A stretch of DNA of 53,794 nucleotides from a virus, in IMG/VR virus record IMGVR_UViG_3300025141_009405, positions 1-53,794 of that record. One strand, given 5' to 3'. The translations under genes were made by a program, and so were the position numbers. Shown here piece by piece: positions 1-53,794 of this stretch. The notes beneath the pieces are model-generated. The model did not search any database. It was not told the DNA's origin and saw nothing but the letters and a program-made list of their open reading frames with translations. The first letter of the stretch is position 1; each line of letters begins with the position of its first letter.

Positions 1-2
1 GA

Positions 3-533
3 TGGGATTACAATGGTTGGAGACGTTTCACATCGGGTCAAGCACCATACACTCAAAAAGACTGGAATCAAACGTTGATTACTGCTATTAATCAGTTATC
101 AGCTCAAATTCACAAGTCAACATTGAGAGGTGGGGCTAACTGGATTGTTTGTTCTTCTGAAGTTTCTGCAATATTTGATGACTTGGAGTACTTCCACGTT
201 TCAAACGCAGCACCAGAACAAGACCAATATAACATGGGTATTGAGAAAATAGGTACTTTATCAGGTAGATTTACTGTATATAGAGACCCTTACTTCCCAG
301 CTAACCAAGTGTTAATTGGACATAAAGGAACATCTTTATTGGATACTGGGTACGTTTACGCACCATATGTACCATTACAGTTGACACCTACAATGTATAA
401 CCCATTCAACTTTACACCAATCAAAGGTATCATGACTAGATACGCTAAGAAAATGGTGAACAACAGATTCTACGGAAGAATCACTGTTGATGGAGTTAGA
501 ACATTTGACGTAAGAGAATTGAAAAGATTCTAG
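3..533 (+). CDS. 23: Major capsid protein, T4 gp23-like (5' truncated by window edge)
   Basis: The frame is open from base 3, so only the C-terminal 176 residues are present; the in-frame TTG at 75 is not the real start. The segment has the layout of the gp23 C-terminal shell domain: a GGANWIVCSSEVSAIF strand-helix segment, then YRDPYFPANQVLIGHKG, then DTGYVYAPYVPLQ, and a closing RYAKKMVNNRFYGRI. In the T4 family this protein forms the hexamers of the head and is trimmed at its N-terminus by the prohead protease; that region lies outside the window. A strong hairpin terminator follows directly, as expected for the end of a highly expressed head operon. Recognition is from family knowledge of conserved blocks, not from an alignment. 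Confidence 0.93.
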   Translation, partial: WDYNGWRRFTSGQAPYTQKDWNQTLITAINQLSAQIHKSTLRGGANWIVCSSEVSAIFDDLEYFHVSNAAPEQDQYNMGIEKIGTLSGRFTVYRDPYFPANQVLIGHKGTSLLDTGYVYAPYVPLQLTPTMYNPFNFTPIKGIMTRYAKKMVNNRFYGRITVDGVRTFDVRELKRF

Positions 534-559
534 TAACTGAATAAGTTATATATTAAAAG

Positions 560-586
560 AAGCCCTCTTTATGAGGGCTTTTTTTT
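560..586 (+). terminator. Intrinsic terminator after the capsid gene
   Basis: An AAGCCCTC / GAGGGCTT stem with a five-base loop is followed by a run of T. It sits 26 bases after the capsid stop codon and just upstream of the next late-type promoter motif, so it separates the capsid transcript from the small membrane-protein gene. Confidence 0.9.
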
Positions 587-595
587 ATGCCGTGA

Positions 596-606
596 TATTT
601 ATAATA
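596..606 (+). promoter_or_regulatory. Late-promoter-like motif TATTTATAATA
   Basis: TATTTATAATA, with TATTTATA ending 15 nt before the ATG at 619. The same motif recurs upstream of late-type genes on both strands. It resembles the T4 late promoter octamer but in reverse-complement orientation. Function is inferred from position. Confidence 0.65.
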
Positions 607-618
607 AAAACAAAAACT

Positions 619-909
619 ATGAACTTTTTAAAAAACATGTTAAGTAGCGGAAGTAAAGTATCAAGTAAGAGAGTTGTAACATTTATATGTCTATTATTTA
701 TGATAATAGGGTATGTAGCTAATTTGTTCTGGAATTTTGAAGTTGCAGACAATATGTTTGAATCTTTACAGTGGATTGTTATGGCTGGATTAGGATTTAC
801 AGCTTCAGAAAATTTTGGTAACACACCACCAGAACCAGTTGAGGAGGAGCCAGAACCTAGTAGAACTGTTGTAACTCATGAATATGATTATGATGACGAA
901 GATATCTAA
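619..909 (+). CDS. Small two-helix membrane protein, possible holin
   Basis: 96 residues from the ATG at 619. An in-frame ATG at 571 is rejected because it lies inside the terminator hairpin and upstream of the promoter motif. After a short basic start (about residues 1-19) come two hydrophobic segments, roughly 20-36 and 51-65, then a proline- and acid-rich tail ending in DYDDEDI. Size, two membrane helices and a charged C-terminus fit small phage holins, and a late promoter is expected for one. No endolysin is adjacent in the window, so a different membrane role is equally possible. It is a single-gene unit between two terminators. Confidence 0.6.
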   Translation: MNFLKNMLSSGSKVSSKRVVTFICLLFMIIGYVANLFWNFEVADNMFESLQWIVMAGLGFTASENFGNTPPEPVEEEPEPSRTVVTHEYDYDDEDI

Positions 910-917
910 AAAACAAA

Positions 918-942
918 AACCACTCTTTTGAGTGGTTTTTTT
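918..942. terminator. Bidirectional intrinsic terminator
   Basis: An AACCACTC / GAGTGGTT stem with a TTTT loop has T-runs on both strands (TTTTTTT to the right, TTTTTGTTTTTT reading left). It ends the rightward membrane-protein gene and the leftward late block whose last gene is the micro-peptide at 973-1035. Confidence 0.88.
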
Positions 943-972
943 ATATCTTTATTTTTTTTAATTAACTGTTAT

Positions 973-1035
973 TTAACAGTCACAACAAGTACAGTCACAT
1001 TTCGTACCACACTTACAAATTTCACAATCACACAT
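973..1035 (-). CDS. 20-residue metallothionein-like Cys-rich peptide
   Basis: A complete micro-ORF, ATG to TAA, encodes MCDCEICKCGTKCDCTCCDC: nine cysteines in 20 residues, arranged as repeated C-x-C and one C-C with Lys, Asp and Glu between. This is the composition of metallothioneins and other thiolate metal-cluster peptides. It lies 28 bases downstream of the 244-residue protein gene on the same strand and just before a terminator, so it would be the last cistron of the late block. The leader is A/T-rich (TTTTTAATTAAAAATT-like) with no Shine-Dalgarno sequence. A regular C-x-C pattern ending cleanly at a stop is unlikely by chance in AT-rich intergenic DNA, but expression is unproven. Metal binding is inferred from composition. 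Confidence 0.68.
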   Translation of the reverse strand: MCDCEICKCGTKCDCTCCDC

Positions 1036-1063
1036 AATTTTTAATTTTTTAAGTTTTAGTTTA

Positions 1064-1798
1064 TTATCGATTGGCGTGATAAGCTTCTAACCCATCTTCC
1101 GCATCTTTTCTAGTATCATATTTAGCTTTCCATAATTTTCCAGTTCTATTACTAATAATTCTCCATGATTTACCTCTTTTTGTTATACAACCAGATTCTG
1201 GACATTTACCAGTTTTCTTCTTTTTCTTCTTTTTTTCCGTAATTAATTTTCCTTGTGATGGGACAGATTCATGTTGAGCCCCACAATACGCTTTTGCCAA
1301 CCCAATTCTTCTTCCCCATAAACCACCATCTAATTTACCATCCGCAATTGCATCTTCTGCATGTTCCCAACAACCTGGGGAACAACCATCCTTATATCCT
1401 TTATCTACACAATATCTATGAAAAACACCTTCTGTCCCTCTTCTTTCTATATCATCATCAGCCTTTTGCATCCAATTGTCCTCATTTAATTTTCTTGATA
1501 ATCTTCTAACTAATTGAGATTCAGTAATCTTACCTTCACCCATCCAGTCAGACATATTGGTTTGTTTCATTGTATTAAGAGTTAATGTTTTATCACCAGT
1601 CTGTGCAGAATCAACATTAAATTCATCTTCATCTAATTCTTCTTCACTTTCCACATCTTCATCTTCATATAAATCTTTATACTTTGATGTGGGTGTGCCT
1701 AACATAAAGTCAAAACCGGTATTACCCCCTATATTTTCTTTAACTAATTTTTCTATTAAATCTATTAGTTCACTTTCCGATATTCTTATTTTTTTCAT
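1064..1798 (-). CDS. Putative internal/virion protein with N-terminal tag helix and Cys-containing domain
   Basis: 244 residues; no family recognised. Residues 1-22 (MKKIRISESELIDLIEKLV...) form a basic-amphipathic helix closely matching the start of the 132-residue protein at 49956-50354; both continue to GTPT(S/A)KYK(D/E) near residues 34-43. An acidic linker (about 44-65) follows, then a second copy of the helix motif at 90-106 (KITESQLVRRLSRKLNE). Next comes a compact region with spaced cysteines (C130, C139, C143, C172), a run of eight lysines near 189-196 and a basic C-terminal segment with KCPESGC. The ATG overlaps the upstream stop in ATGA. It is co-transcribed with the baseplate-type genes upstream. 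The tag plus a basic body suggest a head-internal protein; this is inference. Confidence 0.7.
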   Translation of the reverse strand: MKKIRISESELIDLIEKLVKENIGGNTGFDFMLGTPTSKYKDLYEDEDVESEEELDEDEFNVDSAQTGDKTLTLNTMKQTNMSDWMGEGKITESQLVRRLSRKLNEDNWMQKADDDIERRGTEGVFHRYCVDKGYKDGCSPGCWEHAEDAIADGKLDGGLWGRRIGLAKAYCGAQHESVPSQGKLITEKKKKKKKTGKCPESGCITKRGKSWRIISNRTGKLWKAKYDTRKDAEDGLEAYHANR

Positions 1799-3288
1799 AT
1801 TTGATTAATTACTTGAAATTTTATTACTTTTCTATAAATATCTACTTGTTGATTAGAAGTTGCCTTGATATCTACGTGATATTCATTAGGTATCATCCAT
1901 CCAGTGTCTAAGAGGAAATAATTGTGTGTAAATGACTTATTAATTGCAGTCCAAGGGATTACTTCTACTTGAGTGGTACCTTGGGTCACATAGATACGAT
2001 ATTGCAAATTATCAACTAATACTTGCTCATCCACAGTGTATGGAACTCTTGTAGATACAAACACTTTTCTTGTTTCTCCAGCACTAATTTTTTCATCTTC
2101 TTTAAGTCCCGAAACTGAATAACCGTATATTTTAGGTTCTCCAGCTGTCGAACCAATACTTAAACTATTATTATATATTATAAATTCATTTGTAACATTA
2201 GGTTGAGAGATTCCACCAACAAATAGATTAGACCATACATCAGTATAGATAACCGGTGGATTTTGTGCAACACTAGTTAAAGATAGTGGTATATAGTAAA
2301 CACCACAAGTTAGTTGGGTTGCCGTATAAGTAGCAACCGTACTCTCATTACAGTCTACAATATCAACTACAGGTAAATCATCAAAACATATTGGGTCACC
2401 ATTATGGTCGTAAGCGTATAAAAATAACTCGTTATTAACACCTAAATGAAAATCTCCTCTATTATCATTTATTACATCATTAAATGTTGTTTCTAAAAAT
2501 GGTTCATAGAATGTTTGGGTGTGCCTACTAAAAAAACCAACAGAATAAGCCTCAGTTAGTCCAGTTAAATTCTCAAAAGCGGGAATGAATGCAATACCAT
2601 AGGTGTTAGCGGAAGTGGTAGCGGTAGGTAAAACTAATAAATTACTTATCTCAGCGTCAAGTAATGCACTACTAAATTCTATATTTTCATTACCCTGGTC
2701 AAAAATCTGAGTATCTAATACTGTATAAGTGGTAGCGTCATTATTATCGTATATACCAGATATCCCCCACATACTTAATGTTGTAGAAGAAAACCAATTA
2801 CTAGGTCTTTTAGAATAAGTTAAATCAAATTCGGGTGAAAACATCCCATCCGCAACCAAATAGTCGTAACCAACACCTTCTGACCACGAACTACCAGTAG
2901 TAGCTTTGAATAACATTAGGGTAAAAGACGTAGCACGTCTCGTGTCATCCACCAAGATTTTATCATTCATTAAGATATCATCAAAATGAGATGTATTGGT
3001 CATTTTTATAGTGTGAGTTAAAGATGTTAGTGCTGGTATACAACAATCATTTATTTTTTCTCTTAAATCTTCTAAATCTAAATTAAAAATAAACCTACTA
3101 AACCCAGTATCTAAGTTTTTGGTAAACCCTGTCTCACCATTACATATATGGTCTGCAGAACCTGTAAACCTACAACTCTTTGTTACACCTTTACCATAAA
3201 AAAGTTGTGTTACTGGATTTCTACCGGTATTAACTTCATTATTTGCAAGTATAGTATTGTTTTTACTAAAATAGGACCTATGTATCAT
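1795..3288 (-). CDS. Virion structural protein, unknown (497 aa)
   Basis: No family recognised. The protein is rich in Thr, Ser, Asn, Tyr and aromatic residues with alternating hydrophobic strands, typical of beta-rich tail or baseplate proteins. Cysteines occur in scattered pairs (about C39, C49, C82, C83, and a C-x-C-like region in the middle). The C-terminal ~130 residues (from about SGLKEDEKISAGETRKV) read like an immunoglobulin-type beta-sandwich, with alternating strands such as LQYRIYVTQGTTQVEVIPW and a final VDIYRKVIKFQV. A late motif ends 14 nt before its ATG. It is followed with a 4-base overlap by the putative internal protein and preceded by the probable baseplate hub gene, so a baseplate, neck or fibre-attachment role is plausible. 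Confidence 0.65.
   Translation of the reverse strand: MIHRSYFSKNNTILANNEVNTGRNPVTQLFYGKGVTKSCRFTGSADHICNGETGFTKNLDTGFSRFIFNLDLEDLREKINDCCIPALTSLTHTIKMTNTSHFDDILMNDKILVDDTRRATSFTLMLFKATTGSSWSEGVGYDYLVADGMFSPEFDLTYSKRPSNWFSSTTLSMWGISGIYDNNDATTYTVLDTQIFDQGNENIEFSSALLDAEISNLLVLPTATTSANTYGIAFIPAFENLTGLTEAYSVGFFSRHTQTFYEPFLETTFNDVINDNRGDFHLGVNNELFLYAYDHNGDPICFDDLPVVDIVDCNESTVATYTATQLTCGVYYIPLSLTSVAQNPPVIYTDVWSNLFVGGISQPNVTNEFIIYNNSLSIGSTAGEPKIYGYSVSGLKEDEKISAGETRKVFVSTRVPYTVDEQVLVDNLQYRIYVTQGTTQVEVIPWTAINKSFTHNYFLLDTGWMIPNEYHVDIKATSNQQVDIYRKVIKFQVINQI
1830..1840 (-). promoter_or_regulatory. Late-promoter-like motif TATTTATAGAA
   Basis: On the minus strand TATTTATAGAA lies inside the 3' end of the 497-residue gene, with 34 nt between TATTTATA and the ATG at 1798. 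It could give separate late transcription of the internal protein and the Cys-rich peptide. Less certain than the intergenic copies because it is within coding sequence. Confidence 0.4.
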
Positions 3289-3299
3289 TCTTTTACTTT

Positions 3300-3310
3300 T
3301 ACTATAAATA
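3300..3310 (-). promoter_or_regulatory. Late-promoter-like motif TATTTATAGTA
   Basis: Minus-strand TATTTATAGTA in the short gap between the 600- and 497-residue genes; 14 nt separate the octamer from the ATG at 3288. Spacing matches the copies at 35999 and 42058. Confidence 0.62.
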
Positions 3311-3311
3311 T

Positions 3312-5114
3312 CTAGTTAATCCTTATATTTTTATTAAGGATAGTTTCTTCCGCTTCTTTGATTAATTTATCTATATCTGAAGTTGTAGTTCCATCATGGG
3401 CGGTAGGACATGAAGCTTTACCAGGACATGAGTGAGTATGATTAGCTTGGAAATTTGCCATTTTTTTAAGTAGTTCCATGAGTTTTTCCCCACGAACTAA
3501 TGAGTTAGTTTTTTCCTCTATATCATCTATAAATTTAGCTTGAGGAATACCATAGTTAGAAGCTAAAGTTATAGGACCATTTAGGTCTGTAGTATTATAA
3601 GATAGTAGATATATTTTTTCTCCTGCAGCGGTAATAATACCTTCTTGTTGGGCTTTAGGAGGTCCAGGAACCATTTCCTTCACTTTTTTCGTTTCTTTTT
3701 TAATCTCTCTACTACCTTCCGCGTTCTCAAAAGCTAAACCACCACCCTTATCCTTAACACCATCTAAACCTACTGTATTCCTTAATACAATAACCTGTTC
3801 TTTAACAGCATCAAAAGTCCCTGGAATAGGCCATGCTGCAGGTTCCCCTTCCTCTATAGTCTCTAAGAGGGCAGCTTCAGGTCTAAAATATAAAGGATGT
3901 ATATTACCCAAAAACGCTCCTAAATTATTTTGATTATTTAAATCCACAGAACTACTAAATGTTTTAGTTGCCCATGAAACACTAGGTTGTTTTAAAACTT
4001 TACTCCACTGCTCTTTATCTATATGAGATATTAAAGAATTTATTTGTCTCCCTATATCTTTAATAGTAGGGGCATTCACAAAACTCATAGTTAGACCTAT
4101 TTGTGGGTTGGTTGGTCCAGGTGGTGCCCCAGTGTTATATGAGGTTGTATTTGTACATTGCCAACACATAGGTGCTTCACCAGCACCATCCTTAGGTGGC
4201 ATTTTATAAACCTTAACTTCCCCATTAAAAACCATTGGTGATTGGCATAATGCGGTACGGTCCATATTATACTCTATTAGGGTATTTAATGGTAAATCTT
4301 CTTGGGTTACAATTTCTTTTTCTATCTCTACCCTAGTTAGGGTTTGGGGGAAAGTACTAATTTGTATGAATGTTGGTTTATAGTTAGTTGTAGGTCTTGA
4401 ACTAACCGAAGTATTCTTTATTAATTTACCTGAACGTATTAAAATTTGTGGGTAGGAAGCCTCTACATCATCAGGAGTTTCATCCTCTAAGGCATTTTCT
4501 GACATCCCCAGAATAATATCAGTATTATTTCTACCATAAATTCCTATATCATCTGGATTTATAAAACTACCCTTACTCTGTGGTAGAGGTATATTCTTAG
4601 GGTTTATTTTTGAGTCACCAACAGGTACAGCATAAGGCATTAATACTTTATTATTAACCCCCGCTGCTGTATTTTCTTTACCGCTTTGGTAATTCTCCAA
4701 CTCTATAGTGCCTGGTTGGGAGATAAGAGGACCTATATACTCTTGATTCAGATTTTTTTCTGATTCCCACGAAATTAATTTAACACCTTCACCTACTTTA
4801 GGTATAACATTTATTGGTAGTGGTAAAAATGATGGGAAAGTATAAGGGTCATTGACACCCCACGGAATATACTGTATTTTAGACCCCCCCACAATAAGTT
4901 CACCTTTAGCTGCTAACTCATCATATATTTTTATACACTGGGTTGGGTCATCACATTTGGTTATAGTTACATTTTCTCCTTCAGACGGTATAGCACGAAT
5001 TCTTCCTGCTGCTTTTGGGTCAGAATTATTAACACACGTCGCATAAGTAATAAACTTATTTCTAATTATAGAATTTTGTGCATTACCCTTATTTTGATAC
5101 CCTAAATTACTCAT
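3312..5114 (-). CDS. Probable baseplate hub/spike protein with gp5-like OB domain
   Basis: 600 residues. Residues about 20-140 look like the N-terminal OB-fold region of gp5-type baseplate hub proteins: NKFITYATCVNNSDPKAAGRI at the start, then PWGVNDPYTFPSFLPLPIN and KVGEGVKLISWESEKNLNQE, the usual pattern in which the mixture of pressure-resistant strands ends with a statement that the product passes through a parameter-controlled value. The middle is Pro/Gly/Asn-rich. Near the C-terminus an HTHSCPGKASCPTAHDG segment has His and Cys that could bind metal, as spike tips often do. No lysozyme domain is visible. It overlaps the next small gene upstream by one base (TAATG). The OB assignment is by eye and moderate; other baseplate roles are possible. 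Confidence 0.5.
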   Translation of the reverse strand: MSNLGYQNKGNAQNSIIRNKFITYATCVNNSDPKAAGRIRAIPSEGENVTITKCDDPTQCIKIYDELAAKGELIVGGSKIQYIPWGVNDPYTFPSFLPLPINVIPKVGEGVKLISWESEKNLNQEYIGPLISQPGTIELENYQSGKENTAAGVNNKVLMPYAVPVGDSKINPKNIPLPQSKGSFINPDDIGIYGRNNTDIILGMSENALEDETPDDVEASYPQILIRSGKLIKNTSVSSRPTTNYKPTFIQISTFPQTLTRVEIEKEIVTQEDLPLNTLIEYNMDRTALCQSPMVFNGEVKVYKMPPKDGAGEAPMCWQCTNTTSYNTGAPPGPTNPQIGLTMSFVNAPTIKDIGRQINSLISHIDKEQWSKVLKQPSVSWATKTFSSSVDLNNQNNLGAFLGNIHPLYFRPEAALLETIEEGEPAAWPIPGTFDAVKEQVIVLRNTVGLDGVKDKGGGLAFENAEGSREIKKETKKVKEMVPGPPKAQQEGIITAAGEKIYLLSYNTTDLNGPITLASNYGIPQAKFIDDIEEKTNSLVRGEKLMELLKKMANFQANHTHSCPGKASCPTAHDGTTTSDIDKLIKEAEETILNKNIRIN

Positions 5115-5296
5115 TAACCCTTTCTTTTTTTAATCTCTTCATTTAATATATTAAACTTCTTTTCCACATCATCTATATGGTATGTAAGTTGTATCATCAC
5201 ATCCTTACTTCGTTCAAACTCATCCTTCAATGTTTGCATTACTTCTAATATTTCATTATTAGATTTTTCTTTATAATCTTTAAAAAATTCTGCCAT
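5114..5296 (-). CDS. Small coiled-coil protein (60 aa)
   Basis: 60 residues, almost entirely helical by composition, with a heptad-like spacing of Ile, Leu, Met and Phe (EILEVMQTLKDEFERS, then VMIQLTYHIDDVEKKFNIL) and charged residues between: a short coiled coil. It is translationally packed between the 702-residue and 600-residue virion genes, the downstream start overlapping its stop by one base. Small coiled-coil proteins in tail operons are often assembly factors or minor baseplate parts; no specific function is assigned. Confidence 0.6.
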   Translation of the reverse strand: MAEFFKDYKEKSNNEILEVMQTLKDEFERSKDVMIQLTYHIDDVEKKFNILNEEIKKRKG

Positions 5297-5298
5297 AA

Positions 5299-7407
5299 TT
5301 ATTTTAATATACTATCCGTTCTTGTGAAAGGTTTTATTATACCAGGACCTAAAGGGTGTATTACTTGTCCATTCATTATAACACCCTGTGCAGAACCATT
5401 ATCTGTTTTTTCTTCATCTTGTGCTTGAATTAATGAGAATTGTGACAACATAAAAAGATTTGGTGAACCATCAGGCATATCACCCACCGGTATACCCTGG
5501 TCCTGTAACTTCCCTATTAATTTCTCAAAGGTACCTAACGCACTAGTTCCTGGACGCAGACTTGCAGCTGAGACTAAGAACGGAGGAACCCCAAAAGGAA
5601 TATCGGGCATATTAGCAGCCAACGCGGCCAATAAAATGTTATATATTTCCTTACAAGTTTTTGCTTCCTGTAACGCTATAATAAGTGGGAGTAGAATATC
5701 TAATAATTTTTTAATCATTCTAATCTTCTTCTTATTCATTTCTGATAACTTTCTTTTTATTAAATCTCTTATATAACGTAATAGTATTTCTTTAACTAAA
5801 GCTAGAATTCTTCTTGCAACTGCAGCTAAAAATTCTTTAACTACTCTAATTATAACTCTTTTAAATATCTGGGCCCAAACGTCAATACCTGTTGGGATGG
5901 CCCCATTTTGATTTAACATTTTTGCTGTTAATACAATAGGTAGAACTCCTTTGGGGTTTAATACACAATATACTAATATCTGTGGTAATTTTTTAATTAG
6001 GTTTTCTTTGAAGTCTATCTCCGCGGGTAATGATAACGACCCTAAATCAATCTCAAAACCATATTTTTTAGCCGAAGTACTCGCAAATTTTTGTAAAACC
6101 AAATCAAATTCTTTAATTTGTTCATCCTTATTCAGAGTGGCCAATATTGCGTCCACACCCTCATCTAGAATTTCATTATCTACAGGCACATCTACCACAC
6201 CACAACTCAACAAACTAATTACATTCTGTGATTTTTTTTCTGTCTCTATCTCGATATTCTTCATTTCTTCAGCAGTAAACTCAAAGAAACTATCGTCTTG
6301 GTGGAGTTCAGACAACGCATTAACTGAATCTGTTGAGGTATGCATATCCATCCCATCACAGGATGATAACATCTTATTAATGGAGGCCATTAATTTTTGT
6401 AAACCTAATAAGTTCTCGATACTAAAGTTTTTATTTCTAACACTCATAAATCCTGTTAGAATCTCCATTAGAGCCCCTAAAAAATTTTGTAACTCAATAA
6501 GTTTTATATTCTCAAAATAGTCCTTTAAAAATTCTACAAAAGTAAATTTTTGTGCTCCCGGTACTGGACCACCCACAGAAGGGGCTGAATTATATTGGGT
6601 ATTTCCAGGTTCAAATTTATAATAAGGCCAAATAAGGAATTGACCATTTAAGGCTTCTATATCAAAAAGTGCTCTACCACTTCTACCATAAATTGTTTGA
6701 CGTGTACCTGGTACCCCAGAAACTAAAGCGCCATTATTGAAAATTATGTCTCTTAAAAATCTATTAACTGGATATGGTGATTGACCAGGTGGATACACCC
6801 CAGAATTTAACGGGTCCTGTTCGTACATAAACTTACCCACCTCACTACTGGGGTCATTAAATAATTGTTTAAGTTGGTCAACCGCACTAACATTAATAAC
6901 TATAGGTCCGTTGAGACCGTCGCCGTCAACAGGTACCAACATAGATAAGTCACAATTAAAAGCTTTAATTATTTCCTCGAACAAGATATCATCTACTTTT
7001 GGTAGAGTTTCTATAATAGATTCTCTAATAATTTGATTAAGAACTCGTAACCAAACATCAGCAGAAACATCTAAACCAAACTTTTCGGAAAAAGATTTTT
7101 TAGTTTCTTTAAATTTACCATCTTCAGTCTTATTTTTTTGACCTCTTCTTTTTTTACGTTTCGCAGCCCGCATTTTTTTAGCTTTTTGTCCTGCTCTTTC
7201 GTTAGATTTTTTTTGTTTTAAAACCTTTAATAATTCTAATAAGAAGGGTAGTGGGTTACTTGTAATATCTCTCAGAGACTCCAAAGTATTTTTCCAAGCT
7301 TCTAGATTTTCTCTATTCTTTTTTTCGTCTGTTGTATCTAAAAACGCTAATAGACCTTGAATACCCGCAAATATATCTTTTTGTGTTTGTATAGAATCTG
7401 AAGCCAT
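5299..7407 (-). CDS. Large virion/baseplate protein, unknown (702 aa)
   Basis: No family recognised. The N-terminal ~110 residues are helical and very basic (KKMRAAKRKKRRGQKNK around residues 76-92). The central part contains Pro/Gly/Tyr-rich structural-protein sequence (YPPGQSPYPVNRFLRDIIF near residue 205). Residues about 490-600 form long amphipathic and hydrophobic helices (FKRVIIRVVKEFLAAVARRILALVK and following) unlike a soluble enzyme. Length, helical content and place in a late block fit a baseplate component; a hydrophobic segment that meets the host membrane is an alternative. The stop overlaps nothing downstream (two-base gap) and the start shares one base with the stop of the 125-residue gene. 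Confidence 0.55.
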   Translation of the reverse strand: MASDSIQTQKDIFAGIQGLLAFLDTTDEKKNRENLEAWKNTLESLRDITSNPLPFLLELLKVLKQKKSNERAGQKAKKMRAAKRKKRRGQKNKTEDGKFKETKKSFSEKFGLDVSADVWLRVLNQIIRESIIETLPKVDDILFEEIIKAFNCDLSMLVPVDGDGLNGPIVINVSAVDQLKQLFNDPSSEVGKFMYEQDPLNSGVYPPGQSPYPVNRFLRDIIFNNGALVSGVPGTRQTIYGRSGRALFDIEALNGQFLIWPYYKFEPGNTQYNSAPSVGGPVPGAQKFTFVEFLKDYFENIKLIELQNFLGALMEILTGFMSVRNKNFSIENLLGLQKLMASINKMLSSCDGMDMHTSTDSVNALSELHQDDSFFEFTAEEMKNIEIETEKKSQNVISLLSCGVVDVPVDNEILDEGVDAILATLNKDEQIKEFDLVLQKFASTSAKKYGFEIDLGSLSLPAEIDFKENLIKKLPQILVYCVLNPKGVLPIVLTAKMLNQNGAIPTGIDVWAQIFKRVIIRVVKEFLAAVARRILALVKEILLRYIRDLIKRKLSEMNKKKIRMIKKLLDILLPLIIALQEAKTCKEIYNILLAALAANMPDIPFGVPPFLVSAASLRPGTSALGTFEKLIGKLQDQGIPVGDMPDGSPNLFMLSQFSLIQAQDEEKTDNGSAQGVIMNGQVIHPLGPGIIKPFTRTDSILK

Positions 7408-7784
7408 TACATATTGTATTTAATAGTATTATCACCATCATTACCGTCCTTAGATTGTGTTAGTAACTGATTGATGGATTCTTTAATATCCTCCCCTAAT
7501 GAATGTGGACTTTGAGCGTCCTCCATACTCTTAGAAACAATAGTAGCTAATAATTTAGATAATTGTAATTTTTTATCTATAGAGGAGTCAATGATTTTTT
7601 GTTGTTCTTTAAGTACTGGACCTATTAAAGCCATATCTGCGGCCTCCTTCATAAAACCAATCATCTTATTCTGGATTCTAATCGCTGTACTACGTTGCTC
7701 GACGCATTCGTTATAAATCTCTTGCATAAGAGATACCGCACTTTCGTGGGTTAACTTTATTTCTTTTCTTTTAGGTCTAGGCAT
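7407..7784 (-). CDS. Small helical late protein, unknown (125 aa)
   Basis: 125 residues: a basic N-terminus (MPRPKRKEIK) followed by two long predicted helices (about 12-50 and 55-90, including IGPVLKEQQKIIDSSIDKKL) and a Gly/Asp/Asn-rich tail. The basic start plus central coiled coil is like T4 small terminase gp16. The position next to the late sigma factor also allows a gp33-like co-activator. Neither is supported by a motif I can verify. It has its own late-type motif only 3 nt before the ATG, so it is probably made late with the downstream baseplate genes. Confidence 0.55.
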   Translation of the reverse strand: MPRPKRKEIKLTHESAVSLMQEIYNECVEQRSTAIRIQNKMIGFMKEAADMALIGPVLKEQQKIIDSSIDKKLQLSKLLATIVSKSMEDAQSPHSLGEDIKESINQLLTQSKDGNDGDNTIKYNM

Positions 7785-7795
7785 ACCTATAAATA
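7785..7795 (-). promoter_or_regulatory. Late-promoter-like motif immediately before ATG
   Basis: Minus-strand TATTTATAGGT, with the octamer ending only 3 nt before the ATG at 7784. If transcription starts about six nt after the octamer, as at T4 late promoters, the message would begin at or just inside the start codon (leaderless). It heads the late block running from 7784 to 973. Confidence 0.55.
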
Positions 7796-7800
7796 TATTA

Positions 7801-8505
7801 TTACTGGTTTACTAAAGAGCCTAGGATATCCTTGTATATATTTTTATACGGTTTTAAAGAAGCCCTAATTTCTTTGGTAGTAAGACCACTCATTTCACGT
7901 AATTGGTATAGAATTACGTTCTTATTGAATTTATTACCTTTACCAGCTATAAAAATAGTTTTATAATTCTCAAAAACGTCTATAAGGCAATACCCTATCT
8001 TTTCTTCGTTTATATTTAATCTATTTTCGTTTATAAACAGTTTTATCTCCACAACTAAGGAATTAATTATTTGTTCTAAAGGTAATTCATCATCTTCTAG
8101 TATTTCATACGAATATTTTACATCTTGTTCTAAACTATATGATATATCTTCATAAGAAATTTTTCTATTCCTATCTCTATTATCTTTCATTATCTGACCC
8201 ATTAAATAATTTTTACAAATAGTACCAAAATATGAATAAGCTTTTTTACCTTTTGCTGGTTTAAACTTCTCCATTTTGGTAACTAAAAAAGATAAAGTGT
8301 CTACGTGAATGTCCCTAAATTCCATATTAGGTCTATATAACCTATAACGTCTAATAATACTATCAATCATTTTAGTTAAGGGGTCACGAAGGAATGTATT
8401 GTATACAGTATTTTTTTCCTCCCAGGTAGTAGCCGTCAAAAATATGCGGACAGCTAATTCCTGTTCGGGCCCAAAGTACTGCTTAGTTAAAGGTTTACGT
8501 CCCAT
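7801..8505 (-). CDS. 55: Late-transcription sigma factor, T4 gp55-like
   Basis: 234 residues. The central part resembles sigma region 2: helices at about 63-80 followed by KPAKGKKAYSYFGTICKNYL at 82-101 and MGQIMKDNRDRNRKISYED to 120. The aromatic/basic core (YSYFGTICKNYLM) is the signature used to recognise gp55-type factors in T4-like phages. It is longer than T4 gp55 (185 residues); the extra ~100 C-terminal residues contain a helix-turn-helix-like stretch (REMSGLTTKEIRASLKPYKN), perhaps a region-4-like part. In T4 gp55 directs host RNA polymerase to TATAAATA promoters; here it probably reads TATTTATA(A/G)TA. Start follows the upstream glycosyltransferase stop directly (TAGATG). Confidence 0.82.
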   Translation of the reverse strand: MGRKPLTKQYFGPEQELAVRIFLTATTWEEKNTVYNTFLRDPLTKMIDSIIRRYRLYRPNMEFRDIHVDTLSFLVTKMEKFKPAKGKKAYSYFGTICKNYLMGQIMKDNRDRNRKISYEDISYSLEQDVKYSYEILEDDELPLEQIINSLVVEIKLFINENRLNINEEKIGYCLIDVFENYKTIFIAGKGNKFNKNVILYQLREMSGLTTKEIRASLKPYKNIYKDILGSLVNQ

Positions 8506-9303
8506 CTACGCTGAGTATTCTACTTTCCTGTCTTTAGTAAAAAAATATTCTTTTTTAGCAAGCTCAATCCAGAATTTAGCTTCATCTGGTGAAAGTTGTT
8601 TATCCGTATTAAATTTATAGTCCCAAAATAATGAGTCTACACGTTGGTTAGTATGTTTATAACCCACCTTAGGTATAGTCATAATCACAGTATCATTATA
8701 TGTAGCACGTAATAAAAACTCATAGTTGAATGTTAATTTCATGGAAGACTTCAGTCCACCTATTTCCTCAAACTTATCTTTTTTCATTATCATACCACTT
8801 ACTTGAAAATTTTGATATTTCAATAGAGTGTTATTATCCAAGTACCCCAAATCTTCAGAGAATCCCATAGCCCATAAAGCTTCATTAGTGAAACCAATAA
8901 ACTGGCCATTCTCATCCGTATCCACAACTAACGGAAAGAATAAGTCAACCTCATCATAGTATTCTACATACTCATTAAATTGTTTAAACCAAATATTAGA
9001 ATATTCATCATCATATTCTAGAATTGAGAAGAATTCTGTTTCACATTCCTCAACCCCAAAATTGATTTGACCACAATAATCGGTATCACCTTCATTGTAT
9101 AGAACTTTAGTTGTTATACCTTCAGGTTGGGTCCAAGACTCCATATAGTCTTTAATTTTTTTATCATCAGCACAAACCACATATAAAGTTCCCGGTTTTA
9201 CTTGTGTCTGTTCTAAACTTTTTATGGCTTTAGAAAACCATTCATCAAATTTACCATCTACATTATGTATTGGTAATATAACTGTTACATCTTTATTATT
9301 CAT
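8506..9303 (-). CDS. Family 2-like glycosyltransferase
   Basis: 265 residues with a GT-A layout: a VTVILPIHNVDG start, nucleotide-binding region with ADDKKIKDY, and a metal-binding acidic cluster LEYDDEYS (D98, D99) in place of the classic DxD. The second half has acceptor-side sequence (NFQVSGMIMKKDKFEEIGG) typical of the family. It transfers a sugar from a nucleotide donor; donor and acceptor cannot be read from sequence. It is the last sugar gene of the minus-strand glycan locus and abuts the late sigma factor gene, so read-through could link the two. Confidence 0.8.
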   Translation of the reverse strand: MNNKDVTVILPIHNVDGKFDEWFSKAIKSLEQTQVKPGTLYVVCADDKKIKDYMESWTQPEGITTKVLYNEGDTDYCGQINFGVEECETEFFSILEYDDEYSNIWFKQFNEYVEYYDEVDLFFPLVVDTDENGQFIGFTNEALWAMGFSEDLGYLDNNTLLKYQNFQVSGMIMKKDKFEEIGGLKSSMKLTFNYEFLLRATYNDTVIMTIPKVGYKHTNQRVDSLFWDYKFNTDKQLSPDEAKFWIELAKKEYFFTKDRKVEYSA

Positions 9304-9308
9304 ATCTT

Positions 9309-10376
9309 TTAAGCGTTTGCACCCACAGGGGATAGTTTATTTATGGAATTCTTAAATTCTTCCGTTTTTTCATTAAATAAGTTCTCAAAATAAGAAATAA
9401 CTGCCTTACGTTCATCCTCTTCTTTATAAGGAGCAACAGTCTTTTCCATTTCTTCATATAGTTTTGCTGGTAAATTATCTTCTAACCAGTTTTTAACGTA
9501 GTTACCCAAAACCTCTACAATTTTAGATTCATCATAAACCCATAAACCGTTTTCTTGAGATAACCAATCAGGCTTTAAAATAGGTAGGTTACCGATAACT
9601 GGTGTCTTACAGGACATAGCTTCTAACGGAAATGTTCCGAAACCACTAATTCTATCTACCCACACACCTACACAAGCTTCACCCAACACCTTAGCAAATT
9701 CTTCTCTACTCATATTTCTCATATCTCTAAATGTTAACCATTTAAATTGTGGGTTTCTAAGATAAAATTCTTTTATAATTTTCATAGTTTCTCTAGGGTC
9801 ACGAGTGTGAATTGCAACTAACGGGGTTTTAGGTTTTTTACTCGTCTTAAAATAATCAGGTATTGACGGTTGTATAACATCAACCTGAACTGAAGGAAAA
9901 AGACCAGAAACATATTCTTTTTGTGCATCTGTAGTCGTAATACATTTAGTCACCCCATAGTTAACCCAACTAAATCCAGGTTGTAAAGTTTCTAAAATAT
10001 AATCATAAGCTTGACAGAATACCATTTTAGTACATGGCATATCTTTTATTTGTTCTAGTACATGACCATATAATTCTGGTATAATAACAAAATCTTGTGG
10101 ACCAACCTTAAGTTCACCACTTTCGATATTAGCGTGAGGTAATTCAGTATATTCCTTAGGTAACCATTCTCCCACACCCTTATACTCTTTTTTCTCATAT
10201 AGAATGTGAGCATTAAAGCCAGCTTCAGTTAAATACTTTACGTATTGATAATTTAAATTAACAGAAGCGACAGCTCTTCCTTCTGTATCTTGAGTTAGAA
10301 AATAAATTTTACACTCTTTATTTTCCATTTTTGATAGCCCAGTAGTTAACTGGGACAATTGTTTTTCCATTTCCAT
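9309..10376 (-). CDS. GT-B fold glycosyltransferase (GT4-like)
   Basis: 355 residues. The N-terminal half begins a Rossmann-like domain after residue 20 (CKIYFLTQDTEGRAVASVN). The C-terminal half has the retaining GT-B donor-site pattern FGTFPLEAMSCKTPVIGNLP near residues 246-265, where the acidic residue before the AMSC loop binds the nucleotide sugar. Methionines at 1, 3 and 17 are all possible starts; the first is chosen because it follows the upstream stop by four bases. Acts in the cytoplasm; substrates unknown. Confidence 0.8.
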   Translation of the reverse strand: MEMEKQLSQLTTGLSKMENKECKIYFLTQDTEGRAVASVNLNYQYVKYLTEAGFNAHILYEKKEYKGVGEWLPKEYTELPHANIESGELKVGPQDFVIIPELYGHVLEQIKDMPCTKMVFCQAYDYILETLQPGFSWVNYGVTKCITTTDAQKEYVSGLFPSVQVDVIQPSIPDYFKTSKKPKTPLVAIHTRDPRETMKIIKEFYLRNPQFKWLTFRDMRNMSREEFAKVLGEACVGVWVDRISGFGTFPLEAMSCKTPVIGNLPILKPDWLSQENGLWVYDESKIVEVLGNYVKNWLEDNLPAKLYEEMEKTVAPYKEEDERKAVISYFENLFNEKTEEFKNSINKLSPVGANA

Positions 10377-10380
10377 TTAA

Positions 10381-10683
10381 TTATAGTTTTTTAATTATAT
10401 TATATTTTATTAATGTATTTAGAGCCAACTTATACGGTAGAGATAATTTATTCATTGATATAACACCTAAATTTTCATCCGCCTCCTCTACAATTCCACA
10501 TGTAGTATCCAACATAAGTTTAAAAAACTCAAATTTAGGTAAATTTATTTCTACAGTAGGTTTACCCTCTTTCATTCCTTCCATTTCAATGTTGGTCATT
10601 AACTCATCAACATCAAAATATAGTTGTTCGGACCCAACCTTAAGTCTTAAGTTACTATGCGATAATTTTTTCTTCAAAGGCAT
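10381..10683 (-). CDS. Unknown small protein (100 aa)
   Basis: 100 residues, no family recognised. A basic start (MPLKKKLSHSNLRLKVG) is followed by mixed strands and an acidic mid-section (CGIVEEADENLGVIS) and ends in a short amphipathic helix. Its first 29 bases overlap the 3' end of the 190-residue HAD-like gene in another frame, a larger overlap than elsewhere in the operon; no later methionine leaves a credible N-terminus, so the start is kept. Tight packing shows it belongs to the same transcript as PhoH and the sugar genes. Confidence 0.55.
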   Translation of the reverse strand: MPLKKKLSHSNLRLKVGSEQLYFDVDELMTNIEMEGMKEGKPTVEINLPKFEFFKLMLDTTCGIVEEADENLGVISMNKLSLPYKLALNTLIKYNIIKKL

Positions 10684-11227
10684 TTTCTAATGATTTTATT
10701 TCTTTTAGTGTGGTTACCCTCAAATCACATTCCATATTTTCGTTGTAACATTTATCCACCACTATTAATTTTTTATTTTCTGGTTTATTATTTATTATAT
10801 CAGTATCTGTGGTGATGAAAACATCAGTAACTTCCCACAATTCTTTTATAGTGTCAGTAGTGTAAAAAACTATCTCATCACAAACCAAACCATATTTAGA
10901 TAAAAACCATAAGGTAGCAGCTTTAGATTTACCTAAATCATCACTTACTATTTTTAATTTATAACCTATAGGCATTTCTTTGTAAAGCTCTACTAAATGT
11001 GAAATCACATTATTCTCTATTTCTTTGGCCTGACCAAATATCTCCATAGTTGCGTCATTATATAAAAACTCTAATAACTCATCTTCATTAACAAAATGAA
11101 CATAGTCCATTAGATTTGGTGTTATTACCGGTGACTTAACTTCCTGATTTTGATATTTCTCATAGATTTGTTCGAACTTACTTAGAATATCTCTTAACAC
11201 ACCATTTATACTTATACTAATTATCAT
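10655..11227 (-). CDS. Degenerate HAD-like protein lacking catalytic aspartates
   Basis: 190 residues. The start MIISISINGVLRDILSKF matches the position and shape of HAD motif I (hhhDxDGhL), but both catalytic Asp positions are replaced (Ser and Asn in SINGVL). Later segments keep the HAD outline: LKIVSDDLGKSKAATLWFLSKYG around 100-120, then DVFITTDTDIINNKP near 150 where motif IV acids would sit. It may be a non-catalytic relative of 5'-nucleotidase-type HAD proteins used for binding or regulation. It lies 12 bases downstream of phoH. The family call is by eye and moderate. Confidence 0.5.
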   Translation of the reverse strand: MIISISINGVLRDILSKFEQIYEKYQNQEVKSPVITPNLMDYVHFVNEDELLEFLYNDATMEIFGQAKEIENNVISHLVELYKEMPIGYKLKIVSDDLGKSKAATLWFLSKYGLVCDEIVFYTTDTIKELWEVTDVFITTDTDIINNKPENKKLIVVDKCYNENMECDLRVTTLKEIKSLENAFEEKIIA

Positions 11228-11239
11228 ATTTAAACCTAA

Positions 11240-11986
11240 TTATTGTTTTGTCTTTTGTAAAGAATCAAAAACCCTTTCTATTTTTGCTATTAAGGGATTC
11301 CTCACTACATCAGATTTATTAAATTGAACACACCCTATCTCCTCAATGTCAGCAAAATGGTCCATTAAAAAGGTTAAACCATTACCACCTCTAGAATCTT
11401 GTTGCCTTTCATCACCTAAAAATATCATTTTAGAATCCTTACCTAACCTCGTCATTATTGTTCTCATATTTTCTCTAGATATATTTTGAGCCTCATCAAT
11501 AATAATAATTGACCTATCCAAATTAATACCCCTCATATACGCTATAGGCATCTCCTCTATAGTTTTTAATTCTCTTAGTCTAGAGGTGATAGCTTGTCCA
11601 ACCAACTTCTCAAAGTTATGTACAAAAGAAAACATAAACGGTTCCATTTTTTCTCTTAAATTACCTTTTAAAAAACCGATTTCTTCATTTTTAAGTGTAG
11701 TTACTGATTTTACAATTACGATTTTTCTATATCTAGCATATCTTTTAATTAATTTTAATGCTTCTGCACACGCTAGAAAAGTTTTACCAGTTCCCGCAGG
11801 ACCAGAACAAATAGTAACTTCCTTTTCTTTTATAGAATTTACTAAGGATTTTTGATTTTCTGTCTTACACTTAACATTTATAGTCATAGTGTCAGTCATT
11901 CTAGTTTCCTCAGTGTTATTTTGATAAATCCACTCCTCTACCTCCTGTTGTTCATCTCTACTTAATTTCTTACTCCTTCTTCCCAT
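11240..11986 (-). CDS. phoH: PhoH-like ATPase
   Basis: 248 residues. Walker A GPAGTGKT at 62-69, Walker B with IIIIDEAQN at about 160-168, and the family block FLGDERQQDSRGGNGLTFL further on. These place it firmly in the PhoH family, P-loop ATPases related to the N-terminal half of superfamily 1 helicases and very common in marine and freshwater T4-like phages. Activity in phages is unsettled; RNA-related functions and phosphate-stress roles have been proposed. It precedes the HAD-like gene and follows a 109-residue unknown with three-base spacing. Confidence 0.92.
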   Translation of the reverse strand: MGRRSKKLSRDEQQEVEEWIYQNNTEETRMTDTMTINVKCKTENQKSLVNSIKEKEVTICSGPAGTGKTFLACAEALKLIKRYARYRKIVIVKSVTTLKNEEIGFLKGNLREKMEPFMFSFVHNFEKLVGQAITSRLRELKTIEEMPIAYMRGINLDRSIIIIDEAQNISRENMRTIMTRLGKDSKMIFLGDERQQDSRGGNGLTFLMDHFADIEEIGCVQFNKSDVVRNPLIAKIERVFDSLQKTKQ

Positions 11987-11989
11987 TAT

Positions 11990-12319
11990 TTATACTTTTT
12001 TTGGTAACTCATTTATTAATTCTCTAGGGCTTTCATAATCACCAGACCTCCTTCTAAAAATTTCATTCGTATCAGGGTTCCTCTCATATATATACGGTAT
12101 ATCCTCTCTAGAGTTTACATGGTCCTCCACTTTTCTATTCCTATTATACTGCTCAACCAACCAATCCTCACTTCTCATAGATAAGTCGTCCAATTCAGAT
12201 AAAGTTAACTTTCCTTTTTTATCTTCTACTTCCCTAATCATATCTCTAATTTTTTTTGCAAAGTCCCAATCATTAGGGTACTCCACACTTAAACGTTTTA
12301 ATTCATTATAGTTAAACAT
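11990..12319 (-). CDS. Unknown charged helical protein (109 aa)
   Basis: 109 residues; no family recognised. Highly charged and helical: MFNYNELKRLSVEYPNDWDF, a KIRDMIREVEDKKGK helix, LSELDDLSMRSEDWLVEQYN, then a Tyr/Arg/Pro-rich C-terminus (EDIPYIYERNPDTNEIFRRR). No membrane segments and no cysteines. It sits between the GDP-sugar epimerase and phoH with short gaps. Confidence 0.6.
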   Translation of the reverse strand: MFNYNELKRLSVEYPNDWDFAKKIRDMIREVEDKKGKLTLSELDDLSMRSEDWLVEQYNRNRKVEDHVNSREDIPYIYERNPDTNEIFRRRSGDYESPRELINELPKKV

Positions 12320-12328
12320 ATTAATATT

Positions 12329-13321
12329 TTATTTAGTGATTTGTTCATTTATCCAGTCATAAGTTTTTCTCATCCCTACGACTAGTGGTTGTGATACCAC
12401 CCACCCAATCTTTTGTTGGTAAAGAGAGTTGTCCGAATTTCTACCATTAACACCAATAGGACATGGATGCCCATACCTCTTTATAAAGTCTTCCCCGTTG
12501 ATGTTATATATATCTAAATTTTTACCTGATACCTCTATAGCCATTTTAGCAAAATCATTAATACTAATCATTTCTTCAGAACCTATATTAACGGGTCCTG
12601 TAAAGTTAGACCTCATTAACCTAATCGTAGCTTCAATACATTCATCTATATATAAGAACGAACGGGTTTGGTCACCCGGACCCCAAACCTCAATAGAACC
12701 ACCCTCTTCCTCTAACGCAGCTTTTCTACACATTGCAGCGGGAGCTTTTTCTCTCCCACCATCCCAAGTACCCTCAGGACCAAAAATATTATGGTATCTA
12801 GCCACCCTAACAGACAATCCTTTATTTCTGGCATACGCTAGAAATAATCTTTCACTAAATAACTTTTCCCACCCATATTCAGAATCTGGTGAAGCTGGAT
12901 AAGCAGAGTCTTCAGTGCAATTAGGGTTATCTGGGTCTAGTTGGTTGTGTTCTGGGTACATACATGCAGAAGAGGAGTAAAAAACTCTTTTAACGTTTTT
13001 AATTATACATTCATGTACAACATTTAAATTTACTAGTGCTGAGTTATGCATTATATCCGCATCATTTTCACCAGTAAATATAAAACCAGCACCTCCCATA
13101 TCTGCCGCAAATTGATATAGTTCATCGACATCAGGACCTATAGCTTGGGATACTAGGTTTGGGTCTCTTAGGTCTCCCACCATAAATAAATCTGCTTCAG
13201 TTTCTGAAAATTCTGGTCTTTTAAGGTCCACCCCAATTACGTGGCAACCCTCACTCTTTAATCTTTTTACCATATGGCTACCGATAAATCCACCGGCACC
13301 TAAAACTACTGTTTTTTTCAT
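12329..13321 (-). CDS. GDP-mannose 3,5-epimerase-like SDR enzyme
   Basis: 330 residues, extended short-chain dehydrogenase. GAGGFIG at 8-14 binds NAD; catalytic Tyr-Lys is YGWEK (Y149, K153). The combination AADMGGAGFIF (72-82), SSSACMYPE (117-124), HNIFGPEGTWDGGREKAPAA and DQTRSFLYIDECIEA, ending with GVNGRNSDNSL, is diagnostic of GDP-mannose 3,5-epimerase, which makes GDP-L-galactose (and GDP-L-gulose). It overlaps nadE by four bases upstream. GDP-L-galactose is a close analogue of GDP-L-fucose, so the two GT11-type transferases in the locus are plausible users; that link is inference. Confidence 0.88.
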   Translation of the reverse strand: MKKTVVLGAGGFIGSHMVKRLKSEGCHVIGVDLKRPEFSETEADLFMVGDLRDPNLVSQAIGPDVDELYQFAADMGGAGFIFTGENDADIMHNSALVNLNVVHECIIKNVKRVFYSSSACMYPEHNQLDPDNPNCTEDSAYPASPDSEYGWEKLFSERLFLAYARNKGLSVRVARYHNIFGPEGTWDGGREKAPAAMCRKAALEEEGGSIEVWGPGDQTRSFLYIDECIEATIRLMRSNFTGPVNIGSEEMISINDFAKMAIEVSGKNLDIYNINGEDFIKRYGHPCPIGVNGRNSDNSLYQQKIGWVVSQPLVVGMRKTYDWINEQITK

Positions 13322-14079
13322 ATATTATTATTTTTTATAAAGACCGGAATAGGTCTCATCTTATGTCTGTTTCTTATATTATGTTTGTTATATATTTTTA
13401 AGACTTCTTGTTGTCTCTCATTAGAAGAATAATCATCCGCTGTTCCTTCCGTATAGTTCATTGCCCATTCTAACTCATCATATGTTGCACCTAATTGGTC
13501 TTCGTCTGTCCTATCATCTCCCCATAAACCATCTGTTGGAGACGCATTTAATATCTCTACAGATATTCCAAGAGTTCTAGCCATTTCTCTAACTTCTGAT
13601 TTCATTAAATCAGCTATTGGGGAGATATCAACCCCACCATCTCCATATTTTGTAAAGAACCCAACCCCAAAATCTTCTACTTTATTACCTGTTCCTACGA
13701 CTAATCCATTATTAGTTTGAGCAATCTGATATAGTGTGGTCATTCTTAGTCGTGCTCTGGAGTTAGCCAAGGCAAGATTATTTTCGTTATCAGCAAAAAT
13801 CATCTTAAAAGTATCATATACATGAGATAAATTTACTTCCATGCTCGTAACATTCTTATAGTACATGTCCTCCAACCATTTAATGTGTTTATTAGCTCTA
13901 TCTAATTCTGATGGATTTTGGTGGATTGGCATTGAAACTACAATAGTTTTTATTCCTGTCTCAGCACATAATGTAGAGACCAGTGCAGAATCCACACCAC
14001 CAGACACACCAACAATAAATGAGTGTAGGTTGTTTTTTAAAGAATAATTTTTTAACCACTCTATTATTTCCTTATCCAT
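13318..14079 (-). CDS. nadE: NH3-dependent NAD+ synthetase
   Basis: 253 residues, about the length of ammonia-dependent NadE. PP-loop SGGVDS at 26-31 binds ATP; GTGNKVEDFGVGFFTKYGDG gives the deamido-NAD and ATP site; SPTDGLWGDDRTDEDQLG is the NadE signature. It adenylates nicotinic acid adenine dinucleotide and amidates it to NAD+. Its start overlaps the sugar dehydrogenase gene by eight bases and its stop overlaps the epimerase gene by four, so it is embedded in the sugar operon. It may supply NAD to the dehydrogenase and SDR enzymes or restore NAD+ after host NAD-depleting defences; both are inferences. No glutaminase domain is fused. Confidence 0.92.
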   Translation of the reverse strand: MDKEIIEWLKNYSLKNNLHSFIVGVSGGVDSALVSTLCAETGIKTIVVSMPIHQNPSELDRANKHIKWLEDMYYKNVTSMEVNLSHVYDTFKMIFADNENNLALANSRARLRMTTLYQIAQTNNGLVVGTGNKVEDFGVGFFTKYGDGGVDISPIADLMKSEVREMARTLGISVEILNASPTDGLWGDDRTDEDQLGATYDELEWAMNYTEGTADDYSSNERQQEVLKIYNKHNIRNRHKMRPIPVFIKNNNI

Positions 14080-15166
14080 TACTTTTAAATTTTATACCTC
14101 TACTAGTTAATTCTTTTATTACAGACTCTCTTTCGTTAACCACTACCTCATAACCTAAATTTTGTAATTCTAAAGCAAATTTTAATTGTTGAGATTCTTC
14201 TAGTATAGTACTTTGTGGTTTATAGGTTATATAGTCAAATACTACCGTTTTATTTTTATCTGGGTTATTTTTGACAAATTCCTCCACTTGGTATGTTAAA
14301 TGGAGTTCATTCATTTTATCAGTAGCTCTAGAAATTTGTGCGTCTATGTTATTTTCATTTGCAAAAATATTTAAAGCTCTATTATCTCGAGGAAAACAAG
14401 GGCCACCATAACCATAACCCCACCGTAAATATTTATTACCTATCCTACTATCAGAACCTATAGCCTCCAATATTTTATCTGTTTCACCACCCACCTTATT
14501 AGAAATGTCCCCAATCATATTTGCGAAGGAGATTTTTGTCGTTAAAAAACAATTTAAAGATAGTTTTGTTATTTCAGCACTTAATCTACTCATCCTACAT
14601 ACTCTAGGGTTAGAAGTACAGTGGTCTATGTATATATTCTCTATCACATTCCCAACACTAGAGTTTGCCTCACCGATTAACACTGTATCGGCATTTACTT
14701 GGTCTTTTAATATACTTCCTTGAGCAATAAATTCTGGGTTATAACTAACTGTATAATTATATTTATTTAAATCTTTTTGTAATTCATCACAATATCCAGG
14801 AAAGGTGGTACAATTAATAACTAAATGTTTAGTTGTCTTTTGCACACCTAGGGATATTAATTTTTCTTTTAAAGCTTCTATATATTGGTGGTCGTATTTT
14901 CCATTAGGTAGTGATGGTGTGTGGACTATGACAAAAATTATATTATTAATTAATACTTTTTCTAGATTATCATAAAGATATAGATTTTTTGAACTTTTAA
15001 GTAGTTCGGTAACACCTGGTTCGGAAGAAACAAAAGTTTTATTTCTTAATTCATCCAGATACTCTGTATTTATATCATACCCATCTACCCTATACCCAAC
15101 CTTTTCTAAATTAAGTGCAAAACACAAACCTAATTTTCCTACACCTATAATTGAGATTGATTTCAT
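14072..15166 (-). CDS. UDP-glucose/GDP-mannose 6-dehydrogenase family enzyme
   Basis: 364 residues. NAD-binding GVGKLG at 8-13; central helix EITKLSLNCFLTTKISFAN carries the family Lys and Asn; catalytic thiolate in GYGGPCFPRDN (C257). The enzyme oxidises a nucleotide hexose at C6 to the uronic acid using two NAD+. It is somewhat shorter than typical UGD (~390-450), mainly at the C-terminal nucleotide-binding domain, which ends at SRGIKFKSNG. Whether UDP-glucose, GDP-mannose or an N-acetyl sugar is the substrate cannot be read. Confidence 0.85.
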   Translation of the reverse strand: MKSISIIGVGKLGLCFALNLEKVGYRVDGYDINTEYLDELRNKTFVSSEPGVTELLKSSKNLYLYDNLEKVLINNIIFVIVHTPSLPNGKYDHQYIEALKEKLISLGVQKTTKHLVINCTTFPGYCDELQKDLNKYNYTVSYNPEFIAQGSILKDQVNADTVLIGEANSSVGNVIENIYIDHCTSNPRVCRMSRLSAEITKLSLNCFLTTKISFANMIGDISNKVGGETDKILEAIGSDSRIGNKYLRWGYGYGGPCFPRDNRALNIFANENNIDAQISRATDKMNELHLTYQVEEFVKNNPDKNKTVVFDYITYKPQSTILEESQQLKFALELQNLGYEVVVNERESVIKELTSRGIKFKSNG

Positions 15167-15222
15167 ATGCGTTTTTTCTTTAATATAACTAATTTATTAT
15201 AAAATATCTATAATAGAGTGGT

Positions 15223-16014
15223 TTAAAGTTTGTGCCATTCATCTGGGATTATATCACTGGTATTTAAACCTGCAGTAGGTCCAAACCACTTAGTGGGAGC
15301 AACCACTTCTTTACCACTAAACTTATTTAAATAAGCACCCCACCAACTAAACGACGAATTGACTATGATATTTTTCTTACACAAAGACATCAACCACAGG
15401 TCCTCTATATCACTATTACCCTCAACCATTATCATATCTGTAAAAGATAAATTATCTTTACACCATCTTATATCGTCCGAAAATACAAAAATATTATCAT
15501 AATCTCCTAGAATTTTTAAAGCCTTCTCATAATATTCTATATTTTGGATTGGGTGAAAATCAGAACGTAAACAATCAGTTCTTCTAATATGGATGGATAT
15601 ACTATTGTTATTTATTGTAGGGTATTTGGTGGTTAGGTGATTAATAATTTCCGTAGTTGGTGAAAAAGCGTCAATAATGGACTTTTTATGGTCTATGAAA
15701 TATTTTTCACTTTGCCAATACCCATCTAAAAAACAATCACTCTTAGGGGTGTTAACCTCATCAAAAACCCAGTTATCAGTAACACGACTTAAGTTGGGTA
15801 GATTTTTTGGAACATCTAAATTCATAGTAATATTAGGGAACTTACTTAGTGTAAAGTCTCTGTGACCCACACCCGAGGCAACGAGTGAGTCTTGATTGTG
15901 AAAAAAATTAGTGTCTAGATAAAAATCTGTGTTATTTAACATAGATAAATTTTTAGCGTAAGCGTATTGAAACATTTGGTTACCTAACCCACCCATAATT
16001 CTAGCAATAATCAT
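15223..16014 (-). CDS. GT11 family transferase (alpha-1,2-fucosyltransferase-like)
   Basis: 263 residues. N-terminal MGGLGNQMFQYAYAKNL, the GDP-binding HIRRTDC segment and SSFSWWGAYLN near the C-terminus are the three GT11 signatures. These enzymes transfer L-fucose from GDP-fucose, usually in alpha-1,2 linkage. No GDP-fucose synthase was recognised in the window, whereas a GDP-mannose 3,5-epimerase is present, so GDP-L-galactose is a possible donor. The 56-base gap upstream is the only sizeable gap in this part of the operon. Confidence 0.88.
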   Translation of the reverse strand: MIIARIMGGLGNQMFQYAYAKNLSMLNNTDFYLDTNFFHNQDSLVASGVGHRDFTLSKFPNITMNLDVPKNLPNLSRVTDNWVFDEVNTPKSDCFLDGYWQSEKYFIDHKKSIIDAFSPTTEIINHLTTKYPTINNNSISIHIRRTDCLRSDFHPIQNIEYYEKALKILGDYDNIFVFSDDIRWCKDNLSFTDMIMVEGNSDIEDLWLMSLCKKNIIVNSSFSWWGAYLNKFSGKEVVAPTKWFGPTAGLNTSDIIPDEWHKL

Positions 16015-16018
16015 AAAT

Positions 16019-16882
16019 TTAAATTTTAATCATTTTACTATAATCCGATAAATTTTCGAGTATGTATTTTGGGTAAGTTTCATCCATTTCTACTTTTGTT
16101 AATTTACCTCTAAAAAAAACATCTTGGTCATTTTCTATATTGTTTTTAATACTGGAGAGTACTTGTTCATTTACTAAGTCTCTTGCTGAGTAAGATGTTA
16201 TTTTTTTTCTAACCATTTCTTCACCACCCATAAAACTAAAATGCCACCCACCATTAGCTAATTTAGTTGTTAAACTACCATCACCTCTAATTTCATTAAA
16301 GGATAGTTCTTTAACATTTTTATATAGACCCATTTTTGAACCGTACCAGTCTGAATCACTTAACATATTTAAGTAGTAAGAATACATAGGCTGTGCTAGA
16401 GAATATATGGTATTATCTAAAGAAAGGGTCTTTAATTCTTTTAGGATTTCTGGGTTAGGGATTTCATCCGCATCTGATATAATAATTATATCATCATCAT
16501 TACAACCCACCAAAGCTCTTCTTACTGATTCTTTTTGAAAGAAGTCTCTACCATAATCTGTTTGTGTACTTCTATTAAATCTATTCGTTTGTGTACGAAC
16601 ATAATGATGTACTCTATCTAATTCCGCATCAAAAAACCCAGTATTAGGTAAGTTAACAAAATCTTCAGGAGTATCAGAGACTTTAAAACTAATAATCTTA
16701 TCCCAAAATTTAGAAAAACGCTCTTTATTTTCTTCTAAATAAAAAGGTTTAGGTTGACCAGAATGTGTAACCGTAGACTCTACAATTACAAAATAATCTA
16801 CGTAGTCGTAGAGAATATTTAATCTCATTTCTAAAATGTCTAGTTCATTGAAGAAATTAAAACAATCATATATTTTTCCCAT
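16019..16882 (-). CDS. GT17 family glycosyltransferase
   Basis: 287 residues. The start KIYDCFNFFNELDILEMRLN, then VDYFVIVESTVTHSGQPKP and DDDIIIISDADEIPNPEIL, are the signature blocks of GT17, known for beta-1,4-N-acetylglucosaminyltransfer to mannose in eukaryotic N-glycans and widespread without assigned role in bacteria and giant or T4-like viruses. DADE supplies the metal site. It sits base-to-base between two GT11-type genes, suggesting one glycan is built by all three. Confidence 0.88.
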   Translation of the reverse strand: MGKIYDCFNFFNELDILEMRLNILYDYVDYFVIVESTVTHSGQPKPFYLEENKERFSKFWDKIISFKVSDTPEDFVNLPNTGFFDAELDRVHHYVRTQTNRFNRSTQTDYGRDFFQKESVRRALVGCNDDDIIIISDADEIPNPEILKELKTLSLDNTIYSLAQPMYSYYLNMLSDSDWYGSKMGLYKNVKELSFNEIRGDGSLTTKLANGGWHFSFMGGEEMVRKKITSYSARDLVNEQVLSSIKNNIENDQDVFFRGKLTKVEMDETYPKYILENLSDYSKMIKI

Positions 16883-17794
16883 TTAAATAATATTTTTTAA
16901 TTTATAATAATCTAATGCTTCAGTTTTGCAGTCATCAAAATCAGATACAGAACCTTCTCTATCCATGTAATGAAAACATGAGGTGTAAGCGTCACCTGTT
17001 GCCCAATAACCATCACTAACGTTATGTCTTGCCCAATACTTCGGGGCTATAATTTTACTACAATCCTTATTTAACCATGCAGCCCACCAACCAAAGGTTG
17101 AGTTAGATATGATTAACCATTTAGCTTGATTAACACAATAATAATCAAAACCTACGTCTATGTGAATACATTTCATTTGAAAAGGCATAAACTGTGAGGC
17201 TGTTGATGGGTCATCTGTAACAACCACAAAATTCATATTAGGATTTAAATTTAACATATAATTTATACAATCCCTCCAGTACTCTCTACGTAGTAAAACA
17301 TTAGGTATACCCCTATATTCACCACCTCTAAAATTAATCACACAAGTATTTTCATCTAAGGTCACACCCAAATCATTTAATTTGTTATCGTATTCTTTCT
17401 TTTTATTATCTTTTATTTTAAACCACTCTAAAATATCATCTTTTCTATCTTTAATATATTCTTCAGACTGGTATATTCCACCTTTCGCTCCCTTATCCCC
17501 TATCAAAATAGTATTGTCATCTATTTCATATAAACTAGGATTTAACATTGTTATATTTACCACATCTACATGATTATATGTTTTCCAAGGTTCATGATAT
17601 TCATTAACGATACCCACCACCTCTTTACCAAAATCTACACTCATAAAATCCATTTGGTTGGCACCATTAAAATAATCATGACTAGGTGTTGGGTTAACAC
17701 CCCATTCGTAACCTAGTTTTTCTGCTATAGTTCTACAAACAGCATATTGCCACATGTGATTCCCTAAATTACCTGTTAAATTAGTTGTTATCAT
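16883..17794 (-). CDS. Divergent GT11-like glycosyltransferase
   Basis: 303 residues. Keeps a GNLGNHMWQYAVCRTIAEKLG start and SNSTFGWWAAWLN near the C-terminus as in GT11, but the nucleotide-binding block reads NFRGGEYRG instead of HxRRxD. The changed donor pocket suggests a different sugar or nucleotide than its paralogue at 15223-16014. The start overlaps the SDR gene upstream by 14 bases. It is probably cytoplasmic, with no signal or membrane segment. Confidence 0.75.
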   Translation of the reverse strand: MITTNLTGNLGNHMWQYAVCRTIAEKLGYEWGVNPTPSHDYFNGANQMDFMSVDFGKEVVGIVNEYHEPWKTYNHVDVVNITMLNPSLYEIDDNTILIGDKGAKGGIYQSEEYIKDRKDDILEWFKIKDNKKKEYDNKLNDLGVTLDENTCVINFRGGEYRGIPNVLLRREYWRDCINYMLNLNPNMNFVVVTDDPSTASQFMPFQMKCIHIDVGFDYYCVNQAKWLIISNSTFGWWAAWLNKDCSKIIAPKYWARHNVSDGYWATGDAYTSCFHYMDREGSVSDFDDCKTEALDYYKLKNII

Positions 17795-18494
17795 AATAAT
17801 ATTTTTTTAGTTCTTCTAATTGTTCTTTAATGTTGTCAGTTTTAATTCGGCCTGTAAGACACTTATCTTTTCCAGCCTCTTTAGGGGTTACATTTAACCC
17901 TTTCTGGAAAATACCATTCATAGTTTCTAATAAGACATATTTACTAACACATTGCCCTTCTAATATTGTTTCTGTTGGATAATCGTCCCAAACAGTCATA
18001 AGGGCAAGACATTGTTTTGCCCACTCTAGAGTAGTATTCCCATTCCACATAGCTTTAGTATAACCAAAAACATCTTCATTTTGTGACAAAAACCATTCTA
18101 GTAAACTTGAGTTACTGTTTAGTTCTGGACCAATAATAGAAGTTTTTAGTATTTTAGTTTTACTACCTATAGAATTTAAAAAGTCAGCAGCAATTTTTTT
18201 AGATTTACCATAATCATCATCATCCATTTCACAATCAGTACCAGGGTGGATAACTCTACAAGGAGAATGAAAATCTAACCATATTGGGAGGTGCCAATTT
18301 ATATCAAAAGTTTTAGTTCTTTGAGGGATAGCACCAATACAGTTAATAACATAATCTAACTTCATGTCTGATTTAAAAGGAGATTCTGGCCATCTCACAT
18401 CACTAGTGACAACCTCTACCTTATTATCACGTAGGTATTGTGTCACCATATGACCTAACATACCTTTATGACCTAAAACTAAAACTTTCATCAT
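17781..18494 (-). CDS. RmlD/CapF-like SDR reductase
   Basis: 237 residues. Cofactor loop GHKGMLGH near 8-15, DYVINCIGAIPQRTK in the middle and catalytic YGKSKK. The short length and loop sequence match 4-keto sugar reductases of the RmlD or WbjC/CapF type (N-terminal half). Together with the dehydratase/epimerase-like gene upstream (four-base overlap) it would complete a two-enzyme route from a UDP-N-acetylhexosamine to a 6-deoxy amino sugar; this pairing is inferred from context. MM at the start leaves two equivalent start codons. Confidence 0.7.
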   Translation of the reverse strand: MMKVLVLGHKGMLGHMVTQYLRDNKVEVVTSDVRWPESPFKSDMKLDYVINCIGAIPQRTKTFDINWHLPIWLDFHSPCRVIHPGTDCEMDDDDYGKSKKIAADFLNSIGSKTKILKTSIIGPELNSNSSLLEWFLSQNEDVFGYTKAMWNGNTTLEWAKQCLALMTVWDDYPTETILEGQCVSKYVLLETMNGIFQKGLNVTPKEAGKDKCLTGRIKTDNIKEQLEELKKYYYDNN

Positions 18495-19417
18495 TTGTAA
18501 AAATTTTTAGATTTTAAATAATTATATAATTCATTTTTAGTAAGACAGTGGTCTCTTGAGGAGTATTCATCGTGTTTAAATGATACTTGGTGTATGTCTT
18601 TTTGTGGGTGTAATAAATAGATATCATCATTTTTTATTAATTCCATCCTTCTAACCTCCTCATTGGATGCCATTATTTCATGTATTTTTTCACCGGTACG
18701 AGGTTCTGTAACCCTATACTGTAAACCAAATTCTTCTGAATAGATGTCAAACAAGTCTTTAACTTTAAATGATTTTGCTATAGGAATTAGGTTACACCCA
18801 GCGTAAGCGGGTGACTTCATAATTAAATCCACAGCATCCTCTACATCTAGTAAAAATCTTGTCATTTCTGCACCATATAATGATAATACCGCATTTTTAT
18901 TAATAAAATTCCAGATTAATGGTATTATTGAACCTGTCGAATTAGTGACATTTCCATATATAGCTGTAGTTAATTTACAATTAGACTCACCCACAACAAA
19001 ACCCTCCCCAGCAACATATTTCATTGCACCATATAATGTGGTGGCGGCTCTACTCTTATCTGTGGAAATAAAACACGCAGACTTAAAATTATTTTGTTCA
19101 GCAGCTAGTCTTGAGTTAAAAGCTCCATCTACAATTGTTTTAGCAGCTTCTTCATAATTGTCATTACATGCTTCGATTTGTTTTAAAGATGCCGCAAAAA
19201 CGCCAACAGTATGGCCCTTGGATTTTCTCATTAATAAATCCCTATTTCTTATATCACCAACAACAAACTTAACAGAAGGATAATCCTTCTTCATGTAATA
19301 ATGTTTAGCTTCATCTCTAGAATACACTGTTATTTCATTATCTTTATATAATCTTTTAACTAGGTTCCTACCTAAAAAACCAGCACCACCTGTTATGAAT
19401 ATTTTTTCGTTTCTCAT
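18491..19417 (-). CDS. Nucleotide-sugar 4,6-dehydratase (CapD/PseB/FnlA-like SDR)
   Basis: 308 residues. GGAGFLG at 10-16, GDIRNRDLL, then ISTDKSRAATTLYGAMKYVAGE, the family's Ser/Thr-Asp-Lys block followed by catalytic Tyr and Lys. Near the C-terminus PRTGEKIHEIM matches the conserved RPGEKxxE block of the UDP-GlcNAc C4,6-dehydratases (FlaA1, PseB, CapE, WbjB). It makes a 4-keto-6-deoxy sugar nucleotide in the cytoplasm. The RmlD-like gene next to it is the likely reductase partner. No membrane helices, so it is the soluble type rather than the large FlaA1/PglF membrane type. Confidence 0.82.
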   Translation of the reverse strand: MRNEKIFITGGAGFLGRNLVKRLYKDNEITVYSRDEAKHYYMKKDYPSVKFVVGDIRNRDLLMRKSKGHTVGVFAASLKQIEACNDNYEEAAKTIVDGAFNSRLAAEQNNFKSACFISTDKSRAATTLYGAMKYVAGEGFVVGESNCKLTTAIYGNVTNSTGSIIPLIWNFINKNAVLSLYGAEMTRFLLDVEDAVDLIMKSPAYAGCNLIPIAKSFKVKDLFDIYSEEFGLQYRVTEPRTGEKIHEIMASNEEVRRMELIKNDDIYLLHPQKDIHQVSFKHDEYSSRDHCLTKNELYNYLKSKNFYK

Positions 19418-20055
19418 TAATATCGTGTTTTTAATATATATAGTTTTTCACCATTTTTACACTTTATATAAGCGTTAGGGTATGGTGAATTTAACCCTCT
19501 TACTTTATCGTGAAAATATTCTGGAGAATGATGCAGAAAATCATCCACCTTTATCTCACTATCCGAAGGTTGTAACCGATTAAAGAAACTACCAACCCCT
19601 AAATCCTGTACTCTTCTAAAAGTATGAATATTATCAAAATTGTCCACAATAAAATTTATTCCTTTAATCCCTTCTCTACTTATATTATCGAATATGTTAT
19701 CTAATGACCCTTCTAAACTAATAGGGGATTGGAATAGAATGTCCCCGGTATCGATACCTTCATCCATTATAAACAAACTAACCATACTAGTTTTTTCATT
19801 ATTAAGTAATTGGTTTTGAATGGGTGTCCCACCCCTATAATGTGGTAATGGTGAGGGATGAAGACAAATACATAAATTATTATCTATTATGTGTTTAGGA
19901 ACCAAATCACTCCACCCAACGAAAAAAATCAAATCAGGTTTAATCGCATCAATAACATTATAATCCTCATGAGATATCAAATACTTATCTTTTGTTTTAA
20001 TTTGATTAAATATTTTGAATGACCAATCCCTATATCCATAATAGACTATTTTCAT
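19417..20055 (-). CDS. Formyltransferase-family enzyme, probably sugar N-formyltransferase
   Basis: 212 residues. The formyltransferase core is visible: CLHPSPLPHYRGGTPI (catalytic His and the LPxYRG loop) and MDEGIDTGDILFQ (catalytic Asp). The usual Asn two residues before the His (NxH) is a Cys here. It is shorter than methionyl-tRNA formyltransferase (~315) and lacks its tRNA-binding C-terminal domain, which together with location argues for N-formylation of an amino sugar nucleotide. No sugar aminotransferase was recognised in the window, so the amine would come from a hexosamine or a host product. Confidence 0.72.
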   Translation of the reverse strand: MKIVYYGYRDWSFKIFNQIKTKDKYLISHEDYNVIDAIKPDLIFFVGWSDLVPKHIIDNNLCICLHPSPLPHYRGGTPIQNQLLNNEKTSMVSLFIMDEGIDTGDILFQSPISLEGSLDNIFDNISREGIKGINFIVDNFDNIHTFRRVQDLGVGSFFNRLQPSDSEIKVDDFLHHSPEYFHDKVRGLNSPYPNAYIKCKNGEKLYILKTRY

Positions 20056-20963
20056 TTTAACGGTATTCTTTGTGGGGCGTCGTAACGTGGAAATTCTAAG
20101 TGGTCTACCTTATCTAATGTAGTTATTGTTTGTGGTGTTACAGTATAAGATATATTACATTTATATTTCTTCATAATATTTTTTATATCATTATTAAACC
20201 CCCCGTTAGGATAAGAAAAAACAAAATCATCAGAAAAGTGCTGGGTAAACCAATGAGACCTACTTATATCAGATTCAACATCGGACAACAGTAAAAGATT
20301 TTCTGAGGAGTTACCGTGTCCACCTATTACCATATTATTATAACTCATCTCCTCTAACTGTCTCAGGTTTAGATAAAAATCTTCAGCGAAAGAATAGGCA
20401 TCTTGAGATACGTATTTTTGGAAAAGGTAGTCCGTGTATTGGTAGTTATTAAAGTTTTCCGATTGGTGGTGTCTTAAGAAGTTTGTTATAAATATCATTT
20501 CCTCACTCCACCAATTATCACTCCACTTAGTGTGGGAATACTTCACCCACAACTCATAAGCATCGTCAAAGTTAGATAAAATTTCGGTAGTTAATATTTT
20601 TTCGTCTTGGGAAGATAAAATAAATTGTATCTTATGACTATGAATCATTTTTTTATCAATTATAGGGGCTGAAGGAACTAAAAAAGTACCACTAACTTTT
20701 AATTTCTTAAGTTCTTGATAAACATAAAAATGGTCTACCAGACCATCATCAAAAGTTAAGACAGCATAATCCACATTACCTTCTTCTAAATTTATGTTAG
20801 GCACATCTAAACTACTTATTATTTTATATTTTTTATTTATAAAGGTTAGTTGGTGCTGAAATTGTTTTTTATCTAAAAAGGATTTTAGATTATACCTACC
20901 AGGAAATTTAGTTTGGTCTAAATCTCTCACATCATGAAACATAAAAGCTCTTATTGTCGACAT
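20052..20963 (-). CDS. Polysaccharide deacetylase (CE4/NodB-like)
   Basis: 303 residues. FMFHDV near the start and TFDDGLVDH (metal-binding Asp pair) at about 88-96 are CE4 motifs 1; IGGHGNSSENLLLL later fits motif 2, though the usual second His is a Ser; FSYPNGGFN near 255 resembles motif 3. These enzymes remove N- or O-acetyl groups from glycans. There is no signal peptide, so it would act on a cytoplasmic intermediate, and it sits next to a formyltransferase: deacetylation followed by re-acylation of an amino sugar is a reasonable guess. Confidence 0.8.
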   Translation of the reverse strand: MSTIRAFMFHDVRDLDQTKFPGRYNLKSFLDKKQFQHQLTFINKKYKIISSLDVPNINLEEGNVDYAVLTFDDGLVDHFYVYQELKKLKVSGTFLVPSAPIIDKKMIHSHKIQFILSSQDEKILTTEILSNFDDAYELWVKYSHTKWSDNWWSEEMIFITNFLRHHQSENFNNYQYTDYLFQKYVSQDAYSFAEDFYLNLRQLEEMSYNNMVIGGHGNSSENLLLLSDVESDISRSHWFTQHFSDDFVFSYPNGGFNNDIKNIMKKYKCNISYTVTPQTITTLDKVDHLEFPRYDAPQRIPLK

Positions 20964-21697
20964 TATTTATATTTTTCGTTTACCTCGTAATCACAAGTAA
21001 AAAAAGTATGGATACACCTTTCTATTAGATGTGCCTCCCCAACCACAACATCCCAGTTAAGTATTTTTCTTATTTGTTCATAAAAGTTTTTACTATACTT
21101 TAATATAGTATGTTTAGGGATTATGTAATTCCCACCAGGTGAAAATCTTATATACTCTGGAAGTGTAGGATTCACAAATACATCTTGAAGAAATGCATTA
21201 GTATTATTAAAATGTCGATAAGGGACATGGTTAAAGTACCAACTGTTATTAATTTCTAGAAATCCACCATCTTCAGCCATCTTACTACCAGGACCATTAT
21301 GTGCTTCAGCACCAAAATCATGTAATTCCGTAAAGGTATTATTATTCATTAATTCATGAAATTTATCTACACCACAATTACCGTTTGAGAGTCTGTTACC
21401 ATCTTCATCTAATCTAGGGGTACCACTATCTTTAGGCCAGAGTAAACACGCTCTACAAAATAGGGTACAGTCTGGTAGATTATCATAATTCCTAACAATA
21501 AAGTCAAACATATCATATATATTTTGACCTACATTAAGTTGGTGTTTTATTTTATCACTTTCTTCGAATCTATGTGATTTATCATAAATTAAATAATTGT
21601 CAGTATACTTATGAATCCATGACTCTTCTATATTATTTGGTAACCAGTTATAGTCACTAGCTACCACAAAATTTGTATGTATTTTTTTATTTTCCAT
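20963..21697 (-). CDS. DUF3431-like protein, probable glycosyltransferase
   Basis: 244 residues from the ATG at 21697; an earlier in-frame ATG at 21742 would lengthen the overlap with the upstream gene from 11 to 56 bases and adds an unrelated N-terminus. The sequence TNFVVASDYNWLPN, then LNVGQNIYDMFDFIVRNYDN and LPDCTLFCRACL, followed by SPGGNYIIPKHTILK, matches the DUF3431 pattern found in fungal and bacterial surface-glycan loci. Biochemical function is not established; the fold and context suggest a GT-A-like transferase. Confidence 0.7.
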   Translation of the reverse strand: MENKKIHTNFVVASDYNWLPNNIEESWIHKYTDNYLIYDKSHRFEESDKIKHQLNVGQNIYDMFDFIVRNYDNLPDCTLFCRACLLWPKDSGTPRLDEDGNRLSNGNCGVDKFHELMNNNTFTELHDFGAEAHNGPGSKMAEDGGFLEINNSWYFNHVPYRHFNNTNAFLQDVFVNPTLPEYIRFSPGGNYIIPKHTILKYSKNFYEQIRKILNWDVVVGEAHLIERCIHTFFTCDYEVNEKYK

Positions 21698-22352
21698 AGT
21701 TGGGGTAAATAGAATTTGTTCCGTAATGCCTATGAAAAGCAAAAGGTCTTATTCCCTGAATCTCAGGTATCATATTTTCGTGAGAAAAATATTTAGCAAT
21801 ATCTATATTAGCAAACTTCATACCATTCTCAATGTACTTATGTCTATAATTTACACAAATATATCCATCTTCATTAGTATACCCATGAAAAGGCTTCCAC
21901 TCCAAATCCAACTCTATAGGCAAGTCTAATAATTTTTTACTTCTTAAAGAAACGCTATTCCCAACCCGGATAAGATTATTATCTATATCTCTAAATGAAA
22001 AATCATCATTAGGTAGTGCCCAAGGAGCACCAATATAATCATATTCTAGAAATTCATCTCTCCATGAATCAGGATTTACTATAAAACCATCGTCGTGTAT
22101 TAAAATACAAAATTCAGTATCAATATGTTTTGGTAATTCATATATAGCCGCGTAATTCCACTCATCAATGTTAGACATTTTAGGACAAGTCGAGTGAGTT
22201 ATAGAATCTGGTAAATTATCAGGTTTTATGTGTGAAACCAATTTAACAGAACCAAAATTAATACCACGGCAACTATACTCTAAAGCTTTTATAGATTTAT
22301 CTAATTTAATAGAACTTAATACCACTAACGTTACATTTTCTAAATTAAGCAT
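21687..22352 (-). CDS. DUF5672-like glycosyltransferase-type protein
   Basis: 221 residues. The core FCILIHDDGFIVNPDSWRDE followed by FLEYDYIGAPWALP and a C-terminal IRPFAFHRHYG is the DUF5672 pattern, a family that recurs in glycan loci and looks like GT-A transferases with the HDDGF motif in place of DxD. It overlaps the fused SDR-GT2 gene upstream by eight bases. Donor and acceptor unknown. Confidence 0.75.
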   Translation of the reverse strand: MLNLENVTLVVLSSIKLDKSIKALEYSCRGINFGSVKLVSHIKPDNLPDSITHSTCPKMSNIDEWNYAAIYELPKHIDTEFCILIHDDGFIVNPDSWRDEFLEYDYIGAPWALPNDDFSFRDIDNNLIRVGNSVSLRSKKLLDLPIELDLEWKPFHGYTNEDGYICVNYRHKYIENGMKFANIDIAKYFSHENMIPEIQGIRPFAFHRHYGTNSIYPNYGK

Positions 22353-23751
22353 ATCTTAGTTTTAACATTCCAAATTCTTTATCCTTAAGTGATTGTGGTA
22401 TGGTATCAGTTAACCTATTACCCCAGGTTCTATTAACTACTGTTATTTCATCTAATATGGTAGGTTCACCATGCAAATCAAACATACGCTTATAATAATC
22501 TACATCCATTAACCAATTTAAATCCTCATCAAAAAACAACAAGTTTTTATTTTTCATAGTCATACCTGTAGGACAACCCATAGTATTGTTACCAGTCCAT
22601 ATCATATTATTCCATCTTGGATAGTATAATCTATAATAAGTCTTTCCATCATTACTATGATAAAATTTAGTCATAATCCACGTAATGTTAGGTTGTGATT
22701 TTAGTAGGTTAGCCTGAATTTCTAGTGAATTTTCGTCATATAAAAAGTCGTCCTGGAATAGTACTTTAATCCATTTCCCCGTACATAATCTCATTGCATT
22801 ATTTATGTTAGGTGATATAATACCCCTACCTTTAGAATTTCTAAAGTATTGTATATTTAATTTATCCACCCACTTATTATAAACTTCTTTAATCGTATCA
22901 TCTTCACTATGGTCTGACAATATAACTTCGAAGTCGGTAAAAGTCTGTTTACTAATAATTCCTAAACTAAAGTCTAAGAATTCTGCCCCTCTACCATTAT
23001 ACCCATAAGTAGGTATCGCAATTGAGAAAAATGGTTTGTTTAATCCTTTATGTAATTTATCTAGATTCATTGATAGATTTTTTGGTACTTGTTCCGGTGC
23101 GTATATCTTTTTAACTTTTTTTGTCTCCGAAGCCAATTCATATATTGTTTTAGTCTCTGTCCCTACATTATACAACCCACTTAAATTATTAGTTATCATA
23201 GAAATTATTAGTTTGGATATGTTGGGCACATAATCAAAATTACCAACCTGGTCAATCCAAGCACCATCATAAGGGAATGGGTTAGGTTTATGGGTGCATC
23301 TACATAGAAGATAATTTTTTGACTGTAGTTGAATTAGTCCGTCCCCGAGTAACTTGGTATATCCGTACCAGTTATTACAGTGAACTGGTACCGTATTTTC
23401 AGTGGCTTCTGTATCAGAACCAGAATATACATAATCTGTAGAAATATGTATTAATTTAACACCCCATTTATTACAAAAATCAATTAAATGAGATAACCCT
23501 TCATAATTCACTTTCCAGTGTAGTTCCTTATCGACACTATAAGTGTCTGTATTTGCAATACAATTAAGTATAACATCATATTTACAATGTTGTATAGCAC
23601 CAAATTCTACAGATGTAAGTAAATGGTAAGTTTCCGTATCAGTAATGTCAAAACCATGTTCCTTTCTAGAAATATAGTCCCATTCGGTTTGCTTAACAAT
23701 TTCCGAACCCAATAATCCATCACCTAATACTAAAACTTTTAATTTTCCCAT
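22345..23751 (-). CDS. Fusion: RmlD-like reductase domain + family 2 glycosyltransferase
   Basis: 468 residues carrying two complete modules. Residues about 1-230 are an RmlD-like SDR: VLVLGDGLLGSEI cofactor loop, HISTDYVYSGSD and catalytic YGYTK. Residues about 240-468 are GT2: FFSIAIPTYGYNGRGAEFLD start, DFEVILSDHSEDDT, KVLFQDDFLYDE (metal-site DD) and NTMGCPTGMTM acceptor region. There is no stop or frameshift between them. The fusion suggests the nucleotide sugar reduced by the first half is passed to the transferase half; inference. The gene overlaps the RfbH-like gene upstream by 13 bases. Confidence 0.85.
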   Translation of the reverse strand: MGKLKVLVLGDGLLGSEIVKQTEWDYISRKEHGFDITDTETYHLLTSVEFGAIQHCKYDVILNCIANTDTYSVDKELHWKVNYEGLSHLIDFCNKWGVKLIHISTDYVYSGSDTEATENTVPVHCNNWYGYTKLLGDGLIQLQSKNYLLCRCTHKPNPFPYDGAWIDQVGNFDYVPNISKLIISMITNNLSGLYNVGTETKTIYELASETKKVKKIYAPEQVPKNLSMNLDKLHKGLNKPFFSIAIPTYGYNGRGAEFLDFSLGIISKQTFTDFEVILSDHSEDDTIKEVYNKWVDKLNIQYFRNSKGRGIISPNINNAMRLCTGKWIKVLFQDDFLYDENSLEIQANLLKSQPNITWIMTKFYHSNDGKTYYRLYYPRWNNMIWTGNNTMGCPTGMTMKNKNLLFFDEDLNWLMDVDYYKRMFDLHGEPTILDEITVVNRTWGNRLTDTIPQSLKDKEFGMLKLRYA

Positions 23752-25040
23752 TTATTTACAAATATACTCTCTATATAATCAAAAACTTCATCCGTGTAAT
23801 GTGGTGCAGCACCCACAAAAAATACTTTATCTAAAACTTTATTAGCGTTAGGGTAATCATTTAAATCATCCAAATGCTTATACCCTGGATGCATTAAGAT
23901 GTTTCCAGCAAAGTAATTTCTAGTTTGTATTTTATTTTCTTCTAAAAATGCAACTAATTTATCTTTTAATTCTTTATTATCACAAATAAAAGGTGTACCA
24001 AACCAACACGTGTCAGCTTTAGGTAACATCGACACACCCTTAATACCATCTACATATTTTAAAAAGATGGCCTCAATAGTGTTCTTACTATGTTTTCTAT
24101 TGGTGTCAATTTCCTCAAACTTCTTTAATTGTACCAAACCAATAGAACCTTGTAAGTCCATAGGTTTTAAGTTATAACCCATATTAGTAAAAACATATTT
24201 ATGGTCAATTATTCCATCATACGACTCTAACCAGTTACCAAATCGTTTACCACAAGTACCACAAGATAATAAATTAGCGGAACCAACACAATAACAATCC
24301 CTACCCCACCAAGCAAAACTAGTAAATAATCTTTTTAGTGGTGCAATATTTGTACAAACAGCACCACCTTCTCCAGTGGAGATGTGATGGGCCGGATAAA
24401 ATGAAGAAGTCCAAGCTTCATAATACTCACTTAAATGTTTACCATCCCATTTAGAACCAATACTATCACAACTATCACCAATCAAGCGTATGTTGTGTTT
24501 TTTACATAATTCAGTTAAAAAGTCCATATCAGGTACGTTACCAAGTACAGGAGAAACAAAAATAGCTTTAGTTCTAGGAGTTATTTTTTCTTCTATTTTA
24601 TTAATGTCAAAGTTAAGAGTAGTATATTCTATATCTACAAATACAGGTTTTAAGTTATTTTGTACCAGGACTGATATGGTTGTTGGGAATCCTACAGGTG
24701 AAACTATCACCTCGTCACCATCTTGCCACCCAAAGTATTTCTTTAAAGCGGATATAAGAACTAGATTAGCTGAACTACCAGAATTAACCATCTGTACAAA
24801 TTTAGCACCAAAAACCCTACCAAAAGCACGTTCAAACTTATTAACATTTTCTCCAGCTACCACCCATTTACCTTCTATAAAAGTTTTAATGGCTGCCATA
24901 ATTTCTTCTTCATCCCAGTAAGGTCCTGAATATAACACTTGACTTTCACCAGGTACGAAAGCTTGGTTATATAGGTATTTGGGTTTATTCTCCTGTAAGT
25001 AAGTTAAGAGGGTGGGTAATATACTGTCTATTTGTTTCAT
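23739..25040 (-). CDS. RfbH-like 3-dehydrase (PLP/PMP, [2Fe-2S])
   Basis: 433 residues, DegT/DnrJ fold. The aminotransferase PLP lysine is replaced by His in SSFYPAHHISTGEGG (H218 by my count), the hallmark of CDP-6-deoxyglucose-3-dehydrase E1 (RfbH/AscC) and ColD. A Cys cluster, CYCVGSANLLSCGTCGKRF at about 245-265, fits the iron-sulfur site of RfbH and not ColD. It therefore likely removes the C3 hydroxyl of a 4-keto-6-deoxy sugar nucleotide on the way to a 3,6-dideoxyhexose. The usual reductase partner (E3) and CDP-glucose enzymes were not recognised in the window. Confidence 0.87.
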   Translation of the reverse strand: MKQIDSILPTLLTYLQENKPKYLYNQAFVPGESQVLYSGPYWDEEEIMAAIKTFIEGKWVVAGENVNKFERAFGRVFGAKFVQMVNSGSSANLVLISALKKYFGWQDGDEVIVSPVGFPTTISVLVQNNLKPVFVDIEYTTLNFDINKIEEKITPRTKAIFVSPVLGNVPDMDFLTELCKKHNIRLIGDSCDSIGSKWDGKHLSEYYEAWTSSFYPAHHISTGEGGAVCTNIAPLKRLFTSFAWWGRDCYCVGSANLLSCGTCGKRFGNWLESYDGIIDHKYVFTNMGYNLKPMDLQGSIGLVQLKKFEEIDTNRKHSKNTIEAIFLKYVDGIKGVSMLPKADTCWFGTPFICDNKELKDKLVAFLEENKIQTRNYFAGNILMHPGYKHLDDLNDYPNANKVLDKVFFVGAAPHYTDEVFDYIESIFVNKWEN

Positions 25041-25759
25041 CTTTTTAATTTTTTATATGGTTTTTTGTTTCTTATTCTTGATGCATGGTCATTAACCATC
25101 CTCATATCTATTTTGTGTTCGTTTATAGGGTTAGTTTCGTTGTAGACGTAATTTACGGTATTCATAAACCTATAATGTTCTTCTCCAGCCATTTCTAACA
25201 TTGGGTACATAAAACATAAGTCACCACTCCACTGCCAGTAATCACCATTTTCATCACGTAAATCTTCTTCTTTTATATTTCTCCATAAAAATGCACGCCA
25301 AGTTCTTATATGGGAAGCTGTAAATCTAACCTGTCTTAAATTATCAAAACCAGTTTGTTTTTGGGAAAACCCGGGTTGTCCGTTCGAATATCTAAAACTT
25401 CCATTAGCAATCCAAACATCCTCATCCTCATAAACTTTATTAATTCTACTTAACACACCAACATCAGGTAGGTAATCGTCACCATCCACCTCAACCAGGA
25501 TATCATTATCTTTTATATCTGGGTTATTACGAATAACCGTATCAAAGTTTCCAGCTTGATATAATTTTTTATCACTTTCCTCCACCAGAACAAATCTTTT
25601 ATCGTCTTTAATAAATTCCTTTACTAAATTTATTGAATTGTCTGTAGAATGGTCATGTGTTATATAACATGTAAAATTTTTATGGTCTTGAGACTGAATA
25701 GTAGCAAGACAACGCTCTATGTATTGTTCAGCGTTATAAAAACCAGTTAGTACTATCAT
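25037..25759 (-). CDS. Family 2 glycosyltransferase
   Basis: 240 residues. Classic GT-A start IVLTGFYNAEQYIERCLATI, ITHDHSTDNS (nucleotide binding) and DILVEVDGDDYLPD with the DxD-like DGDD. Length is at the short end for GT2, with no membrane helices, so it is a soluble transferase. The start codon lies seven bases after the stop of the small SDR upstream and its stop overlaps the RfbH-like start by four bases. Confidence 0.87.
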   Translation of the reverse strand: MIVLTGFYNAEQYIERCLATIQSQDHKNFTCYITHDHSTDNSINLVKEFIKDDKRFVLVEESDKKLYQAGNFDTVIRNNPDIKDNDILVEVDGDDYLPDVGVLSRINKVYEDEDVWIANGSFRYSNGQPGFSQKQTGFDNLRQVRFTASHIRTWRAFLWRNIKEEDLRDENGDYWQWSGDLCFMYPMLEMAGEEHYRFMNTVNYVYNETNPINEHKIDMRMVNDHASRIRNKKPYKKLKR

Positions 25760-25765
25760 AATTTA

Positions 25766-26452
25766 TTATTTTATATATTTTTCTATTATTTTTTGTGTGT
25801 AACCTTTAGACTCAATACCAAACTCAGATAAATAATCTTTAAAAATAGGACTTGTCAATGAAGTCCATCTATCATCTTCATTAGTATCTTTAATTTTCAT
25901 CTTTAAACTACCATCATTAACATTAAAAAAATATTGAATTATTTTCGATAAGTCAACAACAGAAAGAGGTTCTATACCCCCCACATAAACAGTTTTACAA
26001 CTAGTCTTACCCTCACAATACATAACAAAATTAACTAAATCTTCTATATCTACGACAGCTCTCCTAAGATTACCATAAACCTCAAAAGACTCACCTGACT
26101 TTATCTTACCCACTAGATAATTTATAAGATTATTGTTATTCCCACAACTACCGATTAGTTGGGGGACCCTAAATATAGTATAATCTTTAGCGTGTAACCT
26201 TATTAAATTCTCCATTTCTTTTTTATGCCAATAGTATGGGTTATCTTTATAACCAATAAGGATTGTACTAAAATATATAAATTTTATTTCTTGGTGGGTT
26301 TCTAGGGTGTTTAGTAATAAGTCTTTTTCTCTTTTAAAATTTTTTGGATTGTCTTCTTTTGAGTTAGATACTCCTGACGCAAAAATAACAATATTATCTT
26401 TATCGTATTTTTTTAAAAATGATTTAGCGATAAGCCCATTACCTATAATCAT
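25766..26452 (-). CDS. Short SDR/NAD-dependent epimerase-like protein
   Basis: 228 residues. Begins at the cofactor loop (IIGNGLIAKSFLKKY), with FIYFSTILIGY and a possible catalytic Tyr-Lys in NPYYWHKKEMENLI; YGNLRRAVVDIEDLVNFV matches the substrate-loop region of extended SDRs. It is shorter than usual (~300) and may be a minimal reductase or epimerase. It overlaps the GT-B gene upstream by four bases. Confidence 0.7.
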   Translation of the reverse strand: MIIGNGLIAKSFLKKYDKDNIVIFASGVSNSKEDNPKNFKREKDLLLNTLETHQEIKFIYFSTILIGYKDNPYYWHKKEMENLIRLHAKDYTIFRVPQLIGSCGNNNNLINYLVGKIKSGESFEVYGNLRRAVVDIEDLVNFVMYCEGKTSCKTVYVGGIEPLSVVDLSKIIQYFFNVNDGSLKMKIKDTNEDDRWTSLTSPIFKDYLSEFGIESKGYTQKIIEKYIK

Positions 26453-27234
26453 AAATCTAAAACTTTAACCCATTCTTTTATGATTTCATCATTAGATAGG
26501 TTTATTACATCATGTTCGGTAGCTTTACTACCATAAAATTTTGTACCTGTAGTTTCACATTCATCTTTTACTAGTGAAGCTACTTCACTGTTTGAGGATA
26601 GGTAAACCGCTTCTACTTCATCATATATTTTTTGTTTGTCACTAATAAAACCCCTCTCCATAACATTTTCACCTATAAGTGGTTTTACAAAATTATTATA
26701 GTAATTAGGGTCAGTAACATTACCGAATAACATAATTTTTTTAAATCCGTCTTTTAACGCTTTTTGTATTGAGACGTGTGTTTGTTTATTTTCGTCTATA
26801 GAACCTATGATTCCAGCAATACCTTTTGTTTCCGGAGATTTAGGTTTATTTTCTAATACTTCTTTTATATTAGGTATAATACTATATCTACCTTTATATC
26901 TATTGTGATACTCTCTTTGTTTTTTATTTAAAAAAACCACCTCATCCCAGTATTGAGGTATGTCACCCACCTCAAAAATATTTTTTTCGTGACAAGACAA
27001 TAAAACTTTTTTAACATCAGGTCTACCATTTAAAGGTATAAAATGAAAAATCATAGTATCATCTTTACTCATATTTATCTCATTCATCCTACCAGATTTA
27101 CATTTATCTAAGTGCCATTCATGAGGACCATAAAATGTTGTGTCATATCCAGCCTTATTGAGTGCATTCGTTAGATTTATGAATGCAAAGGTAGACCCAC
27201 CACGATTACTCCAACCAGAAACTATTTTTACCAT
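26449..27234 (-). CDS. GT-B type glycosyltransferase, compact
   Basis: 261 residues. An N-terminal KIVSGWSNRGGSTFAFINLTNALNKAG block binds the acceptor side; a second Rossmann-like half (GIAGIIGSIDENKQTH, KKIMLFGNVTDPNYY, then SDKQKIYDEVEAVYLSSNSE) resembles GT4. It lacks the strong ExGxxxxE donor motif, having EVASLVKDECETTGT at that place, and is short for GT4 (~350+). Likely a divergent transferase; substrates unknown. Confidence 0.65.
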   Translation of the reverse strand: MVKIVSGWSNRGGSTFAFINLTNALNKAGYDTTFYGPHEWHLDKCKSGRMNEINMSKDDTMIFHFIPLNGRPDVKKVLLSCHEKNIFEVGDIPQYWDEVVFLNKKQREYHNRYKGRYSIIPNIKEVLENKPKSPETKGIAGIIGSIDENKQTHVSIQKALKDGFKKIMLFGNVTDPNYYNNFVKPLIGENVMERGFISDKQKIYDEVEAVYLSSNSEVASLVKDECETTGTKFYGSKATEHDVINLSNDEIIKEWVKVLDL

Positions 27235-28322
27235 TCTAATGTTTTTTTATATTTTTTTATTACCTCACCACTTAAACCACTATCATCACTATTAAATTGG
27301 GGAATAGTAGGGAAAAAATTCTTCATATATTCGGTTAATTTATTGTTAGTTGTATGAATTAAATCAAAACTAACTTCTTTCATTTTATATAATTTACCTT
27401 TCTCTGATTGTACTGGACCATTAGGACTAGTAATAGCCCATTCACCATCACCCATTTTAAATCCAGGAGGTGAATTAAGAGGATAAACCTCGATACCTTT
27501 ACGATTTAATAATTTTTTGTGTGGTAAAGCATGGTCACAACATAAAGTAACGGAATGACCTAACTTTCTAATGTCTAAAGCAGCGTCAATTGCATTTTCA
27601 TCTAAAATTTCTGTAGTAACTAACAAATTAAATTTTTCGTTATCGTAAAATTCTCTGTTAAGTTTAACTGGTAGTACATCTTTATATTTTTTAGCAAAAA
27701 CCTCCCTATTTTTTTCCCACTCATCATTAGTCTGCCCAATAGATAAATGAGTAATTCTAATATTTGTGCACACACCAATACTAACGTTTTCTAAGTAATT
27801 AGAAAAACAAAACTCCACATCATAAAAGTGGAATCCTTTGATGTTCTCATCAAACCCGTTCACTAATTTATTTTTAGATACACCAAAGAATAAACCATCC
27901 ACTAAAACTACTGGCATTATATTAATACCTATATCTTTAGAATATCTAGTTAACCATCTATTACCATCTTTTTCATGGTACACAGCTCCATGCATTTTAG
28001 AAAAATCATCCCACCATCTTCCGGTAGTTGAGAGATATCGAGTACCCGCTACCCCTATAATACCAAAATCTGGATGCTTAGAAAAGTTTTTTAACATTTT
28101 TCTCCCCCAGTTTTTGGTGTCAAATTTTATATCATCATGACAAAATATAACTTTATCATTTGTAGACTTCTCCAATCCCATATTATAAACCTCATTAAGG
28201 GAGTATTTTCCAGGATTTTCATAAGGTAGAATTTCTACATTGTGTACACCACAAGTGGATTTTATTAGTTTAATAAAATCTTCATTTATTTTTTTGGTAC
28301 TAAATACTACAGATAAACTCAT
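27228..28322 (-). CDS. Glycosyltransferase (GT2-related) with extra C-terminal domain
   Basis: 364 residues from the ATG at 28322, one base after the dut stop; an upstream in-frame ATG at 28352 would overlap dut by 29 bases. The N-terminal ~215 residues are GT-A like: LSVVFSTKKINEDFIKLI, NEVYNMGLEKSTNDKVIFCHDD (HDD metal site), GIIGVAGTRYL, and GFHFYDVEFCF near 185. Residues about 230-364 form a second part (FNLLVTTEILDENAIDAALDI and a Gly/Pro-rich stretch) that I do not recognise. Confidence 0.78.
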   Translation of the reverse strand: MSLSVVFSTKKINEDFIKLIKSTCGVHNVEILPYENPGKYSLNEVYNMGLEKSTNDKVIFCHDDIKFDTKNWGRKMLKNFSKHPDFGIIGVAGTRYLSTTGRWWDDFSKMHGAVYHEKDGNRWLTRYSKDIGINIMPVVLVDGLFFGVSKNKLVNGFDENIKGFHFYDVEFCFSNYLENVSIGVCTNIRITHLSIGQTNDEWEKNREVFAKKYKDVLPVKLNREFYDNEKFNLLVTTEILDENAIDAALDIRKLGHSVTLCCDHALPHKKLLNRKGIEVYPLNSPPGFKMGDGEWAITSPNGPVQSEKGKLYKMKEVSFDLIHTTNNKLTEYMKNFFPTIPQFNSDDSGLSGEVIKKYKKTLEW

Positions 28323-28323
28323 G

Positions 28324-28932
28324 TTATTGTATTCCAGTTGACCCAAATCCACCTTCTCCTCTTTGGGTCTTTGTTAAATTATTTACCTTTACTAGGTTAG
28401 CCCACCTTCCCGAAATTACCGGTGAAACTACCGCTTGTGCTATTCTATCACCGTGGTTAACGATAAAATCTTCATTACTTAAATTCATTAAGATAATTTT
28501 TATCTCTCCATTATACCCCCTATCTACAGTACCCGGAGTATTAAGAACAGTTATTCCACTTTTGATAGCTAGACCACTCCTAGGCCTAACCTGTACCTCT
28601 AAACTTTCAGGTAACTCAAAGTGTATACCTGTTGGTACTAGTGCTCGTTCTAGTGATTTAATAGTTAGTGGTTCTTTTAAGTTTGCTCTTAAATCCATAC
28701 CACTATCATCTAGATATTTATAGGATAAATCCTTATTGGTTGATGTGTTTTGGTACTTTATAACCGGCTTTACACCTTCCATGGCGGACCTAACAGTCTC
28801 CTCCTCCAACTCCTTAAGTATTTTACTATCCACCCCTAAATGAGCCAACATTTTATCGTCCTCCATAGTAGTTTCTTCACTACTAACAACTTTCTTAATT
28901 CTTTCCCAAGTACTACCTAATTTATCTTTCAT
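28324..28932 (-). CDS. dut: dUTPase with N-terminal extension
   Basis: 202 residues. The five trimeric dUTPase motifs are present in order: SGMDLRA, RPRSGLAIKSG, NTPGTVDRGYNGEIK (catalytic Asp), RIAQAVVSP and RGEGGFGSTG. It hydrolyses dUTP to dUMP, lowering uracil incorporation and feeding dTMP synthesis. The first ~70 residues (KLGSTWERIKKVVSSEET, acidic helices) are not part of the ~145-residue enzyme and have no counterpart I recognise. It is the only nucleotide-metabolism gene seen in the glycan locus. Confidence 0.93.
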   Translation of the reverse strand: MKDKLGSTWERIKKVVSSEETTMEDDKMLAHLGVDSKILKELEEETVRSAMEGVKPVIKYQNTSTNKDLSYKYLDDSGMDLRANLKEPLTIKSLERALVPTGIHFELPESLEVQVRPRSGLAIKSGITVLNTPGTVDRGYNGEIKIILMNLSNEDFIVNHGDRIAQAVVSPVISGRWANLVKVNNLTKTQRGEGGFGSTGIQ

Positions 28933-28933
28933 A

Positions 28934-29164
28934 TTATTTGTAATATTGAGGTGTTAATTGTGGGTGTAGAATGTCTTCGAAAGGAGCCTTAACTATTGAT
29001 ACGACCTCAGAATCTCTAGTGTCCTCAGATAAGTAAGTCGCCAATCTTTTATTAACCTCGAAAAGAGATTCCGCTTCCACTACATATTTAAATTTTTTTA
29101 CTTTTGGGTTACCTTCATTATCTAAAACCCCGGTTTCAAATGCTACTATTGCTTGATAATACAT
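28934..29164 (-). CDS. Small unknown protein, DUF4494-like outline (76 aa)
   Basis: 76 residues: YYQAIVAFETGVLDNEGNPK, then KKFKYVVEAESLFEVNKRL and SEVVSIVKAPFEDI. The pattern of a strand, a VEA-S-xEVxxRL helix and a returning strand recalls DUF4494, small proteins common in Bacteroidota and their phages; the match is weak and by eye. One base separates it from dut. Confidence 0.5.
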   Translation of the reverse strand: MYYQAIVAFETGVLDNEGNPKVKKFKYVVEAESLFEVNKRLATYLSEDTRDSEVVSIVKAPFEDILHPQLTPQYYK

Positions 29165-29168
29165 GTTT

Positions 29169-29276
29169 TTAATTTTTATTTATTCTTTTATTTATATCTT
29201 TTTCTATTTGTGTTGTTATGTACATTCCTATTGTGATACCCACACCCAACGCTGTTATAAATCCTATCATTTCCAT
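29169..29276 (-). CDS. 35-residue single-helix membrane peptide
   Basis: A micro-ORF fills the gap between two genes: ATG at 29276 (a second ATG two codons later), TAA at 29169. The product has one hydrophobic helix (MIGFITALGVGITIGMYITT) followed by a basic, polar tail (QIEKDINKRINKN). Same strand and operon as its neighbours with four-base spacing to each side. Small single-pass peptides are common in phage operons; function unknown. Confidence 0.5.
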   Translation of the reverse strand: MEMIGFITALGVGITIGMYITTQIEKDINKRINKN

Positions 29277-29280
29277 AATT

Positions 29281-30519
29281 TTAACTTTTTCTTATTAATT
29301 CCCGATACCAATGAGCTCTTTGTTCAGTCACTGTTTTGAGGGTATATCTTGGATATACAGTCTCATAAAGTCTCTCACCCAAATCCTCAACTAATGAAGG
29401 GTTGTCTATTAATTTTTTAATGTATTGGTACCATAGTTTATGGTTTTTACTTTTTGGTACCATTAGAGCATTACCATTATCATTAAACCCACCTCCATAC
29501 TTAATCGCGTTCACACAATCTATAGTATATGGTCCATAATCTTGTAAAACTAAAGCTTTTTTATGGAATCCAGCTTCTATAACTTTAAGTTGTGATTTAA
29601 CCCTATTAAAAATATGTTCTTTAATCGGAGCCAAACTAACATCAAAATTATTATAGTTGGAAGCGTACGTAGTGATTGGTTTTGTCCACACTCTCCTATA
29701 ATTAGAATCTAGGTCACCAGTAATTTGTTTTTTCTTAAAAGATAAAAGTTCCTCCTTATAAGATTCATCACCGATAATTCGATAATTATCAGTCATTATC
29801 TGCTCATACTTATACCAAACCGATTCCATAGGTTGAATAGGTCTTTGTGTTTGTTTACCAGTCTTCTCGTCAAAAACAGTCATAGTACCTCTTAAATCGT
29901 ACCCACATAATACAACTTGAAATTGGTCTTTTCTATCAGTATACAATCTCCCAGCTACACCACTTAAAATTTCTAAATCTTTTATATGGGAAGAACCGCC
30001 CAACCAACCTACTCTAACCTTATTACTTTTTGTTGGTTTTGGTACGTATTGTTTTTCTTCGTGGTCTATCGCGTTAGGGTAGATGAAAACATTGTTATTT
30101 AATTTAGAAATTTCCTCCGCAAATACAGTAGTTGTAGTTGTTACATATCTTGCTAATCGGAGATTAGTCATTATCTTCTCATCAATCTTATTCTTCTTTA
30201 CAATCATATGAGCCGGATGGTCAACAGTAGGTAACCAATAATCGTCAATATCACATATATGTGGTATCCCCCATTCTGTTAGTCTTTTAGCTAATGCAGC
30301 AGAAGCCTCGTAATCTGGACCAATACTTCTATGGTAATGAATTAAATCATAACCTTTCCAGAAGTCATCATTATAATAAGGTGGGTCATAAACTATATCC
30401 ACCCAAAATTCATCTGGATACATATCTTGTAAGTAAGTGTGTGGGTCAACAGACCTAAACTTTGAAACCCCTGTTCTGTCAGAGGGTAGTACGCAAATTT
30501 TATATTTCTTTTTTTCCAT
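29281..30519 (-). CDS. GT-B fold glycosyltransferase (GT4-like)
   Basis: 412 residues. The N-terminal half contains DLIHYHRSIGPDYEASAALA and HICDIDDYWLPTVDHPAH, a pattern seen in GT4-like proteins of phage and bacterial glycan loci; the C-terminal half has VRVGWLGGSSHIKDLEIL, FDVSLAPIKEHIFNRVKSQL and KVIEAGFHKKALVLQDYGPY, where E and the following loop match the donor site. This is the first gene of the long minus-strand locus, with a near-perfect sigma70-like promoter upstream. Confidence 0.85.
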   Translation of the reverse strand: MEKKKYKICVLPSDRTGVSKFRSVDPHTYLQDMYPDEFWVDIVYDPPYYNDDFWKGYDLIHYHRSIGPDYEASAALAKRLTEWGIPHICDIDDYWLPTVDHPAHMIVKKNKIDEKIMTNLRLARYVTTTTTVFAEEISKLNNNVFIYPNAIDHEEKQYVPKPTKSNKVRVGWLGGSSHIKDLEILSGVAGRLYTDRKDQFQVVLCGYDLRGTMTVFDEKTGKQTQRPIQPMESVWYKYEQIMTDNYRIIGDESYKEELLSFKKKQITGDLDSNYRRVWTKPITTYASNYNNFDVSLAPIKEHIFNRVKSQLKVIEAGFHKKALVLQDYGPYTIDCVNAIKYGGGFNDNGNALMVPKSKNHKLWYQYIKKLIDNPSLVEDLGERLYETVYPRYTLKTVTEQRAHWYRELIRKS

Positions 30520-30525
30520 GTTTTA

Positions 30526-30554
30526 ATTATAACAGGAAAAATTGAATTTGTCAA
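30526..30554 (-). promoter_or_regulatory. Consensus sigma70-type promoter TTGACA-N17-TATAAT
   Basis: On the minus strand TTGACA (30554-30549), 17-nt spacer, TATAAT (30531-30526), an exact match to the standard bacterial consensus. The -10 ends six nt before the ATG at 30519, so transcription would start at about the start codon. It probably drives the leftward glycan locus early. Confidence 0.75.
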
Positions 30555-30568
30555 AGGGGTTTGGGGGC

Positions 30569-31213
30569 TTATTTTACAGTTTTGGTGGAAGTTATTTTAC
30601 CATAGAAAACCTTATCTCCAACACGAAACTGGAAATTTTCATTCATATCAGTTCTTAAACCAATACTTTCATTAATTTTAGTATTGACCACTTCATCTAA
30701 TATTTCTTTTACCGATTCTTTTATAATACTTTTTAGGTTTTTAGAAGATAATTTTTTTGTGGTCGGAGATGACTGATGTAATTGTGATTGTTTTTGTGGT
30801 TGTGGTGCAGAAGTAGACATACCTTGTTTACTCATCTCATTTTTAACACCACTTAAAAATTCCTCACTCAAACCAACACCACCACCATTCCAAGGGACAT
30901 CAGGGATTGGGTTGTCTATCATTGCTTTTTTAATAGCTTCTGGTAGTTTAGAATTTTTTATTTGACTTTCAGTCATCCTTGCCTTCGGTGTTAAGTCTTT
31001 TTTAGCACTATTAATATCTACTGTGGGTAAATTAGGTATGCTAGGAGTACTCATCGATGGAGGTTCACTTAATAAACCACTAGAGTCTGTTACATTACCC
31101 ATAGGCGGCATAGATTGGTTTATATTTCCTTTTGAGAAATTCCCACCATCTACTTTATTCATCACTTTTTTAGCGTTTATTAAAGACTGTTGTAAAGTTG
31201 TCATGTCTGGCAT
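30569..31213 (-). CDS. Putative virion/prohead protein with internal tag-like helix (214 aa)
   Basis: No family recognised. The first ~150 residues are low-complexity, rich in Pro, Ser, Asn, Met and Gln and probably disordered (SMPPMGNVTDSS, SEPPSMSTPSIPN). Residues about 153-175 form an amphipathic helix (KKLSSKNLKSIIKESVKEIL) like the recurrent tag helix of other late proteins. The end (FQFRVGDKVFYGKITSTKTVK) looks like a small SH3-type strand pair. Last gene of the 33.25-30.57 kb minus-strand block; possible core or scaffold component. Confidence 0.6.
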   Translation of the reverse strand: MPDMTTLQQSLINAKKVMNKVDGGNFSKGNINQSMPPMGNVTDSSGLLSEPPSMSTPSIPNLPTVDINSAKKDLTPKARMTESQIKNSKLPEAIKKAMIDNPIPDVPWNGGGVGLSEEFLSGVKNEMSKQGMSTSAPQPQKQSQLHQSSPTTKKLSSKNLKSIIKESVKEILDEVVNTKINESIGLRTDMNENFQFRVGDKVFYGKITSTKTVK

Positions 31214-31216
31214 AAT

Positions 31217-31618
31217 TTAAAATTTTGAGTTGTACATCATTCTATCCATAGAGTTGTCCCCTACAGGATTATATAGTGGAGGTTCACCAAAAGTCAAGAA
31301 TAAACTGTCATCACCTTTCTTAGGTTTCATACTTTTCACCCTATCAACCCTAAATAACCTCCAATCAGGTAAAGGTATACCTTTTTCATTAACTTTTAAA
31401 GAGGGTCCAGATGTTTGATAGGCTCTAATCACTGGATTACCTCTTTTAGAGTATCCGTAAGCTACGGGTTGGATGTCTCGCACGTTACCACCACCAGGTA
31501 ATTTTTCATCATCTAAATACCTTAGTTCACAAGTATGTTTATTGGTAATAGCGTCTTTTATAACACTATTAGAAACATTCTCTGTTAATAATTCTATTAA
31601 AGAGCCTATTAATTTCAT
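31217..31618 (-). CDS. WYL-like domain protein with N-terminal tag helix
   Basis: 133 residues. Residues 1-14 (MKLIGSLIELLTEN) resemble the recurrent tag. Residues about 18-100 follow the WYL outline: VIKDAITNKHTCELRYLDD, VRDIQPVAYGYSKRGNPVIRA and DWRLFRVDRVKSMK, where the conserved Arg and the FRVDRV strand of WYL domains line up. WYL domains sense ligands or bind nucleic acid in bacterial regulators and in some phage proteins. No helix-turn-helix is attached, so it is not a canonical regulator. Confidence 0.6.
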   Translation of the reverse strand: MKLIGSLIELLTENVSNSVIKDAITNKHTCELRYLDDEKLPGGGNVRDIQPVAYGYSKRGNPVIRAYQTSGPSLKVNEKGIPLPDWRLFRVDRVKSMKPKKGDDSLFLTFGEPPLYNPVGDNSMDRMMYNSKF

Positions 31619-31622
31619 CTAT

Positions 31623-31964
31623 CTACTGTTGTGGTGCGTAACCATCACCCGAATCTATATTCCCAGCACTATATTCGTTATTTCTACTATATAGATTAGT
31701 TTTGAGATTATTGATTCTACCAGTATTTGCCTCACCATTACCCATAATATCAGTACGAGTACCTATATCTTCACCATATACACCTAAGTATATAGCGTTA
31801 CCTTTACCTTTATCATCACCATCAGATAATGCATTAGGGTGGTTAGGACTATAACCAGTTTCATCACCTACTTGGTAGGTATTTTTTACAATCATTTGTT
31901 CTCTAAACTTTGCTGATTGGTTGGTTAATGCTTCACCAGGTTGTTTTTGATTAAAATCTGCCAT
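31623..31964 (-). CDS. Unknown Gly/Asn/Asp-rich protein (113 aa)
   Basis: 113 residues without a recognised family: MADFNQKQPGEALTNQSAKF, a Gly/Asp-rich middle (ALSDGDDKGKGNAIYLGVYG) and a Asn/Ser/Tyr-rich end. No cysteine, no membrane segment; composition like a small virion or scaffold-associated protein. Four-base gap to the WYL-like gene downstream. Confidence 0.58.
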   Translation of the reverse strand: MADFNQKQPGEALTNQSAKFREQMIVKNTYQVGDETGYSPNHPNALSDGDDKGKGNAIYLGVYGEDIGTRTDIMGNGEANTGRINNLKTNLYSRNNEYSAGNIDSGDGYAPQQ

Positions 31965-31970
31965 AATTAT

Positions 31971-32426
31971 TTATTTTATTAATTGTTTTATTCTGTCTAT
32001 TTCTTCATAAACAGCTCTATTATTAAGTATATCGTCACTATTTTTTGCTACTTTAATTTGTCTTACTTTTGTTGGGTTTTTAGACTTATCTTTCGTGTGA
32101 GTTTTCTTAAATACATTTTCTTCACCAGCATTCTGTCTAATTTTTTTAGAACTATGTACACTATCACGTCTCCCACCCAAAGAAGTATTTATAAAATCTA
32201 ACATATCATCACCCCCAACCACATCATAATCAGTATCTTCTAAATCATTTTCTAGTTCATGCTTAAATTTTTTAGCTTGTGGATAAGTTAGTTTTCCATC
32301 ATTCACCATATTATTACACCGAGTATAACCTTTATCACTAGAACTTAAACCACCAAGGTTCTTTTTTAAGATATCCATCAAAGAATCTGGTATGACATAA
32401 ATATCATTTTTTAAATCACTATTCAT
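31971..32426 (-). CDS. Unknown charged protein (151 aa)
   Basis: 151 residues; no family recognised. The N-terminal 80 residues are helical (YVIPDSLMDILKKNLGGLS, KLTYPQAKKFKHELENDLED), followed by a basic disordered section (HTKDKSKNPTKVRQIKVAK) and a C-terminal helix ending YEEIDRIKQLIK, which again resembles the end of the tag-type helices. It overlaps the upstream 277-residue gene by eight bases. Confidence 0.58.
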   Translation of the reverse strand: MNSDLKNDIYVIPDSLMDILKKNLGGLSSSDKGYTRCNNMVNDGKLTYPQAKKFKHELENDLEDTDYDVVGGDDMLDFINTSLGGRRDSVHSSKKIRQNAGEENVFKKTHTKDKSKNPTKVRQIKVAKNSDDILNNRAVYEEIDRIKQLIK

Positions 32427-33252
32427 TATTACCTATTTTCTTTAATAATTCATCAACAGAAACTCCCTCCGCAGAGGCAAGTCTAACTAATTGTTTTATC
32501 TTAATATCTAACAAAGAATTCTTACCATCCGAAATCTCACCACCTGAGTCCTTTTTAGACAACAGAACCTCAATCATTTTTCTAGCTTTATCTTCAGATA
32601 ATTTTTTTAATCGTTCTTTTTCAGTTAAACGTTGTTGACCTCTTTCATCTAAATTTTTAGTCTTACCCATAGATTCCGCTCTTTCCGTTGCTTCCACCTC
32701 ATCCATATCATGCTCCTTTTCAAAATACTCTATAGTCTCCTCCGCATTTTTAAATTCAGTATCCTCAAACCCAAGAACTTCACTCATATCATGTTCTCCA
32801 ATTTCCTCTACCGACTCACCATAATATCTTTTAAAGTAATGACCACCACCAGTCCATACTCCTGCTTGACTAGTACCTTTTACCGCGTCATCAGTAGTTT
32901 TAGAGGCACCAATAGTTTTATTAGTGTCTGTACCCGGAGGTATCTTACTACTAACCATAGAACCATCGAAATCCACTAATTCAGTTACTTCTTCTTCTGA
33001 TGTATCTTCATTATCTAATTCATCATCTAAAATATCCTGTATCAACTTTAGATGTTCTTCATCATTATTGGTTTTAGCTGCTTCATCTAAACAAGTAGCG
33101 GTAAACCTATGAGATTTAGGTTCTATATTAAACTTAAATACCTCAGATAAAGTTAAAAATTTTAAGGACGAGACACTTTTTCCTTTAGATAAGGACTCCC
33201 CTAAGACCTTTAATTCTTCGATAACATGACTAATTGCTTCAGTTCTTTTCAT
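32419..33252 (-). CDS. Acidic helical protein, possible prohead core/scaffold (277 aa)
   Basis: No family recognised. Highly acidic and Glu/Lys-rich: long charged helices (EEHLKLIQDILDDELDNED, ATERAESMGKTKNLDERGQQ, LTEKERLKKLSEDKARKMIE) with a Gly-rich break in the middle (SQAGVWTGGGHYFKRYYGES). Composition and length are like prohead core or scaffold proteins of T4-like phages, and it has a late-type motif 12 nt upstream of its ATG. First gene of the leftward block, divergent from the large lectin-like protein. Confidence 0.58.
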   Translation of the reverse strand: MKRTEAISHVIEELKVLGESLSKGKSVSSLKFLTLSEVFKFNIEPKSHRFTATCLDEAAKTNNDEEHLKLIQDILDDELDNEDTSEEEVTELVDFDGSMVSSKIPPGTDTNKTIGASKTTDDAVKGTSQAGVWTGGGHYFKRYYGESVEEIGEHDMSEVLGFEDTEFKNAEETIEYFEKEHDMDEVEATERAESMGKTKNLDERGQQRLTEKERLKKLSEDKARKMIEVLLSKKDSGGEISDGKNSLLDIKIKQLVRLASAEGVSVDELLKKIGNNE

Positions 33253-33261
33253 TTTACTTTT

Positions 33262-33272
33262 ATATATAAATA
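33262..33272 (-). promoter_or_regulatory. Late-promoter-like motif (minus), TATTTATATAT
   Basis: Minus-strand TATTTATATAT with the octamer 12 nt before the ATG at 33252. Together with the plus-strand copy at 33291 it forms a compact divergent late promoter pair in a 51-base intergenic region. Confidence 0.6.
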
Positions 33273-33290
33273 TCTAAACCAATCAAATAG

Positions 33291-33302
33291 TATTTATTAA
33301 TA
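33291..33302 (+). promoter_or_regulatory. Late-promoter-like motif (plus), TATTTATTAATA
   Basis: TATTTATTAATA, one mismatch from the octamer, ends one base before the ATG at 33304, implying a leaderless or nearly leaderless message for the 892-residue protein. Confidence 0.5.
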
Positions 33303-33303
33303 C

Positions 33304-35982
33304 ATGGGAACACAGAATTTAAATAACTTTTACTTCAATAAATTAGATAGTAAACTTAATTATAGTGAGTACTATGATTTATTTTTAGCGTCTGATGAGA
33401 AAGATTTTAATACACACGTAGTGTGGTCTAATGATATTGCGGGATATAATGACGGTGACATACTTCCAGTATGGATTGACCTCAATGACACTAATTGTAG
33501 TACACAACCAAGTACAACATGTATGTACCAATACCCAATAGGGTCCGTATCAACGTATTATACTGACACAAATTATAGACCTTTTAGTATTCTAAGTAAA
33601 AATCACTGGTCTAAAGCAAAATCTTGTTGTGATTGTCCTTATAGTGGTGCTCAAGGAACCAATGACTACTATCAAATCTATGATATTATATGGACGGGGT
33701 TAGATAACGGTTTAATTAATTTGTCACAGATAGATGATGGAAGTAGTACGAACTTAACTACGTACTGTGACAATCTACCCTTGAGTGTGGCACTAGGAAA
33801 TCCTTGGCAATTTGATAAGAGGTTTAAAATGAACCAAGTGAAAGCTTTCGGTACCCAAATGAACCTAACTCAATGGTACACAGACACCTCAATACTGAAC
33901 GCGTCAGATTCATCAGGGTATTACCAAGAACTTAGAGGTGGATTTTACCAAGGATTTTATAAATTATATGGTTACCCATATGAAGTACTTCCAACAAGAC
34001 CAAATAAAGGGTGGTCTTTTGAAACTTATTTAAAATTAACAACAATTACTGATAGTGTGTGTACTGGTTTTCTTTCTCCTTGTTGTGGCACCCCTGTGGG
34101 GGACCAAGAAATTATATGTGGAAGTGATGGTAATTGTTATAATGCAAGTGGTTGGAATTTATACCAGTTTAAGAGTACCGCCACTACTTACAATTTTGGT
34201 AGTGCAACTACGGTGTGTAGTCCACTAGCTGGTAACAAGATGCCAATGTACTTATTAAATTATAGTTTAGCTGGACAATTTGGTATGTCTGTGATGGATA
34301 CAAATAATGGTGGGTTCTTTTTCTATAAAGGAATAAGAGCGGAGGACAAATACCAAAACAGAAACGGTTTATCTGCGGACACACAACTGGACTACTTATC
34401 CGCATGTACCACCCTCACCGGAATTACAGGCTGTTGTAATACCGAAGAAAAAGAGGTAAAACTAACCAACCAAAATAAGTCACCAAACCCTAAATATGAT
34501 GTCTATAGTAACGCCTTTGGTGTTAGACTAACTGACGACATGAGGTTAGGGTATCGAACAATTAGATATACGGGAGAGTGTGTAACCACAGGTGAAACTT
34601 GTAATACTGGTAGTACTTTTAATTGTGATTATGTGATAGAAGAAAGTTATTCAGAACCAATATGTAATTTTATAATTGCAAGTGGTAATTGTAAGGATAC
34701 GTGGATACAAGTAGACGTTGTTTTTGAAAGAAATCTATATCTGGAAGATTGTGAAATATTTAATAATGGAGGAATTAATGACCTAGTTAAAGTTAGAACT
34801 GATAAATTCCAAAGGTACGGAACACACAAAGGTAGTTCTAGTCCTTACGGTTGTCACCCAACACCACCAATACCAGAAGATAACCCATGTAAAGACCAAT
34901 ACCCAAGATTTATTGAAGACGCTTATTTTAATTTTGATTGTCATGGTGCACAAGTACAAACTTGGTTTGGTGAAAGGGAATATAGATTGGGTACATTAAC
35001 TTTTTATGTTAATGGAAGAAGAGTTCATAAAGTTGAAAATTACGAAGAAATAATACCGAGACAATTAAATACCAATAGACAAACCCAGGTTGGTGTTGCT
35101 TATAATATGTCTTGGGGTGGTGGAACTTTTGGACTTAGAGAAAGTCTAATACAACGAAATACACCATTAACTGGTGACCAATGTACCATAGGTAGTAGTA
35201 CTACTTTTATAGATTTAGATTTAACACCAGATAGACAATTATTAAGTGATAATTTTGCTGGTTCATTTGTTGGTGGTGTATCACAGATGATGTACTATAT
35301 TAAACCACTAACACCTGATGAGATATACCATAATTTTACAATTAATAAAGACCGATACAGCCTTATAGATTGTGAAGAATGTGAACATTGTAATAACGGA
35401 TGTGTGGATTGTAACCTACCATACTCAGATAGTAATGTTACTGTAGACCCATCAACTGAAGACCCCTCAAACGAAGGTTGTATAATAACTAACAACACAC
35501 CAGGTACATGTTCTGGTCTTACTTTTGCGGGTACGTATGATTTAGACCTAACTACTTATGATTACGATAGTGTACTAACTTATTTTTCGGATGACTCAGC
35601 AAATCAAAATTTACCTGTAGGTGATTATTATTTTGAAACTATTAATGAAGACCTTTACGATGGAACAGTTTTATCATCTGCCTGTTACACACATGGATAT
35701 GGATGGTGGGGAGGTACTGTCGCTGGACTACCTTATTGTACTGGTATAGTTAGTGGTGGAACTTCCTGGATGTGGTACGTAGAAAGTGTGTATATAGATT
35801 ACGACACGGGTCCTGGGGCAACTTGGGAACTTCTTCCAGCAACAACTACATGGTTAGATATTATAGGTTGGTTAGTACTTAGAGGCGCACCAGTAAACGT
35901 TACTATGACTTTTGACCAAGTTAGAGCAGTTCCTGACGTGGAGATTTATGTGGGAGAGTTAGACGTATGTGTTTGTCAGTAA
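33304..35982 (+). CDS. Large Cys-rich virion protein with lectin-like (concanavalin A/LamG) region
   Basis: 892 residues. The protein is Cys- and aromatic-rich with many pairs, e.g. SKAKSCCDCPYSG near 107-119 and a dense CEECEHCNNGCVDC cluster at 690-703. Residues about 560-680 look like a concanavalin A/LamG-type sandwich: GTLTFYVNGRRVHKVENYEE, then MSWGGGTFGLRES and FAGSFVGGVSQMMYYIKPLT followed by the typical closing helix (DEIYHNF). The last ~190 residues form a further beta-rich domain. Likely a tail fibre or capsid decoration that binds carbohydrate; metal or disulphide roles of the Cys groups are uncertain. Confidence 0.68.
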   Translation: MGTQNLNNFYFNKLDSKLNYSEYYDLFLASDEKDFNTHVVWSNDIAGYNDGDILPVWIDLNDTNCSTQPSTTCMYQYPIGSVSTYYTDTNYRPFSILSKNHWSKAKSCCDCPYSGAQGTNDYYQIYDIIWTGLDNGLINLSQIDDGSSTNLTTYCDNLPLSVALGNPWQFDKRFKMNQVKAFGTQMNLTQWYTDTSILNASDSSGYYQELRGGFYQGFYKLYGYPYEVLPTRPNKGWSFETYLKLTTITDSVCTGFLSPCCGTPVGDQEIICGSDGNCYNASGWNLYQFKSTATTYNFGSATTVCSPLAGNKMPMYLLNYSLAGQFGMSVMDTNNGGFFFYKGIRAEDKYQNRNGLSADTQLDYLSACTTLTGITGCCNTEEKEVKLTNQNKSPNPKYDVYSNAFGVRLTDDMRLGYRTIRYTGECVTTGETCNTGSTFNCDYVIEESYSEPICNFIIASGNCKDTWIQVDVVFERNLYLEDCEIFNNGGINDLVKVRTDKFQRYGTHKGSSSPYGCHPTPPIPEDNPCKDQYPRFIEDAYFNFDCHGAQVQTWFGEREYRLGTLTFYVNGRRVHKVENYEEIIPRQLNTNRQTQVGVAYNMSWGGGTFGLRESLIQRNTPLTGDQCTIGSSTTFIDLDLTPDRQLLSDNFAGSFVGGVSQMMYYIKPLTPDEIYHNFTINKDRYSLIDCEECEHCNNGCVDCNLPYSDSNVTVDPSTEDPSNEGCIITNNTPGTCSGLTFAGTYDLDLTTYDYDSVLTYFSDDSANQNLPVGDYYFETINEDLYDGTVLSSACYTHGYGWWGGTVAGLPYCTGIVSGGTSWMWYVESVYIDYDTGPGATWELLPATTTWLDIIGWLVLRGAPVNVTMTFDQVRAVPDVEIYVGELDVCVCQ

Positions 35983-35998
35983 TAAGTCATTTGTATGA

Positions 35999-36009
35999 TA
36001 TTTATAATA
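35999..36009 (+). promoter_or_regulatory. Late-promoter-like motif TATTTATAATA
   Basis: Exact TATTTATAATA in the 38-base gap; octamer 14 nt before the ATG at 36021. Identical through the following AAA to the copy at 43859. Confidence 0.65.
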
Positions 36010-36020
36010 AAATAAGATAA

Positions 36021-36416
36021 ATGGAATTTTTTATTAGAAAAAACTCACTAGAACCAATATTAAAAATGCAAGTCGTACAAGATGGTAGAAACGACTTTAA
36101 TAGTTTTCACGATAAACTAGCTAATTCTAGTATATATTTTTCTATGAAAGATGTTAAGACTGGAATCCCTAAAATATTAAATGCTGCGGCAAATATTGTA
36201 GCAAAAACACCCACATCTGTTAATGCACCTACCGAATATTACATTTATTATAAATGGAAATCTAGAGATGTTAATAAAGTAGGTAGATTTGAAGGCCAAT
36301 TTATCATATATTTTCATGAACAGAATTGTTCAGAATTAATTGTTCCTATCCGTGAAGATTTATTTATTAACATAACGGATTCTTTTGTTGGGGAACCTTG
36401 TACACCACCTTGTTAA
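36021..36416 (+). CDS. Small virion structural protein, beta-sandwich type (131 aa)
   Basis: 131 residues. MEFFIRKNSLEPILKMQVVQ, then NSSIYFSMKDVKTGIPKIL, EYYIYYKWKSRDVNKVGRFEGQFIIYF and ELIVPIREDLFINI. This strand pattern (a short domain with 'SMKDxxTG' and a 'GxFxGQFxI' strand) recalls the N-terminal domain of BppU-type baseplate proteins and other Ig-like phage domains; the match is by eye. Transcribed from its own late motif, downstream of the large lectin-like protein; probably a virion part. Confidence 0.6.
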   Translation: MEFFIRKNSLEPILKMQVVQDGRNDFNSFHDKLANSSIYFSMKDVKTGIPKILNAAANIVAKTPTSVNAPTEYYIYYKWKSRDVNKVGRFEGQFIIYFHEQNCSELIVPIREDLFINITDSFVGEPCTPPC

Positions 36417-36420
36417 TTTA

Positions 36421-36451
36421 TTGATTACTTAAATTTCTTTACCTATCTTTG
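36421..36451 (+). promoter_or_regulatory. Bacteroidota-type promoter TTG-N20-TATCTTTG
   Basis: TTG at 36421-36423, 20 nt, then TATCTTTG at 36444-36451, a perfect TAnnTTTG -7 element at the spacing known for Bacteroidota sigma factor. The DNA polymerase ATG follows 12 nt later. It differs from the late motif used by flanking genes. Confidence 0.72.
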
Positions 36452-36462
36452 TATGTAATCAC

Positions 36463-39198
36463 ATGCAAGAATTAAATACAGAAAATATGACAGAAAAAGC
36501 TACTCCAGAGGAGATAGAAGCGTTTTTACTTGGTAATGACCCAGAAAAGTATATTGTAGCCTTGGAATATGGGTGGAGAAGTAGTAAAATATATAAAATA
36601 AAGGAGTATCCTGATAAGGGTAAGGTTATTGAGACGGACACATTTATACCGTTTTGTTGGGTAGGTGATTTAAGTAAAAAGAATTTTTATAACGGTAGTA
36701 AACAAGCTCAAAAACAAGCCATATCTAAACACGGTATTTTAATAGAAAAATTACATAGTGGTGACGATGAAAGGTTAAATAATGGTTTAACTTATTTAAT
36801 TAAAACAACAAAAACATATAGAGACTTGGTGAGTTTTTTTAGGCAAGGTGGTATAAATCCTTGGGATAGTGACAATAGAGATGCTATTATGATTCTACCA
36901 CCAATAGAACAATACTTGGTACAAAAAGAAAAAAGATTGTTTAAAGGTTTCGAGGAGTATGATGATATACATAGATTTGTTTTTGACCTCGAGACTACAG
37001 CATTAAATCCAGAAGATGGTAGAATTTTTATGATTGGGATGAAGGATAATAGAGGGTTTGAAAAAGTAATAGAAATTGGGGATAATGACTTAGAAGAATC
37101 TGAGGCAATATATAAATTTTTTGAAACTATTCAGGAGTTGCAACCTAGTATAATAGGTGGTTATAACTCATCTAATTTTGACTGGAATTGGCTTTTTAAA
37201 CGAGCAGAAATACTACAAATGGACACAAAAGAGTTTAAAACCCTAAATCCAAATGAAGGGTATAAGTTTAAAGACAGTGTTTTAAAGTTAGGTGCTGAAA
37301 TTGAGGACTACCAACAAATAAAAATATGGGGGTGTAATTCGTTAGATATTGCACATGCGGTAAGACGTGCACAAACAATTAATTCAGAAATAAAAAGTTG
37401 GGGACTAAAATACATAACTAAGTTTGCCAAATCAGAAAAGCCTAACCGAGTATACGTTGAGGGTGATAAAATAGCCTCAACACATAGGGAAAATAAAGAA
37501 TTTTATTTAAATGTTGAAAATGGAAAATATAAACCAGTTGGGTCTGAAGGTTTGTTTGATATAGATAAAAAGTTTCCGGACGTTTATAAAAAAGTTGGTG
37601 GTGCAGAAATTGTAGAACGATACTTAATGGACGATTTATGGGAAACCATGGAAGTAGACGGACAATTTAACCAGGCTTCGTTCTTACTAGCAAGTATGGT
37701 ACCAACATCATATGAAAGAGTATCAACAATGGGTACAGCGACTTTATGGAAAATGTTAATGTTGGCGTGGTCTTATCACAAAGGATTAGCGGTACCATCA
37801 AAAGACTCTAAAAGGCCTTTTGTAGGTGGACTTTCTAGACTTGTAAAAACAGGTTACTCTACTAACGTATTAAAGTTAGACTTTAGTTCACTTTACCCAT
37901 CAATACAATTAGTTCACAACGTATTTCCAGAATGTGATATTACAGATGCTATGAAAGGTATGTTAAAGTATTTTAGAGATACTAGAATTATGTATAAAAA
38001 TTTAGCTTCTGAATATTACACTAAAGATAAAAAGAAATCTGAGTCTTATGGTAGAAAGCAATTACCTATTAAAATTTTTATAAACTCTATGTTTGGTTCT
38101 TTGTCAGCTCCACAAGTTTTTCCTTGGGGTGATATGAATATGGGTGAAAAAGTAACTTGTACAGCTAGACAGTATCTAAGACAGATGGTTAGATTTTTTA
38201 TGGATAAAGGTTATGACCCATTGGTAATGGATACAGATGGTGTTAACTTTTCTTGTCCTCTAGATGTGGAGGATAGGTCTTATGTTGGTTTGGGTAATAA
38301 TGAATTAGTTAAAAAGGGTAAGGAGTATCAGGGTAGTGAGGCTGATGTTGCTGAATATAATGATTTATTTATGAGAGGTGAAATGGGGTTAGATACTGAT
38401 GGACAATGGCCTTCCTGTATTAACGTAGCTAGAAAAAATTATGCTTTATTAATGCCTAGTGGAGTTGTAAAATTAACTGGTAATTCTATTAAATCTAAAA
38501 AAATTCAGGGATACTTAGAGGAGTTTATAGATAAAGGACTTAGAATGTTATTAGAAGGTAGAGGTGGTGATTTTGTAGAATATTATTATGAGTACTTACA
38601 AAAAATCTACGATAGAGATATATTACTCGCAAAAATAGCTAATAAGTCTAGAGTAAAACAAACCATAGAATCTTATAAAAAAAGATGCACACAAAGAACA
38701 AAAGCTGGAAATTTAATGGCTAGACAAGCACATATGGAATTAGTTATATCTAATAACATACAGGTGTCTTTAGGGGATACCATTTACTACGTAAATAATG
38801 GTACAGCTATGTCACATGGTGATGTACAAAGAAAAAAGAAAAAAGATGGAACCGAAGAAATAGTCTTAAATTCATACTTAATATCTGAAAATGATTTAGA
38901 AAATGGGATGAAAGGAGAGTATAACGTACCTAGATATATCTCCACCTTCAATAAAAGAGTTGAACCCTTACTGGTTTGTTTTAAAAAAGAAGTTAGAGAT
39001 AGTTTATTAAAAAAGAATCCAGAAGATAGAGAATATTATACAAAAACTCAGTGTGAGTTAATTAATGGTGTACCTAGAAAAGAAGGTGACCAGGATTCAC
39101 TAGAAGAAATACTTACCTTATCACCAGAAGAAAAAGATTACTGGGTAAAAATGGAGTTGAGTGAAAATTACTTTATGGAAGAATTAGGAATTCTTTAG
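36463..39198 (+). CDS. 43: Family-B DNA polymerase, T4 gp43-like
   Basis: 911 residues. 3'-5' exonuclease: Exo I FDLETTALNP (D175, E177), Exo II GYNSSNFDWNW (D240), Exo III YLMDDLWET (D391). Polymerase: motif A KLDFSSLYPSIQ (473-480), motif B KQLPIKIFINSMFGSLSA (532-549), motif C VMDTDGVNFS (589-597). Motif C has DTDG where nearly all family-B enzymes have DTDS. It copies the phage genome with proofreading. A second in-frame ATG at 36487 could be the start; the first fits the promoter. It is alone in orientation between a structural gene and the convergent fibre gene, with which it overlaps by 15 bases. Confidence 0.95.
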   Translation: MQELNTENMTEKATPEEIEAFLLGNDPEKYIVALEYGWRSSKIYKIKEYPDKGKVIETDTFIPFCWVGDLSKKNFYNGSKQAQKQAISKHGILIEKLHSGDDERLNNGLTYLIKTTKTYRDLVSFFRQGGINPWDSDNRDAIMILPPIEQYLVQKEKRLFKGFEEYDDIHRFVFDLETTALNPEDGRIFMIGMKDNRGFEKVIEIGDNDLEESEAIYKFFETIQELQPSIIGGYNSSNFDWNWLFKRAEILQMDTKEFKTLNPNEGYKFKDSVLKLGAEIEDYQQIKIWGCNSLDIAHAVRRAQTINSEIKSWGLKYITKFAKSEKPNRVYVEGDKIASTHRENKEFYLNVENGKYKPVGSEGLFDIDKKFPDVYKKVGGAEIVERYLMDDLWETMEVDGQFNQASFLLASMVPTSYERVSTMGTATLWKMLMLAWSYHKGLAVPSKDSKRPFVGGLSRLVKTGYSTNVLKLDFSSLYPSIQLVHNVFPECDITDAMKGMLKYFRDTRIMYKNLASEYYTKDKKKSESYGRKQLPIKIFINSMFGSLSAPQVFPWGDMNMGEKVTCTARQYLRQMVRFFMDKGYDPLVMDTDGVNFSCPLDVEDRSYVGLGNNELVKKGKEYQGSEADVAEYNDLFMRGEMGLDTDGQWPSCINVARKNYALLMPSGVVKLTGNSIKSKKIQGYLEEFIDKGLRMLLEGRGGDFVEYYYEYLQKIYDRDILLAKIANKSRVKQTIESYKKRCTQRTKAGNLMARQAHMELVISNNIQVSLGDTIYYVNNGTAMSHGDVQRKKKKDGTEEIVLNSYLISENDLENGMKGEYNVPRYISTFNKRVEPLLVCFKKEVRDSLLKKNPEDREYYTKTQCELINGVPRKEGDQDSLEEILTLSPEEKDYWVKMELSENYFMEELGIL

Positions 39199-40245
39199 AC
39201 CATCAGAACTAACTATAACCCAAGACGATAAGTCCTCTACGTAAGAAAACTCAACACAACTATCCCCATCTAGATGTAATGATTCCCATTTCATATCTAT
39301 TAAACCATTATCTGGAACCACCTCCACATTTGACAAAGACTTAATTTTTAATTTTTTATCGTTTTTGGAATTTAAGGTTATTTTACAAGATTCAGTAACC
39401 ACCAATAAATCTTCACCATTACTAACATAATCACCATTAACTACTTTTGTTGTTGTGTCCGTTTCAGTGGTTGGCTCAATATAGAGGTTCATCCCGTCTT
39501 TGTATAATCCTTGTAAAAGGTTTAAGAGAGCAACTGACAATAATTTATATTGTATATTATCCGGTCTACCCTGTCCATCGTAAATAACTAATTCTTTAAA
39601 ACCCAATGCATCTAGTTCCTCAGCAATTAACCCAAAACCATCTGCTCCCGTTTCTATATACTTAAAGAAATAGGTATTTAAATCTAATAATGATTTATAT
39701 CTTTCACTACCTATATTTCTAAGAGATGTTTTGTATCTTTTTGAGGAGGAGGACCCCCTAACCACATTACCAGATTCGTCTATTTGTAAATCAACATTAC
39801 CAGTGGTGACGGTATCCAATAATAAACCAAGATTGCCTATTTGTACCGTACTCGCACTAATGCCAGGATTTGTCGATAAGCTACTGTTAGTACCACTCAA
39901 GGGAGGGGTGGGTAATTTGCCTATAGCTACAACTGGAGTATATCCTGTTATAGCAGAGAATGGTGTTATTGTCACCATAGATGATGCTGAGGTTGAGGAA
40001 TAGGGTGCTACCATAAATGTATAACCGGTAGTGGATGCCGTGTAGTTACAAGCACCACACATTTCCGTCCAGTCCTTACATTTATAAACCATAAAATCAC
40101 CACAACCTGTTATACCTAAACCAACGGTACAGGCAGAACCCACATCTAAATTTTGTTCAAAGGTTGAAGAGCCAGAAAATACACCGATTGTATCACCACT
40201 TTGTTTTAATTGCCTACTATAATCTACTTTAGTATAAAATCCCAT
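39184..40245 (-). CDS. Tail fibre/spike protein with S74 intramolecular chaperone
   Basis: 353 residues. The N-terminal ~160 residues are Thr/Ser/Gly-rich and beta-like with four cysteines (C49, C56, C63, C66). A Peptidase_S74-type chaperone starts at SSSSKRYKTSLRNI (166-178), followed by YFFKYIETGADGFGLIAEEL and YKLLSVALLNLLQGLYKDG, including the GLIAEE and LL-helix blocks of that family. S74 domains trimerise, fold fibres and usually self-cleave at Ser. Here about 100 residues continue after the chaperone (a beta-rich segment ending in SYVEDLSSWVIVSSDGLKNS), which is unusual. Two bases from the neck gene upstream; same transcript. Confidence 0.82.
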   Translation of the reverse strand: MGFYTKVDYSRQLKQSGDTIGVFSGSSTFEQNLDVGSACTVGLGITGCGDFMVYKCKDWTEMCGACNYTASTTGYTFMVAPYSSTSASSMVTITPFSAITGYTPVVAIGKLPTPPLSGTNSSLSTNPGISASTVQIGNLGLLLDTVTTGNVDLQIDESGNVVRGSSSSKRYKTSLRNIGSERYKSLLDLNTYFFKYIETGADGFGLIAEELDALGFKELVIYDGQGRPDNIQYKLLSVALLNLLQGLYKDGMNLYIEPTTETDTTTKVVNGDYVSNGEDLLVVTESCKITLNSKNDKKLKIKSLSNVEVVPDNGLIDMKWESLHLDGDSCVEFSYVEDLSSWVIVSSDGLKNS

Positions 40246-40246
40246 G

Positions 40247-41383
40247 TTATATTACAAATATAGAACCAGGATTCATCGGTCTGTATCCTAGCGATTTATT
40301 TAGACTTTCAGCTTCAAGAGCTTTTCGCTCTAACATTTTATCATTTCGTAATCTTTCTAGTCTTGCCATTAATTCTTCTACTAGTTTTGCTATTTCATCT
40401 TTAGACTCACTAAGTAAGTCAGCGTATTCCATAGTTAGTTCAGAATCCGGTGTTTTAAGATTACCACTAAATTTACCTCTAACTCTACCTAACATTTCTT
40501 TTGCTTTAGCAAAAAAGTAACGTCTTACCCATGCTTGAGCTGGTGGGTTAAGTTCTGTAAAAGTCATTTCGTCTAAAGTTACATCACTAGGTAATAACAC
40601 AATATCTTTATTTTGTGCTAAACACTCGTCCCTGTTTTCAGGGCCAGAATCATAATACCAATACCATACTCTATGTTGGTTACTCATAATACTACCGAAA
40701 TCAAATCTTCCACCGGGTACATTGTATAAATGAACGTATTTAGGTCCATGGACACCACCAGCACCAGCAGTAATTCTGTATGTCATCTCACCACCAATCA
40801 GTCTATTCTTTAGATTTCTATCCTGCATTCTTAAAAGAATATCAAAAGCAGGCATTAAAAAATAGGAACCTTGGATACCCATCTGTGCAAAACCACCTGG
40901 ACCACCCATACCCATTCCACCCCCGAAACCACCAAAAGCACCTAAGAATGGGTCAATAAAAGATTCATTCAGTTCCGCTCTACTATACCACATAATTTCG
41001 TTAATTTCTCTTCCAGCTGGGATTTCATATATTTGAGTGTCCGCACTTAGATTAAAGTAGTCTTGTTTTAGTTGGTACGGACCTCCAGCTTGTAAACCGA
41101 CTATTTTAGAATAAGCGTAGGTAAATGATGTCTCAAAACTTAGGTCCCTAGTTAAGAAAGCACTAGTTAATGATATAACATCCAAGTCCTGACCATATAA
41201 TGATGACCACTGATTTTCTATTAACCAATCCTGTACATACTGACCATAGTCGAGTATCGCTAATTCAATAGCGGTATCCAACATTTCATCTTCAAGTTCA
41301 ACACCTCTAATAGGTGCACCTAACATGTGTCTTATTTGGTTAAATAGTTTTTCTCTTTTTGCTGGTTCAATTGTTGCTGGCAT
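40247..41383 (-). CDS. 13: Neck protein, T4 gp13-like
   Basis: 378 residues. The start KREKLFNQIRHMLGAPIRG and the following VELEDEMLDTAIELAILDYGQYV match the gp13 opening (xLKxxIxRRLGAPxxxVEL, then a helix with YGxY). A Gly/Met-rich insertion (FGGFGGGMGMGGPGG) lies near 149-163. The C-terminus contains long charged helices (LAKAKEMLGRVRGKFSG, EELMARLERLRNDKML). In T4 gp13 and gp14 form the neck that joins filled head to tail. A late motif and an SD-like AAAGGA precede the ATG. Confidence 0.8.
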   Translation of the reverse strand: MPATIEPAKREKLFNQIRHMLGAPIRGVELEDEMLDTAIELAILDYGQYVQDWLIENQWSSLYGQDLDVISLTSAFLTRDLSFETSFTYAYSKIVGLQAGGPYQLKQDYFNLSADTQIYEIPAGREINEIMWYSRAELNESFIDPFLGAFGGFGGGMGMGGPGGFAQMGIQGSYFLMPAFDILLRMQDRNLKNRLIGGEMTYRITAGAGGVHGPKYVHLYNVPGGRFDFGSIMSNQHRVWYWYYDSGPENRDECLAQNKDIVLLPSDVTLDEMTFTELNPPAQAWVRRYFFAKAKEMLGRVRGKFSGNLKTPDSELTMEYADLLSESKDEIAKLVEELMARLERLRNDKMLERKALEAESLNKSLGYRPMNPGSIFVI

Positions 41384-41395
41384 AATATATCCTTT

Positions 41396-41406
41396 CTATA
41401 TAAATA
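41396..41406 (-). promoter_or_regulatory. Late-promoter-like motif TATTTATATAG
   Basis: Minus-strand TATTTATATAG with octamer 15 nt before the neck gene ATG at 41383; the leader also carries AAAGGA, one of the few SD-like sequences in the window. Confidence 0.62.
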
Positions 41407-41421
41407 CTTGGAAGTTGGCAT

Positions 41422-41448
41422 TAAAAAAGGCCCTTAGTGAGGACCTTT
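41422..41448 (-). terminator. Intrinsic terminator (minus strand)
   Basis: Read on the minus strand: AAAGGTCCT, five-base loop, AGGGCCTTT with one G-T wobble, then TTT. It ends the leftward transcript of the 189-residue gene just before the neck gene's own promoter. On the plus strand the wobble becomes a C-A mismatch, supporting minus-strand use. Confidence 0.8.
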
Positions 41449-41476
41449 AATTAATTATCTTATATATGTAGGTTAT

Positions 41477-42046
41477 TTAAGGGTTACCTTGATTTGCTTT
41501 TGCTTCTAATACAGATTTAATCCACTCAATATAACTATATAACTCTGCCAATTGTGCTTCTGTTAAATCTTCTAAACTTACCTCATTTTGATATGCTATA
41601 GGGATGTCCCTATCCATATTCTGTTCTTGTTCGTTTATTACCCGTTCAACAATTCTTTTTAATGTATCTTCATTAATCTTAATAACCTTACTTTCTCTTA
41701 CACCCTTTAGTGCATTATACATTCTTCCATAACCTTCAGACTTTTCATTTCTTTCAGTTACTTCGTTTTCTTCGTTCTGTTCTTTTTCTTCTATTTCACC
41801 ATCAGTGATGTTATCATATAAATCCTCTATATATCTTTTAGCGTTCTTAATTTTTTTATTCATAGCTTTTGTTATTGTAACATCACCTATTTTTTGACCT
41901 GTAGTAACCTGGTCTAATTTTTTTAACGCATCAAATGAGTTCTTTAAATCCTTCTTGAGTGCAGTTTCCGAACGAGCACTTTTTTCTTCAGTTAATGTAG
42001 TTAACTGTTTTTTAAGTTGTTTTTTTGTGAATTCTTTTTTATTCAT
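41477..42046 (-). CDS. Helical late protein with tag-like segment (189 aa)
   Basis: No family recognised. Nearly all helical and strongly charged: FTKKQLKKQLTTLTEEKSAR at the start, a Glu/Asn-rich linker near 83-105 (EIEEKEQNEENEVTERNEK), then residues 119-141 VIKINEDTLKRIVERVINEQ, a clear internal copy of the recurrent tag helix, and a final helix (LAELYSYIEWIKSVLEA). Composition suggests a scaffold or core protein with a proteolytically separable part. Own late motif upstream, own terminator downstream. Confidence 0.62.
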   Translation of the reverse strand: MNKKEFTKKQLKKQLTTLTEEKSARSETALKKDLKNSFDALKKLDQVTTGQKIGDVTITKAMNKKIKNAKRYIEDLYDNITDGEIEEKEQNEENEVTERNEKSEGYGRMYNALKGVRESKVIKINEDTLKRIVERVINEQEQNMDRDIPIAYQNEVSLEDLTEAQLAELYSYIEWIKSVLEAKANQGNP

Positions 42047-42057
42047 AACAATTGTTT

Positions 42058-42068
42058 TTATATAAATA
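42058..42068 (-). promoter_or_regulatory. Late-promoter-like motif TATTTATATAA
   Basis: Minus-strand TATTTATATAA; octamer 14 nt before the ATG at 42046, in the 39-base gap after the helicase gene. It gives the helical protein late expression independent of the helicase promoter. Confidence 0.6.
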
Positions 42069-42085
42069 TAAGGAAAAGCTTGTTT

Positions 42086-43819
42086 TTACAAACCAAGTAA
42101 AATTTCACCTAAAATATCTTCTTCATTAATATTATCACCCATAACAGTGTCTATCACAGATTTCTTTTTATTAACTAATTCATATATGGTTCTTTCTATA
42201 GTATTGTCATAAATAGGGTATATACAAGATACTTTTTTATCTTGTCCTATTCTAAATGCACGGTCTTCACATTGAGACATATCAGATGGTACAAATGACA
42301 AGTCATTAAAGATTACAACTTCCGCAGCAGTTAAGGTAATACCCACCCCAGCTGCTTTTACATTTCCTATAAAAACTTTTACTTTGTCATCATTTTGGAA
42401 TCTATCTACACTTTCTTGTCTATCTTCTTTTTTCATAGTACCATTAAGGATTACCGATTCTTTTTTATATTTTTCATGTAAAGTCATTAATGGTTCTGTA
42501 AAATTAGTAAACACAATAACTTTTTTATCTTGTTGTAGACATTGTTCTATTAGTTGAGTTGTTTCCTTAACCTTCTCTAAAGCTATTATTTGTCTAACTT
42601 TCATAAGTTTGGAAAGTTGTATAGATAATCCCCTATTTCTATTTTGTCTTCTCCAGTCAAGGTAGTCACCCATTTCGTCCTCATAGGTCTTAGATTTTAA
42701 TTCCATATGAATTGGGGTGATAATCTTATCGGGTAAATCTAATACATCTTCTTTTAATCTACGTAAAACCTTATCATTAGTCTTGTCACGCAATTCCTCA
42801 AGATTAGTAGCACCAAAAGTTAACCATATTTTTCTATAACCCCTAAAGATTTGTTTACCATCACAATATCTTCTAACATAATTAATCCAATTATTAGCTA
42901 CTCTAGACCCAACTAACTTTAATAGATTATAGTAATTCATAGGACGAGATGTCATTGGGGTACCAGATAATAACCACAATCTATCTATTTTAGAGGTTAA
43001 GTTGTTAACTAATTTAGTTCTTTGAGCTTTTCCATTCGACACATAATGTGCTTCATCTATTATAACCAAGTCAAACTTAGAATCTAGAATTTGTTTTTTC
43101 TTATCTTTGTCTTTGGGTAAAGAGTGGTAGTTTTTAAGTATATCATAGTTAATGATTACATATTTACCATCCATCCATTTCTTACCTTCCACTATACCTA
43201 CAGTTTCATCCGTGTAGTTTTCTATTTCTCTTTTCCAGTTAACCTTTAATGAGGCGGGACAAATAATTAACACTTTTTTGACCTTACAACTTATACTAGC
43301 CATAATAGCAGAACTAGTTTTACCTAAACCCATATCATCAGCTAGGATATATTTCTTATTGGATACTAGTTTAGTTATAGCTGTTTTTTGGTGTTCGAAT
43401 GGTGGACGATGAGAAAACTCACCGAAATCCACCACAACATCAGGATTAGCTCTAGGAATAATCTGGTTTTTAGGTACCCAAAAAGCATTAAGAGAGTCCG
43501 ACTTAATAACCTTACCCCAAACATGATAAGCTTTCTCTGTTTCAGAAAGTAATTTCTCAATCCAAATAGATTTAGGTGGGGATTGTAAAAATTTTGTGGA
43601 CATATATTCTTTTGCTAAATAATCATCTATTTCCATCCACAACCTCACAACCTTAGGTTTTTCGATGTAATTTTTATTAATATAGTCTGCTTGTGAACGT
43701 GTTAATGTGAAGGTTTTACTATTCAGCATATTATTTCTGAGGCCTATAATGTAGTTATTGGCCCCACTATAATCCGCTAATGAATTCTTAGCTTTAATTT
43801 CTGGTGGGAAATTTTCCAT
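42086..43819 (-). CDS. SNF2-family DNA helicase/translocase
   Basis: 577 residues. After a ~135-residue N-terminal region comes a complete SNF2-type motor: Q/P region PPFEHQKTAITKL, Walker A ADDMGLGKTSS (160-170), ICPASLKVNWKRE, Walker B LVIIDEAHYVSN (251-262), LLSGTPMTSRPMNYYNLL and, in the second domain, VFTNFTEPL, GVGITLTAAEVVIFNDL and motif VI QCEDRAFRIGQ. The N-terminal VPKNQIIPRANPDVV suggests a SMARCAL1/HARP-like arrangement. In T4 the comparable helicases (UvsW, also superfamily 2) remodel forks and recombination intermediates. It has a host-type promoter, so is expressed before the late genes that flank it. Confidence 0.9.
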   Translation of the reverse strand: MENFPPEIKAKNSLADYSGANNYIIGLRNNMLNSKTFTLTRSQADYINKNYIEKPKVVRLWMEIDDYLAKEYMSTKFLQSPPKSIWIEKLLSETEKAYHVWGKVIKSDSLNAFWVPKNQIIPRANPDVVVDFGEFSHRPPFEHQKTAITKLVSNKKYILADDMGLGKTSSAIMASISCKVKKVLIICPASLKVNWKREIENYTDETVGIVEGKKWMDGKYVIINYDILKNYHSLPKDKDKKKQILDSKFDLVIIDEAHYVSNGKAQRTKLVNNLTSKIDRLWLLSGTPMTSRPMNYYNLLKLVGSRVANNWINYVRRYCDGKQIFRGYRKIWLTFGATNLEELRDKTNDKVLRRLKEDVLDLPDKIITPIHMELKSKTYEDEMGDYLDWRRQNRNRGLSIQLSKLMKVRQIIALEKVKETTQLIEQCLQQDKKVIVFTNFTEPLMTLHEKYKKESVILNGTMKKEDRQESVDRFQNDDKVKVFIGNVKAAGVGITLTAAEVVIFNDLSFVPSDMSQCEDRAFRIGQDKKVSCIYPIYDNTIERTIYELVNKKKSVIDTVMGDNINEEDILGEILLGL

Positions 43820-43823
43820 ATTA

Positions 43824-43855
43824 AAAATATAATAAAAAGAGAAAAGAAAGACAAA
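43824..43855 (-). promoter_or_regulatory. Bacteroidota-type promoter TTTG-N20-TATATTTT
   Basis: Minus strand: TTTG (43855-43852), 20 nt, TATATTTT (43831-43824), one mismatch to TAnnTTTG. It lies five bases upstream of the helicase ATG. Its -33 element is three bases from the plus-strand late motif at 43859. Confidence 0.6.
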
Positions 43856-43858
43856 TTG

Positions 43859-43869
43859 TATTTATAATA
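43859..43869 (+). promoter_or_regulatory. Late-promoter-like motif TATTTATAATA
   Basis: Exact copy; octamer 17 nt before the ATG at 43884, followed by AAGGA (43871-43875) as a good ribosome binding site eight nt from the start codon. Confidence 0.67.
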
Positions 43870-43883
43870 AAAGGACATATTAT

Positions 43884-44399
43884 ATGGCAAATAAAAAAAT
43901 ACCTATTACACGGATATCTAGATTTTTTAGTTCTGAAGATTTTCAGTTAGAACAGAATGTAGGTATGGAGTGGTTACATGGTGATATGCATTTTACTTTA
44001 GTTTTATTTAGGGTTGATGCAAGACTTTCAGATGTAGATGATGTATATGGTGAATCTGGTCCAGAAGAAATTAGATATAAACCACCAGTAGAGTTTAATG
44101 CTTATGTTAAAATAGATGAACCAAAGCTTGATAGTTACGCGGGTGGGTTAGTTAAAGATTTAGAACCAGGGAATATGACTTTAGGTGTTTATATAAAACA
44201 TTTAAATGAATTAAATATAGACATTAATTATGGTGACTATATAGGTTATGCTGAAACGGAAAATAAAATGAGATATTATACCGTAACAAATGACGGTAGA
44301 GTAACATCTGATAATAAACACACTATAGGTGGGTATAAGGCTTTTTATAGAACTGTTATGTGTTCTTACGTAAGTCCTAATGAATTTAAAGGAGTATAA
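43884..44399 (+). CDS. Neck/head-completion protein, possibly gp14-like
   Basis: 171 residues. ISRFFSSEDFQLEQNVGMEW, then a beta-rich body ending GGYKAFYRTVMCSYVSPNEF. The spacing of an INYGDYIGYAETENKMRYYT pair (a 'gDyIyf....xxxxV' type element) and the final short strand resemble T4 gp14 and related neck proteins, but the match is by eye and the protein is shorter than T4 gp14 (256). Position just before a gp15-like gene and the sheath agrees with the T4 order 13-14-15-18. Its stop shares one base with the downstream start (TAATG). Confidence 0.5.
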   Translation: MANKKIPITRISRFFSSEDFQLEQNVGMEWLHGDMHFTLVLFRVDARLSDVDDVYGESGPEEIRYKPPVEFNAYVKIDEPKLDSYAGGLVKDLEPGNMTLGVYIKHLNELNIDINYGDYIGYAETENKMRYYTVTNDGRVTSDNKHTIGGYKAFYRTVMCSYVSPNEFKGV

Positions 44400-45472
44400 T
44401 GGCATTACCAAAGAAAGTAAAAAAGAGTTTGAATATATCTCCGGGACCAATCCAGGGACACTACCCTACTGGGTACAATGGCATAACTACACCTAATAGA
44501 AGAAAAGAACTCGCAAATTTAATAACTGAAGATGGGACCTATCTACCGAAGTCAGTACTACATGCAGATATGGATAGGGGTATGTTAGATTTTGTAGAAG
44601 AACAATTAAAAACTGTAAGTAATGGGAAAAAGATTAATGTTATAGATAGAATCCTTACACTACAAAGGTGGGGTGAGTTGGCACAAACATGGAAATTTTC
44701 TACAAAAGACAAAAACGTAGAACTACCTTTTATTGTGGTTGTTAGAAATCCAGAAGTGCAGTACGGCAGTAATCCAGCTTTACAATATACCATACCAGAT
44801 AGAAAACAGTTTCATTATGCAAAGGTACCAACCTGGGACGGTAACAGAAAAGGATATGATATATATACAATACCACAACCAGTTCCAGTCGATATAATAT
44901 ATGATGTAAAAATTATTTGTAATAGAATGAGAGAACTTAATAACTTTAATAGAGTGGTTCTACAAAAGTTCACATCTAGACAAGCTTACACATTTGTAAA
45001 AGGACACTACATACCAATTGTAATGAATTCTATAGGTGACGAAAGTAAGATAGATACTGAAGAAAGAAGATACTACCAACAAAACTATCAATTCCAACTA
45101 CAGGGATTTTTATTGGATGAGGAGGAGTTTGAGGTTAAACCAGCTATTAGTCGTGAGTTAGTGATGTTTGGTTTTGATGCAAAAGAAAGAAAAAAGGAAA
45201 GAAAGGGGTCACCTAAAAATCCAGATAAAGTCAATACTAAATTAACTTTTGACACTGGTGTTGATGAGTTAGTCCTTAACTACGATTATAAGGTTAATAT
45301 TTCAGCTTTAAGAATTAAAAATGTGGTTTCTTATTCCTTTTATATAAATGAAGTACCACATACTATTGATGAGGTATTAATGATAAACCCTGGTGATACG
45401 TTAGTGGTTGAGGTTGTTAAAAGTAATCCTGGACCTGCCACTTTAACACTACAAGAGAAATTAATATATTAA
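44399..45472 (+). CDS. 15: Tail completion/sheath stabiliser protein, gp15-like
   Basis: 357 residues. The middle region follows the gp15 scheme: a strand pair with VVVRNPEVQYGSNP, then IPQPVPVDIIYDVKIICNRM (164-183), RELNNFNRVVLQKFTSRQAY and HYIPIVMNSIGD, then QNYQFQLQGFLLDEEEFEV, i.e. beta-strand, helix, strand pair and closing strand typical of tail-terminator proteins. Residues about 275-357 form an added beta-sandwich (TFDTGVDELVLNYDYKVN). In T4 gp15 caps the tail tube and sheath and joins them to the neck. It lies directly upstream of the sheath gene region. Confidence 0.62.
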   Translation: MALPKKVKKSLNISPGPIQGHYPTGYNGITTPNRRKELANLITEDGTYLPKSVLHADMDRGMLDFVEEQLKTVSNGKKINVIDRILTLQRWGELAQTWKFSTKDKNVELPFIVVVRNPEVQYGSNPALQYTIPDRKQFHYAKVPTWDGNRKGYDIYTIPQPVPVDIIYDVKIICNRMRELNNFNRVVLQKFTSRQAYTFVKGHYIPIVMNSIGDESKIDTEERRYYQQNYQFQLQGFLLDEEEFEVKPAISRELVMFGFDAKERKKERKGSPKNPDKVNTKLTFDTGVDELVLNYDYKVNISALRIKNVVSYSFYINEVPHTIDEVLMINPGDTLVVEVVKSNPGPATLTLQEKLIY

Positions 45473-45640
45473 TTATTCCCCGTAAATATCTCTTTTAGAT
45501 TTACAATTTATCCTTATTAGTTGTTCTACAAAAGCAAACATCTTAAGTCCGTTTTTTTTACAATACTCTTTTAGGGTAAAATGAACCTCTTCACTTATCT
45601 TTAAATTTTTTATTTTTGGTTTTTTGTCTTTGTTGGCCAT
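45473..45640 (-). CDS. Small ribbon-helix-helix-type DNA-binding protein (55 aa)
   Basis: A micro-ORF antisense to the flanking tail genes: ATG at 45640, TAA at 45473, touching the stop of the gp15-like gene. After a basic start (MANKDKKPKIKN) comes LKISEEVHFTLKEYCKKNGL and KMFAFVEQLIRINCK: one short strand and two helices with the hydrophobic spacing of CopG/Arc-type ribbon-helix-helix repressors. Dimeric RHH proteins bind short palindromes; perfect and near-perfect ones lie just upstream (45665-45676 and 45693-45726). It could repress its own gene and the sheath promoter. DNA binding is inferred from fold pattern. Confidence 0.68.
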   Translation of the reverse strand: MANKDKKPKIKNLKISEEVHFTLKEYCKKNGLKMFAFVEQLIRINCKSKRDIYGE

Positions 45641-45664
45641 TATAGAGGATATTTTTGCTATAAC

Positions 45665-45676
45665 TACTATATAGTA
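45665..45676. promoter_or_regulatory. Perfect 12-bp palindrome, candidate RHH operator
   Basis: TACTATATAGTA is its own reverse complement. It lies 24 bases upstream of the RHH gene start, in the gap between divergent RHH and sheath genes. Length and symmetry suit an RHH dimer or dimer pair. Confidence 0.5.
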
Positions 45677-45692
45677 TGAAAAAAGTATGAAA

Positions 45693-45726
45693 ATTTACCT
45701 ACTAAGGGGTAAATATAGTAATTTAC
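45693..45726. repeat. Nested inverted ATTTAC(C) repeats, candidate operator
   Basis: ATTTACC (45693-45699) pairs with GGTAAAT (45708-45714), which also pairs, as GTAAAT, with ATTTAC (45721-45726). Three half-sites are thus spaced 12-15 bases apart between the RHH gene and the sheath gene's late motif. They may be additional repressor sites or an mRNA hairpin. Confidence 0.42.
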
Positions 45727-45752
45727 TACGTAACTTTTGATAATACCCCTTG

Positions 45753-45763
45753 TATTTATAATA
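45753..45763 (+). promoter_or_regulatory. Late-promoter-like motif TATTTATAATA (sheath)
   Basis: Exact copy; octamer 36 nt before the sheath ATG at 45797. The longer A-rich leader (TAAAAATTATAAAAAC) has no SD sequence. The motif lies 26 bases downstream of the nested inverted repeats, so a bound repressor there could affect it. Confidence 0.65.
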
Positions 45764-45796
45764 AAGAAAATAAAATATTTTAAAAATTATAAAAAC

Positions 45797-48700
45797 ATGG
45801 CAGACGGTAATAAGGTATTTGTTTCTCCAGGGGTATATACTTCTGAGAAAGATTTAACATTTGTAGCACAAAGTGTAGGTGTTACAACATTAGGTATGGT
45901 TGGTGAAACTCTAAAAGGTCCAGCTTTCGAACCTATTTTTATACAATCGTATGATGACTTTACAACAAGGTTTGGTGGTACTTCACCAACAACATACGTG
46001 GATTCACAAATTCCTAAATATGAGTTAGGATATATAGCTAAGTCTTACTTAAGTCAATCAAATCAATTATTTGTGACTAGGGTATTGGGTATTAGTGGTT
46101 ATGATGCAGGACCATCATTTAGTGTATTAACTTTAGGGGAATTAGACCCTAAGAGTTTTAGAGCTACTGGTGTTTCAGGAAGTAGTACTACTTCGGCGAT
46201 TACTACCAGTACAGTATTACCTTTCGTAGTTCCACTAACTGGTACTAATACCACTGTGGGTGAAACTGCATTTATTAATGATGCGATGAATGGTGACTTC
46301 TTCTCACAAATTCCAGGTGTGGTATTAAACCACTTTAGAACATCTGATACAGATACCGAATTTGGTGAAACGGTAACATTAACAAATGGTACTACACTAC
46401 CAACGTTAAAACAATCGTTCCTTGATTTTTTCGCTTCAAGTTTAAGTCTTAAAACAGCATCTAATACTTTATGTTATACTGGTGGTTCACAAACTCCAGC
46501 TTCAGGAACGACTGCTTGGCCTTGTCCAGTAGTCTACCAATATGGTTGTATACCTAGTGCAACTACTAACGCAGCTACAGCAAATACCGTAAATACATTA
46601 ACAGCTGCAACTTCAGCAGTAACGGTGACTAACGTCTTGGGTAGTGAATGTAGTGACTGGGAATCATATAAAAACGATTCTTGGTATTACGCTTTATTTG
46701 ATAATGACAATAGTACAACATGTTGTACAGGTTCTACATATAGTGGGGTTTCGTACCAACTATATATTAGTGGTAATCCAATAGATATAGCTTTCTCTGC
46801 AGCTGGACCTTCAGGATATGATGGTTATTATTCGGCAGCAACAGGAACAACAAGTGCTGGTACAATAGTTTATTCTGGTAATGTAATAATGGATTATGTA
46901 TCCTACACAAATTTATCAGCTGACAGTGAATATGATGGTATGGTAGTATTAACTTTAAGGTCTAGAGGATTGAGTGATAAAGCCTCGGGTGGACCAGTGT
47001 ACTCTATTAGTGCAAATACAGCCACATTCCAATGTACCGGGGATTACCATAAGGTATTAGAAAATCCATTTGCTTCGTTTGGGGTTAGTGCAGGAACTGT
47101 AGATGGTACAGCGTATACATTTAAAACTTCTATGAGTAATACGTCACAAGATTATGTATCGAGAGTATTTGGTAGAAGTCCTTTTGATAAAAAGAAAGAA
47201 GAGGTACCTTTATTTGTAGAAGAAGCATACCCAGCATTATTAACTGACTCTTGGAAAAAAGGAAAAGTTAGGGGGTTACAATGTTGTTTCCAATATTTAC
47301 CATCAGCAAGAAATACAACCAACACAAATACTATCGCTTGGTACATGCATCAATGGACAACACCAGAAACTCCATGGATTGTTTCAGAGTTACAAGGTAC
47401 TGATGTGTATAGATTATTTAAATTTATTTCTATATCTGATGGTACATCAGCAAACAGAGAAATTAAAATTTCATTAATTAATATGTCGTTTGAGAGGGGT
47501 GAATTTGATGTCTTAGTAAGAGATTTCTATGATACTGACGCAAATCCAAACGTACTAGAAAAATACACTAGATGTAGTCTAGACCCAACAAAAGTTTCCT
47601 TTATTGGTAGAAAGATAGGTACATCTACAGGTGAGTTTGAATTAAAATCTAAATACACAATGTTATATTTAGGTGAAGGATTATTAGATGGTACATTCGC
47701 CAATTCAGTACCAGCAGGATTTGAGGGTTACAGATTTAGAGCTTATGGTACTTGTCCGACTAACCCTAAGATAATATATAAAACAAAATACTACAAACCA
47801 GGTGAAGCACTTTATGACCCTCCTTTTGGTAGTGGTACAGTGAATAATCAGACCGTAAGTGGTGGTGATAAAGTAAGTAAAGTTTATCTAGGTGTGTCCA
47901 ATAGTGCGGGTGCAGCTTATGACCCAGACTTCTTCAACTATAAAGGAAAACAAGTACCAACTACATTATGTACAGCAACAGATGGTGGTGAGTGGAACGT
48001 AATCACTAAAGGATTCCACATGGATTCTGGAGCTACTGTAGTTATAGGTGGTAGTGGAGCTTATACTGACTGGACTGGTACTACCTTAAATGGATTACCG
48101 GTATTTGATTGTGGAGCAGGTCAATTTAACACTGAACCAACTCTAAGTACAGAAACTTATAAAAAACTTAGAAGTCGTAAGTTTACGGTTGCACCACACG
48201 GTGGTTTTGATGGTTGGGATATCTACAGAAAAACTAGGTCTAATACAGATGATTATAGAATGGGACTAAGTGGTTTCTTAGCAGGAGCTTGTACGAGTAG
48301 TGATTTCCCACTAGGTACTGGACTAGGTTCATTTAAGAAATTAAGTTCTACTGAAGCAAATACAGATTACTTTGCATTCCTTAGAGCTATAGAAACTTAC
48401 AATAACCCAGAATCGGTAGATATTAATGTGTTTACAACACCAGGTTTAGATTATGTAGATAATTTAGGTCTTGTAAATGAAGCAATAGATATGGTAGAGA
48501 CGGAAAGAGCAGACTCTCTATATGTGGTAACAACACCAGATTACAATATGTTTGTAGCTGACACGACAGACACCACAAATCAAGTTACACCAGAAGAGGC
48601 TGTGGACAACCTAGAAGATTCATTAATTGATTCTAACTATACAGCTACTTACTACCCTTGGATACAAGTAAGAGATACGGCAAATAATAAACAAATTTAT

Positions 48701-49252
48701 ATCCCACCAACAGCAGAGGTAATGAGAAATATCGCATTAACAGATAATATCTCATTCCCATGGTTCGCTTCGGCAGGGTATACAAGAGGTTTAGTGGACG
48801 CAGTGAAAGCTAGAAAGAAACTGACTTTAGATGAAAGAGATACATTATATGTGGGTAGACTTAACCCTATCGCAACATTTAGTGACGTGGGTCCAATAAT
48901 CTGGGGTAATAAAACACTACAAATTAGAGAATCTGCTTTAGATAGAATTAATGTTAGAAGATTGTTATTACAAACTAGAAAATTAATATCAGCTGTTTCA
49001 GTAAGATTAATATTCGAACAAAATGATGATATCGTAAGACAACAATTCCTAGACTTAGTTAACCCAATTTTAGACTCTATAAGAAGAGATAGAGGTTTAA
49101 CTGACTTTAGAGTAGTACTTTCTAACGACCCTGAAGAAATAGATAGAAATGAAATGAACGGTAAGATATATATTAAGCCAACAAGAGCGTTAGAATATAT
49201 ATTTGTTGAGTTCTTGATAACACCTACCGGAGCTTCTTTTGAAGATATATAG
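45797..49252 (+). CDS. 18: Contractile tail sheath protein, T4 gp18-like (large)
   Basis: 1151 residues from the ATG at 45797; an upstream in-frame ATG at 45737 is rejected because it precedes the late motif. N-terminus KVFVSPGVYTSEKDLTFVAQ and GMVGETLKGPAFEPI are gp18 starts; the C-terminal ~330 residues carry the conserved sheath core (AGYTRGLVDAVKARKKLTLD, then NVRRLLLQTRKLISAVSVRL and GLTDFRVVLSNDPEEIDRNE). T4 gp18 has 659 residues, so several hundred extra residues sit in the middle, beta-rich and Cys-containing (WPCPVVYQYGCIPS, STTCCTGS), probably as outward-facing domains. It contracts to drive the tube into the host. Confidence 0.95.
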   Translation: MADGNKVFVSPGVYTSEKDLTFVAQSVGVTTLGMVGETLKGPAFEPIFIQSYDDFTTRFGGTSPTTYVDSQIPKYELGYIAKSYLSQSNQLFVTRVLGISGYDAGPSFSVLTLGELDPKSFRATGVSGSSTTSAITTSTVLPFVVPLTGTNTTVGETAFINDAMNGDFFSQIPGVVLNHFRTSDTDTEFGETVTLTNGTTLPTLKQSFLDFFASSLSLKTASNTLCYTGGSQTPASGTTAWPCPVVYQYGCIPSATTNAATANTVNTLTAATSAVTVTNVLGSECSDWESYKNDSWYYALFDNDNSTTCCTGSTYSGVSYQLYISGNPIDIAFSAAGPSGYDGYYSAATGTTSAGTIVYSGNVIMDYVSYTNLSADSEYDGMVVLTLRSRGLSDKASGGPVYSISANTATFQCTGDYHKVLENPFASFGVSAGTVDGTAYTFKTSMSNTSQDYVSRVFGRSPFDKKKEEVPLFVEEAYPALLTDSWKKGKVRGLQCCFQYLPSARNTTNTNTIAWYMHQWTTPETPWIVSELQGTDVYRLFKFISISDGTSANREIKISLINMSFERGEFDVLVRDFYDTDANPNVLEKYTRCSLDPTKVSFIGRKIGTSTGEFELKSKYTMLYLGEGLLDGTFANSVPAGFEGYRFRAYGTCPTNPKIIYKTKYYKPGEALYDPPFGSGTVNNQTVSGGDKVSKVYLGVSNSAGAAYDPDFFNYKGKQVPTTLCTATDGGEWNVITKGFHMDSGATVVIGGSGAYTDWTGTTLNGLPVFDCGAGQFNTEPTLSTETYKKLRSRKFTVAPHGGFDGWDIYRKTRSNTDDYRMGLSGFLAGACTSSDFPLGTGLGSFKKLSSTEANTDYFAFLRAIETYNNPESVDINVFTTPGLDYVDNLGLVNEAIDMVETERADSLYVVTTPDYNMFVADTTDTTNQVTPEEAVDNLEDSLIDSNYTATYYPWIQVRDTANNKQIYIPPTAEVMRNIALTDNISFPWFASAGYTRGLVDAVKARKKLTLDERDTLYVGRLNPIATFSDVGPIIWGNKTLQIRESALDRINVRRLLLQTRKLISAVSVRLIFEQNDDIVRQQFLDLVNPILDSIRRDRGLTDFRVVLSNDPEEIDRNEMNGKIYIKPTRALEYIFVEFLITPTGASFEDI

Positions 49253-49263
49253 TATTTATAACA
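49253..49263 (+). promoter_or_regulatory. Late-promoter-like motif TATTTATAACA
   Basis: Begins immediately after the sheath stop codon (TAG ends at 49252); octamer 13 nt before the ATG at 49274. Confidence 0.55.
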
Positions 49264-49273
49264 AAGAAAAGAT

Positions 49274-49951
49274 ATGAAATTCAGTAAGAAAATATTAACC
49301 GAGAGTCTAAGTCAAACAAAAAGTGATAAGAAAGTTTTTACAGAAGGTAAAAGACAGAATGTCATTTTAAGTGAAGAACAATTAGATAGATTATTAGCGA
49401 GATTAGAGGAGACAAAACAAAATTCTATTAATACAATTATTAAAGAATGTCACCAATTAATTAGAGAATCAATCAAGAACGAAGGGTTGGATTTAAATAG
49501 TGATGATTATTCTGGTACTCTAATGGAACAAGGTCAATATGACAGAAATCCGGGTGTTGCTGCGGCTGAAGGTTTGGAAAACGTTCTAAACGGGATAAAG
49601 AAAGCCTATGAGATGATTAAAGATAGTGATACTAGAAAAAAACTAGCCAATTCTATCACCAAATTAGGTAACTTTATGACTATTACAGCTGACGCAATCG
49701 CTTCTGGGAGAGACCAAAGAGCAATGGCAAACCCAGATTCATTAAAAGACCCACTTCCTTATCCTGAATTAGATACCGTTACTGTTGATGACGAAGAGAT
49801 TAGTGAGGAACATGATGATATTCCCAAAATAGCTCATCTAGATGTCGAAGAAGGAGAAAAAATTCAAGAATCAAAAGAAGAAAAAGAAAAACTAATCCAA
49901 GAGGATATAAAAAAGATGAAACAAATAATAAAACCTATATCAAAAATCTAA
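49274..49951 (+). CDS. Helical late protein with tag-like segments (225 aa)
   Basis: No family recognised. MKFSKKILTESLSQTKSDKK begins with an IxTE-like element; residues 29-47 (NVILSEEQLDRLLARLEET) are a close variant of the recurrent tag helix, and IIKECHQLIRESIKNEG (55-71) may be another. The middle (NPGVAAAEGLENVLNGIKKA, ANSITKLGNFMTITADAIAS) is a helical domain; the C-terminal ~60 residues are Glu/Lys-rich. It lies between the sheath and the 132-residue tag protein, in a late transcript ending at the terminator at 50361. Probable head core or internal protein. Confidence 0.62.
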   Translation: MKFSKKILTESLSQTKSDKKVFTEGKRQNVILSEEQLDRLLARLEETKQNSINTIIKECHQLIRESIKNEGLDLNSDDYSGTLMEQGQYDRNPGVAAAEGLENVLNGIKKAYEMIKDSDTRKKLANSITKLGNFMTITADAIASGRDQRAMANPDSLKDPLPYPELDTVTVDDEEISEEHDDIPKIAHLDVEEGEKIQESKEEKEKLIQEDIKKMKQIIKPISKI

Positions 49952-49955
49952 AAAT

Positions 49956-50354
49956 ATGAAAAAGATTAAATTAAAAGAGGGGGATTTAGTTAACTTAATA
50001 GAAAAATTAGTTAAAGAAAACCTCGGAGCTGGAAACGGTCAAAATTTCGGTATGATGGGAACACCAACCGCAAAATATAAAGAAATGATGGAGACACAGA
50101 ACCTGGAAGAAGATAGTGAGGGGGAGGAGACTTATAACTATGGTGATGATGAAGGACATGATAAAAAAGAAGAAATGTCTATGGAAGACCATGTTAAAGC
50201 GATTGAGGACCATTTAGGGTACCTTAAAAAAGATATGGGTTATGATGAAGACCATGAAGACCGTGATGAAGAAGATACAGATTTTCGTGAGTCTAGAAAG
50301 CCAAGAAAAAGAATGGCAGAATCTAGAAAAGTGAAAAGGTCAAGAAGAAAGTAA
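49956..50354 (+). CDS. Short tag-bearing late protein, paralogue of the 1064-1798 protein N-terminus
   Basis: 132 residues. Residues 1-21 (MKKIKLKEGDLVNLIEKLVK) and 34-44 (MGTPTAKYKEM) match the 244-residue protein residue by residue in most positions. It then has acidic and Met/Asp-rich low-complexity sequence and a strongly basic tail (KPRKRMAESRKVKRSRRK). It looks like a targeting segment joined to a basic, DNA-binding-like C-terminus, as expected of head-internal proteins; inference. Four-base gap from the gene upstream. Confidence 0.65.
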   Translation: MKKIKLKEGDLVNLIEKLVKENLGAGNGQNFGMMGTPTAKYKEMMETQNLEEDSEGEETYNYGDDEGHDKKEEMSMEDHVKAIEDHLGYLKKDMGYDEDHEDRDEEDTDFRESRKPRKRMAESRKVKRSRRK

Positions 50355-50360
50355 AAAGTA

Positions 50361-50384
50361 AAAGGTCCTTACGGACCTTTTTTA
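50361..50384. terminator. Bidirectional intrinsic terminator
   Basis: AAAGGTCC, TTAC loop, GGACCTTT, followed by TTTT on the plus strand and preceded by AAAAAGTAAAA (giving T-rich sequence on the minus strand). It separates convergent transcripts: the sheath unit from the left and the membrane/lipoprotein unit from the right. Confidence 0.88.
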
Positions 50385-50618
50385 CTTAACTAATTTACCA
50401 CCATTCAGTAATATTAAAATCAATATCATTGGAGCTAATATAGGTGCTTTAAGTATGTGTGAGATAATGTAGAACACATACCACTTGTTAGTGGGTTCAT
50501 CACCTCGTCTAGACTCAAACGAAAGGTAACTACTATAAATGTCTTTTTCATTAATTAACAAAAATACAAACATTAATATTTGTGAGATAAGTAGGTAAGG
50601 TATAATATATTCTAACAT
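50382..50618 (-). CDS. Small membrane protein, two helices (78 aa)
   Basis: 78 residues. Hydrophobic segments at about 2-22 (LEYIIPYLLISQILMFVFLL) and 50-72 (YIISHILKAPILAPMILILI) with a polar loop between and KLVK at the end; predicted inner-membrane protein with both ends on the same side. It shares direction with the lipoprotein gene 59 bases upstream and the two form a minus-strand island among plus-strand late genes. Could act with the lipoprotein in host-envelope modification or superinfection exclusion; no family recognised. Confidence 0.65.
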   Translation of the reverse strand: MLEYIIPYLLISQILMFVFLLINEKDIYSSYLSFESRRGDEPTNKWYVFYIISHILKAPILAPMILILILLNGGKLVK

Positions 50619-50676
50619 AATTTTTATTTTAAAAGGTTAAACTTCTATTAATATATACGATTTTTTTAACTATAAG

Positions 50677-51255
50677 TTACAATTTTTTAAATCGTAGTTT
50701 TGAAAAATAGTAGTAGTTATATCCATAAATATTCTCATAAGTTTCTTGAACATAAATATTTATGATTTTATTCTCTACATTAACTATTTCGTAGTGGATT
50801 GGTCTTGATGAACCACCTAATAGTTGGTAGTTACCAGAAATATCTTCAGTTACTGTAACATTATTTGTTGTTACATTTAAACCATACGGATATATGGAAT
50901 CCCCGTCTATAGTAAAACTTCCATTTCCTGGAACATTTTCCGGGAAGTCAAAACACCAAGTCGTTTGGTGTCTAACTATATTCTCAAAAGAAAATAATGA
51001 TATCCCATCATATCGTAAACTACTACTTAAACCACTACCGAATAAAAATATTTCAGTATTCTCCTCAGTATCTAAATTTTGGACATACATGGTCCCACTT
51101 CTTAAAATCCAACATCCTTCTAGGAAGTTAGTCTCTACATAATCTCCATTATTTTGTGTTGTTGGGTATGTGGTTGTACATGGGGGGTATATTGGTTCTT
51201 TAATGCAGGAACTGAGTAGGAGAAACAAAGATAATATTTTTATTAGATTTTTCAT
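50677..51255 (-). CDS. Phage-encoded lipoprotein
   Basis: 192 residues. A typical lipoprotein signal: KNLIK positive start, ILSLFLLL hydrophobic core and LSSC lipobox with C17 as the lipidated residue. After cleavage comes a Pro-rich spacer (IKEPIYPPCTTTYPTT) and a beta-rich domain with two more cysteines (C48, C98), ending in VQETYENIYGYNYYYFSKLR. The fold outline (short strands, one disulphide) recalls small lipocalin-like lipoproteins of Bacteroidota. Phage lipoproteins commonly block re-infection by covering receptors, so that is the leading guess. Preceded by a host-type promoter, not a late motif, consistent with expression outside the late phase. Confidence 0.78.
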   Translation of the reverse strand: MKNLIKILSLFLLLSSCIKEPIYPPCTTTYPTTQNNGDYVETNFLEGCWILRSGTMYVQNLDTEENTEIFLFGSGLSSSLRYDGISLFSFENIVRHQTTWCFDFPENVPGNGSFTIDGDSIYPYGLNVTTNNVTVTEDISGNYQLLGGSSRPIHYEIVNVENKIINIYVQETYENIYGYNYYYFSKLRFKKL

Positions 51256-51259
51256 ACTA

Positions 51260-51291
51260 CAAAGATAATAAATAAAATCGATTAAACCAAA
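51260..51291 (-). promoter_or_regulatory. Bacteroidota-type promoter TTTG-N20-TATCTTTG
   Basis: Minus strand: TTTG (51291-51288), 20 nt, TATCTTTG (51267-51260), identical in both elements and spacing to the class consensus and in its -7 to the DNA polymerase promoter. The lipoprotein ATG follows after four bases, so the leader is absent or very short. Confidence 0.74.
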
Positions 51292-51299
51292 TTAATTGG

Positions 51300-51310
51300 T
51301 ATTTATATTA
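51300..51310 (+). promoter_or_regulatory. Late-promoter-like motif TATTTATATTA
   Basis: Octamer TATTTATA ends four bases before the ATG at 51312, implying a leaderless message for the HAD enzyme. It is back-to-back with the lipoprotein promoter. Confidence 0.52.
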
Positions 51311-51311
51311 T

Positions 51312-52166
51312 ATGTCACAACAAATAATAATAACTAAAGAACAGTTAAAAAGAGTGGGTGGTTTAATAGAAGAACAATCTCCAGGCATTAGAGCATATAG
51401 TTTCGATTGGGATGATAATATTCTTAAAATGCCCACCACAATTAAAATGTTAAAGAAGACTGATAATGGGTGGGAACCTATTAATGTTGGTACAGAAGAA
51501 TTTGCTTTGGTTAGAGATAGTGATGGTTATAAATTAGATGATGGTGCCTTTGATAATTTTATAGATGATGATGCATTTATTAGTGATTTAGAACAGGCTC
51601 TAAGTACTAATTCATTCGCACCTTCATTCGATAAATTTAAAGAAGCACTAATATATGCAAATCCGATATCTATAATAACTGCAAGAGGACACAATCCTAG
51701 AGCGTTAAGAAAAGGTATGGATTTGGTCATTTCACACACATTTAGTGAAGAAGACTTGGGGAGAATGATTGACAATATCCAACAAACATACCCTGAATTA
51801 GAAGGGGAAGACGCAGGAATAGTATTAAAAACTTATTTAGATTCACATGAATACCACCCAGTCACATCCAAAATGTTTACCGATAGATTTGGTTTGGAGG
51901 GTGGCTCGGCAGCAAATCCAGAGGAAAATAAAAAGATAGCATTAAGAGACTACGTTGCAAATATAGTCTCCAAAGCCTCTCAAATGGTAAATACGGGGGA
52001 TAAAAAACTCTCAGTTGGGTTTAGTGATGATGATTTGGGTAACATAAACGCAATAATTCCTTTTATACAAGAGGTATTACAAGTAGAATTTCCAGATGTA
52101 GATTTTGTGGTTTACGACACATCTGAAGGTGGAATGAACAAAATAGTATTAAAACAAGTCGATTAA
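51312..52166 (+). CDS. HAD-superfamily phosphatase-like enzyme with N-terminal tag helix
   Basis: 284 residues. Residues 1-22 (SQQIIITKEQLKRVGGLIEE) are the recurrent tag-type segment. The HAD domain follows at once: motif I YSFDWDDNILKMP (D32, D34), motif II ISIITARGHNPRALRKG near 115-131, a cap-like helical region, and motif IV GFSDDDLGNI near 237-246. It has both catalytic aspartates, unlike the 10655 protein. Substrate unknown: nucleotide, sugar or nucleic-acid phosphates are possible. Late promoter and tag suggest it may be packaged in the head and act after injection; inference. Confidence 0.75.
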   Translation: MSQQIIITKEQLKRVGGLIEEQSPGIRAYSFDWDDNILKMPTTIKMLKKTDNGWEPINVGTEEFALVRDSDGYKLDDGAFDNFIDDDAFISDLEQALSTNSFAPSFDKFKEALIYANPISIITARGHNPRALRKGMDLVISHTFSEEDLGRMIDNIQQTYPELEGEDAGIVLKTYLDSHEYHPVTSKMFTDRFGLEGGSAANPEENKKIALRDYVANIVSKASQMVNTGDKKLSVGFSDDDLGNINAIIPFIQEVLQVEFPDVDFVVYDTSEGGMNKIVLKQVD

Positions 52167-52188
52167 GACATTTTTTCTATTCCCGATA

Positions 52189-52199
52189 TATTTATAGTA
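52189..52199 (+). promoter_or_regulatory. Late-promoter-like motif TATTTATAGTA
   Basis: Octamer 39 nt before the tail tube ATG at 52236; an A-rich leader with a second TATATAATAAAA stretch lies between. Confidence 0.6.
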
Positions 52200-52235
52200 T
52201 ATAATAAAAAAGTAAAAACAAAAAATTAAAAAGAT

Positions 52236-52724
52236 ATGGCTGACTTATTAATGAAAATGCCTATACCTTATGAACCAAAGAAAAAGAATAGGTTTATTTT
52301 AAGATTCGACTCTTCTCTGGGAATTAATGAATGGTATGTAGAAAGTACTTCTAGACCACAGGTTACTATTAACTCTGTAGAAGTACCGTTCCTTAACACC
52401 TCTACGTATGTAGCGGGTAGGTTTGTATGGAACACAATAAACGTTACATTCAGAGACCCAATCGGACCATCTGCCGCACAAGCGTTAATGGAATGGGTTA
52501 GAACACACGCGGAATCAGTAACAGGTAGAATGGGTTACGCTGCGGGTTATAAGAAAAACATTGACTTAGAATTACTAGACCCAACAGGTGTTGTGGTGGA
52601 GAAATGGATTCTACAAGGGTGTTTCTTAACTGACGTTAACTTTAATGATTTAAGTTACAGTGATGACGGTCTTGCAAATATTTCAGCCACATTAAGACCA
52701 GATAGATGTATCTTAGTTTATTAA
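52236..52724 (+). CDS. 19: Tail tube protein, T4 gp19-like
   Basis: 162 residues, the length of T4 gp19 (163). PYEPKKKNRFILRFDSSLGI at the start, then RPQVTINSVEVPFLNTSTYV, RFVWNTINVTFRDPIGPSAA and a C-terminal DVNFNDLSYSDDGLANISAT are the conserved blocks of the tube fold. Hexamers stack into the tube through which DNA passes. Transcribed as a single-gene late unit with its own promoter motif and terminator, consistent with the high copy number needed. Confidence 0.95.
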   Translation: MADLLMKMPIPYEPKKKNRFILRFDSSLGINEWYVESTSRPQVTINSVEVPFLNTSTYVAGRFVWNTINVTFRDPIGPSAAQALMEWVRTHAESVTGRMGYAAGYKKNIDLELLDPTGVVVEKWILQGCFLTDVNFNDLSYSDDGLANISATLRPDRCILVY

Positions 52725-52745
52725 ACTAAAACAAATATATTTTAT

Positions 52746-52771
52746 AAAAGCCCTTTAATTAGGGCTTTTTT
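52746..52771 (+). terminator. Intrinsic terminator after the tail tube gene
   Basis: AAAAGCCCT / AGGGCTTTT stem with a short T/A-rich loop and a following T-run, 22 bases after the tube stop codon. Confidence 0.9.
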
Positions 52772-52853
52772 ATTGCAAATCACTTTACTTTAATGTTGTA
52801 TTTTACAATGCTTATAGCGCAACAGATTTAAATTAATAAAAACTAAACATATA

Positions 52854-52864
52854 TATTTACTATT
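52854..52864 (+). promoter_or_regulatory. Diverged late-type motif, uncertain
   Basis: TATTTACTATT followed by ATAATATATATATT upstream of the ATG at 52891. It is the nearest thing to the late motif in the gap but differs from the octamer at one position; the 83 bases before it hold no other recognisable signal. Confidence 0.25.
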
Positions 52865-52890
52865 ATAATATATATATTAAATTATAAGCT

Positions 52891-53649
52891 ATGCAAGAAC
52901 AAGTAGGACAACAACCGGAAACAATATTACCATATGATATGGTGAGTTTACCTTCTCAGGGAGTCTTTTATAAAAATAAGAAAAAAACTCTTAAGGTAAC
53001 TTATTTAAATGCTTCAGACGAAAATTTATTGGCGACACCAGCATTACAAGCTAACGGTGAATTAATTAATACCTTATTATCTAGAAAAATTTTAGATAAA
53101 GATATTAATGTTATGGATATGCCAGAATGTGATAAAGAAGCTGTCTTAGTATTTTTAAGAAATACAGCTTTTGGGTCAGATTACAAAATCACCCTAACAG
53201 ACCCAAAAACAAAGGAGTCTTTTGAGGCCACAATTGATTTATCAGTACTCAAAACTAACGAAGCTGGTGTTGAGTTAGATGCAAACAACGAATTTGACTA
53301 TTATCTAGAAATGTCTAAAAAGAAAGTAAAATTATCTTTTTTAACACCACAAGATGAAAGAACACTAAAAGGTCTAGACGAACAAAACAAAAATGCAACG
53401 GTAAACCCCTACATGACCAAACAATTGGAAATGTTACTTAAAGAAATAGATGGTGTTAGAGACCCAATGACTATCGCACAATTCATCCAAACAATGCCAA
53501 TTCGAGATTCTCAAAACATTAGAAAAATAGTTAGAGAAAATTCGCCTTCACTAGATTTAACTATCCCCGTGTTAACTCCATCGAATGAAGAGATAAATGT
53601 GAGAATTACATTCGGGGTTGAGTTTTTTCGTCCTTTCTACGGCATATAG
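52891..53649 (+). CDS. 26: Baseplate hub assembly protein, T4 gp26-like
   Basis: 252 residues. MVSLPSQGVFYKNKKKTLKV is the start block of the gp26/T4_baseplate family (LPSxGxxY), followed by NASDENLLATPALQANGELI, INVMDMPECDKEAVLVFLRN and KKVKLSFLTPQDERTLKGLD. In T4 gp26 takes part in forming the baseplate hub. Here it follows the tube gene, the position where tail assembly chaperone genes sit in other tailed phages. Its C-terminus (EFFRPFYGI) overlaps an open +1 frame that continues to the window edge, so a frameshifted longer product is possible. Confidence 0.78.
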   Translation: MQEQVGQQPETILPYDMVSLPSQGVFYKNKKKTLKVTYLNASDENLLATPALQANGELINTLLSRKILDKDINVMDMPECDKEAVLVFLRNTAFGSDYKITLTDPKTKESFEATIDLSVLKTNEAGVELDANNEFDYYLEMSKKKVKLSFLTPQDERTLKGLDEQNKNATVNPYMTKQLEMLLKEIDGVRDPMTIAQFIQTMPIRDSQNIRKIVRENSPSLDLTIPVLTPSNEEINVRITFGVEFFRPFYGI

Positions 53650-53794
53650 GAATGCCCTATTGCAAGAATTCTATTACTTAATGAAACACCTCCACATAGC
53701 GTGGACCGACCTCCTAAAGATGCCTACATTCGAACGTAGATTCTACGTAAATTTTCTAACAGACGAATTCCAAAAAAAGAATGAGGCAATCGAA
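53618..53794 (+). CDS. Overlapping partial ORF, possible frameshift extension of gp26-like protein
   Basis: This frame is open from 53603 (after a TGA at 53600) through the window end. The translated part includes RNALLQEFYYLMKHLHIAWT, then DLLKMPTFERRFYVNFLTDE, an amphipathic helix and MP-x-FERRFY-x-x-FL pattern like the small proteins after gp26 in T4-like phages and like the second part of frameshifted tail chaperones. The only ATG that could start it is at 53681, which would cut into this conserved-looking part; TTG at 53618 is used here as a nominal start. A six-T run at 53623-53628 in the overlap fits a +1 (TTT to TTC) or -2 slip from the gp26 frame. Incomplete at the right edge. Confidence 0.62.
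   Translation, partial: MSFFVLSTAYRNALLQEFYYLMKHLHIAWTDLLKMPTFERRFYVNFLTDEFQKKNEAIE

Follow-up and report, generated by a model that had tools for sequence, protein, structure and literature searches.

A short N-terminal leader on unrelated proteins of uncultured T4-like phages as a candidate capsid-targeting sequence

Many otherwise unrelated proteins in a large group of uncultured T4-like phages begin with the same short leader, which is exchanged between cargoes, closes on a fixed hydrophobic-x-E motif where conservation ends sharply, and occurs in the same phages as the prohead protease gp21. The best explanation, to which we give a probability of about 0.8, is a capsid-targeting sequence, N-terminal and removable, that would load cargo proteins into the head for injection; location in the head and cleavage by gp21 are what we infer from the sequences and from comparison with T4.

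Copies of the segment in the window

The window is the whole stretch of DNA analysed here, 53,794 nucleotides of a viral record (IMG/VR IMGVR_UViG_3300025141_009405). The major capsid protein gp23 is cut by the start of the window, with its C-terminal part at 75-533 on the plus strand (Pfam PF07068, 4.4e-36). The T4-like group to which the window belongs is uncultured and very large, with at least 600 matches in a search with gp23. Positions 8506-27234 hold a long series of sugar genes (glycosyltransferase, epimerase, aminotransferase and others) with a PhoH-like gene within it, all assigned from sequence only.

The first-pass annotation had reported the segment at seven positions, and all seven were recovered. 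It is N-terminal in the proteins at 1064-1798 (minus strand) and 49956-50354 (plus), degenerate at the start of the HAD-like protein at 51312-52166 (plus), present in a short form in the WYL-like protein at 31217-31618 (minus), and internal in the proteins at 49274-49951, 41477-42046 and 30569-31213. The hydrophobic-x-E ending that it had described is also there in each case: LVKE in both 1064 and 49956, LIEE in 51312, LLTE in 31217, and RLEE, VINE and ILDE in the internal copies of 49274, 41477 and 30569, respectively. Overlooked were a second segment inside 1064 (residues 90-106) and a short leader opening the 49274 protein. The copies and related sites are as follows (a slash marks the putative cut; scores are from the 12-column model described in the next section).

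1736-1798, minus strand: leader MKKIRISESELIDLIEKLVKE/N at the N-terminus of the 244-aa protein, whose gene adjoins gp23; score 24.1; kept in L001, L002 and L003
1481-1531, minus strand: second, internal copy KITESQLVRRLSRKLNE/DN in the 244-aa protein; score 16.3; internal copy also in L001 (the same as G001) and L002
1235-1249, minus strand: possible third site KLITE/K, ahead of the C-terminal module of the 244-aa protein; evidence from sequence only
49956-50018, plus strand: leader MKKIKLKEGDLVNLIEKLVKE/N at the N-terminus of the 132-aa protein, paralogous to 1064; score 19.5
51312-51374, plus strand: leader MSQQIIITKEQLKRVGGLIEE/Q of the HAD-like protein; [ILV]-x-E precedes the FDWDDN domain in 50 of 51 distinct relatives
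31580-31618, minus strand: short leader MKLIGSLIELLTE/N of the WYL-like protein; [ILV]-x-E in 15 of 15 relatives
49274-49303, plus strand: short leader MKFSKKILTE/S of the 225-aa protein; read from its sequence
49358-49411, plus strand: internal leader-like segment NVILSEEQLDRLLARLEE/T in the 49274 protein; score 14.1; kept in G001
41630-41686, minus strand: internal leader-like segment VIKINEDTLKRIVERVINE/Q in the protein at 41477-42046; score 16.6; in G001 as VVKVNEGTLKRIVERVIKE/Q
30692-30754, minus strand: internal segment KLSSKNLKSIIKESVKEILDE in the protein at 30569-31213, resembling the longer ...IVKESVNKILxE variant; weak alone

Five segments of the window score 14 or more, namely the two in 1064 and those in 49956, 41477 and 49274. 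By themselves the copies in the HAD-like, WYL-like and 30569 proteins have diverged too far to convince, and only their relatives lend them support. Are the carriers really unrelated, as had been claimed? For the pair 1064 and 49956 the claim fails, since these two share a paralogous stretch of about 57 residues (52% identity, E 1e-16); across the relatives it holds, with 107 unrelated cargo clusters. The tagged proteins had also been called late, and they may be so, judging only from the adjoining structural genes.

The 244-aa protein is possibly a precursor of two or three parts. Its C-terminal module (residues 202-244) is found again in L002, behind another copy of the leader. A match to this module (KCPESGCITKRGKSWRIISNRTGKLWKAKYDTRKDAEDGLEAYHANR; window 1064-1249) with 58% identity is present in the human faecal phage contig MT837925.

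Sequence, statistics and forms of the leader

The full leader in the T4-like relatives reads MK(R/K)I(I/V)(R/K)LTESDLxRIV(K/R)RVIxE. How often would such a segment be met by chance? An earlier model of 20 columns included the E-site columns and was dropped for statistics because it was circular; a 12-column model of the leader head, free of those columns, was therefore used to scan the window, six relatives and the cultured Flavobacterium phage immuto. At a score of 18 or more it gave 33 matches, all of them at most 13 residues from the protein start, while the controls gave 0.1 match per shuffled proteome and one match in reversed proteins. A profile scan of relatives, which the first-pass annotation had proposed as a check, thus places the segment on many unrelated proteins. 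There are about ten carriers of the full form in each of the genomes G005 and G011.

The spread of the leader was then followed with a DNA pattern in which only residues 1-12 were fixed, MK(R/K)I(I/V)(R/K)LTES(D/E)L and near variants. This pattern occurs in at least 120 stretches of viral contigs. Bacterial and archaeal genomes totalling 257 Gb have it at only two loci, both in metagenome-assembled bins. The leader is nearly virus-only. Among the matches listed, 141 distinct proteins could be compared beyond the fixed residues, and 129 of them carry [ILV] at position 20 and E at position 22, as against the 1.7% per position at which [ILV]-x-E occurs in the background. Eleven of the remaining 12 have a four-residue insertion (SVxKILxE) and bear [ILV]-x-E at 24-26. 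Positions 14-20 of the same proteins are strongly conserved as well (R, I/L, V/I, K/R, R/K, V/I and I/V/L). The information per column is 3.66 bits at E22, falls to 1.15, 0.68 and 0.58 in the next three columns, and then stays at about 0.2. The insertion shifts the site by four residues without loss of the motif, so the end of conservation tracks the hydrophobic-x-E motif wherever it is placed.

Leaders on different cargoes of the same contig resemble each other more than leaders of different contigs do: 71% of residues 13-22 are alike within contigs vs 54% between contigs, a difference reached in 0 of 1000 permutations. Such lineage-specific leaders fit both adaptation to a phage-specific partner and recent copying of the leader within a genome. 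The N-terminal [ILV]-x-E motif is also in excess genome-wide, with 45 occurrences in G005 against 8.4 expected. When the last residue of the N-terminal hydrophobic-hydrophobic-x-X pattern was varied, E gave the largest excess by count, and S, Q and R were also enriched in some sets; since these other P1 residues behave in this way, the genome-wide excess was not used as proof.

The full form is not the only one. A second form, MKIIITExQYxxLxE, is widespread in viral contigs (for example L389, L414 and L457), and of 125 proteins that carry it 89 have their first hydrophobic-x-E beyond residue 9 ending at position 14-16. A third and very short form (MKKLIKE, MKELIRNILKE and similar) emerged on comparing homologues of tagged proteins. 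By size, the leader forms have about 22-26, 16 and 6-13 residues. Phage immuto, a T4-like phage with gp21, offers a separate case. The LTESDL leader was not found in it by the 12-column scan; it has its own leader of about 24 residues, M(E)NFDLKKFLVENKLTxNSKLLKE, on four otherwise different proteins (L133:1803-2318, L135:3806-4354, L135:17631-18632 and L135:18632-18931), the only four carriers found. Most copies end in [IL]-x-E and one ends in LLEVE. In the proteins immuto26A_3, _179, _194 and _195 of this phage, whose host is Flavobacterium sp. LMO8, the putative sites read NSKLINE, NSRLLE, NAQLLKE and NSKILKE. Immuto and the group of the window are alike in being T4-like with gp21 and a leader on different proteins; the leader sequence differs. 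No earlier report of the immuto leader was found in the literature, nor of the full leader in searches that included sequence strings, within an incomplete literature coverage.

Cargo proteins and exchange of leaders

What kinds of proteins stand behind the leader? The cargo parts of 138 longer proteins among the matches listed fall into 107 clusters, with no detectable similarity between clusters, and an alignment of 101 representatives is conserved in the leader only, so that a short N-terminal leader is indeed common to otherwise unrelated proteins. Almost all full-form carriers are of unknown family. Three Pfam families were recognised among the 101 representatives, and a PHROGs search of the full-form carrier representatives named none of them; no replication enzyme was named by Pfam or PHROGs in this set. 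Behind the second form stand, among others, four lysozymes, two sigma-70 factors, and DHH, SET and IrrE-like peptidase proteins. One tagged protein (L479:6770-9013) combines a DHH phosphoesterase with a SET domain. In G011, a tagged gene of 98 aa is located between gp21 and gp22.

The exchange of leaders can be followed on a single cargo. A DHH-family phosphoesterase (Pfam DHH, 3e-4 on one member) was collected from 80 loci, and its 29 distinct leaders, of 6-22 residues, range from MKLLKE to MKKIVKLTESELTQVIKRMITE. All 29 close with hydrophobic-x-E directly before S-G-(I/L/V)-R, where the E at the junction could be part of the domain. In the HAD-like protein, the [ILV]-x-E kept by the distinct relatives lies nearly always 5 to 11 residues ahead of the domain, and the sequence and length of the leader vary. 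An AlphaFold2 model built with 33 relatives has a pLDDT of about 45 in the leader and of about 90 in the domain, which starts at residue 26. A fold search with this model gave no significant match (best E 0.22), and the HAD assignment therefore rests on motifs only (FDWDDN, TARG). The WYL-like protein likewise keeps its motif while the surroundings have changed.

Some homologues of tagged proteins have no leader and stand in frame behind another protein, with [ILV]-x-E at or near the junction, as in EKNINE/STFDKNSKLIYK of G005. Fused homologues with the motif near the junction were noted in L092, L093, L407, L431, L444 and L455. By their sequences these fused homologues look like precursors of several cargo modules, and the 244-aa protein of the window may be another such precursor.

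Head protease, known systems and alternative explanations

In T4, the internal proteins carry a leader of 10-19 residues, the capsid targeting sequence (CTS), which directs them to the core of the prohead and is afterwards cleaved off (PMC9026906, PMC9958956), and gp21 cleaves after L/I-x-E (PMC9026906). With an Asp in place of the Glu of the motif, T4 processing is prevented while targeting persists (PMC9026906). Is a comparable protease at hand in the phages studied here? No gp21 was found within the 53.8 kb record of the window, because the window starts inside gp23 and the gp21 region falls off its end. A gp21-like protease encoded elsewhere had been named as a further check, and it is present in the relatives beside gp22 and gp23: a gp21-family gene lies just upstream of gp22-gp23 (Pfam Peptidase_S77, PF03420, 1.6e-25), and gp20, gp21 and gp22, off the window here, all precede gp23. 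The gene order in L001 is terminase, portal gp20, two small genes, prohead protease gp21, scaffold gp22 and gp23, followed on the opposite strand by the orthologue of window gene 1064. The L001 gp22 had no match in a Pfam search, and its scaffold name is given by position. Against the solved structure of T4 gp21 (5jbl) the L001 protease scores 3e-17, and its ELNHPES and SSRG stretches agree with the putative catalytic His and Ser.

The end of the leader coincides with the gp21 consensus, and conservation stops there. The same motif is found at the expected substrates of the relatives: gp23 has LINE/A in 47 of 47 distinct prosegments, and gp21 has [ILV]-x-E near its own N-terminus in 46 of 46, mostly as GILIE/YDAG, comparable to LIE-9 of T4 gp21. 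The gp21 family is present in 19 of 31 tagged records of at least 50 kb vs 1 of 19 viral records chosen by a random 14-mer (p 7e-5), supporting evidence that is partly phylogenetic and may reflect shared ancestry only. Fourteen tagged records without gp21 are also without gp20 and a significant gp23; two of the gp21-less records, of more than 200 kb, share the tail tube protein of the window, and one record has the terminase at its very end. With gp20 and gp23 missing too, the tail tube shared and the terminase at the end, the gp21-less records look like fragments, a view that fits less well for G048, which comes from a bacterial bin, and for G013, where a weak gp23-like match was obtained. 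A terminase gene at a contig end, with one in-frame TAA, was noted at G030:410-2170. The sequence by itself leaves more than one possible cut point, since the full leader contains LTE, another fit to the motif.

The leader resembles the CTS of IPI, IPII and IPIII of T4 in that it is short, stands at the N-terminus of otherwise unrelated small proteins (PMC9026906, PMC9958956) and ends at the gp21 motif L/I-x-E, in phages with T4-type gp21, gp22 and gp23 (gp21 in the relatives). It differs in its sequence, in having several exchangeable forms, in marking many more proteins per genome, and in occurring inside proteins also. A tblastn search of 50,697 phages with the leader consensus, of little power with a 24-residue query, found no T4-like record and one weak match only, to Pseudomonas phage Rollin (E = 1). 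The best explanation of the sequences is a leader that would work like the T4 CTS and is not homologous to it in sequence, as far as the comparison reached. The likeness of the leader to the N-terminal helix of gp22, which would have pointed to a receptor, is weak and not significant (hhalign E 0.035, probability 1.4%). The giant phages phiKZ and SPN3US also have a gp21-related protease, which cuts after a short x-x-E motif, with propeptides on several internal or ejection proteins and a shared N-terminus in the paralogues gp53 and gp54 (PMC5694885). There, several propeptides are longer than 100 residues and cutting follows A-x-E or S-x-E, and the text consulted describes no short leader shared across unrelated cargo (PMC5694885). 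Long propeptides of that type were not found here, where the leaders have 6-26 residues and end in [ILV]-x-E.

How might such a leader act? As a short basic-hydrophobic helix, it would draw its protein into the inner core while the prohead grows, with the scaffold gp22 or some other core protein as the probable binding partner. After the shell has closed, a gp21-type protease would cut after the closing [ILV]-x-E; the leader would be lost, and the cargo, freed in the head, would stay with the packaged DNA and be injected at the next infection. Internal copies would be cut sites in precursors carrying two or more cargo modules. The first-pass annotation had proposed a tag of this kind, and the idea now has strong indirect support at the sequence level from the spread of the profile, gp21 in the relatives, the leader end at the gp21 consensus and the full-form carrier representatives, among which Pfam and PHROGs name no replication enzyme.

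Other explanations should be weighed against this one. The segment might be a propeptide cut by gp21 that serves mainly to build the core or set the head size, like those of T4 gp22, gp67 and gp68, rather than to load cargo for injection. Some carriers are small, acidic and located beside head genes (1064, 49956 and the G011 gene between gp21 and gp22), and internal copies would split a protein into pieces as in T4 core proteins; however, the 107 cargo clusters are too varied for such a role, include enzyme-like DHH, lysozyme, sigma-70 and HAD-like proteins, and differ in family from relative to relative, and we regard it as unlikely. Rather less probable is a docking helix for some other partner, such as host RNA polymerase, a membrane, a phage compartment or the tail, with hydrophobic-x-E as a binding face instead of a cut site. 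An amphipathic basic helix, conserved beyond the needs of cleavage alone and with its cleavage only predicted, would suit docking, but leaders of 6 to 22 residues have nothing in common except a basic start and a hydrophobic-x-E end, the insertion variant still has the site, displaced by four residues, and conservation ends abruptly after E.

It is hardly credible that the pattern arose by chance, from a helical feature common in AT-rich phage proteins, or from a single gene through recent paralogy. It is true that helices rich in Lys and Glu are common and that two carriers of the window are paralogous. But the 33 matches against 0.1 in shuffled sets (score of 18 or more), the unrelated cargo and the two loci in the bacterial genomes searched speak otherwise; chance is excluded statistically for the full-length form and is possible for single degenerate copies such as 30569.

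What would a capsid-targeting leader mean for these phages? Of the three small internal proteins that T4 loads by a leader, at least one enters the host by injection and blocks a defence enzyme there (PMC9958956). We lean, by a modest balance, to the view that in a large T4-like branch a handful of interchangeable leaders marks all head-borne proteins, including candidate takeover enzymes (lysozymes, sigma factors and the DHH phosphoesterase) and precursors of more than one part from which several injected proteins would be cut. The leaders would then also be a natural set of short tags with which to package other proteins in phage heads; immuto, being in culture, permits a direct test. If the leader is such an address label, the injected proteome of such phages would be readable from sequence alone. 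If many proteins are so loaded, the leader would turn many unknown phage genes into predicted injected proteins, which would be prime candidates for anti-defence and takeover functions.
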